From: Flavivirga amylovorans
GTDB taxonomy: Bacteria > Bacteroidota > Bacteroidia > Flavobacteriales > Flavobacteriaceae
DNA: 64,000 nucleotides
Assembly (NCBI RefSeq): GCF_030540875.1
Contig: NZ_JAUOEM010000003.1
Location: 372,001-436,000 of the forward strand
Direction of reading: 5' to 3'
The position numbers and the translations under genes are program-made. Position 1 is the first letter of the stretch. Each line of letters opens with the position of its first letter. Below the pieces are notes generated by a model, which searched no databases, was not told where the DNA came from, and saw nothing but the letters and a program-made list of their open reading frames with translations. Below are positions 1-64,000 of the stretch, in pieces.

Positions 1-2
1 AC

Positions 3-422
3 CTTTTAGAATCCTATCGTACAGATGGAACAAAAACAAGCTACCATTGGGGGTATAATGATACTTATCCTGTTATAAAAGCAGAAAACATTACGGTTAA
101 CCTTTCTAGTATAGCTGAAAATACTTCCTATCTGCCTTCAGGATATAGCAATATGGAAAGTCTATTGCTTAGTTTAAACAATATAGCCACCGATTCACAG
201 CAGAAGCTACGTTGGAAAACTTATAATGAAAACCTAAGAGCTGCCTTACCAGATGTCATGGTCACTACTTATACCTACGATCCACTCATAGGCGTCACGA
301 GTATCACAGATCCCAAAGGTTATACTATGTATTATGAGTACGATGAGTTTAACCGATTAAAACAGGTTAAAGATGCTGATGGCCATATTTTAACCAAGAA
401 CGAATACAATTATAAACAATAA
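3..422 (+). CDS. C-terminal end of an RHS/YD-repeat protein (5' end outside window)
   Basis: The reading frame is open from the first bases of the window to the stop at 420-422, so this is the last ~139 codons of a longer gene, not a gene starting at the ATG at 153. The translation contains YD-type repeats: TYTYDPLIGVTSITDPKG followed by YEYDEFNRLKQVKD. This is the classic RHS/YD signature found in large secreted or cell-surface proteins that build hollow shells around C-terminal toxins. It ends bluntly at a YD repeat without a toxin tip. It lies 3 nt before the next RHS gene, which suggests a two-gene operon in which a large upstream RHS partner precedes a DUF6443-type protein, as is common in Flavobacteriaceae. 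Confidence 0.85.
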   Translation, partial: LLESYRTDGTKTSYHWGYNDTYPVIKAENITVNLSSIAENTSYLPSGYSNMESLLLSLNNIATDSQQKLRWKTYNENLRAALPDVMVTTYTYDPLIGVTSITDPKGYTMYYEYDEFNRLKQVKDADGHILTKNEYNYKQ

Positions 423-425
423 ATA

Positions 426-3400
426 ATGATGATTATGAAAAAGCTACTATTTTCAATGGCCACTATTTTTGTTTCATCATTAGTTATGGGGCAAACCACA
501 ACAGAGAACTATATTAAAAACACCACTTATCAAACTGAAACTACTACGGGAAGTGTTTCTCCAGATGATAAAATAGAAACCATAACTTATTTTGATGGCT
601 TGGGTCGCCCCAAACAAAATATTGGTATTCGAGCTGGAGGAAACAGCGAAGACATTATTACTTATATGGGTTATGATGATTTTGGCAGACAGGATAAAGA
701 CTATTTACCTTATGCACTATCAAGTGGAGATGGGAGTTATCAACCTAATGCAGAGAGTGACACACGAAGTTATTATGATACAGCCACAAGGTATACAGAT
801 GATTTTATAGGCATGACTACTACTGAGATTAATCCGTTTTCCCAAAAGGAATTTGAAACCTCACCACTTAATAGAGTCTTAAAACAAGCAGCTCTAGGAA
901 AAGATTGGAAACTAGGTAGCGGCCATGAAATAGAGTTTGAATACCAAAGTAATGCCACTGGAGAGGTGAGACAATTTGATGTTGAGCTAACTGCTGTAAA
1001 CACTAATGGAGGCACCTTCTACGATCCTGTTCTTACATTAAACACTAATTCCGAATTTTATTCTGCGGGTGAGCTCTACAAAACCATTACAAAAGATGAG
1101 AACCATGATGGAAGCACTAGCAAGGAACATACCACCGAGGAGTTCAAGGACAAACAAGGTATGTTGGTACTCAAGCGTACCTATACTTTGGCAAACAATG
1201 TAGAAATACCCCATGATACTTATTACGTCTACGATGACTATGGTAACCTTACCTATGTGTTGTCCCCTAAGATGAATGCAAGTACCAATACATTAAGTGT
1301 AATTAACCAACAATTGAATGGACTGGGCTATCAGTACACCTACGATTACAGAAACCGCCTTATAAAAAAGCGCATACCAGGCAAAGCCCCTGAGGAGATC
1401 GTCTATGACAAACTGGATAGACCTATATTCACCCAAGATGGCAACCTTAAGGCTCAGGGCAAATGGCTTTTTACAAAATACGATGCCTTTGGCAGAGTCG
1501 TTTACACGGGTATTTACAGTTCCCCAAAGAACAGGAAACAGCTCCAGAAAGATGCCAACGAGAGCTCTGCGGTACATGAGACCAAACAACAATCTTCAAA
1601 CATGACATTATCTGGTATTTATTATTCTAACAATAGTATTACTACAGACGCTTCAAATGTAGAGGTGCTTACCGTAAACTATTACGACAACTATGATTTT
1701 GATATAGATGGAGGAGTCCATCCAGGATTTGTGTTTAGCGTATCCCCTACAGATAAGGTAAAAGGATTGACTACAGGTAGCAAGGTCAAGGTATTGGATG
1801 ATGACCCTAATACCAACGATTGGATTACAACGGTAAGCTACTATGATGAAAAGGCCAGGCCTATCCATATATATAGCCATAACGAATATCTGGTTACGAC
1901 AGACAGGACGGAAAGCAAATATGATTTTACAGGGCGAGTGATCTTCTCTGAAACAGAGCATACCAAAAATGGCACGACCGTAAAAACGAAGGATAATTTT
2001 ATCTATGACCATATGGGACGCCTAACCAAACAATCGCAGATTATTAACAATGTGGCTGGTGAAGAGGTTATCGTAAAGAATACTTATGATGAGTTGGGGC
2101 AGTTGATCTCTAAGGGTGTGGGCGGTAAGAAAACTGCTCCCAAGAGACTACAGAATATTGATTATACATATAACATCAGGGGGTGGCTCAAACAGATAAA
2201 TGATACGGACTGGTTGGGCAAGGATCTTTTCGCATTTAAGATAAACTATAATACGGTGACCTATAGCGGAGGACATCTTAAGTTAGATACAGAGCCTCTA
2301 TACAACGGCAACATCAGTGAGACCATCTGGAAAACGGCCAATGATAATAAGAAACGAGGCTACGGGTATAGATATGATGCCCTGAACCGGATTACAGATG
2401 CCACTTATAAGGCCGGTAAATGGCTTGGGGAGGAGAACCAGTTCTTTAGTTTAAAGGACGTGGTTTACGATAAGAATGGTAACATTCAGGAACTCATACG
2501 AAATGCGCCTAACGCTACCTTTACAGATAACGTAAAGTTGGACAAGCTCTTTTATAAGTACAAGGACGATAGCAATCAACTCTCAAGGGTAAGCGATATG
2601 GCCAGTACAATAAACACCTATGGGTTTAAGGACTATAACGAAGCTGGAGTCCCAGACTACGACTATGATGCCAATGGTAATATGATTGAGGACAAGAATA
2701 AGCATATAGGAATTATAAAATACAACCACCTGAACCTACCTGCAGAGGTATTGGTCGACGATCTAGACGGCTACCATCTTGCTTTTATCGAATACGTCTA
2801 TGATGCTTTGGGCAATAAACTCTCCAAAAGAGTAGAGGCAGGCAATTATGAAGGACCAGCACATGAAGAGTATGTTATCATAGAATACAAGCTGACCGAA
2901 TACGCAGGTAACTATGTCTATGAGACAATCGATTTAGTGGAATCAGGAACACTGAAGTTCTTTAACCACCCTGAAGGCTATGTCGAGCCCAAAGATGAAT
3001 TTGATTTATCTCTGGGATTTGACTATATTTATCAGTTTAAGGATCACTTAGGGAACATTAGATTGAGTTACAAAGATAGTAACAATGACGGTACGGTTAA
3101 TTCTTCAGATATACTAGAAGAAAACAACTACTATCCCTTTGGACTTAAACATAAAGGGTATAATACAAATGTTGTATCGCATCATCCTTATAAAGATTAT
3201 CAAGGTCAAGAATTGACTGAAGAATTAGGTCTTAACATGCATGAATGGAAGTATCGTTTTAGTGACCCTGCATTGGGGCGATTTATAAGTATTGACCCGT
3301 TAGCTGAAGATTACCCTTATAATTCAACTTATGCTTTTCAAGAAAACAAACTTGGTATGGGAATTGAATTAGAAGGAGCTGAACTTTTAGAAAGAGTTAA

Positions 3401-3977
3401 AGACGCTTGGAAAGGGTTAAAAAGAGTATTTGTTACACCTGTTCAAGAAGCAAAACCACATTTACTTGATAATACCCCGACAAGTTCAACACCAACCAAA
3501 AATATTACGGGGAATTACTTTGGCGATGCTTTATACAAATTAGCTGGAGGTGAAACAATTTCAAAAGCAATCGATGGTAATCATAAGGCTCAAGGTCAAG
3601 TTATAATGAATACCCTAGTAAGTCTAGCACCGGGAAGTAAGGTTAACCCAGTAGATAACATAGCAACCAAGGCAACAGTAGTGACTGAAAAATCAATTGT
3701 AAAAGCTCTAGATGGTTCTCCTATGAAAACTATTCAATCAGAAGTGTCGTTGCCTGTAGTACAAAGATACGTAGATAAATTAGATGCAGGACTTACTGCT
3801 CCGGCAATTAAGGTAGATAACGGTGTTATTGTAGAAGGTAATCATCGTTTTGTAGCTGGGCAAGTTCAAGGTACACCTCCTGCTCAAGTCCCCGGTGTAG
3901 TTCCTCGCAGCTCAAGAGAGTTAGTAAAACCTGTGAGTGAATTGAAAGTTAATCCAATAGATTATGGCAATAAATAA
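426..3977 (+). CDS. DUF6443/RHS-repeat protein with ParB-like C-terminal tip (candidate polymorphic toxin)
   Basis: 1183 aa. Translation may start at 426 or at the ATG at 435, which gives a cleaner signal peptide (MKKLLFSMATIFVSSLVMGQ). The N-terminal ~100 residues match DUF6443 (ITYFDGLGRPKQN, GYDDFGRQ). Many YD repeats follow (YDYRNRLIKK, YRYDALNRITDA). The core ends around residue 950-975 with the conserved RFISIDPLAEDYPYNSTYAF box. The ~200 residues after it are a different, lower-complexity tip. Its last ~90 residues read like a ParB/sulfiredoxin-type fold (IKVDNGVIVEGNHRFVAGQ near residue 1130). In this architecture the tip is usually a toxin and the next gene its immunity factor. The toxin role is inferred and no enzymatic residues are proven. 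Confidence 0.8.
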   Translation: MMIMKKLLFSMATIFVSSLVMGQTTTENYIKNTTYQTETTTGSVSPDDKIETITYFDGLGRPKQNIGIRAGGNSEDIITYMGYDDFGRQDKDYLPYALSSGDGSYQPNAESDTRSYYDTATRYTDDFIGMTTTEINPFSQKEFETSPLNRVLKQAALGKDWKLGSGHEIEFEYQSNATGEVRQFDVELTAVNTNGGTFYDPVLTLNTNSEFYSAGELYKTITKDENHDGSTSKEHTTEEFKDKQGMLVLKRTYTLANNVEIPHDTYYVYDDYGNLTYVLSPKMNASTNTLSVINQQLNGLGYQYTYDYRNRLIKKRIPGKAPEEIVYDKLDRPIFTQDGNLKAQGKWLFTKYDAFGRVVYTGIYSSPKNRKQLQKDANESSAVHETKQQSSNMTLSGIYYSNNSITTDASNVEVLTVNYYDNYDFDIDGGVHPGFVFSVSPTDKVKGLTTGSKVKVLDDDPNTNDWITTVSYYDEKARPIHIYSHNEYLVTTDRTESKYDFTGRVIFSETEHTKNGTTVKTKDNFIYDHMGRLTKQSQIINNVAGEEVIVKNTYDELGQLISKGVGGKKTAPKRLQNIDYTYNIRGWLKQINDTDWLGKDLFAFKINYNTVTYSGGHLKLDTEPLYNGNISETIWKTANDNKKRGYGYRYDALNRITDATYKAGKWLGEENQFFSLKDVVYDKNGNIQELIRNAPNATFTDNVKLDKLFYKYKDDSNQLSRVSDMASTINTYGFKDYNEAGVPDYDYDANGNMIEDKNKHIGIIKYNHLNLPAEVLVDDLDGYHLAFIEYVYDALGNKLSKRVEAGNYEGPAHEEYVIIEYKLTEYAGNYVYETIDLVESGTLKFFNHPEGYVEPKDEFDLSLGFDYIYQFKDHLGNIRLSYKDSNNDGTVNSSDILEENNYYPFGLKHKGYNTNVVSHHPYKDYQGQELTEELGLNMHEWKYRFSDPALGRFISIDPLAEDYPYNSTYAFQENKLGMGIELEGAELLERVKDAWKGLKRVFVTPVQEAKPHLLDNTPTSSTPTKNITGNYFGDALYKLAGGETISKAIDGNHKAQGQVIMNTLVSLAPGSKVNPVDNIATKATVVTEKSIVKALDGSPMKTIQSEVSLPVVQRYVDKLDAGLTAPAIKVDNGVIVEGNHRFVAGQVQGTPPAQVPGVVPRSSRELVKPVSELKVNPIDYGNK

Positions 3978-3982
3978 TCATT

Positions 3983-4465
3983 ATGAAAATAGTATTTGCT
4001 ACAGATAAAATTTTAGATATTCCTTACAATACATTAAAAGGAATCAATTTAAGTAATGAATCCTTACATAGAGCATTATTAGAAAATGTAGATATGAGTA
4101 ATTCTAATTTTATAAACACAGATTTTAGAGGTGCTTTTTTAAGCGGTTCTAATTTATCTAACTGTAATTTTTCTGACGCTAGTTTTATTACAGCTTTTTT
4201 AATGGATACAAATTTGGAAAACTCAAATTTAGAAAAATGTAGGATTATAGCATGTAATTTAAAAAATGCTAATCTAAAAAAGGCCAACCTAAATGGTGCT
4301 AATGTCAATGGTGCTATATTTGATAATTGCAATTTAGAAGGGGCAATAATGACCTGCATAGACATAGAAAAAGCATCTTTTAAAAATTCTACATTTAATG
4401 ATAAGACTGAATGGCCTAAAAATTTTAACCCAGTTTTTTTTGGTTCAAAAAAAGCAGATACTTAG
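3983..4465 (+). CDS. pentapeptide-repeat protein, candidate immunity to the RHS tip
   Basis: 160 aa, starting 5 nt after the RHS stop, so probably cotranscribed with it. Residues ~20-140 are tandem pentapeptide repeats of the A(D/N)LXX type (for example SGSNLSNCNFSDASF and LKNANLKKANLNGANVNGA). These fold into a right-handed quadrilateral beta-helix. The C-terminus ends with DKTEWPKNF, a common pentapeptide-protein tail. There is no signal peptide, so it is cytoplasmic. The gene is clearly more AT-rich than the RHS core. The position directly after a variable RHS tip suggests an immunity role. Pentapeptide proteins can also mimic DNA and protect gyrase, so other roles remain open. Confidence 0.75.
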   Translation: MKIVFATDKILDIPYNTLKGINLSNESLHRALLENVDMSNSNFINTDFRGAFLSGSNLSNCNFSDASFITAFLMDTNLENSNLEKCRIIACNLKNANLKKANLNGANVNGAIFDNCNLEGAIMTCIDIEKASFKNSTFNDKTEWPKNFNPVFFGSKKADT

Positions 4466-4551
4466 CATCTAAGTATAATTTAATTAAAAAGCAGTTGTCA
4501 ATTTTGATTACTACTTTTTTTATATCTTTAAAGATATATTAATTAAATTAT

Positions 4552-5343
4552 TTGAGTTTGAAATCGTATTCTAATGATTCGGAGATAAAAGCATCTATTA
4601 AGAAAAATGTTAAAGACCATGGTTGTCATATTTCTTTAATTAAAAGTGATGGCTATAACCCATCTTTTGGTTATACCGTTGGATTGACAAAACAATATAA
4701 TCATCCAGAGATTATAGTTTTAGGATTAGATGTAGAATCAACCCATGCAATACTTAATTCCGCTTTTTTAGATATTAAAGAGGGGACTAAATTCATTACC
4801 GAAATTGGGTATAATGGTTTTTTGGATGGATTTGAAATACAATTTGTAAATGTTTCTGGAGAATATTATTCTGATTATTTAGGCTATGCGGGTTGGTTTA
4901 ACGAAAACAGTTGGAACTTTAAGGCTTTGCAAATGGTATGGCCAGATAAACAATCTCATTTTCCTTGGGATAGTGATTTCGTTGAAGAGCTTAAATTTAG
5001 GCAACCCCTTTTAGATAGAAATCTTGATTTCAAGTTTCTAGAACTGAGAAGTCTCTCCGTTTTTACTACTGAAGATGTACTTAATGGTAGTACAGTCACT
5101 AATGTATTTCATGATGAAAAAGGAAACTGGCTATTCTATTCTGAAAATGGTAATGACACAAATTCTACTAAAATTGTTAGACTGGAAGATTTGGTTAAAG
5201 ATGATATTACCTTAAATCATATATATTTTTTAAATTATGGAGAATCTGCTTTTAGAAAAGATAAATTAAGTGATTGGATTATAGATTCTCATCCAATACG
5301 AAAAGTTATATCTGATACTTTAAATAATGATAATGAATCATAA
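4552..5343 (+). CDS. DUF4262 domain-containing protein
   Basis: 263 aa. The N-terminal ~150 residues match the DUF4262 pattern (GYTVGLTKQYNHPEIIVLGL, then GYAGWFN and WPDKQSHFPWD). The function of DUF4262 is unknown, but members are often found next to RHS/polymorphic-toxin tips in Bacteroidota. The only start before the domain is TTG at 4552 (or TTG at 4558), because an in-frame stop lies at 4540-4542. There is no ATG in the first half of the frame. The protein has no signal peptide. It could be a second immunity gene or cargo left by earlier tip replacement. A good hairpin terminator follows ~110 nt downstream. Confidence 0.7.
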   Translation: MSLKSYSNDSEIKASIKKNVKDHGCHISLIKSDGYNPSFGYTVGLTKQYNHPEIIVLGLDVESTHAILNSAFLDIKEGTKFITEIGYNGFLDGFEIQFVNVSGEYYSDYLGYAGWFNENSWNFKALQMVWPDKQSHFPWDSDFVEELKFRQPLLDRNLDFKFLELRSLSVFTTEDVLNGSTVTNVFHDEKGNWLFYSENGNDTNSTKIVRLEDLVKDDITLNHIYFLNYGESAFRKDKLSDWIIDSHPIRKVISDTLNNDNES

Positions 5344-5451
5344 GATACAACTAAATATTAATATAGCTTCCAAACCATCGTGTCCATCATTTAACATGAA
5401 CACATTGGCATAATCAATACATAAATATCCAATACATAGATATTAAAAACA

Positions 5452-5482
5452 AACGAGTGTACTTTATGTATGCTCGTTTTTT
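5452..5482 (+). terminator. intrinsic terminator after the RHS/immunity block
   Basis: An 11-bp stem (AACGAGTGTAC with GTATGCTCGTT, two G-U pairs), a 5-nt loop and a T-run. It lies ~110 nt after the DUF4262 stop. Confidence 0.8.
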
Positions 5483-5510
5483 GTGTGTAGTAATTGAGGC
5501 TAGATGTAAA

Positions 5511-5590
5511 AATAGATACCCCTGCTGGAGCTAGTATGCGTAACGGCTACCGCTAGCATTTGCTAGTGGCGTACTGAGCAAGTTTTAAGA
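5511..5590. repeat. hairpin-rich intergenic segment downstream of RHS locus
   Basis: Contains a stem CCGCTAGC-ATTT-GCTAGTGG (5550-5569) in a short stretch of higher GC than its surroundings. No open frame. It may be a leftover of RHS core or spacer sequence. I see nothing else between it and 5797. Confidence 0.3.
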
Positions 5591-5796
5591 TAAAGAAAGA
5601 ATAATATAAGAAGCTATTTTAGAAAAAGAGTAGCCTTTCTATTTATAGTTTTCAACTAAAATATTCATAATTTTACTTATAATTATATTTTTTATTTAAC
5701 AATAGTTAAATTTAGTTGTTAAAGTAGAGATAGGTTACAGAAAAAGTTGTTTAGCAATAAGTACCTTGCGATTTACCACTAGTTTTTATGTAACAA

Positions 5797-5817
5797 TGCG
5801 AAGTTTAAAACTTCGCA
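5797..5817. repeat. near-perfect 10-bp inverted repeat
   Basis: TGCGAAGTTT-A-AAACTTCGCA. It lies 22 nt downstream of the small minus-strand gene at 5840-5974 and may serve as its terminator, although only a weak T-run follows on the minus strand. Confidence 0.5.
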
Positions 5818-5839
5818 CAGCTAAAATATAGTTGTAGAT

Positions 5840-5974
5840 TTAATAAGCATAACGTTTCAAGCGCTTCCAAGTATCCTCATGGGAATTGATATGACTTGGT
5901 ATAATTCTATTGGTAAATAAACTCTCTTGAGTGATACTATTTAAGCATCTCGATATTCTGGTAGTTGATTTCAT
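5840..5974 (-). CDS. small basic protein, 44 aa, related context to the two 28-aa paralogues upstream
   Basis: Read on the minus strand, ATG at 5974 opens a 44-codon frame ending at TAA (5840-5842). The product begins MKSTTRISRCLNSITQE and ends HEDTWKRLKRYAY. The C-terminal pattern W-x2-x-K-R-Y resembles the W-N-x-K-R-R-aromatic end of the two upstream tiny genes. The leader just before the ATG (CAATCAAACAATCAAAA) resembles their leaders. It is too short for standard gene finders. No known family is recognised. Support comes from shared strand, spacing, leader and C-terminus, so it is a likely but unproven gene. Confidence 0.45.
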   Translation of the reverse strand: MKSTTRISRCLNSITQESLFTNRIIPSHINSHEDTWKRLKRYAY

Positions 5975-6043
5975 TTTTGATTGTTTGATTGGTACTGAAA
6001 TACTGAAACTAGTTCAGCACAGGTTGATGAAAGAATTGTTTTT

Positions 6044-6073
6044 AAAAGACGCTACTTATCTGTAGCGCCTTTT
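6044..6073 (-). terminator. terminator hairpin overlapping the 3' end of the 6056-6142 gene
   Basis: On the minus strand: AAAA, then GGCGCTAC-AGATAA-GTAGCGTC, then TTTT. The stop codon lies in the loop, so the last codons form the 5' arm of the stem. Confidence 0.65.
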
Positions 6074-6142
6074 ACTGTTCCAAGTGTAACTTTTAGTATT
6101 GTTTAAAGTTCCGCTTAATTGATTAGTGTTTAATGTTCTCAT
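6056..6142 (-). CDS. tiny basic protein, 28 aa (paralogue of 6190-6276)
   Basis: ATG at 6142, TAA at 6056-6058, minus strand. The product begins MRTLNTNQLSGTL and ends TWNSKRRYR. It is identical at 20 of 28 positions to the product of the gene immediately upstream, with synonymous third-base changes at shared Thr and Arg codons. This suggests divergence under protein-level selection after tandem duplication. The net charge is strongly positive at the C-terminus (K-R-R-Y-R). There is no signal peptide or membrane segment. The family is unrecognised. Possible roles include an RNA- or ribosome-binding peptide or a regulatory leader, all inference. Confidence 0.6.
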   Translation of the reverse strand: MRTLNTNQLSGTLNNTKSYTWNSKRRYR

Positions 6143-6182
6143 GATTTGTGATTTAATTTTGATTGATGATTTTTTGTCATAT

Positions 6183-6207
6183 AAAAGACTTATCTAAAAC
6201 GTCTTTT
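6183..6207 (-). terminator. terminator hairpin overlapping the 3' end of the 6190-6276 gene
   Basis: AAAAGAC, an 11-nt loop holding the stop codon, then GTCTTTT on the minus strand. It has the same design as the hairpin of the neighbouring copy. Confidence 0.55.
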
Positions 6208-6276
6208 ATTGTTCCATTTATTACTTTTAGTTCCTGTTAATGTTCCGCTTACTTGATTGTTGTTTAATGTTCTCAT
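6190..6276 (-). CDS. tiny basic protein, 28 aa (first of tandem pair)
   Basis: ATG at 6276, TAA at 6190-6192, minus strand. The product begins MRTLNNNQVSGTL and ends KWNNKRRFR. The length is exactly that of the next copy (6056-6142), with 20 of 28 residues identical, including MRTLN, NQ, SGTL, TKS, WN and KRR. Both copies have an ATCAATCAAA-like leader and a terminator hairpin that swallows the stop codon. A possible TTG/-7 promoter lies 73 nt upstream of the ATG. No homologue family is known to me. The paired conservation makes a chance open frame unlikely. Confidence 0.6.
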   Translation of the reverse strand: MRTLNNNQVSGTLTGTKSNKWNNKRRFR

Positions 6277-6348
6277 AATTGTTGTTTTTTGATTGATTTA
6301 TACTAGATAGACGATCATAAATTAAAAATGTTACAGTACTATGTATAA

Positions 6349-6377
6349 CAAAGTAATAAATTAACATATTTTAACAA
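6349..6377 (-). promoter_or_regulatory. possible Bacteroidota promoter for the tiny-gene array
   Basis: Minus strand: TTG (6375-6377), an 18-nt spacer, then TTACTTTG (6349-6356). This is one mismatch from the TAnnTTTG -7 consensus. Confidence 0.35.
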
Positions 6378-6500
6378 TTTTGATAGGGTAGCGGTAAGTA
6401 ATAACGCATTTTTTAGACTTTTAAAGTATTTAGGAATGGTTATTGTGTTAAATGAATACAAAATATCAAATAAGAGTAGATATATTTTCAGATAAAAAAA

Positions 6501-6508
6501 TATCTTTG
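6501..6508 (+). promoter_or_regulatory. -7 promoter box TATCTTTG
   Basis: A perfect TAnnTTTG match 40 nt before the ATG at 6549. No clear -33 TTG is seen. Confidence 0.5.
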
Positions 6509-6548
6509 AAACAATTTACATATTAATTCAGTGGAATAAAAGAAACAG

Positions 6549-7226
6549 ATGAGACTTTATTTTTCATTTTTTGTACTTCTTGTTTTTTCGTTATCAACTT
6601 ATGGTCAGGTAGATGCGAAAAGAAAATCTATTGCTATTCCTGCTATAAAAAGTAAAGATTCTGTTGATGCAAATCCGTTATTGCCATCTAGACCTATAAA
6701 CAATAATACATCGATCAACAATATAAATACGCCTAAGGTTTCTAAAAACCTTAATATGCCTAAAAAAGAGTTTTCCATGTTCCCTGCTGAAGAGTTTGGA
6801 AATCCGGGAGAACTTTATGAAGATAGACTTAATAAAAGCTTAGATCATTTAAAACTAAGCGAAGCAGAGTTAGAATTGAAAAACGGAAGTACCACAGATC
6901 AATATTTTGGCGATTTTAGAAGTAAGGCCAAGTTTGTAAATGTGGTCTACCGAGATCATGGGTATGTTGATGGGGATGTTATTCAGGTTTTAGTTAATGA
7001 TGATGTTATTCATGCCAGAGTGTATTTAACAAATGGCTTTAAGGGTTTTAAACTCGATTTACAACCAGGTTTTAATAAGATAGATTTTTTAGCTTTAAAT
7101 CAGGGAGAGTCTGGTCCCAATACAGCTGAGTTTAGGGTTGTAGACGATCTAGATAATTTGATATCTTCTAATCGCTGGAATCTGGCTACAGGTGTGAAAG
7201 CTACCATTATTATTGTAAAGGAATAG
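6549..7226 (+). CDS. conserved exported protein of unknown function
   Basis: 225 aa with an N-terminal signal peptide (MRLYFSFFVLLVFSLSTYGQ). A Pro/Asn-rich linker (residues ~30-75) is followed by a C-terminal beta-rich domain (YRDHGYVDGDVIQVLVNDDVI to the end) with an IDFLALNQGESGPNTAEFRV segment. I recognise it as a type of secreted protein often seen in Flavobacteriaceae but cannot assign a function. It is a single gene with its own -7 box upstream. It is followed by a decayed acetyltransferase on the opposite strand. It is probably periplasmic or surface-associated. Confidence 0.7.
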   Translation: MRLYFSFFVLLVFSLSTYGQVDAKRKSIAIPAIKSKDSVDANPLLPSRPINNNTSINNINTPKVSKNLNMPKKEFSMFPAEEFGNPGELYEDRLNKSLDHLKLSEAELELKNGSTTDQYFGDFRSKAKFVNVVYRDHGYVDGDVIQVLVNDDVIHARVYLTNGFKGFKLDLQPGFNKIDFLALNQGESGPNTAEFRVVDDLDNLISSNRWNLATGVKATIIIVKE

Positions 7227-7236
7227 GAGAGAGGCT

Positions 7237-7441
7237 CTATTTTGTTACAGGCATAATATAAAAAGAACAAATCCCCTCATTAGGTTCTTTAAACTCGTTT
7301 TCTTTTACAAAACCTTCTTTTTCATATAACTTAATAACTCTTTCATCAATTGTATAAACATCTTGCAGACCTTTTTAGTCTTATTAGTGTTTAAAACAAA
7401 TAGCTTTAATTAATTCAATAATCGTATTGTCGTAGCCCATA
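7237..7441 (-). pseudogene. GNAT acetyltransferase C-terminal relic, frameshifted
   Basis: On the minus strand, two frames together read like the end of a GNAT fold: MGYDNTIIELIKAICF, a break with stops, then VYTIDERVIKLYEKEGFVKE and a C-terminal FYIMPVTK before TAG (7237-7239). The E-R-x-I-x-L-Y-E-K-x-G-F box is typical of acetyltransferase motif B. The N-terminal acetyl-CoA loop is missing and there is at least one frameshift, so this is a remnant. Confidence 0.6.
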
Positions 7442-7452
7442 CAATCTTAAAT

Positions 7453-8466
7453 TTAAGAAACAATCTTATCAATTAATTTTAATTCGCCTTCAGAGAAACT
7501 TAAGTTGTCTACAGCCTTTATATTTTCTTTTAATTGCTTTGGAGAACTGGCTCCTATTAAAACAGATGCTACTTGTGGTTGCCTTAAAATCCATGCAATG
7601 GCCATTTGTGATAGTTTTTGCCCACGTTCTTGAGCTATCGCATTTAAGTGTTGAATCTTTTCGATATTACTAGTTACAGTATCCACATTTAAATAGGTGA
7701 GATCTTTGGCAGCTCTGGAACCTTCAGGGATGCCTTTTAAGTACTTATCAGTCAATAAACCTTGAGCCAGTGGAGAAAAGGCAATACAGCCTACGCCGTT
7801 TTCTTCTAAAGTGTTTAAAAGCCCATCTTCAACCCAGCGATCGAACATAGAATAACGTGCTTGGTGCAAAATAAAAGGCACATTCAGTCTTTTAAGAATC
7901 TCGGCAGCTTTTTGTGTGTCTTCTGGTTCGTAATTAGAAATACCAACATACAGTGCTTTTCCTTGGCGTACAATATCGGCAAGTGCACCCATCGTTTCTT
8001 CTAAAGGTGTATCAGGATCTGGTCTGTGGTGATAAAAAATATCTACATAATCTAACCCCATACGTTTTAAACTTTGGTCCAGGCTTGACATCAAATATTT
8101 TCTCGATCCTAAATTACCATAAGGTCCAGGCCACATATCGTAACCAGCTTTGGTAGCAATAAATAACTCATCTCTATAAGATTTAAAATCTTTTTTAAAG
8201 ATGGTACCAAAGTTTTCTTCGGCAGATCCGTAAGGAGGCCCGTAGTTATTAGCTAAATCTAAATGTGTAATTCCTAAATCGAAAGCACATCTAATAATAT
8301 CTCTACCATTTTGTATGTTATCAACAAAACCAAAGTTATGCCATAAGCCTAATGATATAACTGGCAAAAGCACACCGCTTTTTCCAGATCTTTTATAAGT
8401 CATGGTATCATACCTATCGTTTGAAGCTTGATAATTTGTTGTTCCGGATTTGTCGTTGATTTGCAT
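7453..8466 (-). CDS. aldo/keto reductase, YghZ (L-glyceraldehyde 3-phosphate reductase) type
   Basis: 337 aa TIM-barrel NAD(P)H-dependent reductase. The N-terminus after residue ~20 follows the YghZ pattern (YKRSGKSGVLLPVISLGLWHNFG). Catalytic residues are visible: Asp70 and Tyr75 (LDLANNYGPPYG), Lys106 (IATKAG) and the His pair at 146-147 (DIFYHHRPD). The C-terminal nucleotide-binding signature is LIGASSPKQLKEN. YghZ-type enzymes reduce small aldehydes such as L-glyceraldehyde-3-P and methylglyoxal. Length is normal. It is a single gene in the cytoplasm, and no operon partner is seen. Confidence 0.9.
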   Translation of the reverse strand: MQINDKSGTTNYQASNDRYDTMTYKRSGKSGVLLPVISLGLWHNFGFVDNIQNGRDIIRCAFDLGITHLDLANNYGPPYGSAEENFGTIFKKDFKSYRDELFIATKAGYDMWPGPYGNLGSRKYLMSSLDQSLKRMGLDYVDIFYHHRPDPDTPLEETMGALADIVRQGKALYVGISNYEPEDTQKAAEILKRLNVPFILHQARYSMFDRWVEDGLLNTLEENGVGCIAFSPLAQGLLTDKYLKGIPEGSRAAKDLTYLNVDTVTSNIEKIQHLNAIAQERGQKLSQMAIAWILRQPQVASVLIGASSPKQLKENIKAVDNLSFSEGELKLIDKIVS

Positions 8467-8555
8467 ATTTAGAGTAGCTAATAATAAAGATGTAAATGTA
8501 TAAATTAGTTTTTAAATTTGGTTATGAAAAAAGAAAATCCAAAACTCTTATTTAG

Positions 8556-8650
8556 TGTCATTGCGAAGGAGGCACGACTGTGGCAATCTTTTTAATCGTT
8601 TAAATTGCAATTTGAAAGATTACCACGTCGTTTCTCTCCTCGTAATGACA
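8556..8650. repeat. dispersed palindromic element (arms ~35 bp)
   Basis: An imperfect inverted repeat from TGTCATTGCGAAGGAGGC to its complement ending CTCCTCGTAATGACA. Arms are ~35 bp around a short centre. A half-copy recurs at 49690-49722. It resembles the short intergenic palindromes scattered in many Flavobacteriaceae genomes. No coding frame. Confidence 0.75.
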
Positions 8651-8716
8651 TATCATTTTAGCTTTTAGTTACGATAACGAAAGGAGGTTGCTAAAAAATA
8701 TTAGAAGTAGAAAGTT

Positions 8717-8788
8717 GTCCCATCGAGCGCAGTCAAGATGTATTATAAATCAATATTTTAAATAGTTCTCGACTGCGCTCGAACGGAC
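8717..8788. repeat. dispersed inverted repeat with CGAGCGCAGTC arms
   Basis: Arms GTCCCATCGAGCGCAGTC and GACTGCGCTCGAACGGAC face each other across an AT-rich centre. The sequence class is related to the repeats at 16887-16933 and 49621-49652. Between 8467 and 8836 I see only these two elements. Confidence 0.7.
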
Positions 8789-8835
8789 ATCTAAGTCTTA
8801 TTTTTAGGTGGTTTCTTTTAGTAAATTAATTGTAT

Positions 8836-11142
8836 TTAATCCTTTAAAGGTTGCTTAATATCCTTTTTTAAGTGTTTGGCATAAAAGCCCATCATAGATT
8901 TATAGAGGGCAATTCTGTTTTCTTCTTTACCAAATCCATGGCCTTCATCATATTTAACCATGTAAGGTACATCAAAACCTTTAGAGCGTAATGCGCTTAC
9001 AATTTGGTCAGACTCATCTATATTAACTCTAGGGTCGTTAGCACCTTGAACTACAAAAAGTGGTTTTTTAATTTTATCTATTTGGTATACTGGTGATACC
9101 TCTTCCATGATGGCTTTTTCTTCTGGCACATCTTCATCATACCAAATTTCTTTAATAATTTTTAAATAAGGTTTCCAATATGGAGGAATGGTTTTCATGA
9201 AAGAGAACAGATTAGAAACTCCAACATAATCTACACCGCACGCATATAAATCTGGTGTTTTTGTTAACCCACGAAGTACAGCATATCCACCATGACTCCC
9301 CCCGTAAATAGCTGCATTGTCTTTATCTATCCATCCTTGATCTACTACATATTGTAAACCATCTTCAACGTCATCCATGGCTTTTCTACCAATTTCTTTA
9401 AAACCAGATTCTAAAAATTCTTTACCGTAACCACCAGAAATTCTAAAGTTAACTTGTAATGTAGCATACCCACGACTGGCAAATAATTGGGCTTCTGGAT
9501 TGAATCCCCAAGAGTCTCTTATACCTTGTGGCCCTCCATGAGGGTTCACGATTACGGGTACTTTTTCTCCATTAAGAGCTTCTTTTGGCAAGGTGATGTA
9601 ACCATGTATGGTTTTTCCATCTCTACTTTTAAAAGTAATGGGGCGCATTTCTGCCATGTCCTTTTCAATAAGATTAGGCATGAGGTTATAAAGTAAATTA
9701 AATTCATCTTTTTTAGCATCATATGAATAATAAGTACCATATAATTTGTCACTTTGCAGGAAGATTAAATACTTGCTTTCATCATCAGTCACATCTGGGA
9801 TTGAATAATTATATCCTGGAAATTTTGTTGTAATTCTGTTATGTAACTTTTTGTAATATTTACTTACTGGTATCACATAGCTTTTTTCACCTTCATATGA
9901 AAAGTAGTCTAGTTCGTAGCCTCTGTTTCTAGATAGTCTTAATCCTGAAACATCATAATCATCATTTGAAAATAGTTTTTTAATGACTTTATCTTCTTTA
10001 AGATCGTATAAATATATTTGAGTTTTATCGCTATCTAAGTTTGATGTTACATAGGCTTCATGCGGATTTTTGGAAGCATAATTAAAAGAAGCTATATTAA
10101 AATTATCTTTCCAACTTAATTGTTTTTTTATTTTGTAGTTTTCTCCGTCAACAGTATAATAGAGATCAATGTTAACGCCATCACGTAGTTTTGCAAAGCC
10201 GCGTAATTTTCCGTCTTTATCAAATACATAGCTGTTAATTGGGTTAGCAGCATCTTCATTTTTATATAATTGCTCTAAAGCTCCTGTTTCAATATTGATT
10301 TTATATGGTTCGAATATCTGAGGATTGTTTTGATTCATAGAAATAATCATATGATCTTTATCTTCTTTCAAACTTTCTAAAATATTAACTTTTACACCTT
10401 CAAAAGGGGTTAATTCTTTAGCATTGCTACCGTCTATATTTACGGCAAATAAGTGGTAATCTTCGTTACCGCCTTTATCCATAACATACACCAAGCGCCC
10501 TTCGTTGGCCCAACCAAAACCTCGTATTAATTCATCTTTTTCTTCAATAACTCGCGTTACTTCATTTGTTTCAAGATTTTTTACGTAGATATGGTTTTTG
10601 GTGTTTTCGTCTTTTTCTCGATACGACAAATAGGTTCCGTTAGGCGAAAAACTAAAAGATCTGGCCTTTGGTCTTGCAAAATAATCTTCAACTGCGTATT
10701 TGTAATTTGTAGGATTCCAATTAGCTAACGCCTCCAGATCTTCATCAGAAGTTGGTAATGCAGTATTGCCGGGAAGTGTTTTTACTGTTTTTGATAGTAC
10801 TAACGGAAATTCTCCACCTCCTTGGTAAAAAGTACCAGATAGTGTGTTTTCTTTTAATGTAGCAATGTATTTTATTCCTGCTTGATTAAACTTGATTGTA
10901 AGGGTATCATTTGCATAATGTGTTTCGTCCATGGGGATGCCTGTAGCGCCTTGTGAAGGACTGTCCATAGTTGAAACATAGGCGTTTTCTTCACTTTTAA
11001 TATCAAATACCAAGGGGACTTCTGTTCCTTTAACAGATAACTTTCCTTTCCAAGAACCTGTAATATCTTGGGCGTTCATTTGGAGCACGGTGCATAAGAA
11101 GATGAGTAATGCACTGCTTAATTTAAAAATGGTCGTTTTCAT
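8836..11142 (-). CDS. secreted S9 family serine peptidase (prolyl oligopeptidase / acylaminoacyl peptidase type)
   Basis: 768 aa. It has a signal peptide (ends LQMNAQ), then a ~100-residue N-terminal beta domain, a beta-propeller domain (residues ~150-480) and a C-terminal alpha/beta-hydrolase domain. The catalytic triad is visible: Ser in YGGSHGG (~617), Asp in NDPRVN (~702) and His in DEGHGF (~732). The oxyanion-side motif NPHGGPQG is present. S9 enzymes cleave short proline-containing or N-acylated peptides. It is exported to the periplasm and probably used in peptide scavenging. It is monocistronic, with flanking genes separated by >100 nt. Confidence 0.92.
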   Translation of the reverse strand: MKTTIFKLSSALLIFLCTVLQMNAQDITGSWKGKLSVKGTEVPLVFDIKSEENAYVSTMDSPSQGATGIPMDETHYANDTLTIKFNQAGIKYIATLKENTLSGTFYQGGGEFPLVLSKTVKTLPGNTALPTSDEDLEALANWNPTNYKYAVEDYFARPKARSFSFSPNGTYLSYREKDENTKNHIYVKNLETNEVTRVIEEKDELIRGFGWANEGRLVYVMDKGGNEDYHLFAVNIDGSNAKELTPFEGVKVNILESLKEDKDHMIISMNQNNPQIFEPYKINIETGALEQLYKNEDAANPINSYVFDKDGKLRGFAKLRDGVNIDLYYTVDGENYKIKKQLSWKDNFNIASFNYASKNPHEAYVTSNLDSDKTQIYLYDLKEDKVIKKLFSNDDYDVSGLRLSRNRGYELDYFSYEGEKSYVIPVSKYYKKLHNRITTKFPGYNYSIPDVTDDESKYLIFLQSDKLYGTYYSYDAKKDEFNLLYNLMPNLIEKDMAEMRPITFKSRDGKTIHGYITLPKEALNGEKVPVIVNPHGGPQGIRDSWGFNPEAQLFASRGYATLQVNFRISGGYGKEFLESGFKEIGRKAMDDVEDGLQYVVDQGWIDKDNAAIYGGSHGGYAVLRGLTKTPDLYACGVDYVGVSNLFSFMKTIPPYWKPYLKIIKEIWYDEDVPEEKAIMEEVSPVYQIDKIKKPLFVVQGANDPRVNIDESDQIVSALRSKGFDVPYMVKYDEGHGFGKEENRIALYKSMMGFYAKHLKKDIKQPLKD

Positions 11143-11282
11143 TTTTTGATTGAATTAAAGAATTAATATTTTTTAAGCGCAAATTATCGTATCATAATAA
11201 AATGATATCTTATAGTTAGAAGACAAAAAATGAATTTTGTTACAAATTCATTTTAAAAATATCATATCGCTCGAATAAAAAA

Positions 11283-12590
11283 TCAATTTCTAATTTTAGC
11301 TAATTCAGTCGTTAACTCATCTTTTATAGCAGAATTACTATCACTTAAAGGTAATTGATTGGCATTTAAGAGGTTTGGGTTTTCCAATGGATTGCTGTTT
11401 AAGTTGTATAAAGCTTCAGAGCCATCGTCAAAATAAATGTATTTGTGAGTACTATTCCTAATAGTTATATCTTCATTTTCGGCATACACATACTGTCTCT
11501 TACTCACATTCTCTGTGTTTGAAAGTAATTCTTTAAAACTTCTGCTATCATTAATTTCAGTAGTAGATGCACCAGCTATATTTGCTATGGTTGCAAATAA
11601 ATCGGTTGTATTTATAAGAGCATCTTCTGTTTCATTAATGCGGGTTACGTTTTTTCCGGAAATAATCATAGGAACGTTAACGCCTCCTTGATATACACTT
11701 CCTTTAGCTCTAGCAGAAGCATATTCTTGTACCACTTGATTTGGAGTACCATTATCTCCTACAAAAATAATGACCGTGTTTTCTTTTTCTTCTTCAGACA
11801 TTGAATTGATTAATCTTCCCATTTCACTATCCATAGCTTCTAGTGCCGCCATATAATAGGGAAGTGGATTACTGTTTATACTGGCTTGGTCTGATGGTAA
11901 AACACCTTGAGAGTGTAAATTGTTTGGGGGTAAATGAAATGGTGTATGTGGTGCATTGTATGCTAGCCATAAAAACCAAGGAGTTGTTTGTTCTGCCACC
12001 CAATTAATAGCTAGGTCTGTAAATTTGGTTGTTGTATATGCAGTTGATTTTGTTGTAACACCATTTGTTGTCAGGTTCCAATCCCAATATGATTGCACAC
12101 CGCCACCCAATAGACCAGCAAAATGGTTTATGCCCATACTGTTTGGGTGCGTTTCATTATTAGATAAGTGCCATTTGCCAATAACGGCATGATTATATGC
12201 CCTGTTCGTATTTGTATCTATATAATTTTGTAAAGAAGTTTCGGAAGTCGATAACCTATCGCCAGGATCTAGTACATTAGTTTTAAAGCCATACTTTCCT
12301 GTTAAAATGGTTGCTCTAGTGGGAGAACAGGTAGGGTTGGACCATAGATTTGAAAACTTAATTCCTGAGTTTGTTAAACTTTGTAGCGTAGGCATTTTTG
12401 GTTTAACAGTTCCTATATCATAACCAGGCGTGGCATCTAATCCCATATCGTCCGCAATGATTAGTAAAATGTTAGGTACTGTATTTTGTGTGTTTTCTGT
12501 GGTTTCTTCAATAGTATCTATGATTTCTGACGAGTTATCACAGGAAAGAGATAATAATATAAATAGGTTGATTGCTAAGTAACGTCTCAT
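11283..12590 (-). CDS. sulfatase lipoprotein (formylglycine-dependent)
   Basis: 435 aa. The N-terminus is a lipoprotein signal with lipobox LSLSC (Cys17). The sulfatase fold follows: metal-binding NILLIIADDMG, then the maturation motif C-S-P-T-R with Cys88 to be converted to formylglycine, followed by ATILTGKYG. Further conserved parts are GKWHLS, HTPFHLP and FVGDNGTP. It hydrolyses sulfate esters, and in marine Flavobacteriaceae the substrates are usually algal sulfated polysaccharides. Here it stands alone, not inside a clear polysaccharide utilisation locus, so the substrate is unknown. No formylglycine-generating enzyme gene is in the window. Confidence 0.92.
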   Translation of the reverse strand: MRRYLAINLFILLSLSCDNSSEIIDTIEETTENTQNTVPNILLIIADDMGLDATPGYDIGTVKPKMPTLQSLTNSGIKFSNLWSNPTCSPTRATILTGKYGFKTNVLDPGDRLSTSETSLQNYIDTNTNRAYNHAVIGKWHLSNNETHPNSMGINHFAGLLGGGVQSYWDWNLTTNGVTTKSTAYTTTKFTDLAINWVAEQTTPWFLWLAYNAPHTPFHLPPNNLHSQGVLPSDQASINSNPLPYYMAALEAMDSEMGRLINSMSEEEKENTVIIFVGDNGTPNQVVQEYASARAKGSVYQGGVNVPMIISGKNVTRINETEDALINTTDLFATIANIAGASTTEINDSRSFKELLSNTENVSKRQYVYAENEDITIRNSTHKYIYFDDGSEALYNLNSNPLENPNLLNANQLPLSDSNSAIKDELTTELAKIRN

Positions 12591-12709
12591 AAAGTTATGT
12601 ATTATGTTATTGTTATGACTAAATAAATGTTAATAGGTTTAATTGAGTGTATAACTGATTCATTTTCAGTAGAAAAAATGTTCATTTGTAATTTTCGCAT
12701 TAAAGATTC

Positions 12710-12739
12710 TTGATAAACCCCATAAAGATGCTATTTTTG
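12710..12739 (+). promoter_or_regulatory. Bacteroidota promoter for the helicase gene
   Basis: TTG (12710-12712), a 19-nt spacer, then TATTTTTG (12732-12739), a perfect TAnnTTTG. It lies 20 nt before the ATG. Confidence 0.7.
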
Positions 12740-12759
12740 CACGTCACAAAATTATAGGG

Positions 12760-14313
12760 ATGTCCATTTCAGTTACAGAATTAGAAGAAAGAAAAGAAGG
12801 CAAAGATTTATATAGCTATCAAAAAGGGGCTATAGATAAAATTTTTAAGAGTTTTGATGAATCGCCTCTTGATTATCATTTATTGTATCAACTTCCAACT
12901 GGAGGTGGAAAAACAGTTATTTTTTCTGAAATTGTTAGACAATATCTTAAAAACCATAAAAAAAAGGTATTGGTGATGACGCATCGTATTGAATTATGTA
13001 AGCAGACATCTAACATGCTTACAGAGTTTGGTGTGATGAACAAGGTTGTGGACAGTAAAGCTAATTTGAGTGATCAAGCTGAATATAGCTGTTTTGTAGC
13101 TATGGTTGAAACGTTAAATAATAGGCTCCATGATGATAAATTGGATATTTCTGATATTGGCTTGGTTATTATTGATGAAGCTCATTACAATTCATTTACC
13201 AAACTCTTTAAATTTTTCAGTAAATCATTTATTTTAGGTGTTACGGCCACGCCTTTAAGTTCTAGTATAGAATTACCAATGACCGATAATTATGATGAAT
13301 TAATTGTTGGGGAAAGTATTGAATCTTTAATAGAAAATGGGTTTTTGGCTAGAGCAGAAATGTTTTCTTATAATGTAGGGTTAACGTCGTTAGTGGTTGG
13401 TGCCAATGGTGATTATACTGTGAAATCTTCTGAAGATTTATATACAGATAATGATATGCTTAGTAAGCTATTACAGGCTTACGAAGAGCGCTCTAAAGGG
13501 AAAAAGACATTAATTTTTAATAATGGAATTAATACGTCGTTACATGTTTACGATACGTTTAGAAGAGCTGGATATCCAGTAGCACATCTTGACAATACAA
13601 ATACTAAAAAAGAACGTGAACTAATTTTACAATGGTTTAAAAAGACACCGGATGCTATTTTAACATCGGTAAGTATTTTAACTACTGGATTTGATGAGCC
13701 AACTGTAGAGAGTATTATTTTAAATAGAGCAACAAAATCATTAACGCTTTATTATCAAATGATAGGTCGTGGATCTCGTATTTTAAAAGACAAAAGTACA
13801 TTTAGTGTTATTGACTTAGGAAATAATTTTCATCGATTTGGCCCTTGGGGTGACAACTTGGATTGGCAACGTATTTTTAAATCTCCTAATTACTATTTAG
13901 ATGCTATTTTAAGTGATGAAGAATTAGAAAGCAATTTCAGATATGAAATGCCAGATGAACTGCGTAAAGAGTTTTCTAAATCTAAAGATGTTCATTTTGA
14001 TATACAAAGAACTTATATAGAGTCTATTAGAAGCGGAGAGTCATCTAAAGTTGTGCTAGAACGTTCTATAGAACAGCATGCTAAAATTTGTATTGAAAAT
14101 AGTGAAGATGTTTATGATGCATTGGGCTTAGCAAAAATGCTAGGTGACGATATCGATTTTAGAATACAACGCTATACTAAGTGTATAAGTAAGAGTACTT
14201 ACAATTTTGTAGAGTGGTTAAAAGGCGATTATAGAAAAAAATTAAACGCTTATTTACGTTCAAATTTTGATGAAGTTTTTGAAGCTATTCATGGCTATCC
14301 GCCAGAAGATTAG
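12760..14313 (+). CDS. DEAH-type SF2 helicase (ResIII/RecQ-like motor, short)
   Basis: 517 aa cytoplasmic superfamily 2 ATPase. Motif I is PTGGGKT (46-52), motif II is DEAH (139-142) and motif III is VTATP (~160). The helicase C domain carries LIFNNGINTS, SILTTGFDEP and motif VI QMIGRGSR (~335). It resembles the short ResIII-type DNA/RNA helicases common in Bacteroidota, which lack restriction domains. The ~150-residue C-terminal tail has no recognised domain. It has its own strong promoter and precedes a cold-shock protein gene that also has its own -7 box. The substrate (RNA or DNA) cannot be told from sequence. Confidence 0.88.
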   Translation: MSISVTELEERKEGKDLYSYQKGAIDKIFKSFDESPLDYHLLYQLPTGGGKTVIFSEIVRQYLKNHKKKVLVMTHRIELCKQTSNMLTEFGVMNKVVDSKANLSDQAEYSCFVAMVETLNNRLHDDKLDISDIGLVIIDEAHYNSFTKLFKFFSKSFILGVTATPLSSSIELPMTDNYDELIVGESIESLIENGFLARAEMFSYNVGLTSLVVGANGDYTVKSSEDLYTDNDMLSKLLQAYEERSKGKKTLIFNNGINTSLHVYDTFRRAGYPVAHLDNTNTKKERELILQWFKKTPDAILTSVSILTTGFDEPTVESIILNRATKSLTLYYQMIGRGSRILKDKSTFSVIDLGNNFHRFGPWGDNLDWQRIFKSPNYYLDAILSDEELESNFRYEMPDELRKEFSKSKDVHFDIQRTYIESIRSGESSKVVLERSIEQHAKICIENSEDVYDALGLAKMLGDDIDFRIQRYTKCISKSTYNFVEWLKGDYRKKLNAYLRSNFDEVFEAIHGYPPED

Positions 14314-14367
14314 AGTACTTATATGATTTTACTTTTAAAATTATTACAAGATCCTTAAAATAAGGCG

Positions 14368-14375
14368 TATCTTTG
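14368..14375 (+). promoter_or_regulatory. -7 box TATCTTTG for the cold-shock gene
   Basis: A perfect TAnnTTTG match 41 nt before ATG 14417, leaving a 5' UTR of about 30-35 nt, as is typical for cold-shock genes. Confidence 0.5.
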
Positions 14376-14416
14376 TATTTAATTATTCACATTAAACAAG
14401 TACTGTAATATAAACT

Positions 14417-14869
14417 ATGGCAAAATCGCAAGTAACTTTTAACAAAATAGAAAAAGAAAAAAAACGCCTAAAGAAAAGAGAAGAAAAGCAAAAAAAGAAA
14501 GAAGCTCGTAGAGCTGAAGCTAAAGAAAACCCACAAGGAATTCAATTTGCGTATGTTGACTTTAATGGCAATTTAACAGACACGCCGCCAGATCCTGCTA
14601 TGCGTGAGAAAGTTGAAGCTGAAAGTATTGAATTAGGAATCCCTAAGAAAGAAGATAGAGAAGAAGAAGAACCAGCAAACAAAGAAGGAAAAGTGTCATT
14701 TTTTGACCATTCTAAAGGTTTTGGTTTTATAATCGATAGTGTAAATCAAGAAAAATACTTTGTACACGTTAGTGGATTGCTTGAACCTATTGAAGAAAAT
14801 GACAAAGTTACTTATGAGTTAGAACGTGGTCAAAAAGGAATGAACGCAGTTCGAGTGAAAAAGATTTAA
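14417..14869 (+). CDS. cold-shock domain protein with basic coiled N-terminus
   Basis: 150 aa. Residues ~10-40 are a Lys/Glu-rich helix. A linker follows, then a C-terminal cold-shock domain (residues ~88-150) with RNP1 (KGFGFI) and RNP2 (YFVHVS). Such proteins bind single-stranded RNA/DNA and act as RNA chaperones. The layout (charged helix plus CSD) is common in Bacteroidota and is often found beside RNA helicases, as here. The product is cytoplasmic. The family is certain; the specific target is unknown. Confidence 0.9.
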   Translation: MAKSQVTFNKIEKEKKRLKKREEKQKKKEARRAEAKENPQGIQFAYVDFNGNLTDTPPDPAMREKVEAESIELGIPKKEDREEEEPANKEGKVSFFDHSKGFGFIIDSVNQEKYFVHVSGLLEPIEENDKVTYELERGQKGMNAVRVKKI

Positions 14870-14935
14870 AGTATCTTTTTCTTTACTTTTGGATAGTTTT
14901 TCGATTATCTTATTTATTTTCTAATTATAGCATAG

Positions 14936-15850
14936 ATGAGTATATCTCGAAAAACGATTCTTATTATTTTGGCATTCTTTGCTATTTATGTTATTTGGGG
15001 ATCTACCTATCTTCTCAATAAAATAGCCGTAACAGAAATACCACCGTTTTTTGTAGCCTCCATACGTTTTTCTATGGCAGGAACTATCATATTCGTAATA
15101 GCTAGGTTTATGAAACTTAAGCTATCCATTAGTAGAAAGCAATTTATTAATTGTACCATCGCTGGTTTTTTATTCTTAGTATACGGTAACGGTGTTTTTA
15201 TTTGGGCTCTAAAATATTTGGATAGTGGTTTTGCTGCTCTGGAAGCTTCAACACAACCTCTTTTTGTATTATTATTAATGCGGCTTTTAGATGGTAAAAA
15301 AATGCAAACCAGATCTCTAATTGGTGTTGGTTTAGGCATTATTGGTATGTACCTTTTAGTTAGCCAAAAGGAACTCATTACTAGTGATGAAACCTTGCTG
15401 GGTATGGGTATGGCTTTTACCTGTGTTTTAGCGTGGAGTTATGGCAGTGTATTTGTTGCTAAAGCCGATTTACCACCCAATTTTTTTGTTAGTACAGCTT
15501 ATCAAATGATTATTGCTGGTGGACTTTTAGTAATTATAAGTTTACTTTTAAATGAAAACTGGGTATCGCCTTTAAATTGGACTCCCAAGGTACAGTGGTC
15601 TTTAATTTTTTTAATTGTATTTGGAGGCGTTATAGCTTTTACAGCATTTAATTATTTGCTTAAAGTTGTTTCTACAGAGAAAGCCTCCACTTCTGCGTAT
15701 GTAAATCCTATTGTTGCCATACTATTGGGTTGGTACGTACTAGATGAAACTATTACAACCCAAACCATAGTAGCAGCCTGTATCCTTTTAACAGGTGTTT
15801 TCTTTATTACGTCACGTAAAAAAATAAAAACCAGAACTATTGGAAGTTAA
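14936..15850 (+). CDS. EamA/DMT family permease (YedA-like)
   Basis: 304 aa inner-membrane protein with about 10 predicted membrane helices in two EamA repeats. It begins with the family hallmark IYVIWGSTYLLNKIAV and includes the ALEASTQPLFVLLLMRLL helix. The second repeat ends with YVNPIVAILLGWYVLDE. DMT permeases export amino acids or other metabolites. Its end overlaps the start of the next EamA gene by 11 nt, so the two are translationally coupled. The substrate cannot be inferred. Confidence 0.9.
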   Translation: MSISRKTILIILAFFAIYVIWGSTYLLNKIAVTEIPPFFVASIRFSMAGTIIFVIARFMKLKLSISRKQFINCTIAGFLFLVYGNGVFIWALKYLDSGFAALEASTQPLFVLLLMRLLDGKKMQTRSLIGVGLGIIGMYLLVSQKELITSDETLLGMGMAFTCVLAWSYGSVFVAKADLPPNFFVSTAYQMIIAGGLLVIISLLLNENWVSPLNWTPKVQWSLIFLIVFGGVIAFTAFNYLLKVVSTEKASTSAYVNPIVAILLGWYVLDETITTQTIVAACILLTGVFFITSRKKIKTRTIGS

Positions 15851-16700
15851 GAGTGCCATAAAGTTTATGCTTATTAGTACTTTAGCATTTGCCTGTATGA
15901 ATGCTATCATTAAACACTTAGTACATGTTAGTGCATATCAAATTGTTTTTTTTAGATCGATAAGTTCTTTAGTATTCACATTTACTTTTCTAATAAAAAA
16001 TAATATTTCAATTTTAGGTAATCAGAAAAAGCTTCTGGTTACTAGAAGTATAGTAGGTGTTACTTCCATGACTTTCTTTTTTATGTCTACCAAACATTTA
16101 CCAATTGGCACAGCGGTTTCGTTACGATATATAGCGCCTATTTTTGCAGCAATTTTTGCTATATTCTTACTGCGTGAAAAAGTAAAACCTTGGCAATGGT
16201 TTTTTTTCGCAATGGCTTTTCTAGGTGTTTTAATTTTAAAAGGCTTTGATACAGAATTGAATACTTATGGTCTTTTATTAGCTTGTCTTTCTGCCGTTTT
16301 TAGTGGATTAGTATATGTAACAATAAGTAAAATAGGAAAAGGAGATCATCCTGTTGTTGTTGTTAATTATTTTATGGTAATTTCAACCATAGTAGGAGGG
16401 ATACTTTCTGTCAATAATTGGGTAACTCCAGAAGGCATTGAATGGATGTTGCTATTTGGACTGGGAGTTTTTGGGTATTTTGGACAGTTATTTATGACGA
16501 AGGCTTTTCAAGCAGCAGCTACAAATGTTGTAGCGCCACTTAAATATTTAGAGGTGCTTTATACCGTTCTGTTTGGAGTATTTATGTTTAGTGAGGTTTA
16601 TACATTTTGGAGTTTATTGGGGATTGCATTAATTATAGCAGGATTGGTGCTTAATGTCGTGTATAAAGGCAAATCGAAGCAGAATAGTAGTCATAGATGA
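15840..16700 (+). CDS. EamA/DMT family permease (second of a coupled pair)
   Basis: 286 aa with about 10 membrane helices and two EamA repeats (FACMNAIIKHLVH, IAPIFAAIFAIFLLREKVKPWQ and LKYLEVLYTVLFGVFMFSE). The start is TTG at 15840, inside the end of the previous permease gene. An ATG 27 nt later (15867) is an alternative but would remove part of helix 1. The overlap suggests coexpression. It could act as its own transporter. The two proteins differ strongly, so they are not a recent duplication. Confidence 0.85.
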   Translation: MEVKSAIKFMLISTLAFACMNAIIKHLVHVSAYQIVFFRSISSLVFTFTFLIKNNISILGNQKKLLVTRSIVGVTSMTFFFMSTKHLPIGTAVSLRYIAPIFAAIFAIFLLREKVKPWQWFFFAMAFLGVLILKGFDTELNTYGLLLACLSAVFSGLVYVTISKIGKGDHPVVVVNYFMVISTIVGGILSVNNWVTPEGIEWMLLFGLGVFGYFGQLFMTKAFQAAATNVVAPLKYLEVLYTVLFGVFMFSEVYTFWSLLGIALIIAGLVLNVVYKGKSKQNSSHR

Positions 16701-16886
16701 TAGTCATATTATTTTAAGCGAAGGAAATCACATAATCAATAACAAAGAACAATTTATAGATAGTTCGAGAATAAAATCAAGAATTTATCCAGGTGTAAAG
16801 TGTGATATCCTCCGCTTTATATAACCTCAAAACCGTAGTTTAAAGGAGCATTAAAATTTAGATGTTTAAATAAATAGGTTTAATAG

Positions 16887-16933
16887 GTTTCGACTTTAAC
16901 CTGTCTTGAGTAGAATCGAAAGACTCAACCTGA
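16887..16933. repeat. dispersed repeat fragment (CCTGTCTTGAG class)
   Basis: The core CCTGTCTTGAGTAGAATCGAAA is similar to CCTGTCTTGAGCGAAGTCGAAA at 49623. It is an intergenic palindromic remnant. Confidence 0.5.
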
Positions 16934-16974
16934 CCATTTAGATTTAACTTAGAATACGTTAAATAATTAGTGTA

Positions 16975-17703
16975 TTAATCAATTTTAATAATCCTGGAAT
17001 CTTCTTTTAAATTTTCACGAATAATGGTTGCATTCCCTTTATAACGTAGTGTACAGTCCTCAATAGCTTCAATATCTATCGTTTTAGTTACGGTTATATT
17101 TGCATTACAATCGGCAGTCATTTTCATTTTTAAATCCTCAATTTGCAAATCATACCCCGAAAGCTTTGCATCGCCAGAAAGCTTGGCTTTCATAATGTTT
17201 ACATAACCAGATAAATCGGCATTAGCATCAGCGGCTGCGTCAAACTCTAAATAGTCAGCCTCTATTTCGCCTGAGAAAAAACTATCGGCAGTTACTTTTA
17301 TTTTTACATCATCTTCAACCAAAGTGTTTTCGAAGTAGATTTGAGAATCTGCCGTTACAATAAAATCATTGATAGGTTTAGTTGTAATGTACACATTTAG
17401 AGTTTCTTTTCCTTTGATTCTAATGTTGTTTTTAAGGCGGATAACTAGTCTATTGTTTTTTTGAGTAGCAATAATATAGTCATGTAGATTTTCATTTGCT
17501 TCTACTTTTATCGACTCTTCTGTATCAGAAAATGTTATATAAGCGGTGAATCCATTAGCTATTTCAACTGATGTGTAATTAATGATGTCTATGTCTCTGT
17601 AAGTCACAGTATCATTGGCGTTTACACGAATAGTATCTACAGTACATGATGATAGAATGAAGCCTATAATTGTTAGTGTTATATAAAGTCTGTTCGTTTT
17701 CAT
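16975..17703 (-). CDS. DUF2807 head-GIN domain lipoprotein
   Basis: 242 aa with lipobox ILSSC. The mature part is a repetitive beta-helix-like DUF2807 domain (YTSVEIANGFTAYITFSDTEESIKVEANENL and repeated ADSxIxxE patterns). It is probably anchored in the outer membrane or periplasm. It is the last gene of a minus-strand block headed by an ECF sigma factor, a common arrangement in Flavobacteriaceae. Function is unknown; the older adhesin label for DUF2807 has little support. Confidence 0.85.
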   Translation of the reverse strand: MKTNRLYITLTIIGFILSSCTVDTIRVNANDTVTYRDIDIINYTSVEIANGFTAYITFSDTEESIKVEANENLHDYIIATQKNNRLVIRLKNNIRIKGKETLNVYITTKPINDFIVTADSQIYFENTLVEDDVKIKVTADSFFSGEIEADYLEFDAAADANADLSGYVNIMKAKLSGDAKLSGYDLQIEDLKMKMTADCNANITVTKTIDIEAIEDCTLRYKGNATIIRENLKEDSRIIKID

Positions 17704-17720
17704 GATTTATTGATTAATGT

Positions 17721-17852
17721 TTACTGATTCATATTTTTGTTAAGTTCCATAATTGGAATCCATTGAAAATTAATAGGGTACCATTCATTAGCGTCGTTAT
17801 TCATTTTTACATACACTTTGTTGTCTTTAGAATGCACATATAGTGAATTCAT
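17721..17852 (-). CDS. small hypothetical protein, 43 aa
   Basis: ATG at 17852, TAA at 17721-17723, minus strand. It sits in the 165-nt gap between the outer-membrane protein gene (16 nt upstream) and the DUF2807 gene (17 nt downstream), the spacing expected of an operon member. The product begins MNSLYVHSKDNKVYVKMNND and includes WYPINFQWIPIME. There is no signal peptide and no known family. Position and codon use make it plausible. Confidence 0.45.
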   Translation of the reverse strand: MNSLYVHSKDNKVYVKMNNDANEWYPINFQWIPIMELNKNMNQ

Positions 17853-17868
17853 ACGGTTTGATTTTTTC

Positions 17869-18537
17869 TTAAATGTCATCTCTTAATTTTTTTTTATAAC
17901 GATTTCGACCCATATTAAATACCCCTATTTTGATTCCCATACCTCCAGAAATACCATTTATTCTAGTTAAATCGTATTCAGGGTCAAGTTTTACTTTGCT
18001 GGAAAGTCTGTATTTTATTCCTGCTTCCAGTTGTATATATCTATTAATATTATAAAGTATATTAATACCAGGTTCAACAACGAAAACATGTTTCCAGTCA
18101 TCATCATCTAAAATAACTTCCTCATCATGATCAAAATCATCTTCTACAAATATTACAGCACCACCTCCAATAAGCACAGGAAATGATAGGTTAACTTTAG
18201 ATTTGCTAAAAAGTATAGGTTCTAAATGTAAGCCAGCATAACCACCCGTTAAATCTCTATTCTGTGCATCTAATCCCAGTTTATTTTGATCCGAGTAGAG
18301 CCAAGTACCAACAAAACCAACTTCGAATTGTCGATTTGCCACATATGCAATTTTAAAACTTGACGAATATGTTTCTGCTTTGTCTATGGTTCCATAATTA
18401 AAGCTTAACCCTAAATAAACACCGTGTACAGTATTATTACGGTCGTTAAACTCAATATAATCTTCGGATTCTTGCGCATTTAGGTTATTTACAAAGCAAA
18501 ATAATAGTAATAAAAGAAAAGCTCTGAGAGGTTTCAT
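17869..18537 (-). CDS. outer-membrane beta-barrel protein of the ECF sigma block
   Basis: Translation starts at 18537 (MKPLRAFLLLLLFCFVNNLNAQ signal peptide). The open frame extends upstream to 18594, but that extension runs through the ECF-type promoter at 18563-18593, so it cannot be translated from that transcript. The 222-aa product has alternating beta strands (YLGLSFNYGTI, IAYVANRQFEVGFVGTW, YIQLEAGIKYRLSS), as in small OmpW/PorT-like barrels. The function is unknown. It has its own copy of the TGCAACC/GTCTATAA promoter, showing that it belongs to the sigma factor regulon. Confidence 0.8.
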   Translation of the reverse strand: MKPLRAFLLLLLFCFVNNLNAQESEDYIEFNDRNNTVHGVYLGLSFNYGTIDKAETYSSSFKIAYVANRQFEVGFVGTWLYSDQNKLGLDAQNRDLTGGYAGLHLEPILFSKSKVNLSFPVLIGGGAVIFVEDDFDHDEEVILDDDDWKHVFVVEPGINILYNINRYIQLEAGIKYRLSSKVKLDPEYDLTRINGISGGMGIKIGVFNMGRNRYKKKLRDDI

Positions 18538-18562
18538 GATTGATGTATTTAAGTGTATATAG

Positions 18563-18593
18563 TTATAGACACTAGAATTCTTGTTTGGTTGCA
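18563..18593 (-). promoter_or_regulatory. ECF-type promoter TGCAACC-N16-GTCTATAA (copy 2)
   Basis: Minus strand: TGCAACC (18587-18593), 16 nt, GTCTATAA (18563-18570), 25 nt before ATG 18537. The same motif and spacing occur at 20851-20881 and 59495-59525. Confidence 0.75.
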
Positions 18594-18639
18594 TAAAAAT
18601 GATTTTTTTTTTGATTGTTTGATTTTACTATAAAAGATT

Positions 18640-19725
18640 CTATTCTTTTAAAACGATAATACCTTTTTTTCCATTGAATGAAAATATACCAGAAGCAGAT
18701 TTTCCGTAGATAGCATTGATTTCTCGTATTCTTTTACTTTTATCGATCATATTGTTTTCAATATTGTAAAAAGTTTTAGGTAATCTTAATAAGCCTTGTT
18801 CCAGTGTCGCATTAAATTTAAAGGACAAGCCAGTGATATTGATATTAATATCTGATGATTCCTGGTTTATGGAAACGTAAGCATCTGGTTTATTTATTTT
18901 TGCAATACGCAATTCGGCAACTTTCATGTTAAGGGTGATTTTTTCTTGAACATGTTCTATTTGAGCATTAGAAAAGTTTAATTCGCCTTGAATTTTGTTA
19001 ACTTCTTGAATTATTATTTCGTCTTTGCTTGAAATGATTTCTAAATCTTCAACATGATCAATTTCAACTTTTGTTCCACTAGTTCTCAATAATAATTTGT
19101 CAGAAGATGCAATATCTAAATCTCCGTTTTTCAGATTAATGGTTCCATAAGTAATAGACTTACTTCTTAGTTTACCAAACTTCATAGTTATTCTTGCATT
19201 GGGAATATCTTCGTTAATCCACAAATCCCCATGTTCTATATTCGCTTTCAATCGACCCGTCCAATTGTCAATAATAACATCACCAAATTTATTTGTAATA
19301 TCAATTTCTGCATGCATGGGTAAATAAATAGTCATATTTATTTCAACATTACTTTTGTCAAACTCAAAGGGGTTAACTTTATTAAAATACCTGGAAAAAA
19401 GACTTGTATTTTTATCTGAAATTTCTGAAATTATGCTAACAAAATCATCTACTGTTTTGCTATTGGCAACAATACGATCTATAAGGATCTTTGCATCGTC
19501 TTTTTTCTTGTTGCTTACTTTTACATCAATTTTTATAGAAATATCGTTTTCCTCCCAACCATTAATAGTAACGTTACCATATTTGTTTTCTAAATGTAAC
19601 TCACCAGAATTAGTCATTTCATATATCTCTTCAATAGTTTTTGTTAAAACTTCTTGAGAGTACATTGAAAAACTCAATAACAATAAAACGATCGGAATTA
19701 TTTTTTTATAAAGTATATACATCAT
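18640..19725 (-). CDS. DUF4097-like exported beta-repeat protein
   Basis: 361 aa with signal peptide (ends SMYSQ). The body is made of repeated short beta motifs (ENKYGNVTINGWEENDISI, ITNKFGDVIIDNWTGRLKA, FGKLRSKSITYGTINLKNGDL), the pattern of DUF4097/DUF2807 beta-helix proteins. Its start overlaps the upstream probable anti-sigma gene by 20 nt, so it is translationally coupled to the sigma/anti-sigma pair. It may sense or report envelope state. That role is inference. Confidence 0.8.
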   Translation of the reverse strand: MMYILYKKIIPIVLLLLSFSMYSQEVLTKTIEEIYEMTNSGELHLENKYGNVTINGWEENDISIKIDVKVSNKKKDDAKILIDRIVANSKTVDDFVSIISEISDKNTSLFSRYFNKVNPFEFDKSNVEINMTIYLPMHAEIDITNKFGDVIIDNWTGRLKANIEHGDLWINEDIPNARITMKFGKLRSKSITYGTINLKNGDLDIASSDKLLLRTSGTKVEIDHVEDLEIISSKDEIIIQEVNKIQGELNFSNAQIEHVQEKITLNMKVAELRIAKINKPDAYVSINQESSDININITGLSFKFNATLEQGLLRLPKTFYNIENNMIDKSKRIREINAIYGKSASGIFSFNGKKGIIVLKE

Positions 19726-20257
19726 CGTTGTCCAATTTTTTAGAACTATTAATTTGTTCTAATAAGTTTTCTATTAATTCAATTCTCTTTTTGTAATTAA
19801 TTACTATGGCTTCTAAAATCCTTTCACTATCTACATTCTTTTGTAACTCTACTTTTAGTAATTCATATTCAATATCTAATTCATCCATAAAGGATAAAAA
19901 TTCTTTTTTCTCTTCAGATGATAATTGTGTGCTTTTATTAACAAGTTTTACTTGGTAAGCAACTAAACCTTTGTAGTGTGAATTAATATCGTTTAGCTCT
20001 TGTAATGCCACATTATTTTGTGTGTTTTTATTTGCTTTGCCAATTAATGATATATTAATTAATGAAAACAAACCTAAAGCTATAAAGACTGTTGCTGCAA
20101 CTTTAAATAATGGCATACTCCATAATTTAATAGTTTTTGTGTTTGAATCTGGTTTATTTAATCCAGATTCAATGTTTGACCAAAGCTTACTTTTATCTGC
20201 TTTATGTACATCAAAAAGCGCTTTGTTTTCTTTTATATATTTTTCAAAATTATCCAT
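19706..20257 (-). CDS. probable anti-sigma factor, single-pass membrane protein
   Basis: 183 aa. The N-terminal ~48 residues are cytoplasmic (WSNIESGLNKPD). One membrane helix follows (LFKVAATVFIALGLFSLINI, ~50-70). The C-terminal ~110 residues are helical and probably periplasmic (SSEEKKEFLSFMDELDIEYELLKVEL). The start codon overlaps the sigma stop by one base (TAATG). This position and topology are those of an anti-sigma factor, although no ZAS zinc motif is present, so the label is by context. Confidence 0.7.
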   Translation of the reverse strand: MDNFEKYIKENKALFDVHKADKSKLWSNIESGLNKPDSNTKTIKLWSMPLFKVAATVFIALGLFSLINISLIGKANKNTQNNVALQELNDINSHYKGLVAYQVKLVNKSTQLSSEEKKEFLSFMDELDIEYELLKVELQKNVDSERILEAIVINYKKRIELIENLLEQINSSKKLDNDDVYTL

Positions 20258-20796
20258 TATAATGTCTTTACAATTTCAATTAATTTTTTCTTTGCCCTGT
20301 GATACTGAGATTTAGAAGTAGATGGACTTATCTCTAATATTTCTGAAATCTCTATATGGTCATAACCTTCAATTAAATATAGATTTATAATTTTCTGGTA
20401 ACCAGACGGTAATAATCTGATTCCTTTTATTATATTTTTAATGTCTATATCTGGCGGCACATCTTCTGTATCTTCTTTTATATGATACATTTGATTTTCT
20501 ATTGGAACTACTGGTATTTTTTTCTTTTTCAATTGGTTAATGCTTTTATTAATCACAATACGTTTTAACCAAGAACCAAAAGTACTTTCATATCTAAAAG
20601 ATGATAAATTATTAAATGCTTCAATAAAACTATCTTGTACAACATCTTCGGCGTCTTCTTTTATATGCATCATGCGCATACTTATATTATACATAGCATC
20701 GACATATAGCTCGTACAGTTTATATTGCGCATTTCTATCACCTAACTTGCTTTTTTCAACAAGTGATTTATGAGTGTATAATATATTAGTCTCCAA
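20257..20796 (-). CDS. ECF (sigma-70 family) RNA polymerase sigma factor
   Basis: 179 aa. Region 2 includes DAEDVVQDSFIEAFNNLSSF and STFGSWLKRIVINKSINQLKK. Region 4 is a helix-turn-helix (LLPSGYQKIINLYLIEGYDHIEISEILEISPSTSKSQYHRAKKKL). Length is typical of ECF factors. It is translationally coupled to the probable anti-sigma gene and then to envelope genes. A TGCAACC-N16-GTCTATAA site lies 54 nt upstream of its start, the expected sign of autoregulation. Copies of the same site precede two outer-membrane protein genes in this window. Confidence 0.93.
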   Translation of the reverse strand: METNILYTHKSLVEKSKLGDRNAQYKLYELYVDAMYNISMRMMHIKEDAEDVVQDSFIEAFNNLSSFRYESTFGSWLKRIVINKSINQLKKKKIPVVPIENQMYHIKEDTEDVPPDIDIKNIIKGIRLLPSGYQKIINLYLIEGYDHIEISEILEISPSTSKSQYHRAKKKLIEIVKTL

Positions 20797-20850
20797 TTAT
20801 TTTGCTAGCTCTAATTTGCCTTAAAAATAGTTCTATTATTTAAGCTACTA

Positions 20851-20881
20851 TTATAGACAAACAAAAAAATAAAAGGTTGCA
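20851..20881 (-). promoter_or_regulatory. ECF-type promoter TGCAACC-N16-GTCTATAA (copy 1, autoregulatory)
   Basis: Minus strand: TGCAACC (20875-20881), 16 nt, GTCTATAA (20851-20858), upstream of the sigma gene. It is identical in both boxes and in spacing to copies 2 and 3. Confidence 0.75.
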
Positions 20882-20966
20882 TTTTAGATGTTTTTTATTT
20901 TTTTTGTCAAAAAGGCGTATTAATAATATGGTATTTATACGAATATCTCAGGACTAAAATGTTAAT

Positions 20967-21642
20967 CTAAAGACTGGTTAACTTTATAGTAAAGGAAGTA
21001 TTACTACAAATACGAATAGAATAAGTATTGGTGATTGGTTTGTTAAAATAGATAGAATACTTAATCAATGTAGATATTAATGAGTCGCTCCTTAAAGAAT
21101 ATGAGATGCAAAGTTCGATATTTTGAAACCATATTGATAAGCTACTTTTAAAAATAGGGTACAAATATTTGTTCTTTAGTTTTTCCATCATTTTCTTTAA
21201 GTTCCATCCAGTAGCAGCTGAAATCGCATTGATTTTTGGTGCATTTAGGCAAGATAGGTCATTCTGTTGCATACGAAAGTTCTTTTTAAGATGTCCTATA
21301 ACTGGTTCTATAACAGCCATTCTTCTAAATTTCTTTCGTTTTTTACGTTTTTGATACTCAGTATCGTTTTTAAGAAGAGGTGCAGGTATGGAGATTTTTG
21401 TGTCATTAATTCTAGATTTGCCTCTACTGCCCCTGTCATAGAAGACTTCTTCAGGTTGGTGCTTATGCAATCGTTGGCTTTGATCTAATAAGGGTTCTAT
21501 GGTCTTGCTAATGTGGATTGCCCTTGAAGGCTTTTACAGCAGTAATGACAATGCGCTTACTTTCAAGGAATTTCAAAATATCAGCCTTGTAGCCTACATT
21601 TGGTATTCCTTTCTCCTCAAATTTAAGATTGATTTCATCAAT
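20967..21642 (-). pseudogene. IS5-type transposase remnant, 5'-truncated and frameshifted
   Basis: On the minus strand the relic starts around 21642 (IDEINLKFEEKGIPNVGYKA), runs to KAFKGNPH, hits a TAG, and continues in another frame with SKTIEPLLDQSQRLHKHQPEEV and the longer open part 21470-20967. The DDE-fold marks YDRGSRG (second Asp) and RRMAVIEPVIGHLKKNFRM (Glu region) are kept. The N-terminal half and the first Asp are lost. No terminal inverted repeats were found. It is immobile debris just upstream of the alginate lyase gene. Confidence 0.8.
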
Positions 21643-21758
21643 TTACTATTAGCAACATTGTAATTACTAGAAAAAACAGCTTAATTCTTATAAAATGATA
21701 TATTACATATCAAAGAAGATAAACCATACTTTAATCTAACTAAAATTAATTGATTATT

Positions 21759-23510
21759 ATGAAAAAGAAAATACAATACATTGCACTGATGCTTTGCTTA
21801 TTTCATCTTAATACGTTTGCCACAGATTTTAATGTAGGCTCTCAGGCTGAGTTTGACACCGCGCATACCAATGCTGTTGCAGGAGATGTCATTATATGGA
21901 ATGAAGGTACTTTTACCGATATAGTAATGACTATTACAAAAAATGATTTAACCATACGTTCTATTATCTCTGGAAAAACTATTTTTAACGGTAATTCTAA
22001 AATAGACCTTCAGGGCAGTAACAATATCATTGAAGGCATTCAATTTATAGGTGCTGATATATCAGGAACCCCTGTAGATATTATAACTATTAGTGGTGGT
22101 GATAATAACGTGTTACAACAAATTAATATAAAAGATTGTAGATCAAAAAAATACCTGATCATTAAATCTACTTCAAGATTTAATGTAGTATCATATTGTA
22201 ATTTTGAAAATAGAATTAATACTCCAAATCAAAATATTGTTCAGATAGAGGCTCACAAAAATTACCCTGGATATAATAAGATTGAATATTGTTCATTTAA
22301 AAATTTTAGAGGAAGCTCTAATGGAGGTGATGCAGGTGTAGAACCTATAAGAATAGGTACCAGTAAGCAACAAACTAGAAATAGCAGAACTATTGTAGAA
22401 TATTGTTATTTTACGCAATGTAATGGTGATGGAGAGATTATTTCAAATAAGAGTGCTGAAAATATTTTTCGATACAATACATTTGAGGACAACCCTTACG
22501 CAGAGTTGGTTTTAAGACATGGTGATAAAGGTGTTGTGTATGGTAATTTTTTCATAAATGGATATGGAGGCGTTAGAGTAACGGAAGGTGCTGGTCATGA
22601 AGTTTTTAATAACTATTTTGAAGGATTAACAGACAGATCGATTATAATTGTCAATAGAAGTTTGATTGTTAATAATGGGATTGAATTGGGTACAGGAGTT
22701 AAAGATGTTGTGATTGCTCACAATACTATAGTCAATAGCGCACCAATTATTTTAGAGTTTATCTCTACCTCGGCAACAGATCCAGAAAAAAACGAACCTG
22801 TTAATATCACATTGGCCAATAATATTTTTGACAATCCAACTGGGGGATCGGGTGGGTTTTTTATAGATCCTACCGGAACCGAAACTTGGATAGGTAATAT
22901 TGTTAATGGCGGCTTGGGTGATGTTGCTTCCAATTCAGGTATTACAGAGGTTGATCCGCTTTTATCGGTTAATGTAGATGGATATTCAGAACTGTCAAGT
23001 TCAAGTATACCAGCGTTAAATGCTGCACAATCTGGTTATACGCCATTATTGAATATACCTGATGATTCTGGCAATAATATGATAGATTCCAATATTGATT
23101 TTGATATTGTTCTAAATAACAGACCAGTTACTGTAACTTCTAGGGATATTGGTGCTTTTGAGTATTCAGCAGGTGCAAAAACAATTAAGCTTTTTGTGAC
23201 AGCTGCTAATACAGGCCCGAGTTATTTACAGACCTTATCTACAACTACAATCGATGCAATAAACACATCTAAGCTAAAATTGTTTCCAAACCCAGCAAAT
23301 ACAACACTAAATTTAGGTGTTTCTAAAAAACATAATATCTTATCAGCTAAGGTTTATGACTCTACTGGACATTTGGTTTTAGAAGTAGGGGATTTTAAAA
23401 TGATACATCAAGCTAAAACTATTGATGTTGCTCGATTGACTCCGGGTATATATTTCGTGGAAATAGCTACAAATACCAAAAAGGTCTTTGGTAAGTTTGT
23501 TAAGAATTAA
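21759..23510 (+). CDS. PL6 family alginate lyase (chondroitinase B-like), T9SS cargo
   Basis: 583 aa from the ATG at 21759; the frame also allows a TTG 9 nt earlier. Order: signal peptide (ends NTFA), PL6 parallel beta-helix (~20-440), short linker, and a T9SS type A sorting domain (KLKLFPNPANTTLNL to GIYFVEIATNTKKVFGKFVKN). The catalytic pair of PL6 enzymes is visible: Lys231 in ISNKSAENIFRYNTF and Arg253 in LVLRHGDKGVVYGNFF. PL6 enzymes cleave alginate by beta-elimination and are secreted or surface-bound. There are no SusC/SusD neighbours, so this is not a full polysaccharide utilisation locus. Confidence 0.92.
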   Translation: MKKKIQYIALMLCLFHLNTFATDFNVGSQAEFDTAHTNAVAGDVIIWNEGTFTDIVMTITKNDLTIRSIISGKTIFNGNSKIDLQGSNNIIEGIQFIGADISGTPVDIITISGGDNNVLQQINIKDCRSKKYLIIKSTSRFNVVSYCNFENRINTPNQNIVQIEAHKNYPGYNKIEYCSFKNFRGSSNGGDAGVEPIRIGTSKQQTRNSRTIVEYCYFTQCNGDGEIISNKSAENIFRYNTFEDNPYAELVLRHGDKGVVYGNFFINGYGGVRVTEGAGHEVFNNYFEGLTDRSIIIVNRSLIVNNGIELGTGVKDVVIAHNTIVNSAPIILEFISTSATDPEKNEPVNITLANNIFDNPTGGSGGFFIDPTGTETWIGNIVNGGLGDVASNSGITEVDPLLSVNVDGYSELSSSSIPALNAAQSGYTPLLNIPDDSGNNMIDSNIDFDIVLNNRPVTVTSRDIGAFEYSAGAKTIKLFVTAANTGPSYLQTLSTTTIDAINTSKLKLFPNPANTTLNLGVSKKHNILSAKVYDSTGHLVLEVGDFKMIHQAKTIDVARLTPGIYFVEIATNTKKVFGKFVKN

Positions 23511-23596
23511 AAGCGTATTTTTTACTTTAAAATTATTAATATACTAGCAAGTAAAAGGTCTAAAAAATCAATACTATTTGGTAGATAAATTTGTTA

Positions 23597-23625
23597 TTCC
23601 CATCTCAATGCCATTAGGATGGGAA
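23597..23625. repeat. inverted repeat TTCCCATC ... GATGGGAA
   Basis: An 8-bp perfect stem with a 13-nt loop, ~85 nt after the PL6 stop. It may be a weak terminator, but there is no clear T-run. Confidence 0.4.
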
Positions 23626-23824
23626 TCTAAATAGAAAGTTTAGGTTTTTGATCTCTAAAAGTGAAAATAGAACGAAATATCCTTATAGCTCTAAATGGAT
23701 TGAGTACAGTTTGTTCCAAGAAATTTTTAATGATTTGACTCTGATGTATTTATTGTAGGTCTAGCTTCTATTGTTTAAAAGCTAAGTGGGAGCTCTTTTG
23801 TCTTTTATCGGATATCACTATTAC

Positions 23825-24182
23825 TTATTTTATAATACATACTGAATTAATATTTCCTTTTCCGTCATACTCTCGGATGGGGTTATCAGAATCCGTCATC
23901 CATTTACCATCTACTATAAACTTATAATATAATGATGCTTTCCGCCAGATAGCGGTAAGGTATACACCCAACCATAAGTAGTTTTTTATCTTATAAGTTG
24001 GTTTCATCCCAATCATTAAAACAACCTACAAGTATTACTTCCTTAGCTTTGGGATATCCAACTAGGGCAAAAGTAGCATACTCTTGAGTATCTATTACCG
24101 AATTGTATTCGTGAAATTCATTGGTGTTTTATTAGAGTTATGTGGGGCTTCCATCCATTTGTCATCAACAATAAAATAAGAT
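23825..24182 (-). pseudogene. tandem CBM48/AMPK-type glycogen-binding-domain gene relic
   Basis: Frames on the minus strand combine into two E-set/CBM48 units: FIVDDKWMEAPHNSNKTPMN, a shift, then EYATFALVGYPKAKEVILVG and FNDWDETN, a stop and shift, then KTTYGWVYTLPLSGGKHHY, another shift, and YYKFIVDGKWMTDSDNP ending INSVCIIK. The V-x-G-x-F-N-D-W and Y-K-F-I-V-D-G-x-W motifs are typical. There are at least two frameshifts and no start, so it is a decayed C-terminus. Confidence 0.65.
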
Positions 24183-24204
24183 TAGTTATGGTAGTTACTA
24201 AATA

Positions 24205-24381
24205 ATGCATTCAGCATTAGCAATTGTATGTTTTACGTGTATTGGCATACTTAATATAGGAAATGGAGGTGCATCTCCAAAAATATTGATCGATGTAGGT
24301 CGTGTACAAAGATTCTGGAATGATTTAAAAACAATGAACAAAAATGATGAACAGTTTAAAAAAGTAGACCGATATGATTAA
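24205..24381 (+). CDS. small hypothetical ORF, 58 aa
   Basis: Starts at ATG 24205 (MHSALAIVCFTCIGILNIG), with a hydrophobic N-terminus that could be a membrane segment or signal. Its stop overlaps the start of a second small ORF (24374). It resembles no known family. It may be a relic of a larger gene like its neighbour at 23825-24182. Confidence 0.25.
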   Translation: MHSALAIVCFTCIGILNIGNGGASPKILIDVGRVQRFWNDLKTMNKNDEQFKKVDRYD

Positions 24382-24499
24382 AGAATTTCCTTTTGGAATT
24401 TATAAAAAAAGTAAAGAAAGGGAAGTTATAGTAATGCGAGATGGTATGTTTTCCCTGTATATGTCAACTTGGAAAGATGTAAATGATTACCAATGTTAA
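24374..24499 (+). CDS. small hypothetical ORF, 41 aa, overlapping the previous one
   Basis: ATG at 24374 overlaps the end of the 58-aa ORF by 8 nt. The product begins MIKEFPFGIYKKSKEREVIV. It is unrecognised. The two frames may be pieces of one gene split by a frameshift. Confidence 0.22.
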   Translation: MIKEFPFGIYKKSKEREVIVMRDGMFSLYMSTWKDVNDYQC

Positions 24500-24563
24500 G
24501 TGTTTATGTCAAGCACTCTAGAATGGCTGATTAATTAAAACTACTATTATAAAGTATCCGCTT

Positions 24564-25487
24564 TTAAAATGTGTATTCAAGAATTAGTTTTTGACCAATT
24601 TTTATCGGAGTTGTTTTTCTAATATGATTAGACTTACATATGGATGTTACAGAGACATTGCTTTTTGATGAAATTCCAGACAAAGTATCACCGCGCTTGA
24701 CAATATAAACTTTTTTACGTGTTTCTAAACTTGCAATGGCCTCCTCTTTGGTATGTAAAACAGTTAATTTTGTTTGTCTTTTTGAGCTATGAAGCCCTGG
24801 TTGTACCCAGTTTTTGGTTACCCAAATATTTTTAGAGTGTACCATGTTCTGCTCGCTAAAATCGAATAGATATTCTGGGTTTATAGATATGCCTTTATAG
24901 TTAACAACTAAGTGTAAATGACTCCCTCTAGCATTGCCAGAAGTACCACCATAACCAAGTAGCTGTCCTTGTTTTATGGAGTCATTTGCTTTTACTGCAT
25001 ATTTTGATAAATGTGCATAAACAGTTTCCAATCCATTATAATGTCTTACAATCACTGTTCTTCCATGACCTCTAGTATACCTTGCAAGACGAACAATACC
25101 ATCAAACATAGAAGCAACACTATCACCAGTAACTAGATCTATATCGATACCTCTGTGCGCTCTCCCTCTTCGCCATCCATAACGAGACGTTACAACTTTT
25201 TTAAAGTTAATAGGAGACGTATACAAACTATCATTAAACTTGATTTCTAAAGGAAATTTAACCTTAACATTTCTATAAGGATTATAAGTAATCGTATCCC
25301 AATATTCTTTTGTTATATCCAAGAGATTGCTATTTAAGTCACTAGTATTGCTAGAATGAGTAACCTTTACATCCGTTTTAATAAATGGAAAATCTGAATA
25401 ATCAATTAGTTCAATGGAGGTTGGATTATCTTGTCCGAAGCTAAAAATAGATAATATTAAAAAAAAGAGAGACGGGAGACACTTCAT
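24564..25487 (-). CDS. M23 metallopeptidase with C-terminal LysM domain
   Basis: 307 aa exported cell-wall hydrolase. Signal peptide (ends IFSFGQ). The M23 LytM domain (~100-210) has zinc ligands His111 and Asp115 in HRGIDID and His190/His192 in GSHLHL; YAHLSKY and GYGGTSGNARG are also conserved. A C-terminal LysM (~258-304, YIVKRGDTLSGISSKSNVS) binds peptidoglycan. Both zinc-site motifs are complete, so it is predicted to be an active endopeptidase. The gene stands alone. Confidence 0.92.
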   Translation of the reverse strand: MKCLPSLFFLILSIFSFGQDNPTSIELIDYSDFPFIKTDVKVTHSSNTSDLNSNLLDITKEYWDTITYNPYRNVKVKFPLEIKFNDSLYTSPINFKKVVTSRYGWRRGRAHRGIDIDLVTGDSVASMFDGIVRLARYTRGHGRTVIVRHYNGLETVYAHLSKYAVKANDSIKQGQLLGYGGTSGNARGSHLHLVVNYKGISINPEYLFDFSEQNMVHSKNIWVTKNWVQPGLHSSKRQTKLTVLHTKEEAIASLETRKKVYIVKRGDTLSGISSKSNVSVTSICKSNHIRKTTPIKIGQKLILEYTF

Positions 25488-25690
25488 GTTATAAATTCGG
25501 TACTATTAAAAAATAAATGTGTTATTTTTTTAATTTTTGCTGGACGAATTTAGATAAAAATATTAAAATAACATGTTAATATACTGTTAGAGTCTTATGT
25601 AGTCGATTTATGACATAAAATTAATAAGCAAATTAAAATAGGGTAGGAAAAGATAGAAGTTACTTGTTATATTATTTTAAAAAGAAACAC

Positions 25691-25728
25691 TTTAGTACCA
25701 ATAAAGGTTGCTCACTTTAGGTACTAAA
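25691..25728. promoter_or_regulatory. 9-bp perfect inverted repeat upstream of the PKD/T9SS gene
   Basis: TTTAGTACC, a 20-nt spacer, then GGTACTAAA, ending 32 nt before the ATG at 25761. It could be a 5' UTR stem-loop or an operator. Nothing else is evident in 25488-25760. Confidence 0.35.
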
Positions 25729-25760
25729 TCAATCCCGAATCTATTAATCAAATAACAATT

Positions 25761-27611
25761 ATGAAAAACCTACTTTTAAACCAACTAAGTTTAGTGTTTA
25801 ACTATTTTAACCATGTAAAAACTTACTTTACTGGCGCCAAAACCCTTATTTTAATATTATGTTTTCTCATGCACTATATAGCAATGGCAGATCCCATAGC
25901 TCAAATAACTGCAACTAGATTATCAGGGCCAGCTCCTTTATCTGTGCTCTTTGACGCAACGATGACTACCGATACGGATAATGCTATAGATCCTTTTAGA
26001 CAATTAGGTTACTCGTTTTGTTTTGGAGATCCTGGTAGTGGTACTTGGGTACATAGCGGATTAAGTAAAAATATAGAAACAGGAGGGCCTCTAGCAGCAC
26101 ATGTATTTAATATTCCTGGTATTTATGAAGTAAAAGTTACTGTTAGAAATCCAAATGGTAGCATATCTCAGGCAACAGAAACGATAACAGTTTTAGACCC
26201 TAACACGCATTACTCAAATACAAATACGGTTGTTATTTCAACGGGTTCTAATTTTAATGGAGCTCCAAGTGGAGCCCAACAAATAGCTAATGCCACCTCA
26301 TGGCCAACATGGGAAAGTAATAAACGGTACTTACTTAAAACGGGCGATGATTTTACAAGTCTGGGTGCTATAACCATCAAAGATCGCAGTAATTTTCATG
26401 TAGGAAGTTTTGGTTCCGGAGTCAAACCAAAAGTAACACAAGTAACTGTTGATATGGATGAGGATAATGCTGCGACACCTCCAGAAAATGGTGTAATACA
26501 AGGATTAGATACCCCTTTTATATTGCAGAGACTAATGTTCAATAATTTGTTAATATATCAAAACGATGTTATTGGTAATGGGGCAAATATCGTATTTGCC
26601 TCAGCGAATGCATGGTATGCTATAAATCAAAGAGGAACCTCTTCTCCTTCAGATTGGAAACAACCTGGCTCTATATTCGTAGTAGAGAATCATGTGAATA
26701 TGTTAGGAGACCCTACAGGATATCTAAACGCTATAGCAGGATTAGCACATCACGTTGCTGTACTTGGTAACACTTCAGAACAAGCAAAAGAACATACACT
26801 TAGAATTTTTGGAACGTATAAATCTGTTATTGGGCATAACTTACTTTCTGGGCCTGCAACAGATAATATACGTACAGACTTTAAATTAATGTCAAACGGC
26901 ATTAACGATTGGCCAGCAGATCATGTTATTTTCAACCCAGGAACTACTACAGAGGTTTTACCCAACACAAGATATGTAAGAATTCATAATAATATATTTG
27001 GTAGAGCAGGAGCTCCGCATAGCTGGCATTTGCAAGTAGCGCCTCAAGATGATGGGAATAGTAATACTGTAGAAGGACTTAGAGATATTATTATAGAAAA
27101 CAATGAATTTATTGATGGTAATCAAGATGATGGACTAGAACGTGGTATACAAACTTTAGGTCATAATATTATAGAGCGAGGAAACCAATTTCCAGCATCC
27201 TGGTCACAACCAGTACTTCAAGTAAGTTATCCGTCTAATTATTCAGCTTACTCATCTTTATATACTCCATTTTGGCATGGACCGTATTATATTAATGAAA
27301 CACTTCCAATTTTGAGTGCAGATCCTTGTGCAACCCTTGGTACAGATTCTGAGTCTTTCATTTTAAAACCTACTCTAAAGACTTACCCCAACCCTTTAGG
27401 TCTTGGAGACGATTTAACTGTGAAGCTTCCTCCAAAAATGACCAATGCTAGCCTTGAGGTTTATGATATTTTAGGAAAAGTGATTTACACACAAAAAAAT
27501 ATTCAAAATATAACAAAGGTTTCTGGTAGTATATTCAAAAAAGGAATATATCTGGTTGTTATTTATACAGATAAAGGTTCAGAAGCTAATAAAATAGTTG
27601 TAACGAATTAA
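25761..27611 (+). CDS. secreted PKD-domain / beta-helix-like protein, T9SS cargo
   Basis: 616 aa. It has a long signal region (hydrophobic ILILCFLMHYIAMA). A PKD-like domain (~44-150) follows: LSGPAPLSVLFDAT, AAHVFNIPGIYEVKVTVRNPNG. The middle (~170-510) is rich in short beta turns and Asn ladders (VRIHNNIFGR, IIIENNEFIDGN), suggesting a right-handed beta-helix. The C-terminus is a T9SS sorting domain (KTYPNPLGLGDDL to KGIYLVVIYTDKGSEANKIVV). I cannot assign a catalytic family. Given the nearby PL6 lyase and the helix, it could be a polysaccharide-binding or degrading protein. Confidence 0.75.
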   Translation: MKNLLLNQLSLVFNYFNHVKTYFTGAKTLILILCFLMHYIAMADPIAQITATRLSGPAPLSVLFDATMTTDTDNAIDPFRQLGYSFCFGDPGSGTWVHSGLSKNIETGGPLAAHVFNIPGIYEVKVTVRNPNGSISQATETITVLDPNTHYSNTNTVVISTGSNFNGAPSGAQQIANATSWPTWESNKRYLLKTGDDFTSLGAITIKDRSNFHVGSFGSGVKPKVTQVTVDMDEDNAATPPENGVIQGLDTPFILQRLMFNNLLIYQNDVIGNGANIVFASANAWYAINQRGTSSPSDWKQPGSIFVVENHVNMLGDPTGYLNAIAGLAHHVAVLGNTSEQAKEHTLRIFGTYKSVIGHNLLSGPATDNIRTDFKLMSNGINDWPADHVIFNPGTTTEVLPNTRYVRIHNNIFGRAGAPHSWHLQVAPQDDGNSNTVEGLRDIIIENNEFIDGNQDDGLERGIQTLGHNIIERGNQFPASWSQPVLQVSYPSNYSAYSSLYTPFWHGPYYINETLPILSADPCATLGTDSESFILKPTLKTYPNPLGLGDDLTVKLPPKMTNASLEVYDILGKVIYTQKNIQNITKVSGSIFKKGIYLVVIYTDKGSEANKIVVTN

Positions 27612-27874
27612 TTAACAGTTCACTAAATGGTACGTTTTTTTAACGGATTGTGTGTTAATAAAATGCTTAATTTAATAAATAAAGCATTTTATTGTGATTA
27701 AATTGTAGTTATTAGATTACAAATATATAATTGAGATTTGAAAAAAAACATACGTTTTGTCGATAAATTTTACCTTCAAAATCATTTCATCGTGTAATTT
27801 AAGAGTTCACATGATTTTTATTTTTTTATGAATTTAAAGACTTAATTTTATATAAATTATTAAGTTTTAGTGTT

Positions 27875-28507
27875 ATGAAAAATCTAATGTCCCTTTTTTG
27901 CTTCGTATGTTTTATAGGCTTTTCTCATACGATTATCGCTCAAGAATCTGCAAGTATATCAGATGAAATACCTGAAGATTACAAAAAACGTAGTCCTATT
28001 TATGACTATTCAGAAAAGCAATTGAATAATGTAGATACTATTCCAGATTATGCATCTAAAAAGAATAAGCTAAAAATTACTGGTACTATTTATGAAAATG
28101 ATGGTGTGACGCCAGCTAAGAATGTACTTCTTTTTATACATCATGCAGATGAGAATGGAAATTTTGAATTAAAAAGGCATAATAAAAAGCGTTATGTACG
28201 CCATAGAGGTTGGATACGAACAGATGAAGATGGTCATTATACCTTCTATACGTTTGTACCTGGTAAATATATATATGGTAATGAACTTAAACAGATTTTA
28301 CCAATAGTTAAAGAACCTGGTAAGCCTGAATACAAAATTGAAACATATCTTTTTGATGATGACCCATTATTAAATGATAAGCGTTCGAAAGTAAAACGAG
28401 CAGATGTTGCGAATAGAATTCTTAAACTTGACAAAAAAGAAGGTGTATTTGTAGCAAAAAGAGATATTGTTTTAGGCAAAGATATTATTGACTCTTATGC
28501 TGAATAA
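27875..28507 (+). CDS. exported intradiol-dioxygenase-like protein lacking metal ligands
   Basis: 210 aa with signal peptide (ends HTIIAQ). Residues ~65-170 follow the intradiol ring-cleavage dioxygenase C-terminal fold: KITGTIYENDGVTPAKNVLL, RHRGWIRTDEDGHYTFYTFVPGKY, VKEPGKPEYKIETYLFDDDPLL. In active enzymes iron is held by two Tyr and two His, the latter in an H-I-H strand. Here that strand reads QILPI, and the first Tyr position appears to be Phe (GNFEL). It is therefore probably not an iron enzyme but a binding or structural protein using the fold. A perfect terminator follows. Confidence 0.72.
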   Translation: MKNLMSLFCFVCFIGFSHTIIAQESASISDEIPEDYKKRSPIYDYSEKQLNNVDTIPDYASKKNKLKITGTIYENDGVTPAKNVLLFIHHADENGNFELKRHNKKRYVRHRGWIRTDEDGHYTFYTFVPGKYIYGNELKQILPIVKEPGKPEYKIETYLFDDDPLLNDKRSKVKRADVANRILKLDKKEGVFVAKRDIVLGKDIIDSYAE

Positions 28508-28559
28508 TGAATTTATACTTTGTAAAAAGATTTAAATAATTAGATATTTATTATAAAGG

Positions 28560-28586
28560 CCATCCTATAATTAGGATGGTTTTTTT
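28560..28586 (+). terminator. intrinsic terminator
   Basis: CCATCCT-ATAATT-AGGATGG followed by seven Ts, 53 nt after the stop of the intradiol-like gene. Confidence 0.9.
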
Positions 28587-28860
28587 ATGGAATATATTAG
28601 CACCTTTACTTTTAAGTTATCATGCTCTACTAATGTTTGTATACTTTAGGAAATAATAAAAGGGTATAGAATAAACACTTTTCATACAGTAATGAAGAGG
28701 AACATACGATGTTTAATAAACCGAAAATTCTAAAATATTTTTATTATATTTAAACCATCGCTTAAGCAATAAGTGATAAATCTCTCCCTATTAAATAATA
28801 ATACGGTTTACTATCTAGCATGATACCTTTAATAAGGTATTTTATTAAAGGATATGTTTA

Positions 28861-28941
28861 ATGAATTTTGCATTAGCAATTGTTATTGTTTGTGTATTAT
28901 TTATTAGAACGGTTATTAATTATATATACTTTGAATATTAA
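28861..28941 (+). CDS. small hydrophobic peptide, 26 aa
   Basis: ATG 28861, TAA 28939-28941, just 12 nt before the lipoprotein gene at 28954. The product is one hydrophobic helix (MNFALAIVIVCVLFIRTV) plus an aromatic tail. The position suggests an operon leader or membrane micropeptide, but chance is possible in AT-rich DNA. The stretch 28587-28860 has nothing else convincing. Confidence 0.25.
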   Translation: MNFALAIVIVCVLFIRTVINYIYFEY

Positions 28942-28953
28942 AATTATTTAAAA

Positions 28954-29301
28954 ATGAAACCATTTAAATATGTATCAATAGCTATTTGCTGTTGTGTTTT
29001 AACGTCTTGTTATTCCGTGAGATTTCGTAATGTGAATGGAGCACCACAGCCTGATCCGTTTTCAGACAGAGATGATTATTACAGAGGCATGGCAGTCGTA
29101 GAGTTTGACACTGTTATAGGTATAAGCGCCACTTCAAAAGATTTTACGTATTTAATCAAAGAAAAAGAAGCCTGCGAATCGGGAAAACTAAACATTATTG
29201 AATATCGCAACACCTTTGGAGGTGTCTTATTAAGTGCTATTACTTTTGGAAGAAAACGAAAAGTAAAAGTTAAGTATGTATGTGAAAAACTAACAAACTA
29301 A
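28954..29301 (+). CDS. Bor-like lipoprotein
   Basis: 115 aa with lipobox VLTSC. The mature part has the Bor/TRL-like layout: a short beta region, ACESGKLNIIEYRNTFGG, then a hydrophobic turn LLSAITFGRK and VKVKYVC at the end, with the conserved Cys pair. Bor is a phage-encoded outer-membrane lipoprotein, and chromosomal relatives have no defined role. It is followed after 5 nt by the FAD oxidase gene, so the two are likely cotranscribed. Confidence 0.65.
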   Translation: MKPFKYVSIAICCCVLTSCYSVRFRNVNGAPQPDPFSDRDDYYRGMAVVEFDTVIGISATSKDFTYLIKEKEACESGKLNIIEYRNTFGGVLLSAITFGRKRKVKVKYVCEKLTN

Positions 29302-29306
29302 GTATT

Positions 29307-30881
29307 ATGGCTACTACTAAAAGTAAATTCTTAAATGAATGGAATACATTACATAAAAATGGCCCATTTCCATTAAAAATTCTGTATCAGACCAAATTGG
29401 AAGGGGAGCGCGCCATGCCAAAAAAGTTAGATCGTTATAACGATGCAGCAAAAGAAATACAGCGTTTAATAGAAGAAACACATACCGCTGGAGAAGGATT
29501 TCGTGCTTATGGATCTGCATGGTCAATGAATAATATTGCCAGTCATAAAGATAGAATGCATTATAATGGTTTTATGAATATTTCTTTGCCTATAAATGCT
29601 AGTGATTGTCACGCTAATTCCAATTATGATGCGTCTAATCTATTTTTATTTGAATGTGGAACGACTATAAAAGAAGTTTCAGAGATTTTGGCAGAAAATG
29701 GAAAGTCTCTAAAAACAACTGGAGCAAGTAATGGTCAAACGTTAGCAGGTTGTATCTCTACTGGAGTACATGGTTCTGCTTTAGATGTTGGATCTGTACA
29801 AGATTATGTTGTGGGATTAAATTTAATAATAGGCCCTAATACAGAAGATATAGTATATATAGAACGAGATTCGAAACCCGTTTTAAGTAATGAGTTTGTT
29901 AATAAGTTAAATGCAAGAATTATAAGAGACGATGATTTATTTCATGCAGCCATGGTTGGATTAGGTGGTTTTGGTTTTATACATGGTATTGTTATAGAAG
30001 CAGAGCCCATTTTTTTACTCAAGCGCTATGTGAAAAAAATTAGTAAAACGACTGCTTATGAATTAGCAGAGACTATGGATTTTAAAAATGCGTCGTTCAC
30101 TATTCCAGAAGAAACAGATACCAGTGGAAAAGGAAATAGGCCGTATCATTATAAAATCTTTATTAATCAGTATAGTGATGATCCAGATTGTGTTGTGGAA
30201 TTAATGTATAAGAAACCATATATAGAACCTTATCCCGATCCATTTCCAGTAATTAAAGAATCTCTTTATAGAGATCTTATTTTTCTGTTTGTAAAGCTTG
30301 CAGAAAATTTACCTAAAAGTATTCCCTGGTTAGTAAAACGATTACGCAAAACTATTTTACCTAAGGTTGATGATCAAACAACGGGCATGTTAAAAGAAAT
30401 ATTTTGGGACGCACCTTATCAAGGTCCTGCTTTTGCTTGTTCTTTTGGAATAGATCATAAAGACGGACCAAAAGCTATGGAGCTACTGGGGAAATTGACC
30501 AGAGATGAAGGTCCCATACCAGGCATCTTTGCCATGCGATTTGTTAAACAATCTCAAGGGACTATAGCTTTTACCAGGTTCCCTATTACATGTATGATAG
30601 AAATTGATGGTGTACTTTGGAAAGAAACCAGAAAAATTATGAGCTTAAAGAAGTTTTCGAAACGAATGATAGAAGTTCTCCAAGGTAATAATATTCCGTT
30701 CACTTTGCATTGGGGTAAAAATAGTGATTGGACATTTCCTGGATTGGTAGAGTATATGTATGGAGATGATGCAAAGAAATGGATTCAACAACGCCAGTTA
30801 TTATTATCGGAGGATATGTACGAGCTATTTTCAAACAAGTTTTTAAAAACTACTGGTTTAGCTCCCAAAGCTATTACTTAA
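29307..30881 (+). CDS. FAD-linked (PCMH-type) oxidoreductase
   Basis: 524 aa. The N-terminal FAD-binding PCMH domain (~45-250) shows FRAYGSAWSMNNIA, the substrate-loop-like LFLFECGTTIKEVSEIL, and GASNGQTLAGCISTGVHGSALDVGSVQDYV, the pyrophosphate-binding region. The C-terminal cap (~270-524) resembles the sugar-lactone oxidase (ALO) group only loosely. Members oxidise sugars, lactones or alcohols with O2. There is no signal peptide. It follows the Bor-like lipoprotein gene by 5 nt. The substrate is unknown. Confidence 0.82.
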   Translation: MATTKSKFLNEWNTLHKNGPFPLKILYQTKLEGERAMPKKLDRYNDAAKEIQRLIEETHTAGEGFRAYGSAWSMNNIASHKDRMHYNGFMNISLPINASDCHANSNYDASNLFLFECGTTIKEVSEILAENGKSLKTTGASNGQTLAGCISTGVHGSALDVGSVQDYVVGLNLIIGPNTEDIVYIERDSKPVLSNEFVNKLNARIIRDDDLFHAAMVGLGGFGFIHGIVIEAEPIFLLKRYVKKISKTTAYELAETMDFKNASFTIPEETDTSGKGNRPYHYKIFINQYSDDPDCVVELMYKKPYIEPYPDPFPVIKESLYRDLIFLFVKLAENLPKSIPWLVKRLRKTILPKVDDQTTGMLKEIFWDAPYQGPAFACSFGIDHKDGPKAMELLGKLTRDEGPIPGIFAMRFVKQSQGTIAFTRFPITCMIEIDGVLWKETRKIMSLKKFSKRMIEVLQGNNIPFTLHWGKNSDWTFPGLVEYMYGDDAKKWIQQRQLLLSEDMYELFSNKFLKTTGLAPKAIT

Positions 30882-31060
30882 GCAGTTCGGTTTTATATGA
30901 TAATTATTTATGTGTTGATTTTCAATTATTTAACGAAATGTTAAGCAGCACTTAAAAAAAGCAAAGATTAATTGGTTTCCAACCTCCACAGGAATGCTTG
31001 CCAAAGTATTTGTACGCATAAATAACCTCATACGTTAGGTATATCATACAACTAATAAAA

Positions 31061-31825
31061 TCACTTCTTTTTCTTTTTGCTTTTTGGTAATACGTTGTTG
31101 TTTTTATGTAATACTTCCTCAGGAAAAGGAAAAAGAATGGTCGAATTTTTCTCTGCAGCAATATTAGACAACGTTTGGTATAGCCTTAGTTTTATGGCAG
31201 AGGGCGACTGATCTATCAATTTTCCTGCTTCAAGTAATTTTCCTGCAGCCTGTTCTTCTGCCTGTGCTAGTATGATACGTGCTCGCCTAGAACGCTCAGC
31301 TTCAGCTTGATTAGCCATCATACGTCGCATATTTTCAGGCAATTGGATGTCTTTAATTTTAACATCATTAATATGAATTCCCCATTCTTTGGTTTCAATT
31401 TCAACAATACTTTTTATATTTTTTCCTATCTCTTCGCGTTTTGATAAAATAGTATCGAGTTCTACTTTACCACAAACGTCTCTCAAAGCAGCTTGTGCCA
31501 GTTGAGTAATTGCAAATTTGTATTCTTCAACTTCAAGTACAGCTCGTTCTGGATCATCAATCTTAAAGAATAATACCCCATCGATACTACAAGGAACATT
31601 GTCTTCAGTCATCACTTCCTGTGACACAATATTAATGGTAATGACTCGAATATCTACTATTTGAATTGTTTCTACAATAGGAATAATCCATCTGAAACCT
31701 GGTTTTAAAGTCTTAACATATTTTCCAAATCTAAATTTAGGAGCTCTTTTATATTCATATATAATGCGTATTCCTGCTAATAAGAAAATAAGAACAATGA
31801 TGCTTAATATTTGTATTGAATTCAT
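31061..31825 (-). CDS. slipin (SPFH/stomatin-like) membrane protein
   Basis: 254 aa. An N-terminal membrane helix (ILSIIVLIFLLAGIRIIY) leads to the SPFH/Band 7 domain (~30-190; LKPGFRWIIPIVETIQIVDIR, ALRDVCGKVELDTILSKREEI), then a coiled segment (NQAEAERSRRARIILAQAEEQAAGKLLEA) and a Lys-rich tail (PKSKKKKK). These match bacterial slipins that form membrane microdomain scaffolds. Slipins often pair with an NfeD partner, but none is seen here. The gene is monocistronic. Confidence 0.93.
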   Translation of the reverse strand: MNSIQILSIIVLIFLLAGIRIIYEYKRAPKFRFGKYVKTLKPGFRWIIPIVETIQIVDIRVITINIVSQEVMTEDNVPCSIDGVLFFKIDDPERAVLEVEEYKFAITQLAQAALRDVCGKVELDTILSKREEIGKNIKSIVEIETKEWGIHINDVKIKDIQLPENMRRMMANQAEAERSRRARIILAQAEEQAAGKLLEAGKLIDQSPSAIKLRLYQTLSNIAAEKNSTILFPFPEEVLHKNNNVLPKSKKKKK

Positions 31826-32208
31826 AATTACAAAGTTTTAGAGATAAAGTCCAATCTGCAATTTGAGTCTCGATAACAGACTGTATTTATTAAGTTTTAA
31901 TATTAAATAAACACCTATAATATAGCACTTTAAGATACGAAAAATGTATAACATTTAAAAATAATGAGACCATTAACATTATAATAATTCATTTCTGTTT
32001 ACAACATATTAACCAAACATTTTTAGACGCTTGATAAATCTAGAAGTTAGGCTATGCAACTATAGAGGCCTATTTGTTAAAAACAGGAAAAACACCCTTT
32101 CGAAAAGGTGATTAAGCTTACATTTTGTATTTGTTATCGTATAATTTTACAATGTGATAACAATTTGATTTTTAGCATTTAATAACTCTAAAACAACTAA
32201 ATATAATT

Positions 32209-33279
32209 ATGAAAAGTAAAAAAAACTTACAATCGTTTTCGATTCTTGCAGGTATAATGATGATGGTACTTCTATCATCTTGCGAAAAAGACCCTGTTAC
32301 ATTAGCTTTACATGAGCCAATTCATCCTACAAGTAGTCAACAAGTAACATACAATCTTACAAAGGTGACCTCTGGAAGTATTAGCTCAGCAAAATTGTAT
32401 GAACAGGTAAATACAATTAATAGTAGTGGGACGATTACTTCAACGGGCTCAGATGTATTATTACAAACCTGGACAAGTCCTCCGGGTGATTTATCCTATA
32501 CAAAAAGTAGCGGACATGGATCAAATAAATTAATAAAATATCGTTGGGAAGTTACTACACCAGAGCAAAGTAAAACATTTGAAGTTACTTATGTAACGCG
32601 ACCGTATCCTGTAACAAATATGCCCGCTCCAGTATATTGTCAAGGAGATCCTGACGATGTTTTTGATGTCGTATTTATTCCAGACACAGATATTACAGTC
32701 ATGCCCGATTTTTATGATAATTGCCATGGCGCTATAGAAGAAGCCTTTTTTGATGAACCCCATACGAGGTTTTGGAGGCGTCAATATAATTTTTATATTA
32801 ATAAAGAAAAAGGTACAGCTACAGATTATGATGATATTGCCACAGACGGGACACATCAAGTGCCTTCAAACAATGCCAACCTAGCCTTTGCAGAAGGAAG
32901 GGTTTTAATGCATGAAAATAACTTGAGAGATTACGCTTCAGGAGGGTTGTTCTCTACAGAAATGCAAAATAGAGGAACTATTATGCATGAATCTGGACAT
33001 GCTCTATACGATCTTGCAGATGAGTATGGTAGCGGTGTACATTGGGAAGAAGCTGATTTTCCCAATAATTGGTCAACCTTAGCAGATGCTCAAGCTGCTG
33101 GTAGTAATTATGGGAGTTGTAAATCGTCTTCAGATGCTACAGAAATGGGAACTAGTGGATGGTATCATTTGTGTGTGTCTAATTGCCAGATGGTAACTTC
33201 TGGACTCAATCATACAACGTATGACTGTCCTTGTAAAACGAGAATTACATACACCGTACTTGATAACGCTATAAATTAA
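32209..33279 (+). CDS. M64-type (IgA peptidase-like) zinc metalloprotease lipoprotein
   Basis: 356 aa with lipobox VLLSSC. After an N-terminal beta domain (~30-130), the catalytic domain has VVFIPDTDITVMPDFYDNC and the zinc motif HESGHALYDLADEY (His260, Glu261, His264, with Asp/Glu further on). It is Cys-rich near the C-terminus (CKSSS, HLCVSNC, DCPCK). This matches the M64/IgA-peptidase group of Bacteroidota. It is surface or periplasm anchored. The next gene, 6 nt downstream, encodes an exported partner. Confidence 0.85.
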   Translation: MKSKKNLQSFSILAGIMMMVLLSSCEKDPVTLALHEPIHPTSSQQVTYNLTKVTSGSISSAKLYEQVNTINSSGTITSTGSDVLLQTWTSPPGDLSYTKSSGHGSNKLIKYRWEVTTPEQSKTFEVTYVTRPYPVTNMPAPVYCQGDPDDVFDVVFIPDTDITVMPDFYDNCHGAIEEAFFDEPHTRFWRRQYNFYINKEKGTATDYDDIATDGTHQVPSNNANLAFAEGRVLMHENNLRDYASGGLFSTEMQNRGTIMHESGHALYDLADEYGSGVHWEEADFPNNWSTLADAQAAGSNYGSCKSSSDATEMGTSGWYHLCVSNCQMVTSGLNHTTYDCPCKTRITYTVLDNAIN

Positions 33280-33285
33280 AATACT

Positions 33286-33798
33286 ATGAAAACTATATAT
33301 AAAATAGCATTAGTCTTTATGTGTCTAAATAATGTTTTAGCTATACAAGCTCAGGAAGGCAATGATAAAAAAAGAAAGCAAGCAGAGAAAAATACATCTC
33401 CATTTACAATAGATCATTTTTCGATACAAGAACAGTCCTTTTATGTTTTAACCGTTCATGTAACAGATGGAAATATTGTATTAGATGAGCGTGCTGTTTT
33501 AAAAGAAGTAGGGGGAAAGCTTCCGTATAAAAGAGGTAATTTTAATATCGAACTTTTAAACACAGAAGGTCGAGTTATTAGTAATTATAGTATACCAGAC
33601 CCCTTTTTAATCAGATCTTGTGAAGAAGGAAAAGATAACTATACATTTTTAAAAACAGGAACCGTTCAAATTCCTTTCCAAAAGTCTCAGGATATGTCAC
33701 GATTGCTTTTAACCAGAGATAAGCAAACTGTTGGGGATTTAGATCTTTCAAGGTTTATAAAAGGAAAAGATAATGAAGATGAAGAAAAACAAGATTAA
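33286..33798 (+). CDS. exported hypothetical protein paired with the M64 protease
   Basis: 170 aa with signal peptide (ends LAIQAQ). The mature protein is mostly beta (FYVLTVHVTDGNIVLDERAVLKEVGG) with a charged C-terminal tail. The 6-nt gap to the metalloprotease gene implies an operon. It could be a chaperone, inhibitor or substrate of the protease. The family is not recognised. Confidence 0.7.
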   Translation: MKTIYKIALVFMCLNNVLAIQAQEGNDKKRKQAEKNTSPFTIDHFSIQEQSFYVLTVHVTDGNIVLDERAVLKEVGGKLPYKRGNFNIELLNTEGRVISNYSIPDPFLIRSCEEGKDNYTFLKTGTVQIPFQKSQDMSRLLLTRDKQTVGDLDLSRFIKGKDNEDEEKQD

Positions 33799-34133
33799 TC
33801 TTTAGTATGTCGTAGCTATATAGTCACGTCATGTGTCTCAATTAATTATTTGTTCTTTGTAATGTTCAGCGTAACAATTTTTATCTGGCTGTAAGTATTT
33901 TTAAAAAGTCAACCAGTCTTATATCTATTGTATGCTGAACATCTAAGAATATTCTATACTTAACCCCAAACATTTACCATTTTAAATTGTACGTAATGAA
34001 ATACCTGAAAAGTAAATATTTTAAATAATTTTTATATATTTACAGTAATTACTTACATTAATAACAAATAAATTCTTCCATCTAAAATTTTGAATAGCAA
34101 ACTAAATTATATTAACTCTAAAATCAATTTATT

Positions 34134-34541
34134 TTGGGAAAACCTAAACAAACCCCTCCTTACAATTCCTTTATGCAAGAAGCAGGAGAAGTTAATCAAT
34201 CTTTAGCTAACGAAAGTTCAATTTTATCAGAAATTGCATCTGCTGAACCCGTTGTAATAAGCGAACTTTTATCTTCGGAACCTGCAATGATGGAAAAAAT
34301 ATTATCTGCTGAACCAACTATGCTATCAGAGATTGCCTCTGCAGAACCTACTATTCTTGGAGAATTACTAGTAGCAGAACCTGCACTATTTGCAGAAATA
34401 GCAACCGCAGAACCTGCAATGTTATCAGAGATAGCTGCTGCGGAGCCTGTTGTATTTTCTAAAATCGCCGCCGCAGAGCCTGTAGTTTTCGGAAAAGCAA
34501 TGGCTAGTGTCATTTCAGAAATAGCTAGCTTAAAAAAATAA
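34134..34541 (+). CDS. hendecad-repeat protein (8 x 11 residues), possible precursor or scaffold of the downstream cluster
   Basis: 135 aa from a TTG start at 34134; an alternative ATG lies at residue 14 (34173). Residues 32-119 are eight exact 11-residue repeats with Glu-Pro at fixed phase (38-39, 49-50 and so on to 115-116), consensus x-[LF]-S-E-I-A-[SA]-A-E-P-x. The N-terminal ~30 residues are non-repetitive (MGKPKQTPPYNSFMQEAGEV). There is no signal peptide. Eleven-residue periodicity suits a long amphipathic helix; alternatively, the repeats are cores of a modified peptide. It lies 104 nt upstream of the adenylating-enzyme operon. Confidence 0.65.
   Translation: MGKPKQTPPYNSFMQEAGEVNQSLANESSILSEIASAEPVVISELLSSEPAMMEKILSAEPTMLSEIASAEPTILGELLVAEPALFAEIATAEPAMLSEIAAAEPVVFSKIAAAEPVVFGKAMASVISEIASLKK
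34227..34490 (+). repeat. 33-bp tandem repeat array, 8 units, coding
   Basis: 264 nt = 8 x 33 nt, exactly in frame. Each unit encodes the Ser-Glu-...-Ala-Glu-Pro hendecad. Units diverged at synonymous and hydrophobic positions, so the array is old, not a recent slippage product. Confidence 0.85.
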
Positions 34542-34645
34542 CATATATACATTTTTAAACCATATTCTCTAGGTACTTAGTTTCTTAAAGTCAATTTTAT
34601 AAAAGGGTGCTTTGAGAATTTGGTTTTTTAAAATTAAGTTATCAG

Positions 34646-36112
34646 ATGGATGACCAAATATTGCTTACAGAAAAGCGTCATATCACTATGACTCCAGATA
34701 GATTTCTATCAAAAGTTAAAGAATTACCAGAAACTTTACAGCCAAAGGATATAGGATCAAATATTCTGGCTCCTTTGTTTTCATACATCATTACAGAACC
34801 AGTTAAGTACCGGGAAGGCTATAAATTACTTCAAAATAAGCTGTTGGATATTACTTTAAGAATGGCTAAAGAAAATGCTTCTTACTACACTGAAATAATA
34901 CCTAATGATGATAATTGGACCCTATCCAAACTAGATCAATTACCAACACTAAATAAAGAAGCACTTTATAACAACCGTTCAGGAGTTTTATCTGAAATCA
35001 CAACATTTGGTTTTGTGACTTTTACAACAGGAACCACAAACCAGCCACCATTATTAATTGAAAGGTCTCAGGAAGAACAATTATACCTCCAGAACTTTTT
35101 TTCAATCTTACAGTCGGGCATGTTGCATTCGGAAAAATTAAAACCTCTTGGAATTGTTGAAGGTTCTATGAATCATGGTTCCGTTTTAAGGTTACCTGGT
35201 ATTGGGTATAATTTTATGATTGAATTAACCAAAGACTATGGTGTTATTCGAACAGCCTGGCTATTACAAAACGAATTTAATTTTAAAGGCATAGAGCAAA
35301 AAGTTAGTCAATTAAATACAACCGTTATGGGATTGAGTTATTTATATCAATACTTAACAGAACAGAACATAGAAATTCCCCCCGACCAACTTAACGCCAT
35401 TACAATTTTTGGTTGGCCAGTCCCAAAAAGTAGACGCAAAAAATTTGAAATGTTTTTTAATGTGAAAATTAGTGATAATTATTCCATGTCTGAAATGTTT
35501 GGAGGCGCAAAATATTGTCAACAGTGCGATGGCTATCATTTTGACCCGTTTGTTATACCTGAAATAGTTGATTTAGAAACAGGCAAACAATTAGAAACGG
35601 GTACGGGAGAACTTGTTTTAACACCTCTTTTTCCTTTTACGCAGCGTTTTGTTTTAATACGCTATCGCACTGGCGACCTTGTTGATGTAGCTAAGGTAAG
35701 TTGTGATAAAGGCACACTCGTTTATACGTTTAGAGGACGACTAAAACGTTGTGTCAAGATGAATTCAAACTTATACTTTGGTGAAGCTGAAATAGCAAAA
35801 GCGATTGATGAGATTGAAGAGCTCAATAGGGCTCCTACTGGTTTTAGCATTTTTAAAGATAATAACAAAAACAATTGGCCATTGTTTAAAATGGTTAAGA
35901 ACGGAGAACAATTCGAAATTTTGTTTGAGCTAACATTTAATCCTCAAGAAGCCCCGAACAGATCTAATAAAGTTCTAAAAAAAATATATGACAAGATACT
36001 TTTTGAACTACCAGAATCAGTAATTAATTGGATACAAGAACACCCTAAAAATTTTAAAATAACCTTAAAAGCACCATCTAGTTTCGAGAAAAGAGACTAT
36101 TGGAATTTATAA
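34646..36112 (+). CDS. PaaK/CapK-like AMP-forming adenylating enzyme
   Basis: 488 aa. ANL-superfamily core motifs are visible: the P-loop-like FTTGTTNQPP (~135), the A5-type DNYSMSEMFG, the A7-type YRTGDLVDV and the hinge FRGRLKRCVKMN. These enzymes activate a carboxylic acid as an acyl-AMP and may transfer it to CoA or another acceptor. The sequence is closest in style to phenylacetate-CoA ligase and coenzyme F390 synthetase. It is the first enzyme of a five-gene, tightly spaced operon (34.6-39.4 kb). The substrate is unknown. Confidence 0.85.
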   Translation: MDDQILLTEKRHITMTPDRFLSKVKELPETLQPKDIGSNILAPLFSYIITEPVKYREGYKLLQNKLLDITLRMAKENASYYTEIIPNDDNWTLSKLDQLPTLNKEALYNNRSGVLSEITTFGFVTFTTGTTNQPPLLIERSQEEQLYLQNFFSILQSGMLHSEKLKPLGIVEGSMNHGSVLRLPGIGYNFMIELTKDYGVIRTAWLLQNEFNFKGIEQKVSQLNTTVMGLSYLYQYLTEQNIEIPPDQLNAITIFGWPVPKSRRKKFEMFFNVKISDNYSMSEMFGGAKYCQQCDGYHFDPFVIPEIVDLETGKQLETGTGELVLTPLFPFTQRFVLIRYRTGDLVDVAKVSCDKGTLVYTFRGRLKRCVKMNSNLYFGEAEIAKAIDEIEELNRAPTGFSIFKDNNKNNWPLFKMVKNGEQFEILFELTFNPQEAPNRSNKVLKKIYDKILFELPESVINWIQEHPKNFKITLKAPSSFEKRDYWNL

Positions 36113-36126
36113 CTAAACAAAATATT

Positions 36127-36846
36127 ATGACGACACAAACAGTTAATGACACTTTAAAAGAAGAACCAATTGTAAAAGGAAAAAGTAAGTACTTATATAA
36201 TTACGATAATGATCATTATATAGCACAGTTAATCCCTTCATTATCAAGTTTTACGTATGATAGGTATGAGATGGTTGAAAAAACCCAAAATCTACGCTTA
36301 GACTTTTATGAAATGGCTGTGGCATTGCTAAACAAACATGATATTCCTACAGCATTTGTTAAACGGTTGGATGTGGATAAATATTTAACAAGAAAATGTA
36401 CAAGCCCTCCTTTTGAAGTGATTGTTAAAAATAATGCTGTTGGATCTACACAAAGAAAATATCCAGGGCTTTTCCCAGATAATCATAAGTTTTCAACGCC
36501 TATAGTAAAATTTGATTATAGAATTGATCCTGAGGATATTCCTATTTCCGCAGACTATTTAAAAGCTTATGGTGAAGATCCAGATTTATTAAAAAAGTTA
36601 GCTTTAAAAACAAATGAAATCTTATGCGAATGGTTATCTCCCAATGTTTTAATAGATTTTTGTTTGATTTTTGGAACCAATAGTGATGGACAGGTTTGTA
36701 TCACTTCAGAAATATCACCAGACTGCATGCGATTAAAATCTGAAGATGGATCATCTTTAGACAAAGACTTATTTAGGCAAGGTAAAAGTCATGAAGAGAT
36801 TATTGATACCTGGACGCAGCTTATAGCTGATATAAAAACAAAATAA
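36127..36846 (+). CDS. short PurC (SAICAR synthetase)-like ATP-dependent ligase, probably not housekeeping
   Basis: 239 aa from ATG 36127; an in-frame TTG at 36100 would overlap the previous gene. The SAICAR-synthetase fold is clear: VKGKSKYLYNYDNDHYIAQ at the N-terminus, PPFEVIVKNNAVGSTQRKYPG, VLIDFCLIFG, and the hallmark SEISPDCMRLKS followed by LDKDLFRQG. PurC joins a carboxylate to the amine of Asp using ATP. The housekeeping Flavobacteriaceae enzyme is longer and differs in sequence, and there are no other purine genes here. In an operon with an adenylating enzyme, SDR, HAD and kinase, it probably makes an amide bond in a special metabolite or peptide. Confidence 0.83.
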   Translation: MTTQTVNDTLKEEPIVKGKSKYLYNYDNDHYIAQLIPSLSSFTYDRYEMVEKTQNLRLDFYEMAVALLNKHDIPTAFVKRLDVDKYLTRKCTSPPFEVIVKNNAVGSTQRKYPGLFPDNHKFSTPIVKFDYRIDPEDIPISADYLKAYGEDPDLLKKLALKTNEILCEWLSPNVLIDFCLIFGTNSDGQVCITSEISPDCMRLKSEDGSSLDKDLFRQGKSHEEIIDTWTQLIADIKTK

Positions 36847-37538
36847 TGAGTAAAAAAGTATTGTTAATTACGGGTTCAAACCGCGGTGCAGGTTATGGAA
36901 TTGCTAAATATTTTTATGATCAGGGGTATGACATAATATCATTAAACAGAACATTAAAAAATGAAGCATGGCTAGGAGAAATAGAGTGCGATCTCAGCCA
37001 GTCTGACCAAATAATTGATATATGCCAGGATATGGTTATGAAATCTGTAAACATTGATGTTTGTATATTAAACGCAGCGGTTAGAAAATTATCATTTATA
37101 GAAGACATGTCTTATAAAGATTGGGAAGACTCAGTCGCCACTAATTATTCGGCAGTTTTTTATATACTAAAATCGCTTTTACCTATCTTTAAAACCTCTA
37201 AAACTTATGTAGCTGTTATTGGAAGTCATGCTGCCACACATTATTTTGATGGGGGCGTGGCATATTGTAGTACTAAAGCGGCATTAAAAGCCATGGTTGA
37301 AGTATTTATTCAAGAAACCAGAGACTATGGAATCAGAACAACTTTAATAAATGCTGGAGCAATTAATAACAGACCAAAAGGGAATGATGATAAAAAATTA
37401 CAGCCAGAAAGTATAGGTAAATGTATTTTCTCGCTAGTAAACTCTAATTCTGATGTTCTTTTTGGAGAGATGGAAATTCGTCCTTCAATACCAATAAAAC
37501 CAAATGAGTCAGGAATAAGTAAATTGCAATATGTATAA
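36846..37538 (+). CDS. short-chain dehydrogenase/reductase (SDR)
   Basis: 230 aa, NAD(P)-dependent. The Rossmann glycine motif TGSNRGAGYGIA is at residues 9-20, the NAA motif is at LNAAVRK, and the catalytic Tyr-Lys lies in YCSTKAALK with the upstream Ser in IGSHAA. Its ATG overlaps the PurC-like stop by one base (TAATG). It oxidises or reduces a carbonyl/alcohol, and the substrate is set by the cluster, which is unknown. Confidence 0.88.
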   Translation: MSKKVLLITGSNRGAGYGIAKYFYDQGYDIISLNRTLKNEAWLGEIECDLSQSDQIIDICQDMVMKSVNIDVCILNAAVRKLSFIEDMSYKDWEDSVATNYSAVFYILKSLLPIFKTSKTYVAVIGSHAATHYFDGGVAYCSTKAALKAMVEVFIQETRDYGIRTTLINAGAINNRPKGNDDKKLQPESIGKCIFSLVNSNSDVLFGEMEIRPSIPIKPNESGISKLQYV

Positions 37539-38403
37539 ACAGTCAAATTTTTCTAATACTATTTTTTATTCTGATCTAGATGGCACATTATTAAACAATA
37601 AGGCCAGGTTAGCTCCAAAATGTTGTACAAACCTTAAACGATTAATAGATGAAGGACTCATGTTTAGTGTCGCGAGTGCTAGAAATTTGACTACGATTCG
37701 AGATATGTTAAACGGAATACATTTAAGCTTACCAGTTATTAGTTTGAATGGCGCATATATCTCAGATATTAATAAAATGCAGCACATTCAAATTAATAGT
37801 ATTGAAAAAGATATTAAAGAAAATCTTTCTGAGTACATTCAAAAAAATAATCTAGGCGTCTTTATTTCAAATCATCAAAATAATAAAGATGGTATTTTAT
37901 ATTATGGATTAAAAAATTATGGAGAGCAGTGGTATTTAAAGGATCGACAAAACTGTAGAAATCAATTTTTAATGACTTCAGATAAATTATCTGAAGTCAT
38001 TAAAAGTGAAATCACCTGTTTTACATTTATAGATAGAAAGGAAAATTTAGAGGTTTTAAAGCGCTTTATTCTTGAGCATTACAATCACGGAGTAAAGACA
38101 CATTTGTTTGAAAATCAATATTCAAAAGGCTGGTTTTGGCTTACAGTACATAGTAACTTAGCAACTAAATCTACTGCGCTTCAGTTTATAAAAAATACTT
38201 ATGGGTATACGGATAAACTTTTAACAGTATTTGGAGACGGTATTAATGATACAGAAATGTTTGAGTTAGCAGATATGGCAATTTCTGTAGATAATGCTAT
38301 CCCTGCTATTAAAGAAAAATCGGATTTTGTTATCGGGAGCAATGAAGCGGGTAGTGTTGTCAATTATCTTAACCAACTAAAAAAGCAATCCGTTGAACTC
38401 TAG
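37531..38403 (+). CDS. Cof-type HAD-IIB phosphatase
   Basis: 290 aa. HAD motif I is YSDLDGTLL (residues ~12-20), followed by motif II SVASARN, a C2B cap domain (~85-200), the motif III Lys in TKSTALQF, and motif IV FGDGINDTEMF. Members dephosphorylate sugar phosphates or phosphorylated metabolites. It overlaps the SDR gene by 8 nt and the kinase gene by 11 nt. The HAD phosphatase and kinase in one operon could act as a protect/deprotect or phosphorylate/dephosphorylate pair. Confidence 0.9.
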   Translation: MYKQSNFSNTIFYSDLDGTLLNNKARLAPKCCTNLKRLIDEGLMFSVASARNLTTIRDMLNGIHLSLPVISLNGAYISDINKMQHIQINSIEKDIKENLSEYIQKNNLGVFISNHQNNKDGILYYGLKNYGEQWYLKDRQNCRNQFLMTSDKLSEVIKSEITCFTFIDRKENLEVLKRFILEHYNHGVKTHLFENQYSKGWFWLTVHSNLATKSTALQFIKNTYGYTDKLLTVFGDGINDTEMFELADMAISVDNAIPAIKEKSDFVIGSNEAGSVVNYLNQLKKQSVEL

Positions 38404-39388
38404 TCAAATCATTAATTTATGCCTTTCGGAGGAGTTGCAACAAAAATATGCCTATCAAAGAACAATAGAAACGCATATTTCTTGGATTCTATTATGCAAA
38501 GAGTATGCATTCAAAATTAAAAAACCACTCAAGCTTAAATTTCTTGATTATTCAGAAGTATCAAAAAGAGAATTCTATTGTAAAAGAGAGTTAAGTTTAA
38601 ATGATCGATTTGCACCAAATGTATACTTAAACGTACTGCCTATTAATAATTACCAAAATCAATTCAAACTAGAGGGTACTCATGGTAGTGTCGTAGATTA
38701 TGCTGTCATGATGAAGCGGTTAGATGATGCCTCTTTGCTTTCTAATCGTATTAAAAATGATACATTAAAAGAATTAGATATATTAAATCTTTCTACATAT
38801 ATCTATAAGATTCATAAAGCAGCTAATATTTGCTCAGGTTTTAGTACTAGTAAATTAGAAGAAAGATTAAATCAAGTTTTAGAGTTAAAAGATATTATTC
38901 GTGAAAAAATTGGAAATGCAGGAGTATACTTTACACAAGAAATTATTACAACATCCAGTCGTTTTTTAAAAATATATAAGGAGCTCTTCAAAAACAGAAT
39001 TGAACAGAACTATATAAGGAATGTTCATGGTGATTTGCATTTTGATAATATTTTTATAGACGATCAAGACATTGTATTAATCGACTGTATAGAATTTGAA
39101 GACAGTTATTCCCAAATTGATTTGCTAGACGATGTAGCATCTATATTAGTAGATTTTGATTTCTATAAAAGACCAAATGATGCCGTAAAATTTATGAATC
39201 TATACGTGTCATATTACGATAATAGTAAATCGATAAACCAGGCTTTATTAAACTATTATAAAATGCAGCGATCGGTTACAAGGTTTAGTGTCTGTCTCTT
39301 AAAGGATGATAAAGAAAGCTTGGTTAATGCAAAAAAATATCAAGCCTTAATGAAGCAATACAAAGACCTAATCTGTAAAGCGTTTTGA
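38393..39388 (+). CDS. aminoglycoside phosphotransferase-like kinase (COG2187 N-terminal type)
   Basis: 331 aa. It resembles the kinase half of the bifunctional COG2187 proteins: YAFKIKKPLKLKFLDYSEVSKREFYCKREL (nucleotide-binding region), VHGDLHFDNIFID (catalytic loop HGDLHxxN) and IVLIDCIEFEDSYSQIDLLDDVASILVDF (metal-binding Asp). The AAA half is absent. The start is TTG at 38393, overlapping the HAD gene. It probably phosphorylates a small molecule made by the cluster, or confers self-resistance. It is the last gene of the operon. Confidence 0.85.
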   Translation: MNSSQIINLCLSEELQQKYAYQRTIETHISWILLCKEYAFKIKKPLKLKFLDYSEVSKREFYCKRELSLNDRFAPNVYLNVLPINNYQNQFKLEGTHGSVVDYAVMMKRLDDASLLSNRIKNDTLKELDILNLSTYIYKIHKAANICSGFSTSKLEERLNQVLELKDIIREKIGNAGVYFTQEIITTSSRFLKIYKELFKNRIEQNYIRNVHGDLHFDNIFIDDQDIVLIDCIEFEDSYSQIDLLDDVASILVDFDFYKRPNDAVKFMNLYVSYYDNSKSINQALLNYYKMQRSVTRFSVCLLKDDKESLVNAKKYQALMKQYKDLICKAF

Positions 39389-39591
39389 GCTATTAAATTA
39401 TCTAATAAATTAAAAATAAAGCAATTACATTTATTTATATTATTTAAAACTTTAATGTAGATAGAATGCGCTCTAGATAGGATGCACCAGTTCTTACTTT
39501 GTTTTATTACAGAAAATTATAAGTTTTTAACAACAAGCGTTTTAGAATATTTTGTAACTTAGAAATTGTTTAATTTCTGAATTACAATGAG

Positions 39592-40146
39592 ATGAAATCT
39601 ACATATATTATTTTCGGAATTGCTTTCATGTTTTTCTCTTGTAAAGCATCAAAATCTACTGCAACTCAAGCAGAAATAGATTTTCTTAATACTGTTGTGA
39701 AAAAGCAGATGTTCACCATTAAGTCAGATTGGGCATATCCACAAGTAACAAATGCGTTGCAGCAAGTTCTTAATTCTGGATTAATGCAACCAGGAAGCAG
39801 TGCAAGTGCTATTTCTTTAATTGGAAATTATAATTTTTTAACCATATCTAAAGATAGTGTTTCGTCTTTTTTACCATATTTTGGAGAAAGGCAGATGCAA
39901 GTTGCTTATAATGGAGGAGATAGTGCCATACAATTTGATGGAATTCTAGAAGACTATAAAGCGATTCTGAATAAGGATAATAGCTATGCCATTTCGTTTC
40001 AAGCAAGAAGTAAATCTGAAGGTTTTCAAGTGTTTATTAAAATATCGCCCAGTTTAGAGACAAATATGACTGTAAACGGTATGTCTAGATTTCCAATTAA
40101 TTACTCTGGTAATTTAGAATTAATAGATGAAGATATAGCTAAATAA
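39592..40146 (+). CDS. DUF4251 lipoprotein
   Basis: 184 aa with lipobox FFSC. The mature part follows DUF4251: residues ~55-175 with ISLIGNYNFLTISKDSVSSFLPYFGERQ and the final PINYSGNLELIDED. It is probably an outer-membrane or periplasmic lipoprotein of unknown function, widespread in Bacteroidota. It is monocistronic, followed by two hairpin terminators. Confidence 0.85.
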   Translation: MKSTYIIFGIAFMFFSCKASKSTATQAEIDFLNTVVKKQMFTIKSDWAYPQVTNALQQVLNSGLMQPGSSASAISLIGNYNFLTISKDSVSSFLPYFGERQMQVAYNGGDSAIQFDGILEDYKAILNKDNSYAISFQARSKSEGFQVFIKISPSLETNMTVNGMSRFPINYSGNLELIDEDIAK

Positions 40147-40164
40147 CACGAATTTTTAGTGAGT

Positions 40165-40187
40165 AAAAGAGGTTAACACCCTCTTTT
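40165..40187. terminator. bidirectional terminator hairpin
   Basis: AAAAGAGG-TTAACAC-CCTCTTTT, 18 nt after the DUF4251 stop. Confidence 0.75.
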
Positions 40188-40202
40188 GCTTTTAATTATT
40201 TT

Positions 40203-40235
40203 AAAAGACTTATCAAATTATTGATAGGTCTTTTT
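40203..40235 (+). terminator. strong terminator hairpin
   Basis: AAAAGACTTATCAA paired with TTGATAGGTCTTTT (one G-U pair), then more Ts. Confidence 0.8.
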
Positions 40236-40265
40236 TAATGAACTCATCCTGACTTTTTCTATTTC

Positions 40266-40735
40266 CTAAAAAACGGCTAAAATTCGCCCATATTTTGTTA
40301 CTTTTCTTATGCTTAGGACTGCTATGCCTAGCAAAAAATGCCTCATCTGAACAAATTTTATCTCATTCCTGCCCTTCCGGTAGCTAGGGTGTACCCACAA
40401 ATATTGATAAAATATTAATACACAAAGATAATCGATGAGAACAGACCATAGGGTAAGTCCAGACCCTTCGTAAGAATAAAGAATAAAATTTTGAAAAACA
40501 GGAGCATAGCATTGGATAGAGCTATGGAGCGACGCAAAATTTTGAGCTTGGTTCTTCTTGAACGCAGTAAAAGAAGAAATTCCTATCGAAGGGGCGTCTT
40601 TTCTTTTGTTACTTTTCTTTGGACGGGCAAAGAAAAGTAAATCATTTAATGATCTATAAATATATAACTTTTTCAAAAGATGTGGGTACACTGTAGCCGT
40701 CTGGCAGGCGGGTTCGGTTAAAAACAAAAAATCAA
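40266..40735. repeat. long dispersed intergenic repeat carrying a spurious ORF
   Basis: This stretch has an apparent 153-codon minus-strand frame, but the peptide (LNDLLFFARPKKSNKRKDAPSIG and so on) looks like the translation of a non-coding repeat found in several Flavobacteriaceae. It contains the motif ACTTTTCTTTGGACGGGC and a TCTTTTGTTACTTTTC run that recurs in other form near 62180. The 3' end has a palindromic, higher-GC part near TAGCCGTCTGGCAGG. I treat it as a repeat, not a gene. Confidence 0.6.
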
Positions 40736-40885
40736 GATGAGTTCAATACCATAATAATATTTAAATCAAAAAGCTAAAGTGTTTTTTTGTGGTTTAACCA
40801 CAAAAAAATATGAATAATCTTACGTAATTTGGAAGAACATAACTATAACAACTATTTAATATGATTAATTTAAACCAAAAACATT

Positions 40886-43699
40886 ATGAGAAAATTTTTA
40901 CGAAATTTAGAATTTATTACAAGAAGCTTTATCATTATTGTTGCACTTATAGGTGTTACACTTAATGGTATATCTCAAGAACAAATCATTAAAATTTCTA
41001 ATGAAGGAACAACAACATCACAGAATGAAAAGGATGATGTGCCTGTTAATAATAAGGAATTATTAAGAAGTGAATTAAAGTTTAAACAGAATGACAAATT
41101 AATACCTGTAAGATCTGTAATTGATAATTATGGAAAGCACGAAAAGTTCCAATATTATTATAAAGGTATTAAAGTACAGGGTGTCATTGCTACAGTGCAT
41201 ACTAAGAATGGCAAAGCCACCGAAATCTCCACAAATTATAAGCAAATACCAGAAATAGATGTGAAAGCGTCAGTTTCTGCTAAGAATGCACTACAATCTG
41301 CAAAAGAAAAACTTAGTTTTAAAACTATAGACTTAATCTCTAAAGAATTAATTGTTCTACCCATTGATCCAGAACAAAACATATGGAAATTAGCCTATAA
41401 TTTACATATTAAAGGAGCTAATTTTGATGAAGACGTTAATGTTTACATTGATGCAAAAACAGGAGACCTCATTAAAATAATTAGTAAAATAAAACATTTA
41501 GGAACGTATAGTCATGCAAATAGGCATAGCAAAAGTACAGATGCTAATAATACATTAAAACAGAAAAGCTTTGTTGATCTAGCAAAACAAGAAAAATTAG
41601 GCCCTCTAGCACCAGCAACTGGAACACTTGCTACTAGATATAGTGGAACACTTAGCTTAACAACAGATAGTTTTCAAGGTCAATATAGATTACGAGATTA
41701 TTCAAGAGGTAGCGGAATAATTAATTATAATAACGCTTCTTCAGGTCAGTTTCTGCAGTATATTGATTATACAGATAGTAATAACGATTGGACGCTTGCA
41801 GAACACGATAATGCTACGAAGGATAACGCTGCTTTTGATGCGCTTTTTGCTTCTCAGGTTACTTATGATTATTTTTTAAACGAACACGGTAGGAATAGTT
41901 ACGATGGGTCAGGCTCTGTGATAACTAATTTTGTAAATATACTTAATTATCAGAATGCAGGATGGAGTTCTGGAAATATGCTTTATGGTGATGGTATTTT
42001 CGGCTCAGACCCGTTAACCTCTCTTGATGTTGGTGCTCATGAAATGGGTCATGGCGTTACCGAATTTACAGCTAATTTAGATTACGAAAGAGAACAAGGC
42101 GGAATAAATGAGTCGTTAAGTGATATTTGGGCAATGAGTGTAGAGCACTACGCCAATATAAATTATGGACTTAATAAAGATCTTGACTTATTAGGGAATG
42201 ACTTTGGGTATACGCTAAGATCAATGGCAAACCCAAAAGCATATGGACAACCAGACACTTATAGAGGAACAAATTGGGTTGCAGCTACTGTTTCAGAAGG
42301 GTGTAGCGTTCCTCAAGGTGGAGCAGGAGGTAATGACTATTGTGGCGTACACACCAATAGCGGAGTAGGTAATTTTTGGTATTACACGCTTACATTGGGA
42401 GGTTCAGGGATAAATGATAATGCAGATAGTTACTCAGTAACAGCTATTGGTATTGATAAAGGCGGGAATATTGTTTATGCTTCACTTCAATATTTAACAC
42501 CTACCTCTCAATATGCAGACTTTAGAGCTGCGACCATTCAGGCTGCACAAGACCTATACGGAGCAGATTCACAAGAAGAAATTCAAGTAACTAATGCGTG
42601 GTACGCAGTTGGAGTTGGTGCTGCTTATTCTGGCAATACAGGAGATACACAAGCGCCAACGGTACCTACAGGGCTTACTTCTTCTAATATTACAGCTTCT
42701 GGTTTTGATATGTCATGGAATGCTTCAACAGATAACGTTGAAGTGACAGAATATGAGGTGTTTATAGATGGTGCAAGTAGTGGTTTAACGACAACAACAT
42801 CCTATACTGCTTCTGGTTTAAATAATAACACAACATATGCCGTAACTGTAATTGCAAAAGATGCTGCGGGTAATCAATCTGGTTTAAGCAATTCAATAGA
42901 TGTAACGACATTGCAAGGTAATGGTGGAGGTTGTACGAATGCAACATACAATTCGGATGATTTCGAGGGAGGGTTCTTTTCAAGTATTTGGAATGATGGA
43001 GGATCTGATGCCAGAATAAGTACAAGTGATCAAGCGTTCGCTAATTCCGGAATTCGATGTGTTAGGCTTAGAGATGATCAAAACAGTGCAAATATCACTA
43101 CAGATAATCTTGATTTATCATCATTTGAAGAACTTACAGTTACTTTTAGTTACATTACTGCTGGTTTAGAAAATGGAGAAGGTTTTTCATTACAAATTTC
43201 TACTAATGGAGGGGCTTCTTTTAATTTAGAAGAATCCTGGACTCGTGGAAATGAGTTTGCTTCTAATAACTCTAGGCAAAGTGGTACAGCAACAATTTCT
43301 GGCCCATTTACAAGTACAACCAAATTAAGATTCAAGCACAATGCAAGTATAAATAATGATAGAAGTTATTTAGATGATGTTGTGATTGAAGGCTGTTCAA
43401 ATGGAACTTCAAATATTATCGCGTCTAATAATGTAAATAATTTTACAGAGACTAGTATTGAAGAATCAAAACCTGCTATAGAAAGCATTAAGGCATATCC
43501 AATTCCTGTAAACCAAATTTTGAATATTAAAAACGTTCCAGTAAAAAGTAATTTAAAATTACTAAGTATTTCTGGGCAGTTGCTTATAGAGGCAAAAGGG
43601 GAATCTCAAATAGATATGTCTGGATTTAAAACGGGAATCTATATATTACAGATTAATACAGAAGAGCAAACTAAATTCATTAAAGTTGTTAAGAAATAG
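40886..43699 (+). CDS. M4 family (thermolysin-like) metalloprotease with FN3 and T9SS sorting domain
   Basis: 937 aa. Order: signal peptide (~1-31), FTP/PepSY propeptide (~50-200), M4 catalytic domain (~240-575) with zinc site HEMGH (His385, Glu386, His389) and third ligand Glu in GGINESLSDIWA, an FN3 domain (~588-680), a C-terminal MAM-like beta domain (~685-860), and a T9SS sorting domain (IKAYPIPVNQILNIKNV to GIYILQINTEEQTKFIKVVKK). It is secreted by T9SS and self-processed, and degrades proteins outside the cell. The gene stands alone with a terminator after it. Confidence 0.94.
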   Translation: MRKFLRNLEFITRSFIIIVALIGVTLNGISQEQIIKISNEGTTTSQNEKDDVPVNNKELLRSELKFKQNDKLIPVRSVIDNYGKHEKFQYYYKGIKVQGVIATVHTKNGKATEISTNYKQIPEIDVKASVSAKNALQSAKEKLSFKTIDLISKELIVLPIDPEQNIWKLAYNLHIKGANFDEDVNVYIDAKTGDLIKIISKIKHLGTYSHANRHSKSTDANNTLKQKSFVDLAKQEKLGPLAPATGTLATRYSGTLSLTTDSFQGQYRLRDYSRGSGIINYNNASSGQFLQYIDYTDSNNDWTLAEHDNATKDNAAFDALFASQVTYDYFLNEHGRNSYDGSGSVITNFVNILNYQNAGWSSGNMLYGDGIFGSDPLTSLDVGAHEMGHGVTEFTANLDYEREQGGINESLSDIWAMSVEHYANINYGLNKDLDLLGNDFGYTLRSMANPKAYGQPDTYRGTNWVAATVSEGCSVPQGGAGGNDYCGVHTNSGVGNFWYYTLTLGGSGINDNADSYSVTAIGIDKGGNIVYASLQYLTPTSQYADFRAATIQAAQDLYGADSQEEIQVTNAWYAVGVGAAYSGNTGDTQAPTVPTGLTSSNITASGFDMSWNASTDNVEVTEYEVFIDGASSGLTTTTSYTASGLNNNTTYAVTVIAKDAAGNQSGLSNSIDVTTLQGNGGGCTNATYNSDDFEGGFFSSIWNDGGSDARISTSDQAFANSGIRCVRLRDDQNSANITTDNLDLSSFEELTVTFSYITAGLENGEGFSLQISTNGGASFNLEESWTRGNEFASNNSRQSGTATISGPFTSTTKLRFKHNASINNDRSYLDDVVIEGCSNGTSNIIASNNVNNFTETSIEESKPAIESIKAYPIPVNQILNIKNVPVKSNLKLLSISGQLLIEAKGESQIDMSGFKTGIYILQINTEEQTKFIKVVKK

Positions 43700-43756
43700 C
43701 AACAAGATGTTCGTATACTATTTAAGTATAAGATGTCCTTTTGATATTTAGATAAT

Positions 43757-43795
43757 AAGAAGGGTTGTGATAAAATTCATAACCCTTCTTAAGTT
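43757..43795 (+). terminator. terminator after the M4 protease gene
   Basis: AAGAAGGGTTGTGA and TTCATAACCCTTCTT form a long stem. It lies 58 nt after the stop. Confidence 0.75.
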
Positions 43796-43808
43796 ATTTA
43801 TGTAATGT

Positions 43809-43938
43809 TCATAATGATAGAGCAGATTGTAAACGGATTTCTCTAATATGACCTATATAGGCAACTGGTGTTTGTCCTGTAGCAGATTTAATTTTTCTAA
43901 CTAAACTACGTTTGCTGATAGAGTATTTCGTTAAAAAT
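43809..43938 (-). pseudogene. AraC-family HTH fragment
   Basis: On the minus strand a 42-codon frame ends at TGA (43809-43811) and reads FLTKYSISKRSLVRKIKSATG then QTPVAYIGHIREIRLQSALSL. This is the second helix-turn-helix of an AraC regulator. There is no start and nothing upstream, so it is a 3' relic. Confidence 0.65.
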
Positions 43939-43999
43939 AATTATACCCTAAAGTTATTAATTGTAACAATTCTATTAAATTTGCTACTCATAAATTGTG

Positions 44000-44671
44000 A
44001 TGCGCAAGAAGATATTTAAAGTTTTTCTTTTGGGATTGTTTAGTTTCTGTACTAGCTGTTTCGAAATTATAGAAGAGGTTAGTTTCAATAAAGATGGTTC
44101 GGGTCATGTTACACTCACCATGAATCTAAGCCAGAGTAAAACGAAGTTAAATTCTATGATGCTACTTGATAGCGTTAACAATTATAAGGTACCTTCTAAA
44201 ACAGAGATTAAAAATAAAATAGCTCAAGTCATCCAGAAAGTAAAACAAATTGAAGGTATTTCAAACGTTCAAAATTCTTCTAATTTTAACGAATATATTT
44301 TTGTGGTTTCTTGTGATTTTACAAATGTTGAAGCCTTAAATATGGTAATCTCTAATTTTAGCTCAAAAAAAGAGGCAGCCATCATAAAACAACAAAAGCA
44401 TTTTAGTTTCGATACATCTAAAAATACGTTTACAAGAAACTATCATTATGATCTTTCCAAAGCATTTGAAAAAACAAACATGGAAGATCGTAAGGTGTTC
44501 GAAACGGCTACAATGACTACTATTTATCGTTTTGAAAGCCCAATTGTTTCATCAAAAAATCCCACTGCTAAAATATCAGGGAGTAAAAAAGCAATTATGC
44601 TAAAGGTGAATGCTCAAGATGTCATTAAAAATAAAAATTCAATCAAAAACCAAATAAAACTACTCAAGTAA
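44000..44671 (+). CDS. lipoprotein, first gene of an exported three-gene cluster
   Basis: 223 aa from ATG 44000; an in-frame GTG lies 3 nt earlier. Lipobox FCTSC. The mature part begins with FEIIEEVSFNKDGSGHVTLTMNLS, a pattern seen in Bacteroidota lipoproteins of unknown function. It is followed by helices and a C-terminal beta region. The stop is 5 nt before the next gene, so it is cotranscribed with the two genes downstream. Function is unknown. Confidence 0.75.
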   Translation: MRKKIFKVFLLGLFSFCTSCFEIIEEVSFNKDGSGHVTLTMNLSQSKTKLNSMMLLDSVNNYKVPSKTEIKNKIAQVIQKVKQIEGISNVQNSSNFNEYIFVVSCDFTNVEALNMVISNFSSKKEAAIIKQQKHFSFDTSKNTFTRNYHYDLSKAFEKTNMEDRKVFETATMTTIYRFESPIVSSKNPTAKISGSKKAIMLKVNAQDVIKNKNSIKNQIKLLK

Positions 44672-44676
44672 TTATC

Positions 44677-46395
44677 ATGAAAAAAAACCTACTATTAGCG
44701 GCTGTTTTTATATCATTTGTAAGTATAGCGCAAAACATTGAAAGCAAAATACCAAGCAGCTCAGAGGCCGTTATTTCCATAAATGGAGATCGTATAATCG
44801 AGTTGATTTCCATTACCGAATTTGATAATTTTAATTTTGCTAAAAAAATATTTAAAAAGGTAAATAGAAAAACGGATTCTACTTTTATTGTGTCTAGTAT
44901 TAAAGACCTCGGGTTCGACATAAACTCAAAAGCATTTTACTTTTATACGAGAACAGATAGTATCAGTTATCATAATTTTTTAGTTAAGTTGACCGATAAA
45001 AATAAGTTTGAAAGCTTATTGTCTACAAGGGATAAAGAAAAAATCATTTCAGAAGGAGGACTACATATCATGGCAGATAACAGTTCCATTACCGTATGGA
45101 ATGATAACTTACTTTTATTTACAGGGTATGAAAAGCATTATAACTACTTTAAAGAAAATGAAGAACGCTTTATGGCCGAACCAGAAAATGAAGGGGTATC
45201 ATATTATAAAGTGAAGAAAAAAATCACTTCTCGATGGACCAAAGCACATGCTCTAAATATTTTTAAAGGACATGGGGGAACTTCTATTTCAAATAGTAAA
45301 AACTATATAGCAAGTAAAGATAAAAATGCAGTAGCATCTGTTTGGGTTCAAAACTACAGTCAATTAATTTTTGGAGCTATGTCTGGTATCTATAATAAAA
45401 TGGGTGTTTCAAGTCTAGACGCATTAAAGTCTGCATCCAATTTATACGGGGTTAAAAGTATAACGGCTAATTTATATTTTGATGAAGAAGCTACTAGATT
45501 GACTACCCAAATGGAAGTGAGTTCTGAATGGCAAAAGACATTTAAAAGTTTCTATAATTCTAAAATGAACAAGAACTTTTATAATTATTTCAATCAGAAT
45601 GATATCTTGGCTTATATGAGCTTTTCTATGAATACACAGGCGCTTCTGGAAGAATACCCTGCATTAATGACGAGCATGTATGGTGGAATTATGCCAAATT
45701 ATAAGGAGGAAGTGAACCTAAGCGGCGAATTTTTATCTCTTTTATTAGATGAAGAAGCCATAGGGGAATTAATGACTGGTGATATGTTATTTGTGTTGAA
45801 TGATTTTGGAGAGAAAGAAGTAACCTATACAACATACGAATACGACGAGAATTATAAAAGCAAAGAAGTAACAAAGACAAAAAAAGAAGTCGTACCCGAT
45901 TTTATGATCATGATTGGGTCTAAAAAAGAAGCCTTGCTAAATAAGGTTGTTCGTTTAGGTATTAAACATAAACTAATTGCAAATAAAGAAGGTTATTATA
46001 AGATAAATGTACCCAAAAAAGACATGCCATTCGATTTATATGTGGTAGTGAAAAATGATATTTTATTCTTTACTAGCTCTGAGGAGAAAATCTCGAATAT
46101 TGTGAATAACCGCTATGTTAAGAATTTAGGAAAGCATCAAAAACTAATAAAAAATAATAGCTCTGTATTTTATATAAATGGGGAGAAACTAATATCTAAA
46201 GTCCCAGTTTCAGAACTAAGCAGGAAAGAGCGTAGATATTTTGATTATGCCAAGGACAATCTTAAAGATGCCTATTTTAAATCCTCTAAGATGAAAGGAA
46301 ATAAAATACAATCAGAAATAAAAATCAATACGTCAAATTCTCATGGAAATTCATTAAACGTATTTTTTAATCTTATTGAAGCTCTAGCTAAGTAA
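44677..46395 (+). CDS. exported protein resembling DUF4836
   Basis: 572 aa with signal peptide (ends VSIAQ). The N-terminus reads like DUF4836 proteins (IPSSSEAVISINGDRIIELI) in which a threshold-type domain is repeated. The middle includes KKEVVPDFMIMIGSKKEALLNKVV, and a C-terminal domain follows (SSVFYINGEKLISKVPVSEL). The family is only roughly recognised, and no catalytic motif is visible. Central member of a three-gene operon (5-6 nt gaps). Confidence 0.65.
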   Translation: MKKNLLLAAVFISFVSIAQNIESKIPSSSEAVISINGDRIIELISITEFDNFNFAKKIFKKVNRKTDSTFIVSSIKDLGFDINSKAFYFYTRTDSISYHNFLVKLTDKNKFESLLSTRDKEKIISEGGLHIMADNSSITVWNDNLLLFTGYEKHYNYFKENEERFMAEPENEGVSYYKVKKKITSRWTKAHALNIFKGHGGTSISNSKNYIASKDKNAVASVWVQNYSQLIFGAMSGIYNKMGVSSLDALKSASNLYGVKSITANLYFDEEATRLTTQMEVSSEWQKTFKSFYNSKMNKNFYNYFNQNDILAYMSFSMNTQALLEEYPALMTSMYGGIMPNYKEEVNLSGEFLSLLLDEEAIGELMTGDMLFVLNDFGEKEVTYTTYEYDENYKSKEVTKTKKEVVPDFMIMIGSKKEALLNKVVRLGIKHKLIANKEGYYKINVPKKDMPFDLYVVVKNDILFFTSSEEKISNIVNNRYVKNLGKHQKLIKNNSSVFYINGEKLISKVPVSELSRKERRYFDYAKDNLKDAYFKSSKMKGNKIQSEIKINTSNSHGNSLNVFFNLIEALAK

Positions 46396-46401
46396 AGGTA
46401 A

Positions 46402-47742
46402 ATGAAAAAAAAGCTAGGTTATCTTTTATTGGCTATTACTATTGCGGTTCTGGTACTATATCTTTTTAGGTATAAGCGTTCTTTAATAATAGAAAATAAA
46501 ATCCCGATTACCGCTACCGAGATCTTGCAAATTGATCTTCGACAAATAGAACATCATTTGTTAGTTGATGCGATTAAGAATCCATTTAAATACATTAGCT
46601 TTAAGTCTAAAGAAGAAAAACACAAATCATCATTCAACAACGCATTTGTTATTCCAAGAAACCTGTTTTTTTTCTCCAACAAATCTAATTTTAAAGGAGC
46701 TTGGTTTAGTAATGCCATAAAGATTAAAGATCATACTGAACTTAGAGATTGTTTGTTGCAAGAAGGGTTTAAAGAATCTACAGATAAAAAACTGGAATTG
46801 TTTAGTAAGGGTAAAATTGTGATAGCGGTATCTGGTGAAAAGGTTTTAATTGTATATAAAAAGCAACAACATACATCTGTAAATACAGCTATTCAAACTG
46901 TTTTTAAAGAAACTAATTTTTATAAAAAAGACAAGGATCTACTCAAGCTAATTTCGAATTCAAAAAGTGATATTACCTATGCCAGTTTAGATGACGATCT
47001 TTTAGAAGCAGATTTTAAAAAGGGCCTTTTTGAAATTAAAGGAACGCTCCGTTCTAATCTATTTATAACAGATACTTACTTTAAGCATTCCGACAATTCA
47101 ATTGGATTTTTTGCAAGTAAAATAAATAAAGATCATCATCTCTTCAGCTCTTTTATATTGGATAAGAACAAGAAGAAATTCGACAATTTCACAAAACTAT
47201 CGATGGATTCTATTGTTGATAATTGGAATGGAAATATAACGTTTAATTTAAAAGCTATTACTAAAGAAGTTGATACTATTGTTACGTATGAGTACGATGA
47301 TGATTTTAATAAAATAGAGAAAAAATCTGTTCAAAAGCTTAATACCCCAAATACGACAATTACTTTAGGAAATGAGGCTAATCTATACGAGTATTTTTAT
47401 AAAAATAAAGCCATACAAATTATTGAAAATGACACACTTTTTGCAAGTATACCTATTTATAAAATGTATGCAAGAAGACAAGATAGTCGCTTAACTATTT
47501 TTACTAAAAAGCAGTTTCGTAGTGATTTGTTAAAAGAAGAAACGTATAAATTAAAAGCTTATATAGATATTAATGGTTATTTAGCAAACCCATTAGAGTT
47601 TTCTTTAACACCTATTAAAAAGGACTATTTGCAATTGTTAAGGCATGCTTCGGCCAAACTAACAATAAATGATGAGTTATTGATACAAGTGAGCTTGAAG
47701 GAGCATAGTCGTAATTTTCTTGGTCAATTTATAAAGCCTTAA
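46402..47742 (+). CDS. membrane-anchored exported protein related to the preceding gene
   Basis: 446 aa. It begins with a single hydrophobic helix (LGYLLLAITIAVLVLYLFRY) that looks like an anchor, not a cleaved signal. The body has the same style as the preceding protein (ITATEILQIDLRQIEHHLLVDAI near the N-terminus, NEANLYEYFYKNKAIQIIEND). It is probably a shorter paralogue that stays in the inner membrane. No family is firmly recognised. It is the last gene of the trio. Confidence 0.6.
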   Translation: MKKKLGYLLLAITIAVLVLYLFRYKRSLIIENKIPITATEILQIDLRQIEHHLLVDAIKNPFKYISFKSKEEKHKSSFNNAFVIPRNLFFFSNKSNFKGAWFSNAIKIKDHTELRDCLLQEGFKESTDKKLELFSKGKIVIAVSGEKVLIVYKKQQHTSVNTAIQTVFKETNFYKKDKDLLKLISNSKSDITYASLDDDLLEADFKKGLFEIKGTLRSNLFITDTYFKHSDNSIGFFASKINKDHHLFSSFILDKNKKKFDNFTKLSMDSIVDNWNGNITFNLKAITKEVDTIVTYEYDDDFNKIEKKSVQKLNTPNTTITLGNEANLYEYFYKNKAIQIIENDTLFASIPIYKMYARRQDSRLTIFTKKQFRSDLLKEETYKLKAYIDINGYLANPLEFSLTPIKKDYLQLLRHASAKLTINDELLIQVSLKEHSRNFLGQFIKP

Positions 47743-47899
47743 TCGGGATCTGTTTTATTGTTTATATACTATGGTGCTGGGATTAAAAGAACTACCATCA
47801 ATGCTTCTTGCTAATCAAAAGTGATTCCTTTTTGTGTTACTGTTACAAACTTCATTCTAGAGTGTTTAGTGAATTAATTAGACATACGGGATATAAATT

Positions 47900-47930
47900 T
47901 TTGTCACAATTAATAAAGAACGTATTTTTC
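47900..47930 (+). promoter_or_regulatory. promoter for the TruA-like gene
   Basis: TTTG (47900-47903), 19-nt spacer, TATTTTTC (47923-47930), one mismatch from TAnnTTTG, 21 nt before the ATG. Confidence 0.55.
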
Positions 47931-47951
47931 GACCCTGATTTAAATTAAAAA

Positions 47952-48728
47952 ATGAAAAAATATTTTTACGTTTTTACTATCCAATATTTAGGATATCGTT
48001 TTCACGGTTGGCAGAAGCAGCCCAATGTAAAAACGCTTCATTTGATGGTAGACAGAACTTTAAATTTTATTCTTGAAGGCAAGCGATTTAAGAGTTTAAG
48101 TTCTGGTAGAACAGATGCTATGGTATCTGCCGAAAATGCTGCCTTTGAATTGTTTCTGTTTGACCCTATTGAAGATCATGAAGCTTTTTTAGACCTTTTT
48201 AATCATAACCTGCCTCAAGATATAAGAGCGACTAGTATACGAGAAGTAAACGCAGAGTTTAATATCATAAACCACTCAAAAATTAAAGAATATCTTTATT
48301 TGTTTACTTTCGGAGAAAAATGCCATCCATTTTGTGCTCCAATCATGACAACCATCCTTGATGATCTGGATATTCATGTTATGAAACAAGCTGCTAAACT
48401 TTTTGAAGGTGAACACTATTTTAAATCATATTGCTATAAGCCTACAGATCAAGGTATTTATAATAGAGAAATTTTACTATGCGAATTAGTAGAGAACACG
48501 ATTTATTCAGCTAATTTTTTTCCTAAAAACTCTTATATATTAAGAGTGAAAGGAAAAGGATTTATGAGAAACCAGATACGATTAATGATGGGAACACTAA
48601 TCGATTTAGGAAAAGGCAAACTAACAATAGAGGCTATTAAAACAAGCCTATTACCCAATAACAATACAAGAATGGAGTATATAGCACCTGCATCAGGACT
48701 AATTCTTAACAAGATTGAATTTGAATAA
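47952..48728 (+). CDS. truA: TruA-family tRNA pseudouridine synthase
   Basis: 258 aa. The N-terminal motif is YLGYRFHGWQKQPN. The catalytic-loop SSGRTDAMVSA includes the nucleophile Asp55 (canonical SGRTDxGVHA, so the residues after the Asp are altered: A-M-V-S-A). The C-terminal RNA-binding part has RVKGKGFMRNQIRLMMGTLIDLGKG. TruA makes pseudouridine at tRNA positions 38-40. The changed loop suggests a paralogue with different substrate preference, but the Asp is intact. It has its own promoter. Confidence 0.8.
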   Translation: MKKYFYVFTIQYLGYRFHGWQKQPNVKTLHLMVDRTLNFILEGKRFKSLSSGRTDAMVSAENAAFELFLFDPIEDHEAFLDLFNHNLPQDIRATSIREVNAEFNIINHSKIKEYLYLFTFGEKCHPFCAPIMTTILDDLDIHVMKQAAKLFEGEHYFKSYCYKPTDQGIYNREILLCELVENTIYSANFFPKNSYILRVKGKGFMRNQIRLMMGTLIDLGKGKLTIEAIKTSLLPNNNTRMEYIAPASGLILNKIEFE

Positions 48729-48817
48729 TTAAGTGATTTTTGTAATTTACCTCACATTATATTAAAGCGCTAACCAAATTTTAACACGATAATCAATTTT
48801 TAAAATACATAATAAAC

Positions 48818-49498
48818 ATGAGTGTAACTGTTCCAAAAGAAGCATTAGATTTTTTCAAAAAATTAGAAAAAAATAACAATAGAGATTGGTTTAATGAAAG
48901 AAAGAAAGAATTTAAGACCATGGAAGCGGAGGTTAAACAAGTCTATAACTCGATTTTCGATACTCTTAACACACATGACGAAGTTGATAAGATAAAAATG
49001 TTTAGAATTTATAGAGACGTACGTTTTTCAAAAAACAAAGATCCTTATAAAACACATTTTGGAGGGTCGTTTCATAGAACAAAGCCTAGATTAAGAGGAG
49101 GTTACTATCTTCACATTCAGCCAAATAATGAAAGCTTTATTGCTACAGGTTTTTGGGAACCAGCTCCAGCGGATTTATTGCGTATTAGAAAAGAATTCGA
49201 AATGGACGATAGCGAAATTCGTGAGATACTAGCCAATAAAAAGTTCAACACTGTTTGGGGTGATAGTTTTGTTGGTGACGAGGTGAAAACAGCTCCAAAA
49301 GGCTTTAGCAAAGAACATAAAGCGATTGATCTGATAAAAAAGAAACAATATATATTCACTAAGAAGTATACAGATAAAGACGTTCTGGATGCTAACTTCA
49401 TAAAAAACGTAAACGAGTCATTTAAGGCTATTAGACCTTATTTTGATTATATGAGTGATGTGCTCACCACAGATTTAAATGGTGTTTCTTTAATTTAA
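48818..49498 (+). CDS. DUF2461 domain-containing protein
   Basis: 226 aa. It matches DUF2461 throughout: FFKKLEKNNNRDWFNERKKEF, FRIYRDVRFSKNKDPYKTHFGG, GGYYLHIQPNNESFIATGFW and YFDYMSDVL. The protein is cytoplasmic, conserved across Bacteroidota, and its role is unknown. It is monocistronic. Confidence 0.9.
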   Translation: MSVTVPKEALDFFKKLEKNNNRDWFNERKKEFKTMEAEVKQVYNSIFDTLNTHDEVDKIKMFRIYRDVRFSKNKDPYKTHFGGSFHRTKPRLRGGYYLHIQPNNESFIATGFWEPAPADLLRIRKEFEMDDSEIREILANKKFNTVWGDSFVGDEVKTAPKGFSKEHKAIDLIKKKQYIFTKKYTDKDVLDANFIKNVNESFKAIRPYFDYMSDVLTTDLNGVSLI

Positions 49499-49500
49499 CT

Positions 49501-49652
49501 TGTCATTTCGAGACCTTGAAAATTTTTTTATCAAGCGTATGAAATGACGTTATCAGATGTCATTCAGAAGGAGGAACGACTGAAGAATCTCTAGAAATTT
49601 ATCCAAAGATTCTTCGCTTTAGCCTGTCTTGAGCGAAGTCGAAAGGCTCTGA
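49501..49652. repeat. cluster of three dispersed palindromic repeats
   Basis: Three adjacent inverted repeats: TGTCATTTCG ... GAAATGACG (49501-49548), GAAGAATCT ... AGATTCTTC (~49582-49616), and AGCCTGTCTTGAGCGAAGTC ... GGCT (49621-49649). They are related to the elements at 8717 and 16887. There is no gene in 49500-49776. Confidence 0.7.
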
Positions 49653-49689
49653 CAAATAACTTTAAATTAACCACTTATAAAATAACGTC

Positions 49690-49722
49690 AATGGTAGGAG
49701 AGAATCGACGTGGTAATCTTTC
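49690..49722. repeat. half-copy of the 8556-8650 palindromic element
   Basis: GGAGAGAATCGACGTGGTAA and following bases match one arm of the element at 8556-8650. The other arm is missing. Confidence 0.55.
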
Positions 49723-49776
49723 TAGTTCAACTAAATATCACTTGAATTTGTATGCCCCCCTCAGAATCTTTTTAAT

Positions 49777-50193
49777 CTATACAGCAGTAAGCAACTCTGG
49801 TTTTTCGAAAAGTTGAATATTACTAAGAATGCGTTCTTTAACAATACGCATCATCCGTTTATTTAAAGCAGATGAATTTAGTATATATAACTCATATTCT
49901 TCAACAGTAAATTGTCCAATAATCATACCTTTTAAAGAATTTCTGAACTTCATATCTCTTTGAATCGCATTTTCAATATAGGAAATTCGTTTCTCTATAG
50001 ATAAATCATAAAAACCTGATTTATGTTTAACAATATAGTTTTTAAAAACCGCTATGAGCAAATCACTTTGCAACTTTACTATGGGTCTTAAAACTAAGTT
50101 TTGAAAACGCTCATCACCACTCATCGTATCATTAATAGTAGTAGAAAGAACTTCTGGACGAATACTTTTTAGGTTAAATTGTCTTGTGTTCAT
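49777..50193 (-). CDS. hypothetical protein conserved in style, unknown function
   Basis: 138 aa, all-helical by composition, no signal peptide and no metal motif. It begins MNTRQFNLKSIRPEVLSTTINDTMSG. Residues ~90-105 read LKGMIIGQFTVEEYELYI. It is transcribed alone toward the repeat cluster. I do not recognise the family. Confidence 0.6.
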   Translation of the reverse strand: MNTRQFNLKSIRPEVLSTTINDTMSGDERFQNLVLRPIVKLQSDLLIAVFKNYIVKHKSGFYDLSIEKRISYIENAIQRDMKFRNSLKGMIIGQFTVEEYELYILNSSALNKRMMRIVKERILSNIQLFEKPELLTAV

Positions 50194-50275
50194 GATATTG
50201 GTTTTTATAAAAGTATCGATTATTGAAACTAAAAAAAAACCAGATAGCTCATAATTGTTAACGATCTTATCAACA

Positions 50276-50307
50276 AAAAGACTGAAAACACTTGTTTTCA
50301 GTCTTTT
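50276..50307. terminator. terminator hairpin
   Basis: AAAAGACTGAAAACAC / TTTTCAGTCTTTT with a short loop. It may serve both directions between the genes at 49777 and 50423. Confidence 0.7.
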
Positions 50308-50422
50308 ATGTGTGGTTTGTCATTCAAGATACAGACTCGTAATTTCTATTGAAATTACCTTTAAAGTGAAATTTCAACAAAATTCATTAATTTAAATAAT
50401 GGACAAATGATTAAAATGAACG

Positions 50423-51172
50423 TTAGATTTGACTCATACCTCCATCAATTTCTAATTCAACACCATTTATATAAGAAGCATCATCAGAAGCTAAGAACAA
50501 TGCTGTTTTTGCTATTTCTTCAGAAGTTCCAAAGCGGCCTAGAGGTACCATCGCTGCGAACCCGTTTCCCGTTTCCTCTAAAACGTCTTCTGGCAATCCC
50601 ATTTTTCCGTAAATAGGAGTATCAATTGGTCCTGGAGCTATAGTATTTACACGTATACCTCTAGATTTTACTTCCGATGTTAATACTTTTGAATAAGCAC
50701 GTAAAGCACCTTTACTAGCAGAGTATACTCCAAAACCATCAAAAGCTTTTTGATTAACAATAGAGCCAGTAAACAATATAGTACCGCCATCATTTAAATG
50801 TGGCAAAGCTTCTTTTGTAGCTAGAATAGGGCCTTTTACATTCGTGTTAAAAACATCATTATAATGATGTTCGTCAATCGTTTCAGTAGGAGCAATAGGG
50901 GCAATGCCTGCATTTAGAAATAAAATATCTATGTTCCCGAATCTGTCTGTTGCTTCTTTTATAAGTTTGGTATTGTCTTCTGCTTTAGAGACATCAGCCA
51001 AAACCGTAATAAAATCGCCTTCCAATGTTTCTTTTACTTCATTTAAAGCTTCTTGTCGTCTACCGGAAATAACAACTTTAGCGCCTTCTTTTAAAAATAA
51101 TTTGGCAGTTGCTAAGCCAATTCCACTGTTTGCGCCAGTTATAACGGCGACTTTGTTTTTCAATTTACTCAT
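50423..51172 (-). CDS. SDR oxidoreductase (FabG-like) under TetR control
   Basis: 249 aa classical SDR. Motifs are TGANSGIGLATAKLF (NADP loop, ~12-26), the LNAG motif in LFLNAGIAPI, catalytic Ser/Tyr/Lys in FTGSIVNQ ... YSASKGALR, and the C-terminal INGVELEIDGGMSQI typical of FabG-like enzymes. It is directly downstream of a TetR regulator gene on the same strand, and both genes have the same palindromic operator. It is probably induced by a small xenobiotic carbonyl or similar, which is inference. Confidence 0.9.
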   Translation of the reverse strand: MSKLKNKVAVITGANSGIGLATAKLFLKEGAKVVISGRRQEALNEVKETLEGDFITVLADVSKAEDNTKLIKEATDRFGNIDILFLNAGIAPIAPTETIDEHHYNDVFNTNVKGPILATKEALPHLNDGGTILFTGSIVNQKAFDGFGVYSASKGALRAYSKVLTSEVKSRGIRVNTIAPGPIDTPIYGKMGLPEDVLEETGNGFAAMVPLGRFGTSEEIAKTALFLASDDASYINGVELEIDGGMSQI

Positions 51173-51188
51173 GATTTATATATTTTTA

Positions 51189-51208
51189 TTTGAAATGATC
51201 GTTCCAAA
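51189..51208. promoter_or_regulatory. TetR operator of the SDR gene
   Basis: TTTGAAATGA-TCGTTCCAAA, an imperfect palindrome (8 of 10 positions symmetric) 17 nt upstream of the SDR start. It recurs at 51812-51831. Confidence 0.7.
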
Positions 51209-51224
51209 TAAGGTTAAAAAAAAA

Positions 51225-51806
51225 TTAAATTAATGTTTGTATAATAATTTTTGCAATAGTTTGCAATGCTTTCTTGTTTGAAATTAAAATTCCAGCAGTT
51301 CTAAACCCCTGAATAGATGAAAATAAATACAAAGCATATTCATTAGGAGTTCTATTTAGATTGATCATAGATTCTTCCTGGCCTTTACTAACTAAGTCTT
51401 CAAGAAAACCAATAAAAGAATTTTGATTGGAAGACAAAAAATTAATAATAGATGCTTCTTGATTTGCCATTTCAGATGTGCAATTAGTAATCAAACATCC
51501 CTTGTCATCTTTGTCTTCAATAATTTCTTTCAAATAAAAATCAAAAAGAAGTTCAATAGCATGCAATGAATTATCAGCTTTATTTAAAGTCTTAGATATT
51601 TTAATCAAATACGTATCTTGGTATGATTTCAAACATTCTAAAAATAAATCTAATTTGTTTCCAAAAGAGTTATATATACTTGATCTGTTAAGAGTCGTAG
51701 CATCTACTAAATCTTGCATAGATGTGGCATTATAACCCTTGTCATGAAAGACTTTTGTAGCCTTTTTTAAGACTAACTCTTTATCAAATGTTTCTACTTT
51801 TGGCAT
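51225..51806 (-). CDS. TetR/AcrR family transcriptional repressor
   Basis: The start is ATG 51806 (MPKVETFDKELVLKKATKVF), giving 193 aa. An upstream frame extension to 51854 would run through the operator and is rejected. The N-terminal HTH is clear: FHDKGYNATSMQDLVDATTLNRSSIYNSFGNKLDLF. The C-terminal ligand domain is helical (GCLITNCTSEMANQEASI), like the AcrR/TetR_C_16 group. It controls the neighbouring SDR and itself, to judge from matching operators. Confidence 0.92.
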   Translation of the reverse strand: MPKVETFDKELVLKKATKVFHDKGYNATSMQDLVDATTLNRSSIYNSFGNKLDLFLECLKSYQDTYLIKISKTLNKADNSLHAIELLFDFYLKEIIEDKDDKGCLITNCTSEMANQEASIINFLSSNQNSFIGFLEDLVSKGQEESMINLNRTPNEYALYLFSSIQGFRTAGILISNKKALQTIAKIIIQTLI

Positions 51807-51811
51807 ATTTA

Positions 51812-51831
51812 TTTGAAATGAACGTTCCAAA
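51812..51831. promoter_or_regulatory. TetR operator of the tetR gene (autoregulation)
   Basis: TTTGAAATGA-ACGTTCCAAA, identical to the SDR operator except one base, 5 nt upstream of the ATG. The overlap with the ribosome-binding region suggests direct autorepression. Confidence 0.7.
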
Positions 51832-51907
51832 TATATAAAATATTTTAGAATCAATTGTTAAATTTTTGTTATTCTAAAGAAATCAATAAAAATAACTTCA
51901 AAATATT

Positions 51908-51915
51908 TACTTTTG
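51908..51915 (+). promoter_or_regulatory. -7 box TACTTTTG
   Basis: A perfect TAnnTTTG match 16 nt before ATG 51932. Confidence 0.4.
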
Positions 51916-51931
51916 AATAAACTAGTATACT

Positions 51932-52819
51932 ATGAAATTTGGAAGTGTAGAGAATCCCGAAATAATTGATTTTACTTTGCCTAAAGACCATTTGGACACA
52001 AATAAAGTGTTAAACAAAATAAAAGATGATAACATTCCCGAAATTTATGTTGGTTGTGCAAAATGGAATAGGGCAGACCTTAAAGGGTTTTATCCAAGAG
52101 GCACTAAAGATGAGCTAACTTACTATTCAAGGCAATTCAATTCTATTGAGTTAAATGCTACATTTTATAGAATTTTTCCAGCGGAACAATTTGCTACATG
52201 GTATGATAAAACACCATCTGGATTTAAATTCTTTCCTAAATTAAATCAAGAAATAAGTCATTGGAAACGATTAAATGAAACGCAGGCTATTGTTGAAAAC
52301 TATTTATACAATGCTTCTAATTTAAAAGAAAAACTAGGAACTATTTTTTTACAAATGCATAGTAATTTTGCCCCGAAAGATTTTAATAGGGTAGTCACTT
52401 TCGTGGAAAATTGGCCAAAAGAAATGCCTTTAGCAATTGAATTTAGACATACAAATTGGTATAACGATACTACTATAGCCGAAGAATTGTACCAACTATT
52501 AGAAGAGAACAACATTTCTAATGCTATTGTAGATACCGCCGGAAGACGTGATTTAATGCATATGCGTTTAACCAATGCCACAGCATTTATCAGGTATGTT
52601 GGAGCTAATCACGAAACAGACTATTCTCGTTTAGATGATTGGGTAAAACGTTTGAAAATTTGGAAAGATTCTGGAATTAAGGAAATTGATTTTTTTATTC
52701 ATCAAAACATAGAAAAAGAATCCCCTTTATTATCTGCCTATTTTATAAAAAAATTAAATAGCGAATTAGGCTATACGCTTACCATTCCTAATGAAAGCAA
52801 ACAACAAACGTTACTTTAA
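51932..52819 (+). CDS. DUF72 family protein
   Basis: 295 aa, TIM-barrel-like DUF72. Typical motifs are IYVGCAKWNRADLKGFYPRGT, LTYYSRQFNSIELNATFYRIF, GFKFFPKLNQEISHW and AIEFRHTNW. The product is cytoplasmic. The function of DUF72 is unknown. It is monocistronic. Confidence 0.92.
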   Translation: MKFGSVENPEIIDFTLPKDHLDTNKVLNKIKDDNIPEIYVGCAKWNRADLKGFYPRGTKDELTYYSRQFNSIELNATFYRIFPAEQFATWYDKTPSGFKFFPKLNQEISHWKRLNETQAIVENYLYNASNLKEKLGTIFLQMHSNFAPKDFNRVVTFVENWPKEMPLAIEFRHTNWYNDTTIAEELYQLLEENNISNAIVDTAGRRDLMHMRLTNATAFIRYVGANHETDYSRLDDWVKRLKIWKDSGIKEIDFFIHQNIEKESPLLSAYFIKKLNSELGYTLTIPNESKQQTLL

Positions 52820-52961
52820 TATCCTGTTTTAAAATTATAAGCTATTTTAATAATCTGTTGCATTTTATTTAAAAAACAGACTATTCATTAGTTATTTTAT
52901 AAAAATTTAATACCAAAGTGTCTTATTCACCTAAAAGACTGCAATAAAAAGTAGTTTTTTA

Positions 52962-52969
52962 TAAATTTG
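52962..52969 (+). promoter_or_regulatory. -7 box TAAATTTG for the leu operon
   Basis: A perfect TAnnTTTG match 40 nt upstream of leuC. No T-box or attenuator stem-loop is apparent in the short leader. Confidence 0.5.
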
Positions 52970-53009
52970 CTTACCTGTAATATACAATACATTAATTTTA
53001 AAATATTTT

Positions 53010-54404
53010 ATGAGTAAATCATTATTTGACAAAGTGTGGGATTCGCATGTTGTAAGAAAGATTGAAGACGGACCAGACGTATTCTTTATAGACCGTCATT
53101 TTATACACGAAGTAACAAGTCCAGTAGCATTTTTAGGCTTAAAAAGTAGAGGACTAAGCGTTCTGTACCCTGAGCGTACATTTGCTACGGCAGATCATAA
53201 TACACCAACTATTAATCAACATTTACCTGTTGAAGATCCATTATCTGCAAATCAGTTAAAAGCTTTAGAGGATAACTCTAACGAATATGGTATTAGCCAC
53301 TGGGGACTTGGTCATAAAAAAAATGGTATTGTTCACGTTGTAGGGCCTGAGAATGGTATTACATTTCCTGGAGCAACCATAGTTTGTGGAGATTCACATA
53401 CATCAACTCACGGAGCATTTGGTGCCATAGCCTTTGGTATTGGTACTTCTGAAGTTGAAATGGTATTATCGACACAATGTATCATGCAGCCAAAACCTAA
53501 AAAAATGCGCATTAATGTAAATGGGCAATTAGGAAAAGGTGTGACGCCTAAAGATGTGGCGCTTTATATTATTTCAAAATTAACAACGTCTGGTGCTACA
53601 GGTTATTTTGTAGAATATGCTGGCGATGTTTTTGAAAACATGACCATGGAAGGTCGTATGACCGTTTGTAACTTATCTATCGAGATGGGTGCTCGTGGAG
53701 GGATGATCGCTCCAGATGACACCACTTTTGAATATTTAAAAGATAAGCCTTTATCTCCAAAAGGAGATGATTGGGATAAGGCAGTGGCACATTGGAAAAC
53801 GTTAAAAACTGAAGAAGGCGCAACGTTCGATAAAGAATTAACATTCTTAGCCAGCGATATAGAACCCATGATTACTTATGGTACAAATCCAGGTATGGGT
53901 ATTGGTATTTCAAATAACATTCCTAATGCTGATGCTGTTGAAGGAGGTGTTGCTACATACAAAAAGTCGTTAGATTACATGGGCTATGAAGAAAACGATT
54001 CTATGCTTGGTAAAAAGATCGATTATGTGTTTTTAGGAAGTTGTACTAACGGTAGAATTGAAGATTTTAGAGCATTTGCTTCTATAGTAAAAGGAAAACA
54101 AAAAGCAGATCATGTTACAGCTTGGTTAGTTCCTGGTTCTCACGAAGTAGAAGACAAGATTAAAGAAGAAGGTATTTTAGACATTATTACTGAAGCTGGA
54201 TTTGTATTGAGACAACCTGGTTGTTCTGCATGTTTAGCAATGAATGATGATAAAGTTCCTGCTGGAAAATATGCAGTAAGTACCTCTAATAGAAACTTTG
54301 AAGGCCGTCAAGGCCCAGGATCCAGAACATTACTTGCCAGTCCATTAGTTGCAGCTGCAGCTGCTGTTACAGGGGTAGTAACCGATCCAAGAGACTTATT
54401 GTAA
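53010..54404 (+). CDS. leuC: 3-isopropylmalate dehydratase large subunit
   Basis: 464 aa aconitase-family enzyme. It isomerises 2-isopropylmalate to 3-isopropylmalate in leucine synthesis, together with LeuD. The [4Fe-4S] cysteines are in [10 protein letters not shown] and [14 protein letters not shown]. The N-terminus has the conserved [10 protein letters not shown] and the active-site-loop [14 protein letters not shown]. Full-length and normal. First gene of the leuCD-leuAB cluster in the usual Flavobacteriaceae order. Confidence 0.97.
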
Positions 54405-54488
54405 TCCCCAAAGGGGACTTTTGAAGGATTCAAATAAAATATAATTAAAAATACTGCCAACTCAACACTGGCAATTGAACACTAAAAT

Positions 54489-55085
54489 ATGGCTTACGAT
54501 AAATTTAATATACTAACAAGCACAGCGGTTCCATTACCTTTGGAAAACGTTGATACCGACCAAATTATACCTGCAAGATTTTTAAAAGCGACAGAGCGTA
54601 AAGGTTTTGGAGACAATTTGTTTAGAGACTGGAGATATCATGGTGATAATACACCAAAAGAAAATTTTGTGCTAAATAACCCTACTTATAGCGGTAAGAT
54701 TTTAGTAGGAGGAAAGAATTTTGGTTCAGGCTCCTCTAGAGAGCATGCAGCTTGGGCGGTTTATGACTACGGTTTTCGTTGTGTAGTATCTAGCTTTTTT
54801 GCTGATATCTTTAAGAATAACTGTTTAAACATAGGTGTTTTACCTGTTCAGGTTAGCCCTGAGTTTTCTGAACAAATCTTTGATGCTATTTACAAAGATG
54901 CGAATACAGAAATAGAGGTGAATTTACCTGAACAAACTATTACTATAAAATCTACTGGAGCTCAAGAATCTTTTCATATTAATAGCTACAAAAAAGATAA
55001 TATGCTGAATGGTTTTGACGATATTGATTATTTACAAAACATAAAAGGAGATATAGAAACATTTGCTAATGGATTGATGCTGTAA
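54489..55085 (+). CDS. leuD: 3-isopropylmalate dehydratase small subunit
   Basis: 198 aa swivelling domain of the isopropylmalate isomerase. Motifs are VDTDQIIPARFLK and FGSGSSREHAAWAVYDYGFRCV. It follows leuC after 84 nt and its stop abuts the start of the LeuA-family gene (0-nt gap). Length is typical. Confidence 0.97.
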   Translation: MAYDKFNILTSTAVPLPLENVDTDQIIPARFLKATERKGFGDNLFRDWRYHGDNTPKENFVLNNPTYSGKILVGGKNFGSGSSREHAAWAVYDYGFRCVVSSFFADIFKNNCLNIGVLPVQVSPEFSEQIFDAIYKDANTEIEVNLPEQTITIKSTGAQESFHINSYKKDNMLNGFDDIDYLQNIKGDIETFANGLML

Positions 55086-56606
55086 ATGGCAATGAAGAAA
55101 ATAGAAATAATGGATACGACATTGCGCGATGGTGAACAAACCTCGAGCGTGTCGTTTTCTGCTTTAGAGAAACTAACTATTGCAAAACTTTTATTAGAAG
55201 AGTTAAAAGTTGATCGTATAGAAATTGCGTCGGCCAGAGTATCCGAGGGTGAACTTCAAGCCGTTAAAGATGTTACTAACTGGGCAAAAGATAATGGTTA
55301 TTTAAACACTGTAGAAGTGCTTACATTTGTTGATAAAGGAGTTTCTATAGACTGGATGCTTGAAGCTGGAGCCAAGGTACAAAACTTATTAACTAAAGGT
55401 TCATTAAATCATTTAACTCATCAGCTTAAAAAGACTTCTAATCAGCATTTTAAAGAAATTTCAGAAGTTACTCAGCTAGCTAAAGATAAAAGTATTGAAA
55501 CCAATATCTATTTAGAAGATTGGAGTAATGGCATGCGTAATTCTAAAGACTATGTTTTTGAGTTTCTAGAATTCCTTTCTACCCAACCTATAAAACGTAT
55601 TATGTTACCTGATACTTTGGGGGTAATTACACCTAAGGAATCTTACGATTTTGTAAAAGAGATTAAGGATAACTATCCGAATTTACATTTCGATTTTCAT
55701 GCTCATAATGATTATGATTTAGGTGTCGCTAACGTTATGGAAGCACTTAAAGCTGGGGCAGATGGACTTCACTTAACCATAAATGGTATGGGGGAACGTG
55801 CTGGTAACGCTCCTATGTCAAGTACGATTGCTGTGATTAACGATTTTATGCCCGAAATAGAAGTAGGAGTCAATGAAAAAGGCTTATACACCTTAAGTAA
55901 AATGGTCGAAACGTTTTCCGGAGTTATGATTCCGGCTAACAAACCAGTTATTGGAGCCAATGTATTTACCCAAACGGCTGGAATACATGCAGATGGTGAC
56001 AATAAAAAGAACCTCTATTTTAGTGACTTATTGCCTGAACGTTTCGGAAGAACCCGTAAGTATGCATTGGGAAAATCATCTGGTAAAGCCAATATTCAGA
56101 AGAATCTTCAAGAATTAGGACTTCAGCTAGACGATGATGATTTAAGAAAGGTCACGCAACGTATCATTGAATTAGGTGATAAAAAACAAGTGGTCACTAA
56201 AGAAGACTTGCCATATATCATTTCTGACGTTCTGGATTATACCTATGAGGAAAAGGTAAAAGTTAACTCATATGTATTAACACATTCAAAAGGCTTAAAA
56301 CCTTCTACAACGGTTTCAATTACAATAAACAATGAAACGTTTGAAGAAAATGCTTCAGGTGACGGACAATTCGATGCCTTTATGAATGCCATCAAAAGCA
56401 TTTTCAAAAAGAAAAAAATGGTGCTGCCAGGTTTGATAGATTATGCAGTTAGAATTCCTCCTGGAAGTCATTCTGATGCTTTGTGTGAAACCATTATTAC
56501 CTGGAAAAACCCTGAAAAGGAGTTTAAAACACGCGGTCTGGACTCAGATCAAACGGTGTCTGCTATTAAAGCCACCGAAAAAATGCTAAACATTATTATT
56601 AATTAA
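55086..56606 (+). CDS. leuA: 2-isopropylmalate synthase-family enzyme (LeuA2 / possible citramalate synthase)
   Basis: 506 aa. The DRE-TIM-lyase domain carries DTTLRDGEQTS (~10-20), the metal site FHAHNDYDLGVAN, GERAGNAP and GIHADGD. The C-terminal LeuA_dimer regulatory domain (~385-500) binds leucine or isoleucine as feedback inhibitor. Placement between leuD and leuB fits leucine synthesis. However, several Flavobacteriaceae carry an additional shorter LeuA, and this longer form could be (R)-citramalate synthase (CimA). The sequence alone does not settle which. Confidence 0.85.
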   Translation: MAMKKIEIMDTTLRDGEQTSSVSFSALEKLTIAKLLLEELKVDRIEIASARVSEGELQAVKDVTNWAKDNGYLNTVEVLTFVDKGVSIDWMLEAGAKVQNLLTKGSLNHLTHQLKKTSNQHFKEISEVTQLAKDKSIETNIYLEDWSNGMRNSKDYVFEFLEFLSTQPIKRIMLPDTLGVITPKESYDFVKEIKDNYPNLHFDFHAHNDYDLGVANVMEALKAGADGLHLTINGMGERAGNAPMSSTIAVINDFMPEIEVGVNEKGLYTLSKMVETFSGVMIPANKPVIGANVFTQTAGIHADGDNKKNLYFSDLLPERFGRTRKYALGKSSGKANIQKNLQELGLQLDDDDLRKVTQRIIELGDKKQVVTKEDLPYIISDVLDYTYEEKVKVNSYVLTHSKGLKPSTTVSITINNETFEENASGDGQFDAFMNAIKSIFKKKKMVLPGLIDYAVRIPPGSHSDALCETIITWKNPEKEFKTRGLDSDQTVSAIKATEKMLNIIIN

Positions 56607-56627
56607 GATTACAATAAAACAAAATAA

Positions 56628-57686
56628 ATGAAATTTAATATTGCGCTTTTAGCCGGAGACGGTATAGGACCAGAAGTAATAGATCAAGCTGTAAAAGTTA
56701 GTGACGCTGTTGCTAAAAAATTTGGACACGAAATAACTTGGAAACCAGCATTAACTGGTGCAGCAGCGATTGATGCTGTTGGAGAACCTTATCCAGATGC
56801 TACACATGACATTTGTGCTGCTTCAGATGCGGTTTTATTTGGTGCTATTGGTCACCCACGTTTCGATAACGATCCTTCTGCAAAGGTACGTCCAGAGCAA
56901 GGACTATTAAAAATGCGTAAAAAATTAGGCTTATTCGCTAATGTAAGACCAACGTTTACATTTCCATCATTAATAGATAAATCGCCACTAAAAAAGGAAC
57001 GTATAGAAGGTACAGATCTAGTGTTTTTACGTGAATTAACAGGCGGGATCTACTTTGGAGAAAAGGGGAGAAGAGATGAAGGTGAAACGGCTTACGATAA
57101 CTGTGTGTATACAAGAGCTGAAGTACAGCGTTTAGCAAAAAAAGGATTTGAATTAGCGATGACGCGTTCTAAAAAGCTTTGTTGTGTTGATAAAGCAAAT
57201 GTTTTAGAAACATCTCGTTTATGGAGAGAAACGGTTCAAGCTATGGAAAAAGACTATCCAGAGGTAGAAGTAAGTTATGAATTTGTTGATGCTGTTGCCA
57301 TGAGACTTGTACAATGGCCAAATAGTTACGATGTATTGATTACTGAAAACTTGTTTGGAGATATTTTAACAGATGAAGCTTCTGTGATTTCAGGATCTAT
57401 GGGATTGATGCCATCTGCGTCTATGGGAAGTGACATTGCTTTATTTGAGCCAATTCACGGATCGTATCCGCAAGCAACAGGATTAAACATAGCTAATCCT
57501 TTAGCAACTGTATTATCTGCTGCTATGATGTTTGAAACAGCTTTTAATTTACCAGAAGAAGGTGCAGCTATTAGAGACGTTGTAAATAAATCGTTATCTG
57601 AAGGTGTTGTAACAGAGGATTTAGCCAATGGTGAAAAAGCGTATGGAACCCAAGAAGTAGGGGACTGGTTAGCTGCTAATATTTAG
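56628..57686 (+). CDS. leuB: 3-isopropylmalate dehydrogenase
   Basis: 352 aa. Motifs are [16 protein letters not shown] at the N-terminus, [16 protein letters not shown], the substrate Lys region [34 protein letters not shown] and the NAD site [15 protein letters not shown]. It oxidises and decarboxylates 3-isopropylmalate. Its start lies 21 nt after the LeuA-family gene. Last gene of the operon, closed by a strong terminator. Confidence 0.97.
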
Positions 57687-57712
57687 AATTAATACTACTC
57701 TAATTATATTTA

Positions 57713-57750
57713 AAAACCTGTTAAGTATGATGCTTAACAGGTTTTTTTTT
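57713..57750 (+). terminator. strong terminator of the leu operon
   Basis: AAAACCTGTTAAG, a 7-nt loop, CTTAACAGGTTTT and a long T-run, 27 nt after the leuB stop. Confidence 0.92.
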
Positions 57751-57768
57751 CAATAAAAAGAGCTCTTG

Positions 57769-58821
57769 CTATTTATTTTCATTGATAAACTGAATGACTT
57801 TTTCAGCAAATAAAGGACCTTCATTAAACATAGGGGAATGTCCAGACCTTTCAAAAATGACTAATTCTTTGTTACTAGAGCCTAAATTATCAAAAGCTTC
57901 TTGAGCAAACTTTGGAGGTACTATAGCATCATGTTTCCCCCAGAGTATTAAAGAAGGAACTGTGATTTCTGGAAGTCTACCGGTATAATTTAGGTCTTCC
58001 CAGAGCCCTTGATCTCCTAAAATGGATTGCGTTTTATTACCAGTCCATAATGTGGTTAATATATTATACTTAAAAATAGTCCTACTACTATCGTTTTTCC
58101 ACTTATTAATAACATTATCATTTTCGAATTTTTCTTCAGCCTGATGGCCTTTATTATTCATTTTGGACGAATCATCTTCATTATATTGAGTTTGATTTAC
58201 ATTATTTACTAAATCAAGAACACCTTGCCAAAAATCGATGCTATTTCCAGCTTCAATTTGTTCTGAAGCTACTCTTTTAAAATTAGCGATGTATTCAAAA
58301 TAAAGGCCTTGAGTATTGTGAGCACCGCCTACTTCAATCCACCCTGAAAAGTCACTTTGATCTTTTAATAAAGCAGAAGTCCCTAATGTGCCGCCCCAAC
58401 TGTGTCCCATCAGGAAAAATCGAGAATCATCCCCATATTTATGTTTAATAACTTTTACGAGTGCTAATACATCTTCTGCCATAATATCAACGCTTATTCC
58501 GTTTTCAGAATAGCTACCTTGAGACATTCCTGAGCCTCTTTGGTCAAAATAAACAACGGCACATTCTTTTTCAATGTCACTTTTAATGGTATTAGCACGA
58601 TAGGTTAATCCAGTACCTCCAGGGCCACCATGTAGTATGATAAGAAATACTTTTTCTGAAGCATTACCATGAATATAAGCTGGCATATCTGCATCTTTAT
58701 GTCTCACAAATATGGTCTCATCTAAATTATTAAGGTTGTCGTTCTTAGAACATGAGAAGACGGTCCATAAAATAACTATTAGAAATAATAGTTTTGAGTT
58801 AGTATTAATTATTTTTTGCAT
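57769..58821 (-). CDS. alpha/beta hydrolase lipoprotein (S33 prolyl aminopeptidase-like)
   Basis: 350 aa from ATG 58821. The open frame extends to 58890 but runs inside the upstream gene, so the lipoprotein start is preferred (lipobox WTVFSC). The hydrolase motifs are HGGPGGTG (oxyanion), YFDQRGSGMS, GHSWGGTLG (nucleophile Ser) and RSGHSPMF (catalytic His), with Asp in WGKHDAIV. These match S33 prolyl aminopeptidases, although the cap domain is different. It overlaps the outer-membrane protein gene by 17 nt and shares its ECF promoter. Confidence 0.82.
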   Translation of the reverse strand: MQKIINTNSKLLFLIVILWTVFSCSKNDNLNNLDETIFVRHKDADMPAYIHGNASEKVFLIILHGGPGGTGLTYRANTIKSDIEKECAVVYFDQRGSGMSQGSYSENGISVDIMAEDVLALVKVIKHKYGDDSRFFLMGHSWGGTLGTSALLKDQSDFSGWIEVGGAHNTQGLYFEYIANFKRVASEQIEAGNSIDFWQGVLDLVNNVNQTQYNEDDSSKMNNKGHQAEEKFENDNVINKWKNDSSRTIFKYNILTTLWTGNKTQSILGDQGLWEDLNYTGRLPEITVPSLILWGKHDAIVPPKFAQEAFDNLGSSNKELVIFERSGHSPMFNEGPLFAEKVIQFINENK

Positions 58822-59467
58822 CTCTTTTTTTCTTTTTAAAATTAAAACGGTAACCGTATTGGAAATTAAAAGCAGGTAAAGCACCTGCATTGTAAGGCGT
58901 TCGTAACATGAAGTTGATATTAAAAAATCGCCCTGTTAGTTTTTTACCTTTTCTTTGTTTACCAATACCTACAGAAATAGATGGTGCGTAATAGCCTCTT
59001 CCAGGAAGAAAGACTTTATCCACTTGATCTCCTTTAACTTCATAGGTTTCGGGTAAAAAAGAGCGATAATATCCTAAAGGATTAACTGTTATACTAAATT
59101 GTTTCCCCTTTTTATTAGTTCTTCTCCAGGTCACTCCATAATTTGTAAAGATTCCCGTGTCCGTTTTAGTTGAGAAATTAGTCGTGAAACCTAGATTTCC
59201 GTTTAGAAGAAACTGATGCGTATTTGTTCTTTGTCCTCGTTTTCTGTTTTTAGTTTTCTGCTTTTCTTTCCATAGGTATTCAGTCCCAAAGACTAAACCA
59301 TTGTTCCAGAAAGTATTACCAAAATAACTCACTTTAAATTCGGTTCTATCTAAAAAAGATCTTGAAGAGATGTTAGTAGGGTAGTTTGTTTCCTCTAAAT
59401 TTTGTGTAAACCCTATTTTTAAAAAGAACAATAGAAAAGGAATAAGTAAGTAGAATTTTAATCTCAT
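58805..59467 (-). CDS. outer-membrane beta-barrel protein, ECF sigma regulon member
   Basis: 220 aa with signal peptide (ends KIGFTQ). The body has amphipathic strands (FKVSYFGNTFWNNGLVFGTEYLW, NYGVTWRRTNKKGKQFSITVNPLGYY, FFNINFMLRTPYNAGALPAFNFQYGYRFNF), typical of Bacteroidota outer-membrane barrels. It is preceded by a perfect copy of the TGCAACC-N16-GTCTATAA motif, 27 nt from the start codon. It and the hydrolase downstream are therefore probably expressed with the ECF sigma factor at 20.3-20.8 kb. Confidence 0.75.
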   Translation of the reverse strand: MRLKFYLLIPFLLFFLKIGFTQNLEETNYPTNISSRSFLDRTEFKVSYFGNTFWNNGLVFGTEYLWKEKQKTKNRKRGQRTNTHQFLLNGNLGFTTNFSTKTDTGIFTNYGVTWRRTNKKGKQFSITVNPLGYYRSFLPETYEVKGDQVDKVFLPGRGYYAPSISVGIGKQRKGKKLTGRFFNINFMLRTPYNAGALPAFNFQYGYRFNFKKKKRDAKNN

Positions 59468-59494
59468 ATACTATTATATTTAAATGTACATAGG

Positions 59495-59525
59495 TTATAG
59501 ACACTAGAATTTAGAATTGGTTGCA
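59495..59525 (-). promoter_or_regulatory. ECF-type promoter TGCAACC-N16-GTCTATAA (copy 3)
   Basis: Minus strand: TGCAACC (59519-59525), 16 nt, GTCTATAA (59495-59502), ~39 kb from the sigma gene. The spacer bases next to GTCTATAA are also the same as in copy 2 (9 nt). Confidence 0.75.
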
Positions 59526-59770
59526 TACAAAAAGATTTTTTATTGTTGATGCAGACAAAACTATCTTTATAACTTATCTATTCCTGTTAAAGTATATGTA
59601 ATTAAAACTTAATGAATTAATAAAAAAAGTAGAATAGTGTTAAAGTAAGTTAGAAGTTTTTATTTTATTTTAAAATTAACACTAGTTTATTTTTTAAATG
59701 TTATCCTGCCTTTACATCATCCCTAGAGACAAATCCTTTTGAAGTAACATGTTATCCGTTAAAACTAAAA

Positions 59771-61033
59771 TTATTCAGTAATATTTAATCCTTTGAAATT
59801 GGAACCACTAGGGAATTCAAATAGTTCCAAATCAAAGTAGGGAAGTGCTGCAATTAAATGATCGAATATATCTGCCATTATATATTCATAATTCTCCCAG
59901 CGCTTATCATTGCTAAAGGCATAGATCTCGATAGGAATTCCTTGAGCGGTAGGAGCCAATTGCCTTACCATAATAGTCATATCCTTATTTATAGCTGAGT
60001 GATTCTCGATATAGGTCTGGACATACTTCCTAAAAACGCCTAAATTGGTGAGATTCCGACCATTTAAAGGTATAGATTTATCAATATTATGATCATTATT
60101 ATAACGATCAATATCAGCTTGTCGTTGCTTTAAATAAGTGCTTATAAGCTCAATACCACTAAGTGTTTTTAAACGTTCCTTATTAAGATAGTTTACACTA
60201 TCCATCTTAATTGATACCGAACGCTTAATACGTCTACCATCAGAACTCACCATCCCACGCCAGTTTTTAAAAGAATCAGAAATCAACGCATAGGTTGGAA
60301 TAGTCGTTATTGTTTTATCAAAGTTCTGAACTTTTACAGTCGCTAAATTGATTTCGATCACATCACCATCAGCGCCATACTTTTCAAACGTAATCCAATC
60401 ACCAATCCGCACCATGTCATTAATTGACACTTGAATACTAGCCACAAAGCCTAAGATAGTATCCTTAAAAACAAGTATAATTACTGCCGAAGCTGCACCT
60501 AAAGCGGTTAAGAATTTAATAAAAGGAGTGTCTGTAATTATCGCAATAGCAGACATAAAACCTGCTACCCACGCAAAAATCATAAAAACCTGAATATAAC
60601 TATCAATCGGTTTATCTTTTAGGCGAGGCAGTGTCTTAAAGTAATCCTTTAAGGTATTGAGAAAACTCCTTACAATCCATAGTGTAAGGACAATAGCAAA
60701 GACTTGAAGTCCTTTTTCAATAACACCATCGAAATTCGGAAAATCCCTAAAAATATTAGGTGTGAATTCCATGGCTATTAGGAGTGGAATGATATGTGCG
60801 ATATTACGAGGAACCTTATTAGCAACTAGTAAATCATCAAAATTTGTTTTTGATACCGAAGCAAACTGATAAAAAGTCTTTACCAGAATCTTACGAATTA
60901 CAAAATCAATAATAAATACAACAATAATTAATATAAGGAGTAGCCCAAACATATTTAAATATTCTGCTGTAGTATCAGAAATGCCAAATTCGGTTAGATA
61001 ATCATAGATAAAATGACGGTATTTTTCTTGCAT
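59771..61033 (-). CDS. MscS-family mechanosensitive channel, YbdG-like
   Basis: 420 aa inner-membrane protein. Four to five membrane helices occupy ~20-200. The pore/beta domain signature follows at ~195-290 (FKDTILGFVASIQVSINDMVRIGDWITF, TTIPTYALISDSFKNWRGM), and the long C-terminal cytoplasmic part is typical of YbdG/MscM rather than short MscS. It releases solutes under osmotic downshock. The start codon overlaps the DUF3817 stop by one base (TAATG). Confidence 0.9.
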   Translation of the reverse strand: MQEKYRHFIYDYLTEFGISDTTAEYLNMFGLLLILIIVVFIIDFVIRKILVKTFYQFASVSKTNFDDLLVANKVPRNIAHIIPLLIAMEFTPNIFRDFPNFDGVIEKGLQVFAIVLTLWIVRSFLNTLKDYFKTLPRLKDKPIDSYIQVFMIFAWVAGFMSAIAIITDTPFIKFLTALGAASAVIILVFKDTILGFVASIQVSINDMVRIGDWITFEKYGADGDVIEINLATVKVQNFDKTITTIPTYALISDSFKNWRGMVSSDGRRIKRSVSIKMDSVNYLNKERLKTLSGIELISTYLKQRQADIDRYNNDHNIDKSIPLNGRNLTNLGVFRKYVQTYIENHSAINKDMTIMVRQLAPTAQGIPIEIYAFSNDKRWENYEYIMADIFDHLIAALPYFDLELFEFPSGSNFKGLNITE

Positions 61034-61323
61034 TAGGTAAGACGTTTTAAATATTTATGATCAATGTAAAAGGTTCCGAAAGGAATTATAGAGGCTAACA
61101 GAATGATTAAAAACTGATTTTTAGTCCATTCCGTTTCTTTTTTATACATAAAAGCTAAAATAACATAGCCCATAAACAAAAGACCGTGTGGCATGCCTAG
61201 CATTTTTACGTATTGTGGATCGCCAGAAATATACTTTATAGGTGTTGCTATAAAAAGTAATAAGATATATGAAACACCCTCTAGAAAAGCAACTAATCTA
61301 AATATATTGATAAATGATAACAT
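61033..61323 (-). CDS. DUF3817 small membrane protein
   Basis: 96 aa with three membrane helices and the DUF3817 pattern (FLEGVSYILLLFIATPIKY, MLGMPHGLLFMGYVILA). Function is unknown. It is coupled by a one-base overlap to the MscS-like gene downstream. Confidence 0.9.
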   Translation of the reverse strand: MLSFINIFRLVAFLEGVSYILLLFIATPIKYISGDPQYVKMLGMPHGLLFMGYVILAFMYKKETEWTKNQFLIILLASIIPFGTFYIDHKYLKRLT

Positions 61324-61385
61324 AAGGTTTCTTTAAAATACAAAAATACAATGTGGAAACTTAAGAGCCTAGATTTTAGTCTCTT

Positions 61386-62012
61386 TTATAAGACATTAAA
61401 GATTATGAGTCCGTAAATGGCAAAACGCAATAAACGTAGTGAACCATAAAGGACAACACTCTTAAATGGAAAGTGAATAATCCCAGCAGCTATACAAGAC
61501 ATGGAAAAGGGTAGTGGCAATAAAGCACCTACAACAATAAGGAAGCCTCCCCATTTTTTAGAGTTCTTTAGCTGTTTTTCCATTTTAACCTCCAAATAGT
61601 TATGCACACTAGGAATCTCTGTAATGAAAACTCCCAACCAATAAGATATAAGACCACCGCAATATGATAAAAAAGCTAAAAACCCAAGATATAGCCAAGG
61701 ACTAGGCATTTTTCCAGACCAGGCAATAAAAACCTCTGGAGGTATAATACCTAAAAGAGTTTCTGACACAAAAAAGAATGTGAGTACACCATATGCCGGA
61801 AGCGTTTCTGTTATACGGACCAAAGCATCATTGATATCAAAAAAGTGATTTATAACATAAATTACGGCAACTAGTATAAGAATTATTGGCAAAGCTTTTT
61901 TAACGGCCTGCCAAACAAAACTATAAAACCCAGTATAACTATAATACTGGTGTAATAAACGTATCCTTTTTTTATCAGTCTTAGACTTTGGTTTAGGCTT
62001 CATGGTTTTCAT
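61386..62012 (-). CDS. VTT/DedA-like (SNARE-associated) membrane protein
   Basis: 208 aa from ATG 62012; the frame extends 15 nt upstream. There are five or so membrane helices. The VTT-domain hallmark region is SETLLGIIPPEVFIAWSGKMPSPWLYLGFLAFLSYCGGLISYWLG, followed by an amphipathic segment and a KKWGGFLIVVGALLPLPFSMSCIAAG turn. Related proteins (YqaA/DedA) act in membrane lipid handling. It is monocistronic. Confidence 0.85.
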   Translation of the reverse strand: MKTMKPKPKSKTDKKRIRLLHQYYSYTGFYSFVWQAVKKALPIILILVAVIYVINHFFDINDALVRITETLPAYGVLTFFFVSETLLGIIPPEVFIAWSGKMPSPWLYLGFLAFLSYCGGLISYWLGVFITEIPSVHNYLEVKMEKQLKNSKKWGGFLIVVGALLPLPFSMSCIAAGIIHFPFKSVVLYGSLRLLRFAIYGLIIFNVL

Positions 62013-62159
62013 GTAAATTAAAGGCAAACAAATATAGTTGTATCAGTCGTATTATAAAAGAGGAACTTATAAGTTTAGTTGAAATTTAACATTACAGTGT
62101 GATATATAGAGGGGTGAATTAAAATTCTATTTTACATAATATTAATTATAGTACATTTT

Positions 62160-62340
62160 ATAACAATTAGCGAAATATCTTTTGTCTTGAAACAAAAGAA
62201 ACAAAAATTCAAGACTGCATATAATTTTGGAAACAATTACGGCTCGTTACGCTATATTTTAGGAAACAGGCTAACTTCTTAAGACTGCTTTTAGGTACAT
62301 TTAAGATTAGAACTCTTAAGATTGTGTATTACTAGACCCC
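62160..62340. repeat. dispersed intergenic repeat fragment
   Basis: Contains TCTTTTGTCTTGAAACAAAA and AAACAAAAATTCAAGACTGC. These are similar in kind to the long repeat at 40266-40735. No coding frame. The remaining 62028-62160 also shows nothing. Confidence 0.45.
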
Positions 62341-62368
62341 TAAAATATGGACGCTCCATTCACCTATT

Positions 62369-62393
62369 GTTTTAGCCAAAATTAGTATGAGGT
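62369..62393. repeat. direct repeat, left copy
   Basis: GTTTTAGCCAAAATTA-G-TATGAGGT. The same sequence minus one G recurs at 63565-63588, flanking the RES-type gene. Confidence 0.55.
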
Positions 62394-62444
62394 CGTTTTA
62401 ACATCCTGCTTCTATTGAACATTGAACTAATACAAGTCACAGGA

Positions 62445-63564
62445 TTATAAATCTCTAATCAAAGATGTTTTAATACTTGATTTAGAAAAATCTAAGTTAT
62501 CTATAGACTCCTCGTGATCGTAGAATAATACTATATTTTTAGCGTTAGAATCCTTTGCAGAATTATATATCATACCATCAACATTTAAATCAGGATTGTA
62601 TCTTATATATTCTGTAATTACCTGAGTCGGTAGATATTCTAGAACCGAATCTTTTTTAAGAACAGGAAGACTTACTTCGGTAACAAATGAATTCATAAAG
62701 GAAATTATATCTATTGAATCGTTTTTTTCTTCATCAAAAATAGATGGTACATCTGGAAGTTTTGTTAAATCAACTAGCCTTAAAGCTTTTTTATTTCTGA
62801 AATTGTTAATCCTTTATGTTTGCTACAATAAAATAATGATATTCCAGCAGCATTCATTCTTCCTGCTGTTTTATTTTGGGAGTTAGGTAATGAAGCTATT
62901 TTAGATGCGTCACTAACTTCATTTTTTATTTTATAGTATGTTGTCTAGTTCTATATAATATTGTTTTAGTTTTGAGTATAGTTATCATATTATGCTTAAG
63001 TATAGTAGCTTCTACTTGATGTAAAATATCGGCAGGATCGGATAAATTCCATTGTTGAAATGTTTCAGAAAAGTGAAAAGCAAATCTAGCCTTATGCTTT
63101 AATACTTCTTTAAAGTGATTCCATAAATCATCTAAATATTCTTCGTGAGAGCCAAATTCATTTCGTTCACAATATAATTGACCTGTTGAAAGTTGATTAC
63201 TTACGTCTTCAAGTAATTTATCATCTTCTATCCTTAAATCAAATGGATCATCCCACCATATTTCCTCAAAAGGTTGTACGTTTCCATCAAAACCATACTC
63301 AGAATCTTTATTCAAATATCTGCCATTTGCAGGATCTTCATAAACATAATCTAAACCAACAGCAATTAAAGTTAAAACAGCTTCTAGTTCAATTACAATA
63401 AGTCTCTTATTACAATAAGAACAAATACCTTTTTCTCCTTGTTTTCCGATGTATTCATTTAAAAAACAATCGTTAAAGTGGTTTTTACAAACATATGTTC
63501 CTATATCAAAATAGTATCCTTCTTCTACATCTCCTGGTTTTAAATATCTTTTTGTCCACGTCAC
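62445..63564 (-). pseudogene. HEPN/RES N-terminal plus RES-domain gene, frameshifted and internally deleted
   Basis: On the minus strand, 63564-62926 encodes a HEPN/RES N-terminal domain (VCKNHFNDCFLNEYIG, ICSYCNKRLIVIELE, VGLDYVYEDPANGRYLN). It starts GTG and ends at a premature stop after YRTRQHTIK. The next frame continues KNEVSDASKIASLPNSQNKT and AGRMNAAGISLFYC, which is the RES core, and stops. Then 62696-62445 encodes the RES C-terminus (YLPTQVITEYIRYN, VDGMIYNSAK, NIVLFYDHEES). The pieces join into one RES protein with two breaks and a missing segment. RES toxins degrade NAD. This copy is probably inactive. Confidence 0.75.
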
Positions 63565-63588
63565 GTTTTAGCCAAAATTATATGAGGT
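63565..63588. repeat. direct repeat, right copy
   Basis: GTTTTAGCCAAAATTA-TATGAGGT, adjoining the start of the RES-type gene. It matches 62369-62393 except for one inserted base. Confidence 0.55.
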
Positions 63589-63590
63589 TA

Positions 63591-63846
63591 TTACTTTAGT
63601 TTTTCAATCATGTTTTCTAGCGAATACTTTGCTAATTCTGGAATTGTATTAGCAGAAACATTAATCTCCCAATTAGACAAACTTGTCATTAAACTTACTT
63701 CGTTATGTGGTGTCTAAATCTATGGATTGTAGGTATAATTGATTATTTCCAATTAAAAAGTCAACTCCTTCCCTCCCATCAGTTTTGGCGGTTAATTCTA
63801 TGTTATGACTTTTTAATTCTGATTTTAGAAACTCTAACGCAGTCAT
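63591..63846 (-). pseudogene. small gene next to the Xre regulator, frameshifted
   Basis: ATG 63846 overlaps the Xre stop (ATGA). The first frame reads MTALEFLKSELKSHNIELTA, then VDFLIGNNQLYLQSIDLDTT and a stop. A shift gives NEVSLMTSLSNWEINVSANT to ENMIEKLK at TAA 63591-63593. The two parts join sensibly, so this is one ~85-aa gene with a frameshift. The family is unrecognised. Confidence 0.5.
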
Positions 63847-64000
63847 TTTGTAGAAACTAAAAGCTCTCTAATATCTACATCTAAGATTTTTGCTATCTTT
63901 TTTAAATCTTTTAAATGTGGTTGAGATTTATTGTTGCAAAATGCAGTTACAGAAGTCGTACTTTTTCCAAGTTCTTCTGCAAGCCATACTTGCGATTTTC
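63843..64000 (-). CDS. Xre-family HTH regulator, C-terminal end (5' end outside window)
   Basis: Open on the minus strand from the window edge to TGA 63843-63845. It reads SQVWLAEELGKSTTSVTAFC then LKDLKKIAKILDVDIRELL, which is helices 2-5 of a Cro/C1-type HTH. It ends with the ATGA overlap to the next small gene. Being upstream of a RES-type relic on the same strand, it could be the antitoxin-like regulator of a former module, which is inference. Confidence 0.8.
   Translation of the reverse strand, partial: KSQVWLAEELGKSTTSVTAFCNNKSQPHLKDLKKIAKILDVDIRELLVSTK

Follow-up and report, generated by a model that had tools for sequence, protein, structure and literature searches.

A flavobacterial gene cassette encoding a glutamate-repeat protein, a PaaK-like ligase and a PurC-like enzyme: a possible carrier-protein route to a purine antimetabolite

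Which product is made by a run of six genes that includes a relative of a purine biosynthetic enzyme, and why should a small, Glu-rich repeat protein stand at its head? We addressed this question for a locus of Flavivirga amylovorans that lies within a 64,000-nucleotide stretch of DNA (the window). All six open reading frames (ORFs) that the initial annotation had placed at 34134-39388 were confirmed there, and their coordinates bear out its description of five tightly packed enzyme genes (spacings of -11 to +14 nt). The features are as follows:

34134..34541, + strand: Glu-repeat (hendecad) protein, 135 aa, TTG start; proposed carrier or substrate; 66-92% identity to four relatives
34542..34645, + strand: intergenic hairpin between the repeat gene and the enzyme genes (z -3.64)
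34646..36112, + strand: PaaK-like adenylate-forming ligase, 488 aa; weak PaaK-superfamily NCBIfam matches; PDB 4r1l, E 1e-14
36127..36846, + strand: PurC-like enzyme of the SAICAR synthetase family, 239 aa; the housekeeping PurC is a paralogue; PF01259, 99.5 bits
36846..37538, + strand: SDR oxidoreductase, 230 aa; PenB-like role proposed; adh_short, 95 bits
37531..38403, + strand: HAD-IIB (Cof-type) phosphatase, 290 aa; Hydrolase_3, 157 bits
38393..39388, + strand: APH-like small-molecule kinase, 331 aa; TCAD9 28.0 and APH 20.0 bits, both below cut-off

The repeat gene ends at 34541, 104 nt before the ligase start at 34646. The ligase and PurC-like genes are separated by +14 nt (taking the ATG at 36127, a start backed by relatives), the PurC-like and SDR genes share 1 nt, and the SDR/HAD and HAD/kinase pairs overlap by 8 nt and 11 nt, respectively.

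Conservation and distribution of the gene set

We found five such cassettes (in the window, Flavivirga rizhaonensis, an uncultured Flavobacteriaceae, Snuella and Aureisphaera), and the repeat, ligase, PurC-like, SDR and HAD genes occur together in all five. This conservation supports the initial annotation's reading of the locus as a biosynthetic operon; relatives lacking the repeat gene beside the enzymes, which would have spoken against that reading, were not encountered (the gene is present in 5/5). The SDR gene, whose product is 66-91% identical among relatives, always adjoins the PurC-like gene. The kinase gene is found in four of the five cassettes and has the highest dN of the six genes between the window and F. 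rizhaonensis; the set can do without it, as the Aureisphaera cassette shows. The self-resistance that the initial annotation envisaged for the kinase/phosphatase pair is conjecture. The cassette is absent from both of the other genomes of the genus among those listed, and its chromosomal site, flanked by an SPFH gene on one side and a DUF4251 gene on the other, is variable (a search for the empty site in four genomes, with the protein at 32209-33276 as query, gave no match). We take this to be a rare, compact set of marine flavobacteria that probably moves horizontally. Carriage by phages or viruses was rejected, as searches of the phage and viral collections yielded no close relative: the PurC-like, flavobacterial ligase and rhizobial ligase (see below) queries found no relatives in viral_contigs, phage PurC matches of about 30% identity look like ordinary PurC, and the rhizobial ligase had a single short phage match (19% covered). 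Plasmid searches with the PurC-like protein, the SDR and a HisG-like protein (introduced below) returned distant homologues only.

The repeat protein and its enzymes

The repeat protein contains eight Glu-Pro pairs (residues 38, 49, 60, 71, 82, 93, 104 and 115) spaced by exactly 11 residues, a pattern that is not due to chance. Glu is its most conserved residue, with 17 of 19 invariant, compared with 15/23 Ala, 8/11 Pro, 3/12 Leu, 4/17 Ser and 0/9 Val, and substitutions at hydrophobic positions within the 11-mer mostly bring in another hydrophobic residue. Purifying selection acts on the gene, with an NG86 dN/dS of 0.048 against F. rizhaonensis (dS 0.96), 0.080 against the uncultured Flavobacteriaceae (at a dS of 1.85, close to saturation) and 0.048-0.086 over the comparisons made. 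Three of the five copies start with TTG, aligned with ATG in Snuella and Aureisphaera, and the C termini read SLKK, SSKK, SSKN, TSKK and IAKP. A known RiPP or defence family was rejected for this protein (chance-level matches below cut-off to Slx4, 0.013, and TIGR03252, 0.086; no PADLOC match). The downstream hairpin is also strong at loci L012 and L013 (z -5.57 and -4.23) and not significant at L014 and L015 (-0.60 and -1.01); where it occurs, it may be a terminator or attenuator that leads to an excess of the small protein.

Pfam gives no match for the ligase at E<=0.1, and its NCBIfam matches fall far under the curated cut-offs: DVU1553_fam_AMP scores 78.5 bits against a cut-off of 300, and the phenylacetate-CoA ligase equivalog TIGR02155 scores 39.1 against 646.3, for which reason we rejected PaaK proper. 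The PaaK superfamily for the most part activates small acids, and the superfamily relatives named in NCBIfam include BagE/FevW and DdaG, synthetases or ligases whose partner is something other than CoA. The PurC-like protein matches SAICAR_synt (PF01259) at E 3e-28 and scores under the SAICAR synthetase equivalog (TIGR00081, 61 bits versus a cut-off of 189.9), and the canonical VDxKxEFG and DEI..PD motifs are replaced by (I/V)DFCLIFG and SEISPD. Both points led us to reject PurC proper, and because conserved K, E and D residues are missing, the reaction may differ or be lost. The genome's own purC lies elsewhere (contig C9), which also excludes housekeeping purine genes as the identity of the cassette. 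The SDR (adh_short, E 5e-27) has a visible YxxxK motif and stays below the curated cut-offs of the best 25 of 204 NCBIfam families, the phosphatase matches Hydrolase_3 at E 1e-45, and the kinase matches are weak (APH cut-off 23.2 bits; TCAD9 cut-off 40).

Relatives among nucleoside and carrier-protein systems

The initial annotation held that no described system has this combination, a claim that needs correction. In excerpts of a 2025 review (PMC12648386), the pentostatin core consists of PenA (HisG-like), PenB (an SDR) and PenC (SAICAR-synthase-like, of unclear function), and one cassette has a HisG-like gene: in Aureisphaera it lies between the ligase and PurC-like genes, 16 nt from the former and overlapping the latter by 4 nt. 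In adechlorin clusters, likewise, adeA encodes a SAICAR synthetase, and adeC/adeL are hisG homologues (excerpts of PMC13055916). Like the pen, cof and ade clusters of Actinomycetota, the flavobacterial cassettes are small operons with an SDR gene beside that of a SAICAR-synthetase homologue, which in F. amylovorans is distinct from housekeeping PurC; unlike them, four of the five lack a HisG homologue (genomes G000 and G162 have one HisG each, scoring as ordinary HisG), and all add the Glu-repeat protein and the PaaK-like ligase. The window's six genes include none for a partner ("protege") nucleoside, such as penD-J. The proposed kinship with PenB and PenC rests on family names; PurC, SDR and HAD are all generic families.

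A Glu-rich repeat protein and a related ligase also stand beside unrelated purine-analogue genes on plasmids of rhizobial soil bacteria. In R. leguminosarum the ligase gene lies behind that of a small protein in which Glu recurs at every fourth residue; an S8 peptidase gene is close by, and the neighbourhood also holds FolE, QueC, QueE, 6-carboxytetrahydropterin synthase, nitrile hydratase, PurA-like and PurB genes. Mesorhizobium and Aminobacter plasmids combine the ligase, the Glu-every-4 protein and the S8 peptidase with a GHMP protein of the beta-RFAP-synthase family, and PurC and PurH are also near in Mesorhizobium. These neighbourhoods are best read as of 7-deazapurine type (R. leguminosarum) and C-nucleoside type (Mesorhizobium/Aminobacter); the gene content of L022 and L023 resembles that of the toyocamycin/sangivamycin and formycin/pyrazofurin pathways, from which they differ by the extra module of Glu-repeat protein, ligase and S8 peptidase. 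The peptidase is near the ligase in all four rhizobial-type records examined (two independent cases). No peptidase occurs in the flavobacterial cassettes, relatives of the rhizobial S8 peptidase at E<=1e-5 were not found in genomes G000, G156 and G162 (a search without positive control), and those in Paenibacillus and Calothrix have no annotated ligase alongside.

The flavobacterial and rhizobial ligases are 26-28% identical, and their grouping is only moderately supported (92/94, unstarred) in a tree of 13 rows, one of them a paralogue. Their repeat proteins have different periods (11 and 4), unshared C termini and no convincing homology. The rhizobial proteins are 52-57% Ala/Ser/Glu, and Glu every four residues on a helix would wind round all faces. 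By a measure picked after the sequences had been seen, and with Azospirillum L038 left out, the A+E+S fraction of the upstream ORF is 0.42-0.57 in nine cassette or plasmid loci, and no upstream ORF exceeds 0.31 at control ligase loci (Bacteroides, Halobaculum and Streptomyces). A Roseibium ligase neighbourhood (ADP-heptose genes, with an acidic 75-aa ORF upstream) was not counted, its A+E+S being only 0.28.

Carrier proteins offer a further comparison. LysW/AmCP amino-group carrier proteins are small and acidic and carry an intermediate on the side chain of one C-terminal Glu, with a LysX-type ATP-grasp ligase. The repeat protein is likewise small and acidic, with Glu side chains as the proposed carrier, and differs in its many internal Glu and its PaaK-like ligase; the C-terminal Glu motif is absent from the five repeat proteins' C termini, and the cassette proteins have no ATP-grasp match among the matches listed. 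Pearlins share the idea of assembling a small molecule on a ribosomally made carrier peptide, which is cut afterwards (excerpts of PMC9303977), and the enzymes concerned, the PEARLs, depend on aminoacyl-tRNA and work at the C-terminal end of the peptide (excerpts of PMC11962472). The cassette instead has a PaaK-like ligase, its repeat proteins and the small rhizobial proteins have no C terminus in common, and none of the six proteins has a PEARL (peptide aminoacyl-tRNA ligase) family among the matches listed.

A tentative pathway and its alternatives

The explanation that we consider best, which we hold tentatively and at somewhat less than an even chance, is a pentostatin/coformycin-type purine nucleoside or nucleotide antimetabolite pathway in which the Glu-array protein is a carrier loaded by the ligase. 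What the sequences show directly is the gene content, its conservation, the Glu pattern and the recurrence of a Glu-rich repeat protein with a related ligase beside unrelated purine-analogue genes; the route as a whole, its individual reactions and the mode of attachment are inferred. An adenine nucleotide would be the starting substrate of a HisG-type enzyme, encoded within the cassette in Aureisphaera and perhaps supplied by the host's HisG in the other cases. The PurC-like enzyme would make or rearrange a C-N bond, the SDR would reduce a ketone, and phosphate would be removed by the HAD enzyme and added by the kinase. The ligase would convert the evenly spaced Glu carboxylates to acyl-AMP and couple them to the nucleoside through an amide or ester bond. 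One repeat protein could then serve to store, protect or mature many warheads, which would be released by a peptidase (the S8 peptidase in rhizobial versions). The precursor role suggested in the initial annotation, still conjectural, is strengthened by the Glu conservation and the rhizobial parallel. Counting for the carrier pathway are the invariant Glu, the gene set common to all five cassettes, the Aureisphaera HisG-like gene with its counterparts in the pentostatin and adechlorin clusters, the non-CoA ligases among the PaaK-superfamily relatives and the rhizobial parallels; counting against it are the occurrence of the HisG-like gene in a single cassette, the kinship with PenB and PenC by family name, the lack of protege, transporter and peptidase genes, the residues lost from the PurC-like enzyme, the differing periods and unconvincing homology of the repeat proteins, the moderate ligase support and the fact that the four rhizobial-type records amount to two independent cases.

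The same purine-analogue pathway might instead use the repeat protein as a scaffold that binds without covalent bonds: an acidic helical rod on which the enzymes gather or which keeps a toxic nucleoside sequestered, the ligase joining a small carboxylic acid to the nucleoside. Regular helical repeats are typical of scaffolds, the conservative exchange of hydrophobic positions fits one, and small acids are the usual PaaK-superfamily substrates; however, conservation is strictest on Glu, the rhizobial composition and its probable all-round Glu geometry speak against a scaffold, as does the nearby S8 peptidase, and we consider this version rather unlikely. A non-nucleoside amide metabolite, for which the ligase would activate an acid, the PurC-like enzyme form the amide and the SDR reduce, would make the HisG-like gene incidental, in keeping with its rarity, with the changes around the conserved K-x-E and with the generic SDR and HAD families. 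That gene is nevertheless embedded in the Aureisphaera operon, and related ligases lie in clear purine-analogue clusters elsewhere, so that we regard such a product as unlikely.

We give slightly less credence to a RiPP-type system, in which the repeat protein would be a multi-core precursor, each 11-mer being excised and modified by enzymes that decorate the peptide, with no free nucleoside. The repeats resemble such precursors and the small gene comes first, followed by a gap in which three of the five loci have a strong hairpin, but the profile matches listed for the six proteins include no known RiPP modifying family or peptidase, no cleavage motif is obvious between repeats, and PurC, HisG, QueC, PurH and beta-RFAP-type enzymes have nucleotides or phosphoribosyl compounds as substrates in the familiar cases. 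Least probable, and in our judgement very improbable, is an intracellular protective system (for example, an anti-phage nucleotide analogue) rather than an exported antibiotic: the six genes include no transporter and occupy a variable chromosomal spot, yet PADLOC matched none of the six proteins, no sensor or regulator is among them, and the phage and viral collections hold no close relative.

Beyond the single pathway, we think it conceivable, though doubtful, that there is a general strategy in which purine-antimetabolite nucleosides are built or kept in covalent linkage to the Glu residues of a small protein of regular repeats, with a PaaK-like ligase devoted to loading it, a module joined to at least three unrelated chemistries (1,3-diazepine in flavobacteria, 7-deazapurine in Rhizobium and C-nucleoside in Mesorhizobium/Aminobacter). 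Among the open-licence PubMed Central articles listed in our searches, no title or abstract opening describes such a module, and the word Rhizobium does not occur in the review PMC12648386. The cassette offers a clear test of the function of a SAICAR-synthetase-like enzyme, called unclear for PenC (in excerpts of PMC12648386). If the module is real, then pentostatin- and sangivamycin-like drugs would have relatives made or stored on protein, outside Actinomycetota, and the small Glu-repeat gene together with its ligase could be used as a search probe for such compounds.

Organization and distribution of the cassette

Six genes run head to tail at window positions 34134-39388, in the following order.

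Glu-repeat protein gene: first in the operon, 135 residues
PaaK-like ligase gene: second, starting after a 104-nt gap
PurC-like enzyme, then SDR, HAD-IIB phosphatase and APH-like kinase: genes three to six, downstream of the ligase

Behind the ligase the enzyme genes either overlap, by 11 nt at most, or lie 14 nt apart, which bears out the tight head-to-tail packing of five enzymes behind a small repeat protein described in the initial annotation (the repeat gene lying 104 nt ahead). A separate housekeeping purC is present elsewhere in the same genome.

The PurC-like protein has relatives (E ≤ 1e-20) in 3 of 199 sampled genomes of the family, the window's own included, and a ligase profile (E ≤ 1e-25) recovered the same three among 397 of the family; only the window's genome was found with the ligase profile at E ≤ 1e-30 among 395 of the phylum and with a PurC-like profile at E ≤ 1e-35 among 395 of the class, these samples overlapping and the thresholds being strict. 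One scan of GTDB r220 contigs, with two peptide patterns only, gave five loci, in Flavivirga rizhaonensis, an uncultured Flavobacteriaceae, Snuella sedimenti, Aureisphaera galaxeae and Vulcanisaeta (the last a 28% match). The first four carry the cassette, so that five are known here, counting the window. The co-occurrence proposed as a check, of the repeat gene with the PurC-like and PaaK-like genes, holds in all five, as does the presence of the SDR and HAD genes; the kinase is found in four, and a HisG-like gene in one (Aureisphaera, between the ligase and the PurC-like gene).

The flanks in the window agree with those in F. rizhaonensis, which points to Flavivirga as the probable source of the window. 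In the uncultured relative SPFH and DUF4251 genes are likewise the neighbours; the Snuella and Aureisphaera cassettes have different flanks, except for a 32% DUF4251 relative in Snuella. Both other same-genus genomes listed (G019 and G628) lack the cassette: G628 has the SPFH gene, the DUF4251 gene and the M4-protease region in the window's order, with five other ORFs in the position expected for the cassette, and in G019 the first two of these genes (SPFH, DUF4251) are adjacent, in a changed order. From this absence and the differing flanks we infer that the position of the cassette is variable and that it apparently moves from one genus to another. The SPFH/Band 7-to-DUF4251 interval (window 31061-40146, with loci L034 and L035) is a variable insertion spot whose gene content differs between genomes of the genus.

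Nearby, a lipoprotein-like protein at 32209-33279 has an HExxH-type motif (HESGHALYDLADEYG); a Pfam search returned nothing above cut-off, and we take the protein to resemble an M64-type peptidase. Type IX secretion tails are found on a chondroitinase-B-family protein (21750-23510) and on a thermolysin-family (M4) protease downstream of the cassette (40886-43699), for which we found no evidence of membership in the cassette.

The small protein and its ligase in other gene sets

The repeat protein has Glu-Pro at residues 38, 49, 60, 71, 82, 93, 104 and 115, and between positions 33 and 104 its Glu residues are spaced 5 or 6 apart. Its four relatives are 66-92% identical to the window copy, and across all five sequences Glu is conserved at 17 of 19 positions, Pro at 8/11, Ala at 15/23, Ser at 4/17, Leu at 3/12 and Val at 0/9. 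The dN/dS of the gene is 0.048 against F. rizhaonensis (dS 0.96) and 0.075-0.086 against the other relatives (dS 1.9 or more). Scored against 200 dinucleotide shuffles, the gap 3' of the repeat gene folds better than expected at three loci, with z of -3.64 for the window, -5.57 for F. rizhaonensis and -4.23 for the uncultured relative, and shows no excess in Snuella (-0.60) or Aureisphaera (-1.01); only those three would plausibly carry a terminator or attenuator that favours the small protein.

Among 72,556 plasmid records, 15 matched the cassette ligase. The ligase on Rhizobium leguminosarum plasmid pRL23b2 (28% identity over 314 residues) has an 88-residue protein 92 nt ahead of it, with Glu at 30, 34, 38 ... 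78; S8 peptidase, FolE, PurA-like and PurB genes follow, and QueE, an IMP-dehydrogenase-family gene, nitrile hydratase alpha, QueC, HAD, a phosphoribosyltransferase-domain gene and 6-carboxytetrahydropterin synthase adjoin. With the repeat protein, ligase and peptidase, this region of the conjugative plasmid (19471-31151) is an apparent nucleoside gene set of the sangivamycin/7-deazapurine type. In Mesorhizobium the plasmid-encoded ligase (26% identity) comes after a small protein of 83 residues whose Glu lie at 32, 36 ... 72, and is close to beta-RFAP-synthase-family, S8 peptidase, PurC and PurH genes. This set resembles those for formycin/pyrazofurin (Mesorhizobium sp. L-2-11, 19309-27242), and its first part is nearly identical on an Aminobacter plasmid.

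Small protein, ligase and S8 peptidase occur together in all four rhizobial-type records examined (two R. leguminosarum, Mesorhizobium and Aminobacter; six further R. leguminosarum records were left out). These are two independent cases: the two R. leguminosarum records share one small-protein accession, and the Mesorhizobium and Aminobacter ligases are 99.8% identical. Control ligase neighbourhoods in Bacteroides, Halobaculum and Streptomyces had no comparable small protein. In a 13-row ligase tree, flavobacterial, rhizobial, Roseibium and Streptomyces rows separate from the three rows of ordinary PaaK type and from a long-branched paralogue of the window's genome, with support of 92/94, short of the tool's firm-branch mark. 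The related Roseibium ligase has a 75-aa acidic ORF immediately upstream (L018, a plasmid neighbourhood, 6685-6912), and on the Roseibium aggregatum plasmid (4899-21347) ADP-heptose, radical SAM and phytanoyl-CoA dioxygenase-family genes lie near it.

Proposed pathway core and possible role of the module

Published pentostatin clusters comprise PenA (a HisG homologue), PenB (an SDR, final step) and PenC (a SAICAR-synthase homologue of unclear function) (PMC12648386); adechlorin clusters have the SAICAR synthetase adeA and hisG homologues adeC and adeL, which did not rescue a hisG mutant (PMC13055916). By family assignment, the flavobacterial cassettes resemble both, always having PurC-like and SDR genes and, in Aureisphaera, a HisG-like gene (PF01634, 54 bits, above the 25.5 cut-off; TIGR00070, 61 bits, below 75.75); unlike pentostatin clusters, they lack protege genes. 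The PurC-like enzyme retains the GKSK/GKGR-type loop and the SPDxMRL and LDKDxFR stretches, and has (I/V)DFCLIFG in place of VDxKxEFG and Ser for the first Asp of DEISPD; on these altered residues, its chemistry may differ from that of SAICAR synthetase.

A small protein whose Glu residues are regularly spaced, encoded first in the operon ahead of a PaaK-like adenylating ligase, accompanies putative purine-analogue gene sets of three different kinds. The simplest common role would be that the ligase activates Glu carboxylates of this protein and couples the nucleoside to them, from which, in rhizobia, the S8 peptidase would free it. NCBIfam names PaaK relatives (DdaG and BagE/FevW) that condense acids with amines or hydroxyls directly. 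The main rival is that the small protein serves as a non-covalent scaffold. The flavobacterial gene set includes no peptidase, and relatives of the rhizobial S8 enzyme were not found in the three genomes searched (G000, Aureisphaera G156 and Snuella G162; a search run without a positive control).

The matches listed from the open-licence literature (subscription papers fell outside the search) included no paper describing a module of Glu-repeat protein and ligase. The pathway core (PurC-like, SDR and HisG-like) is a variant of an already known kind; if the ligase does load the nucleoside onto Glu of the small protein, the module would be new in kind.
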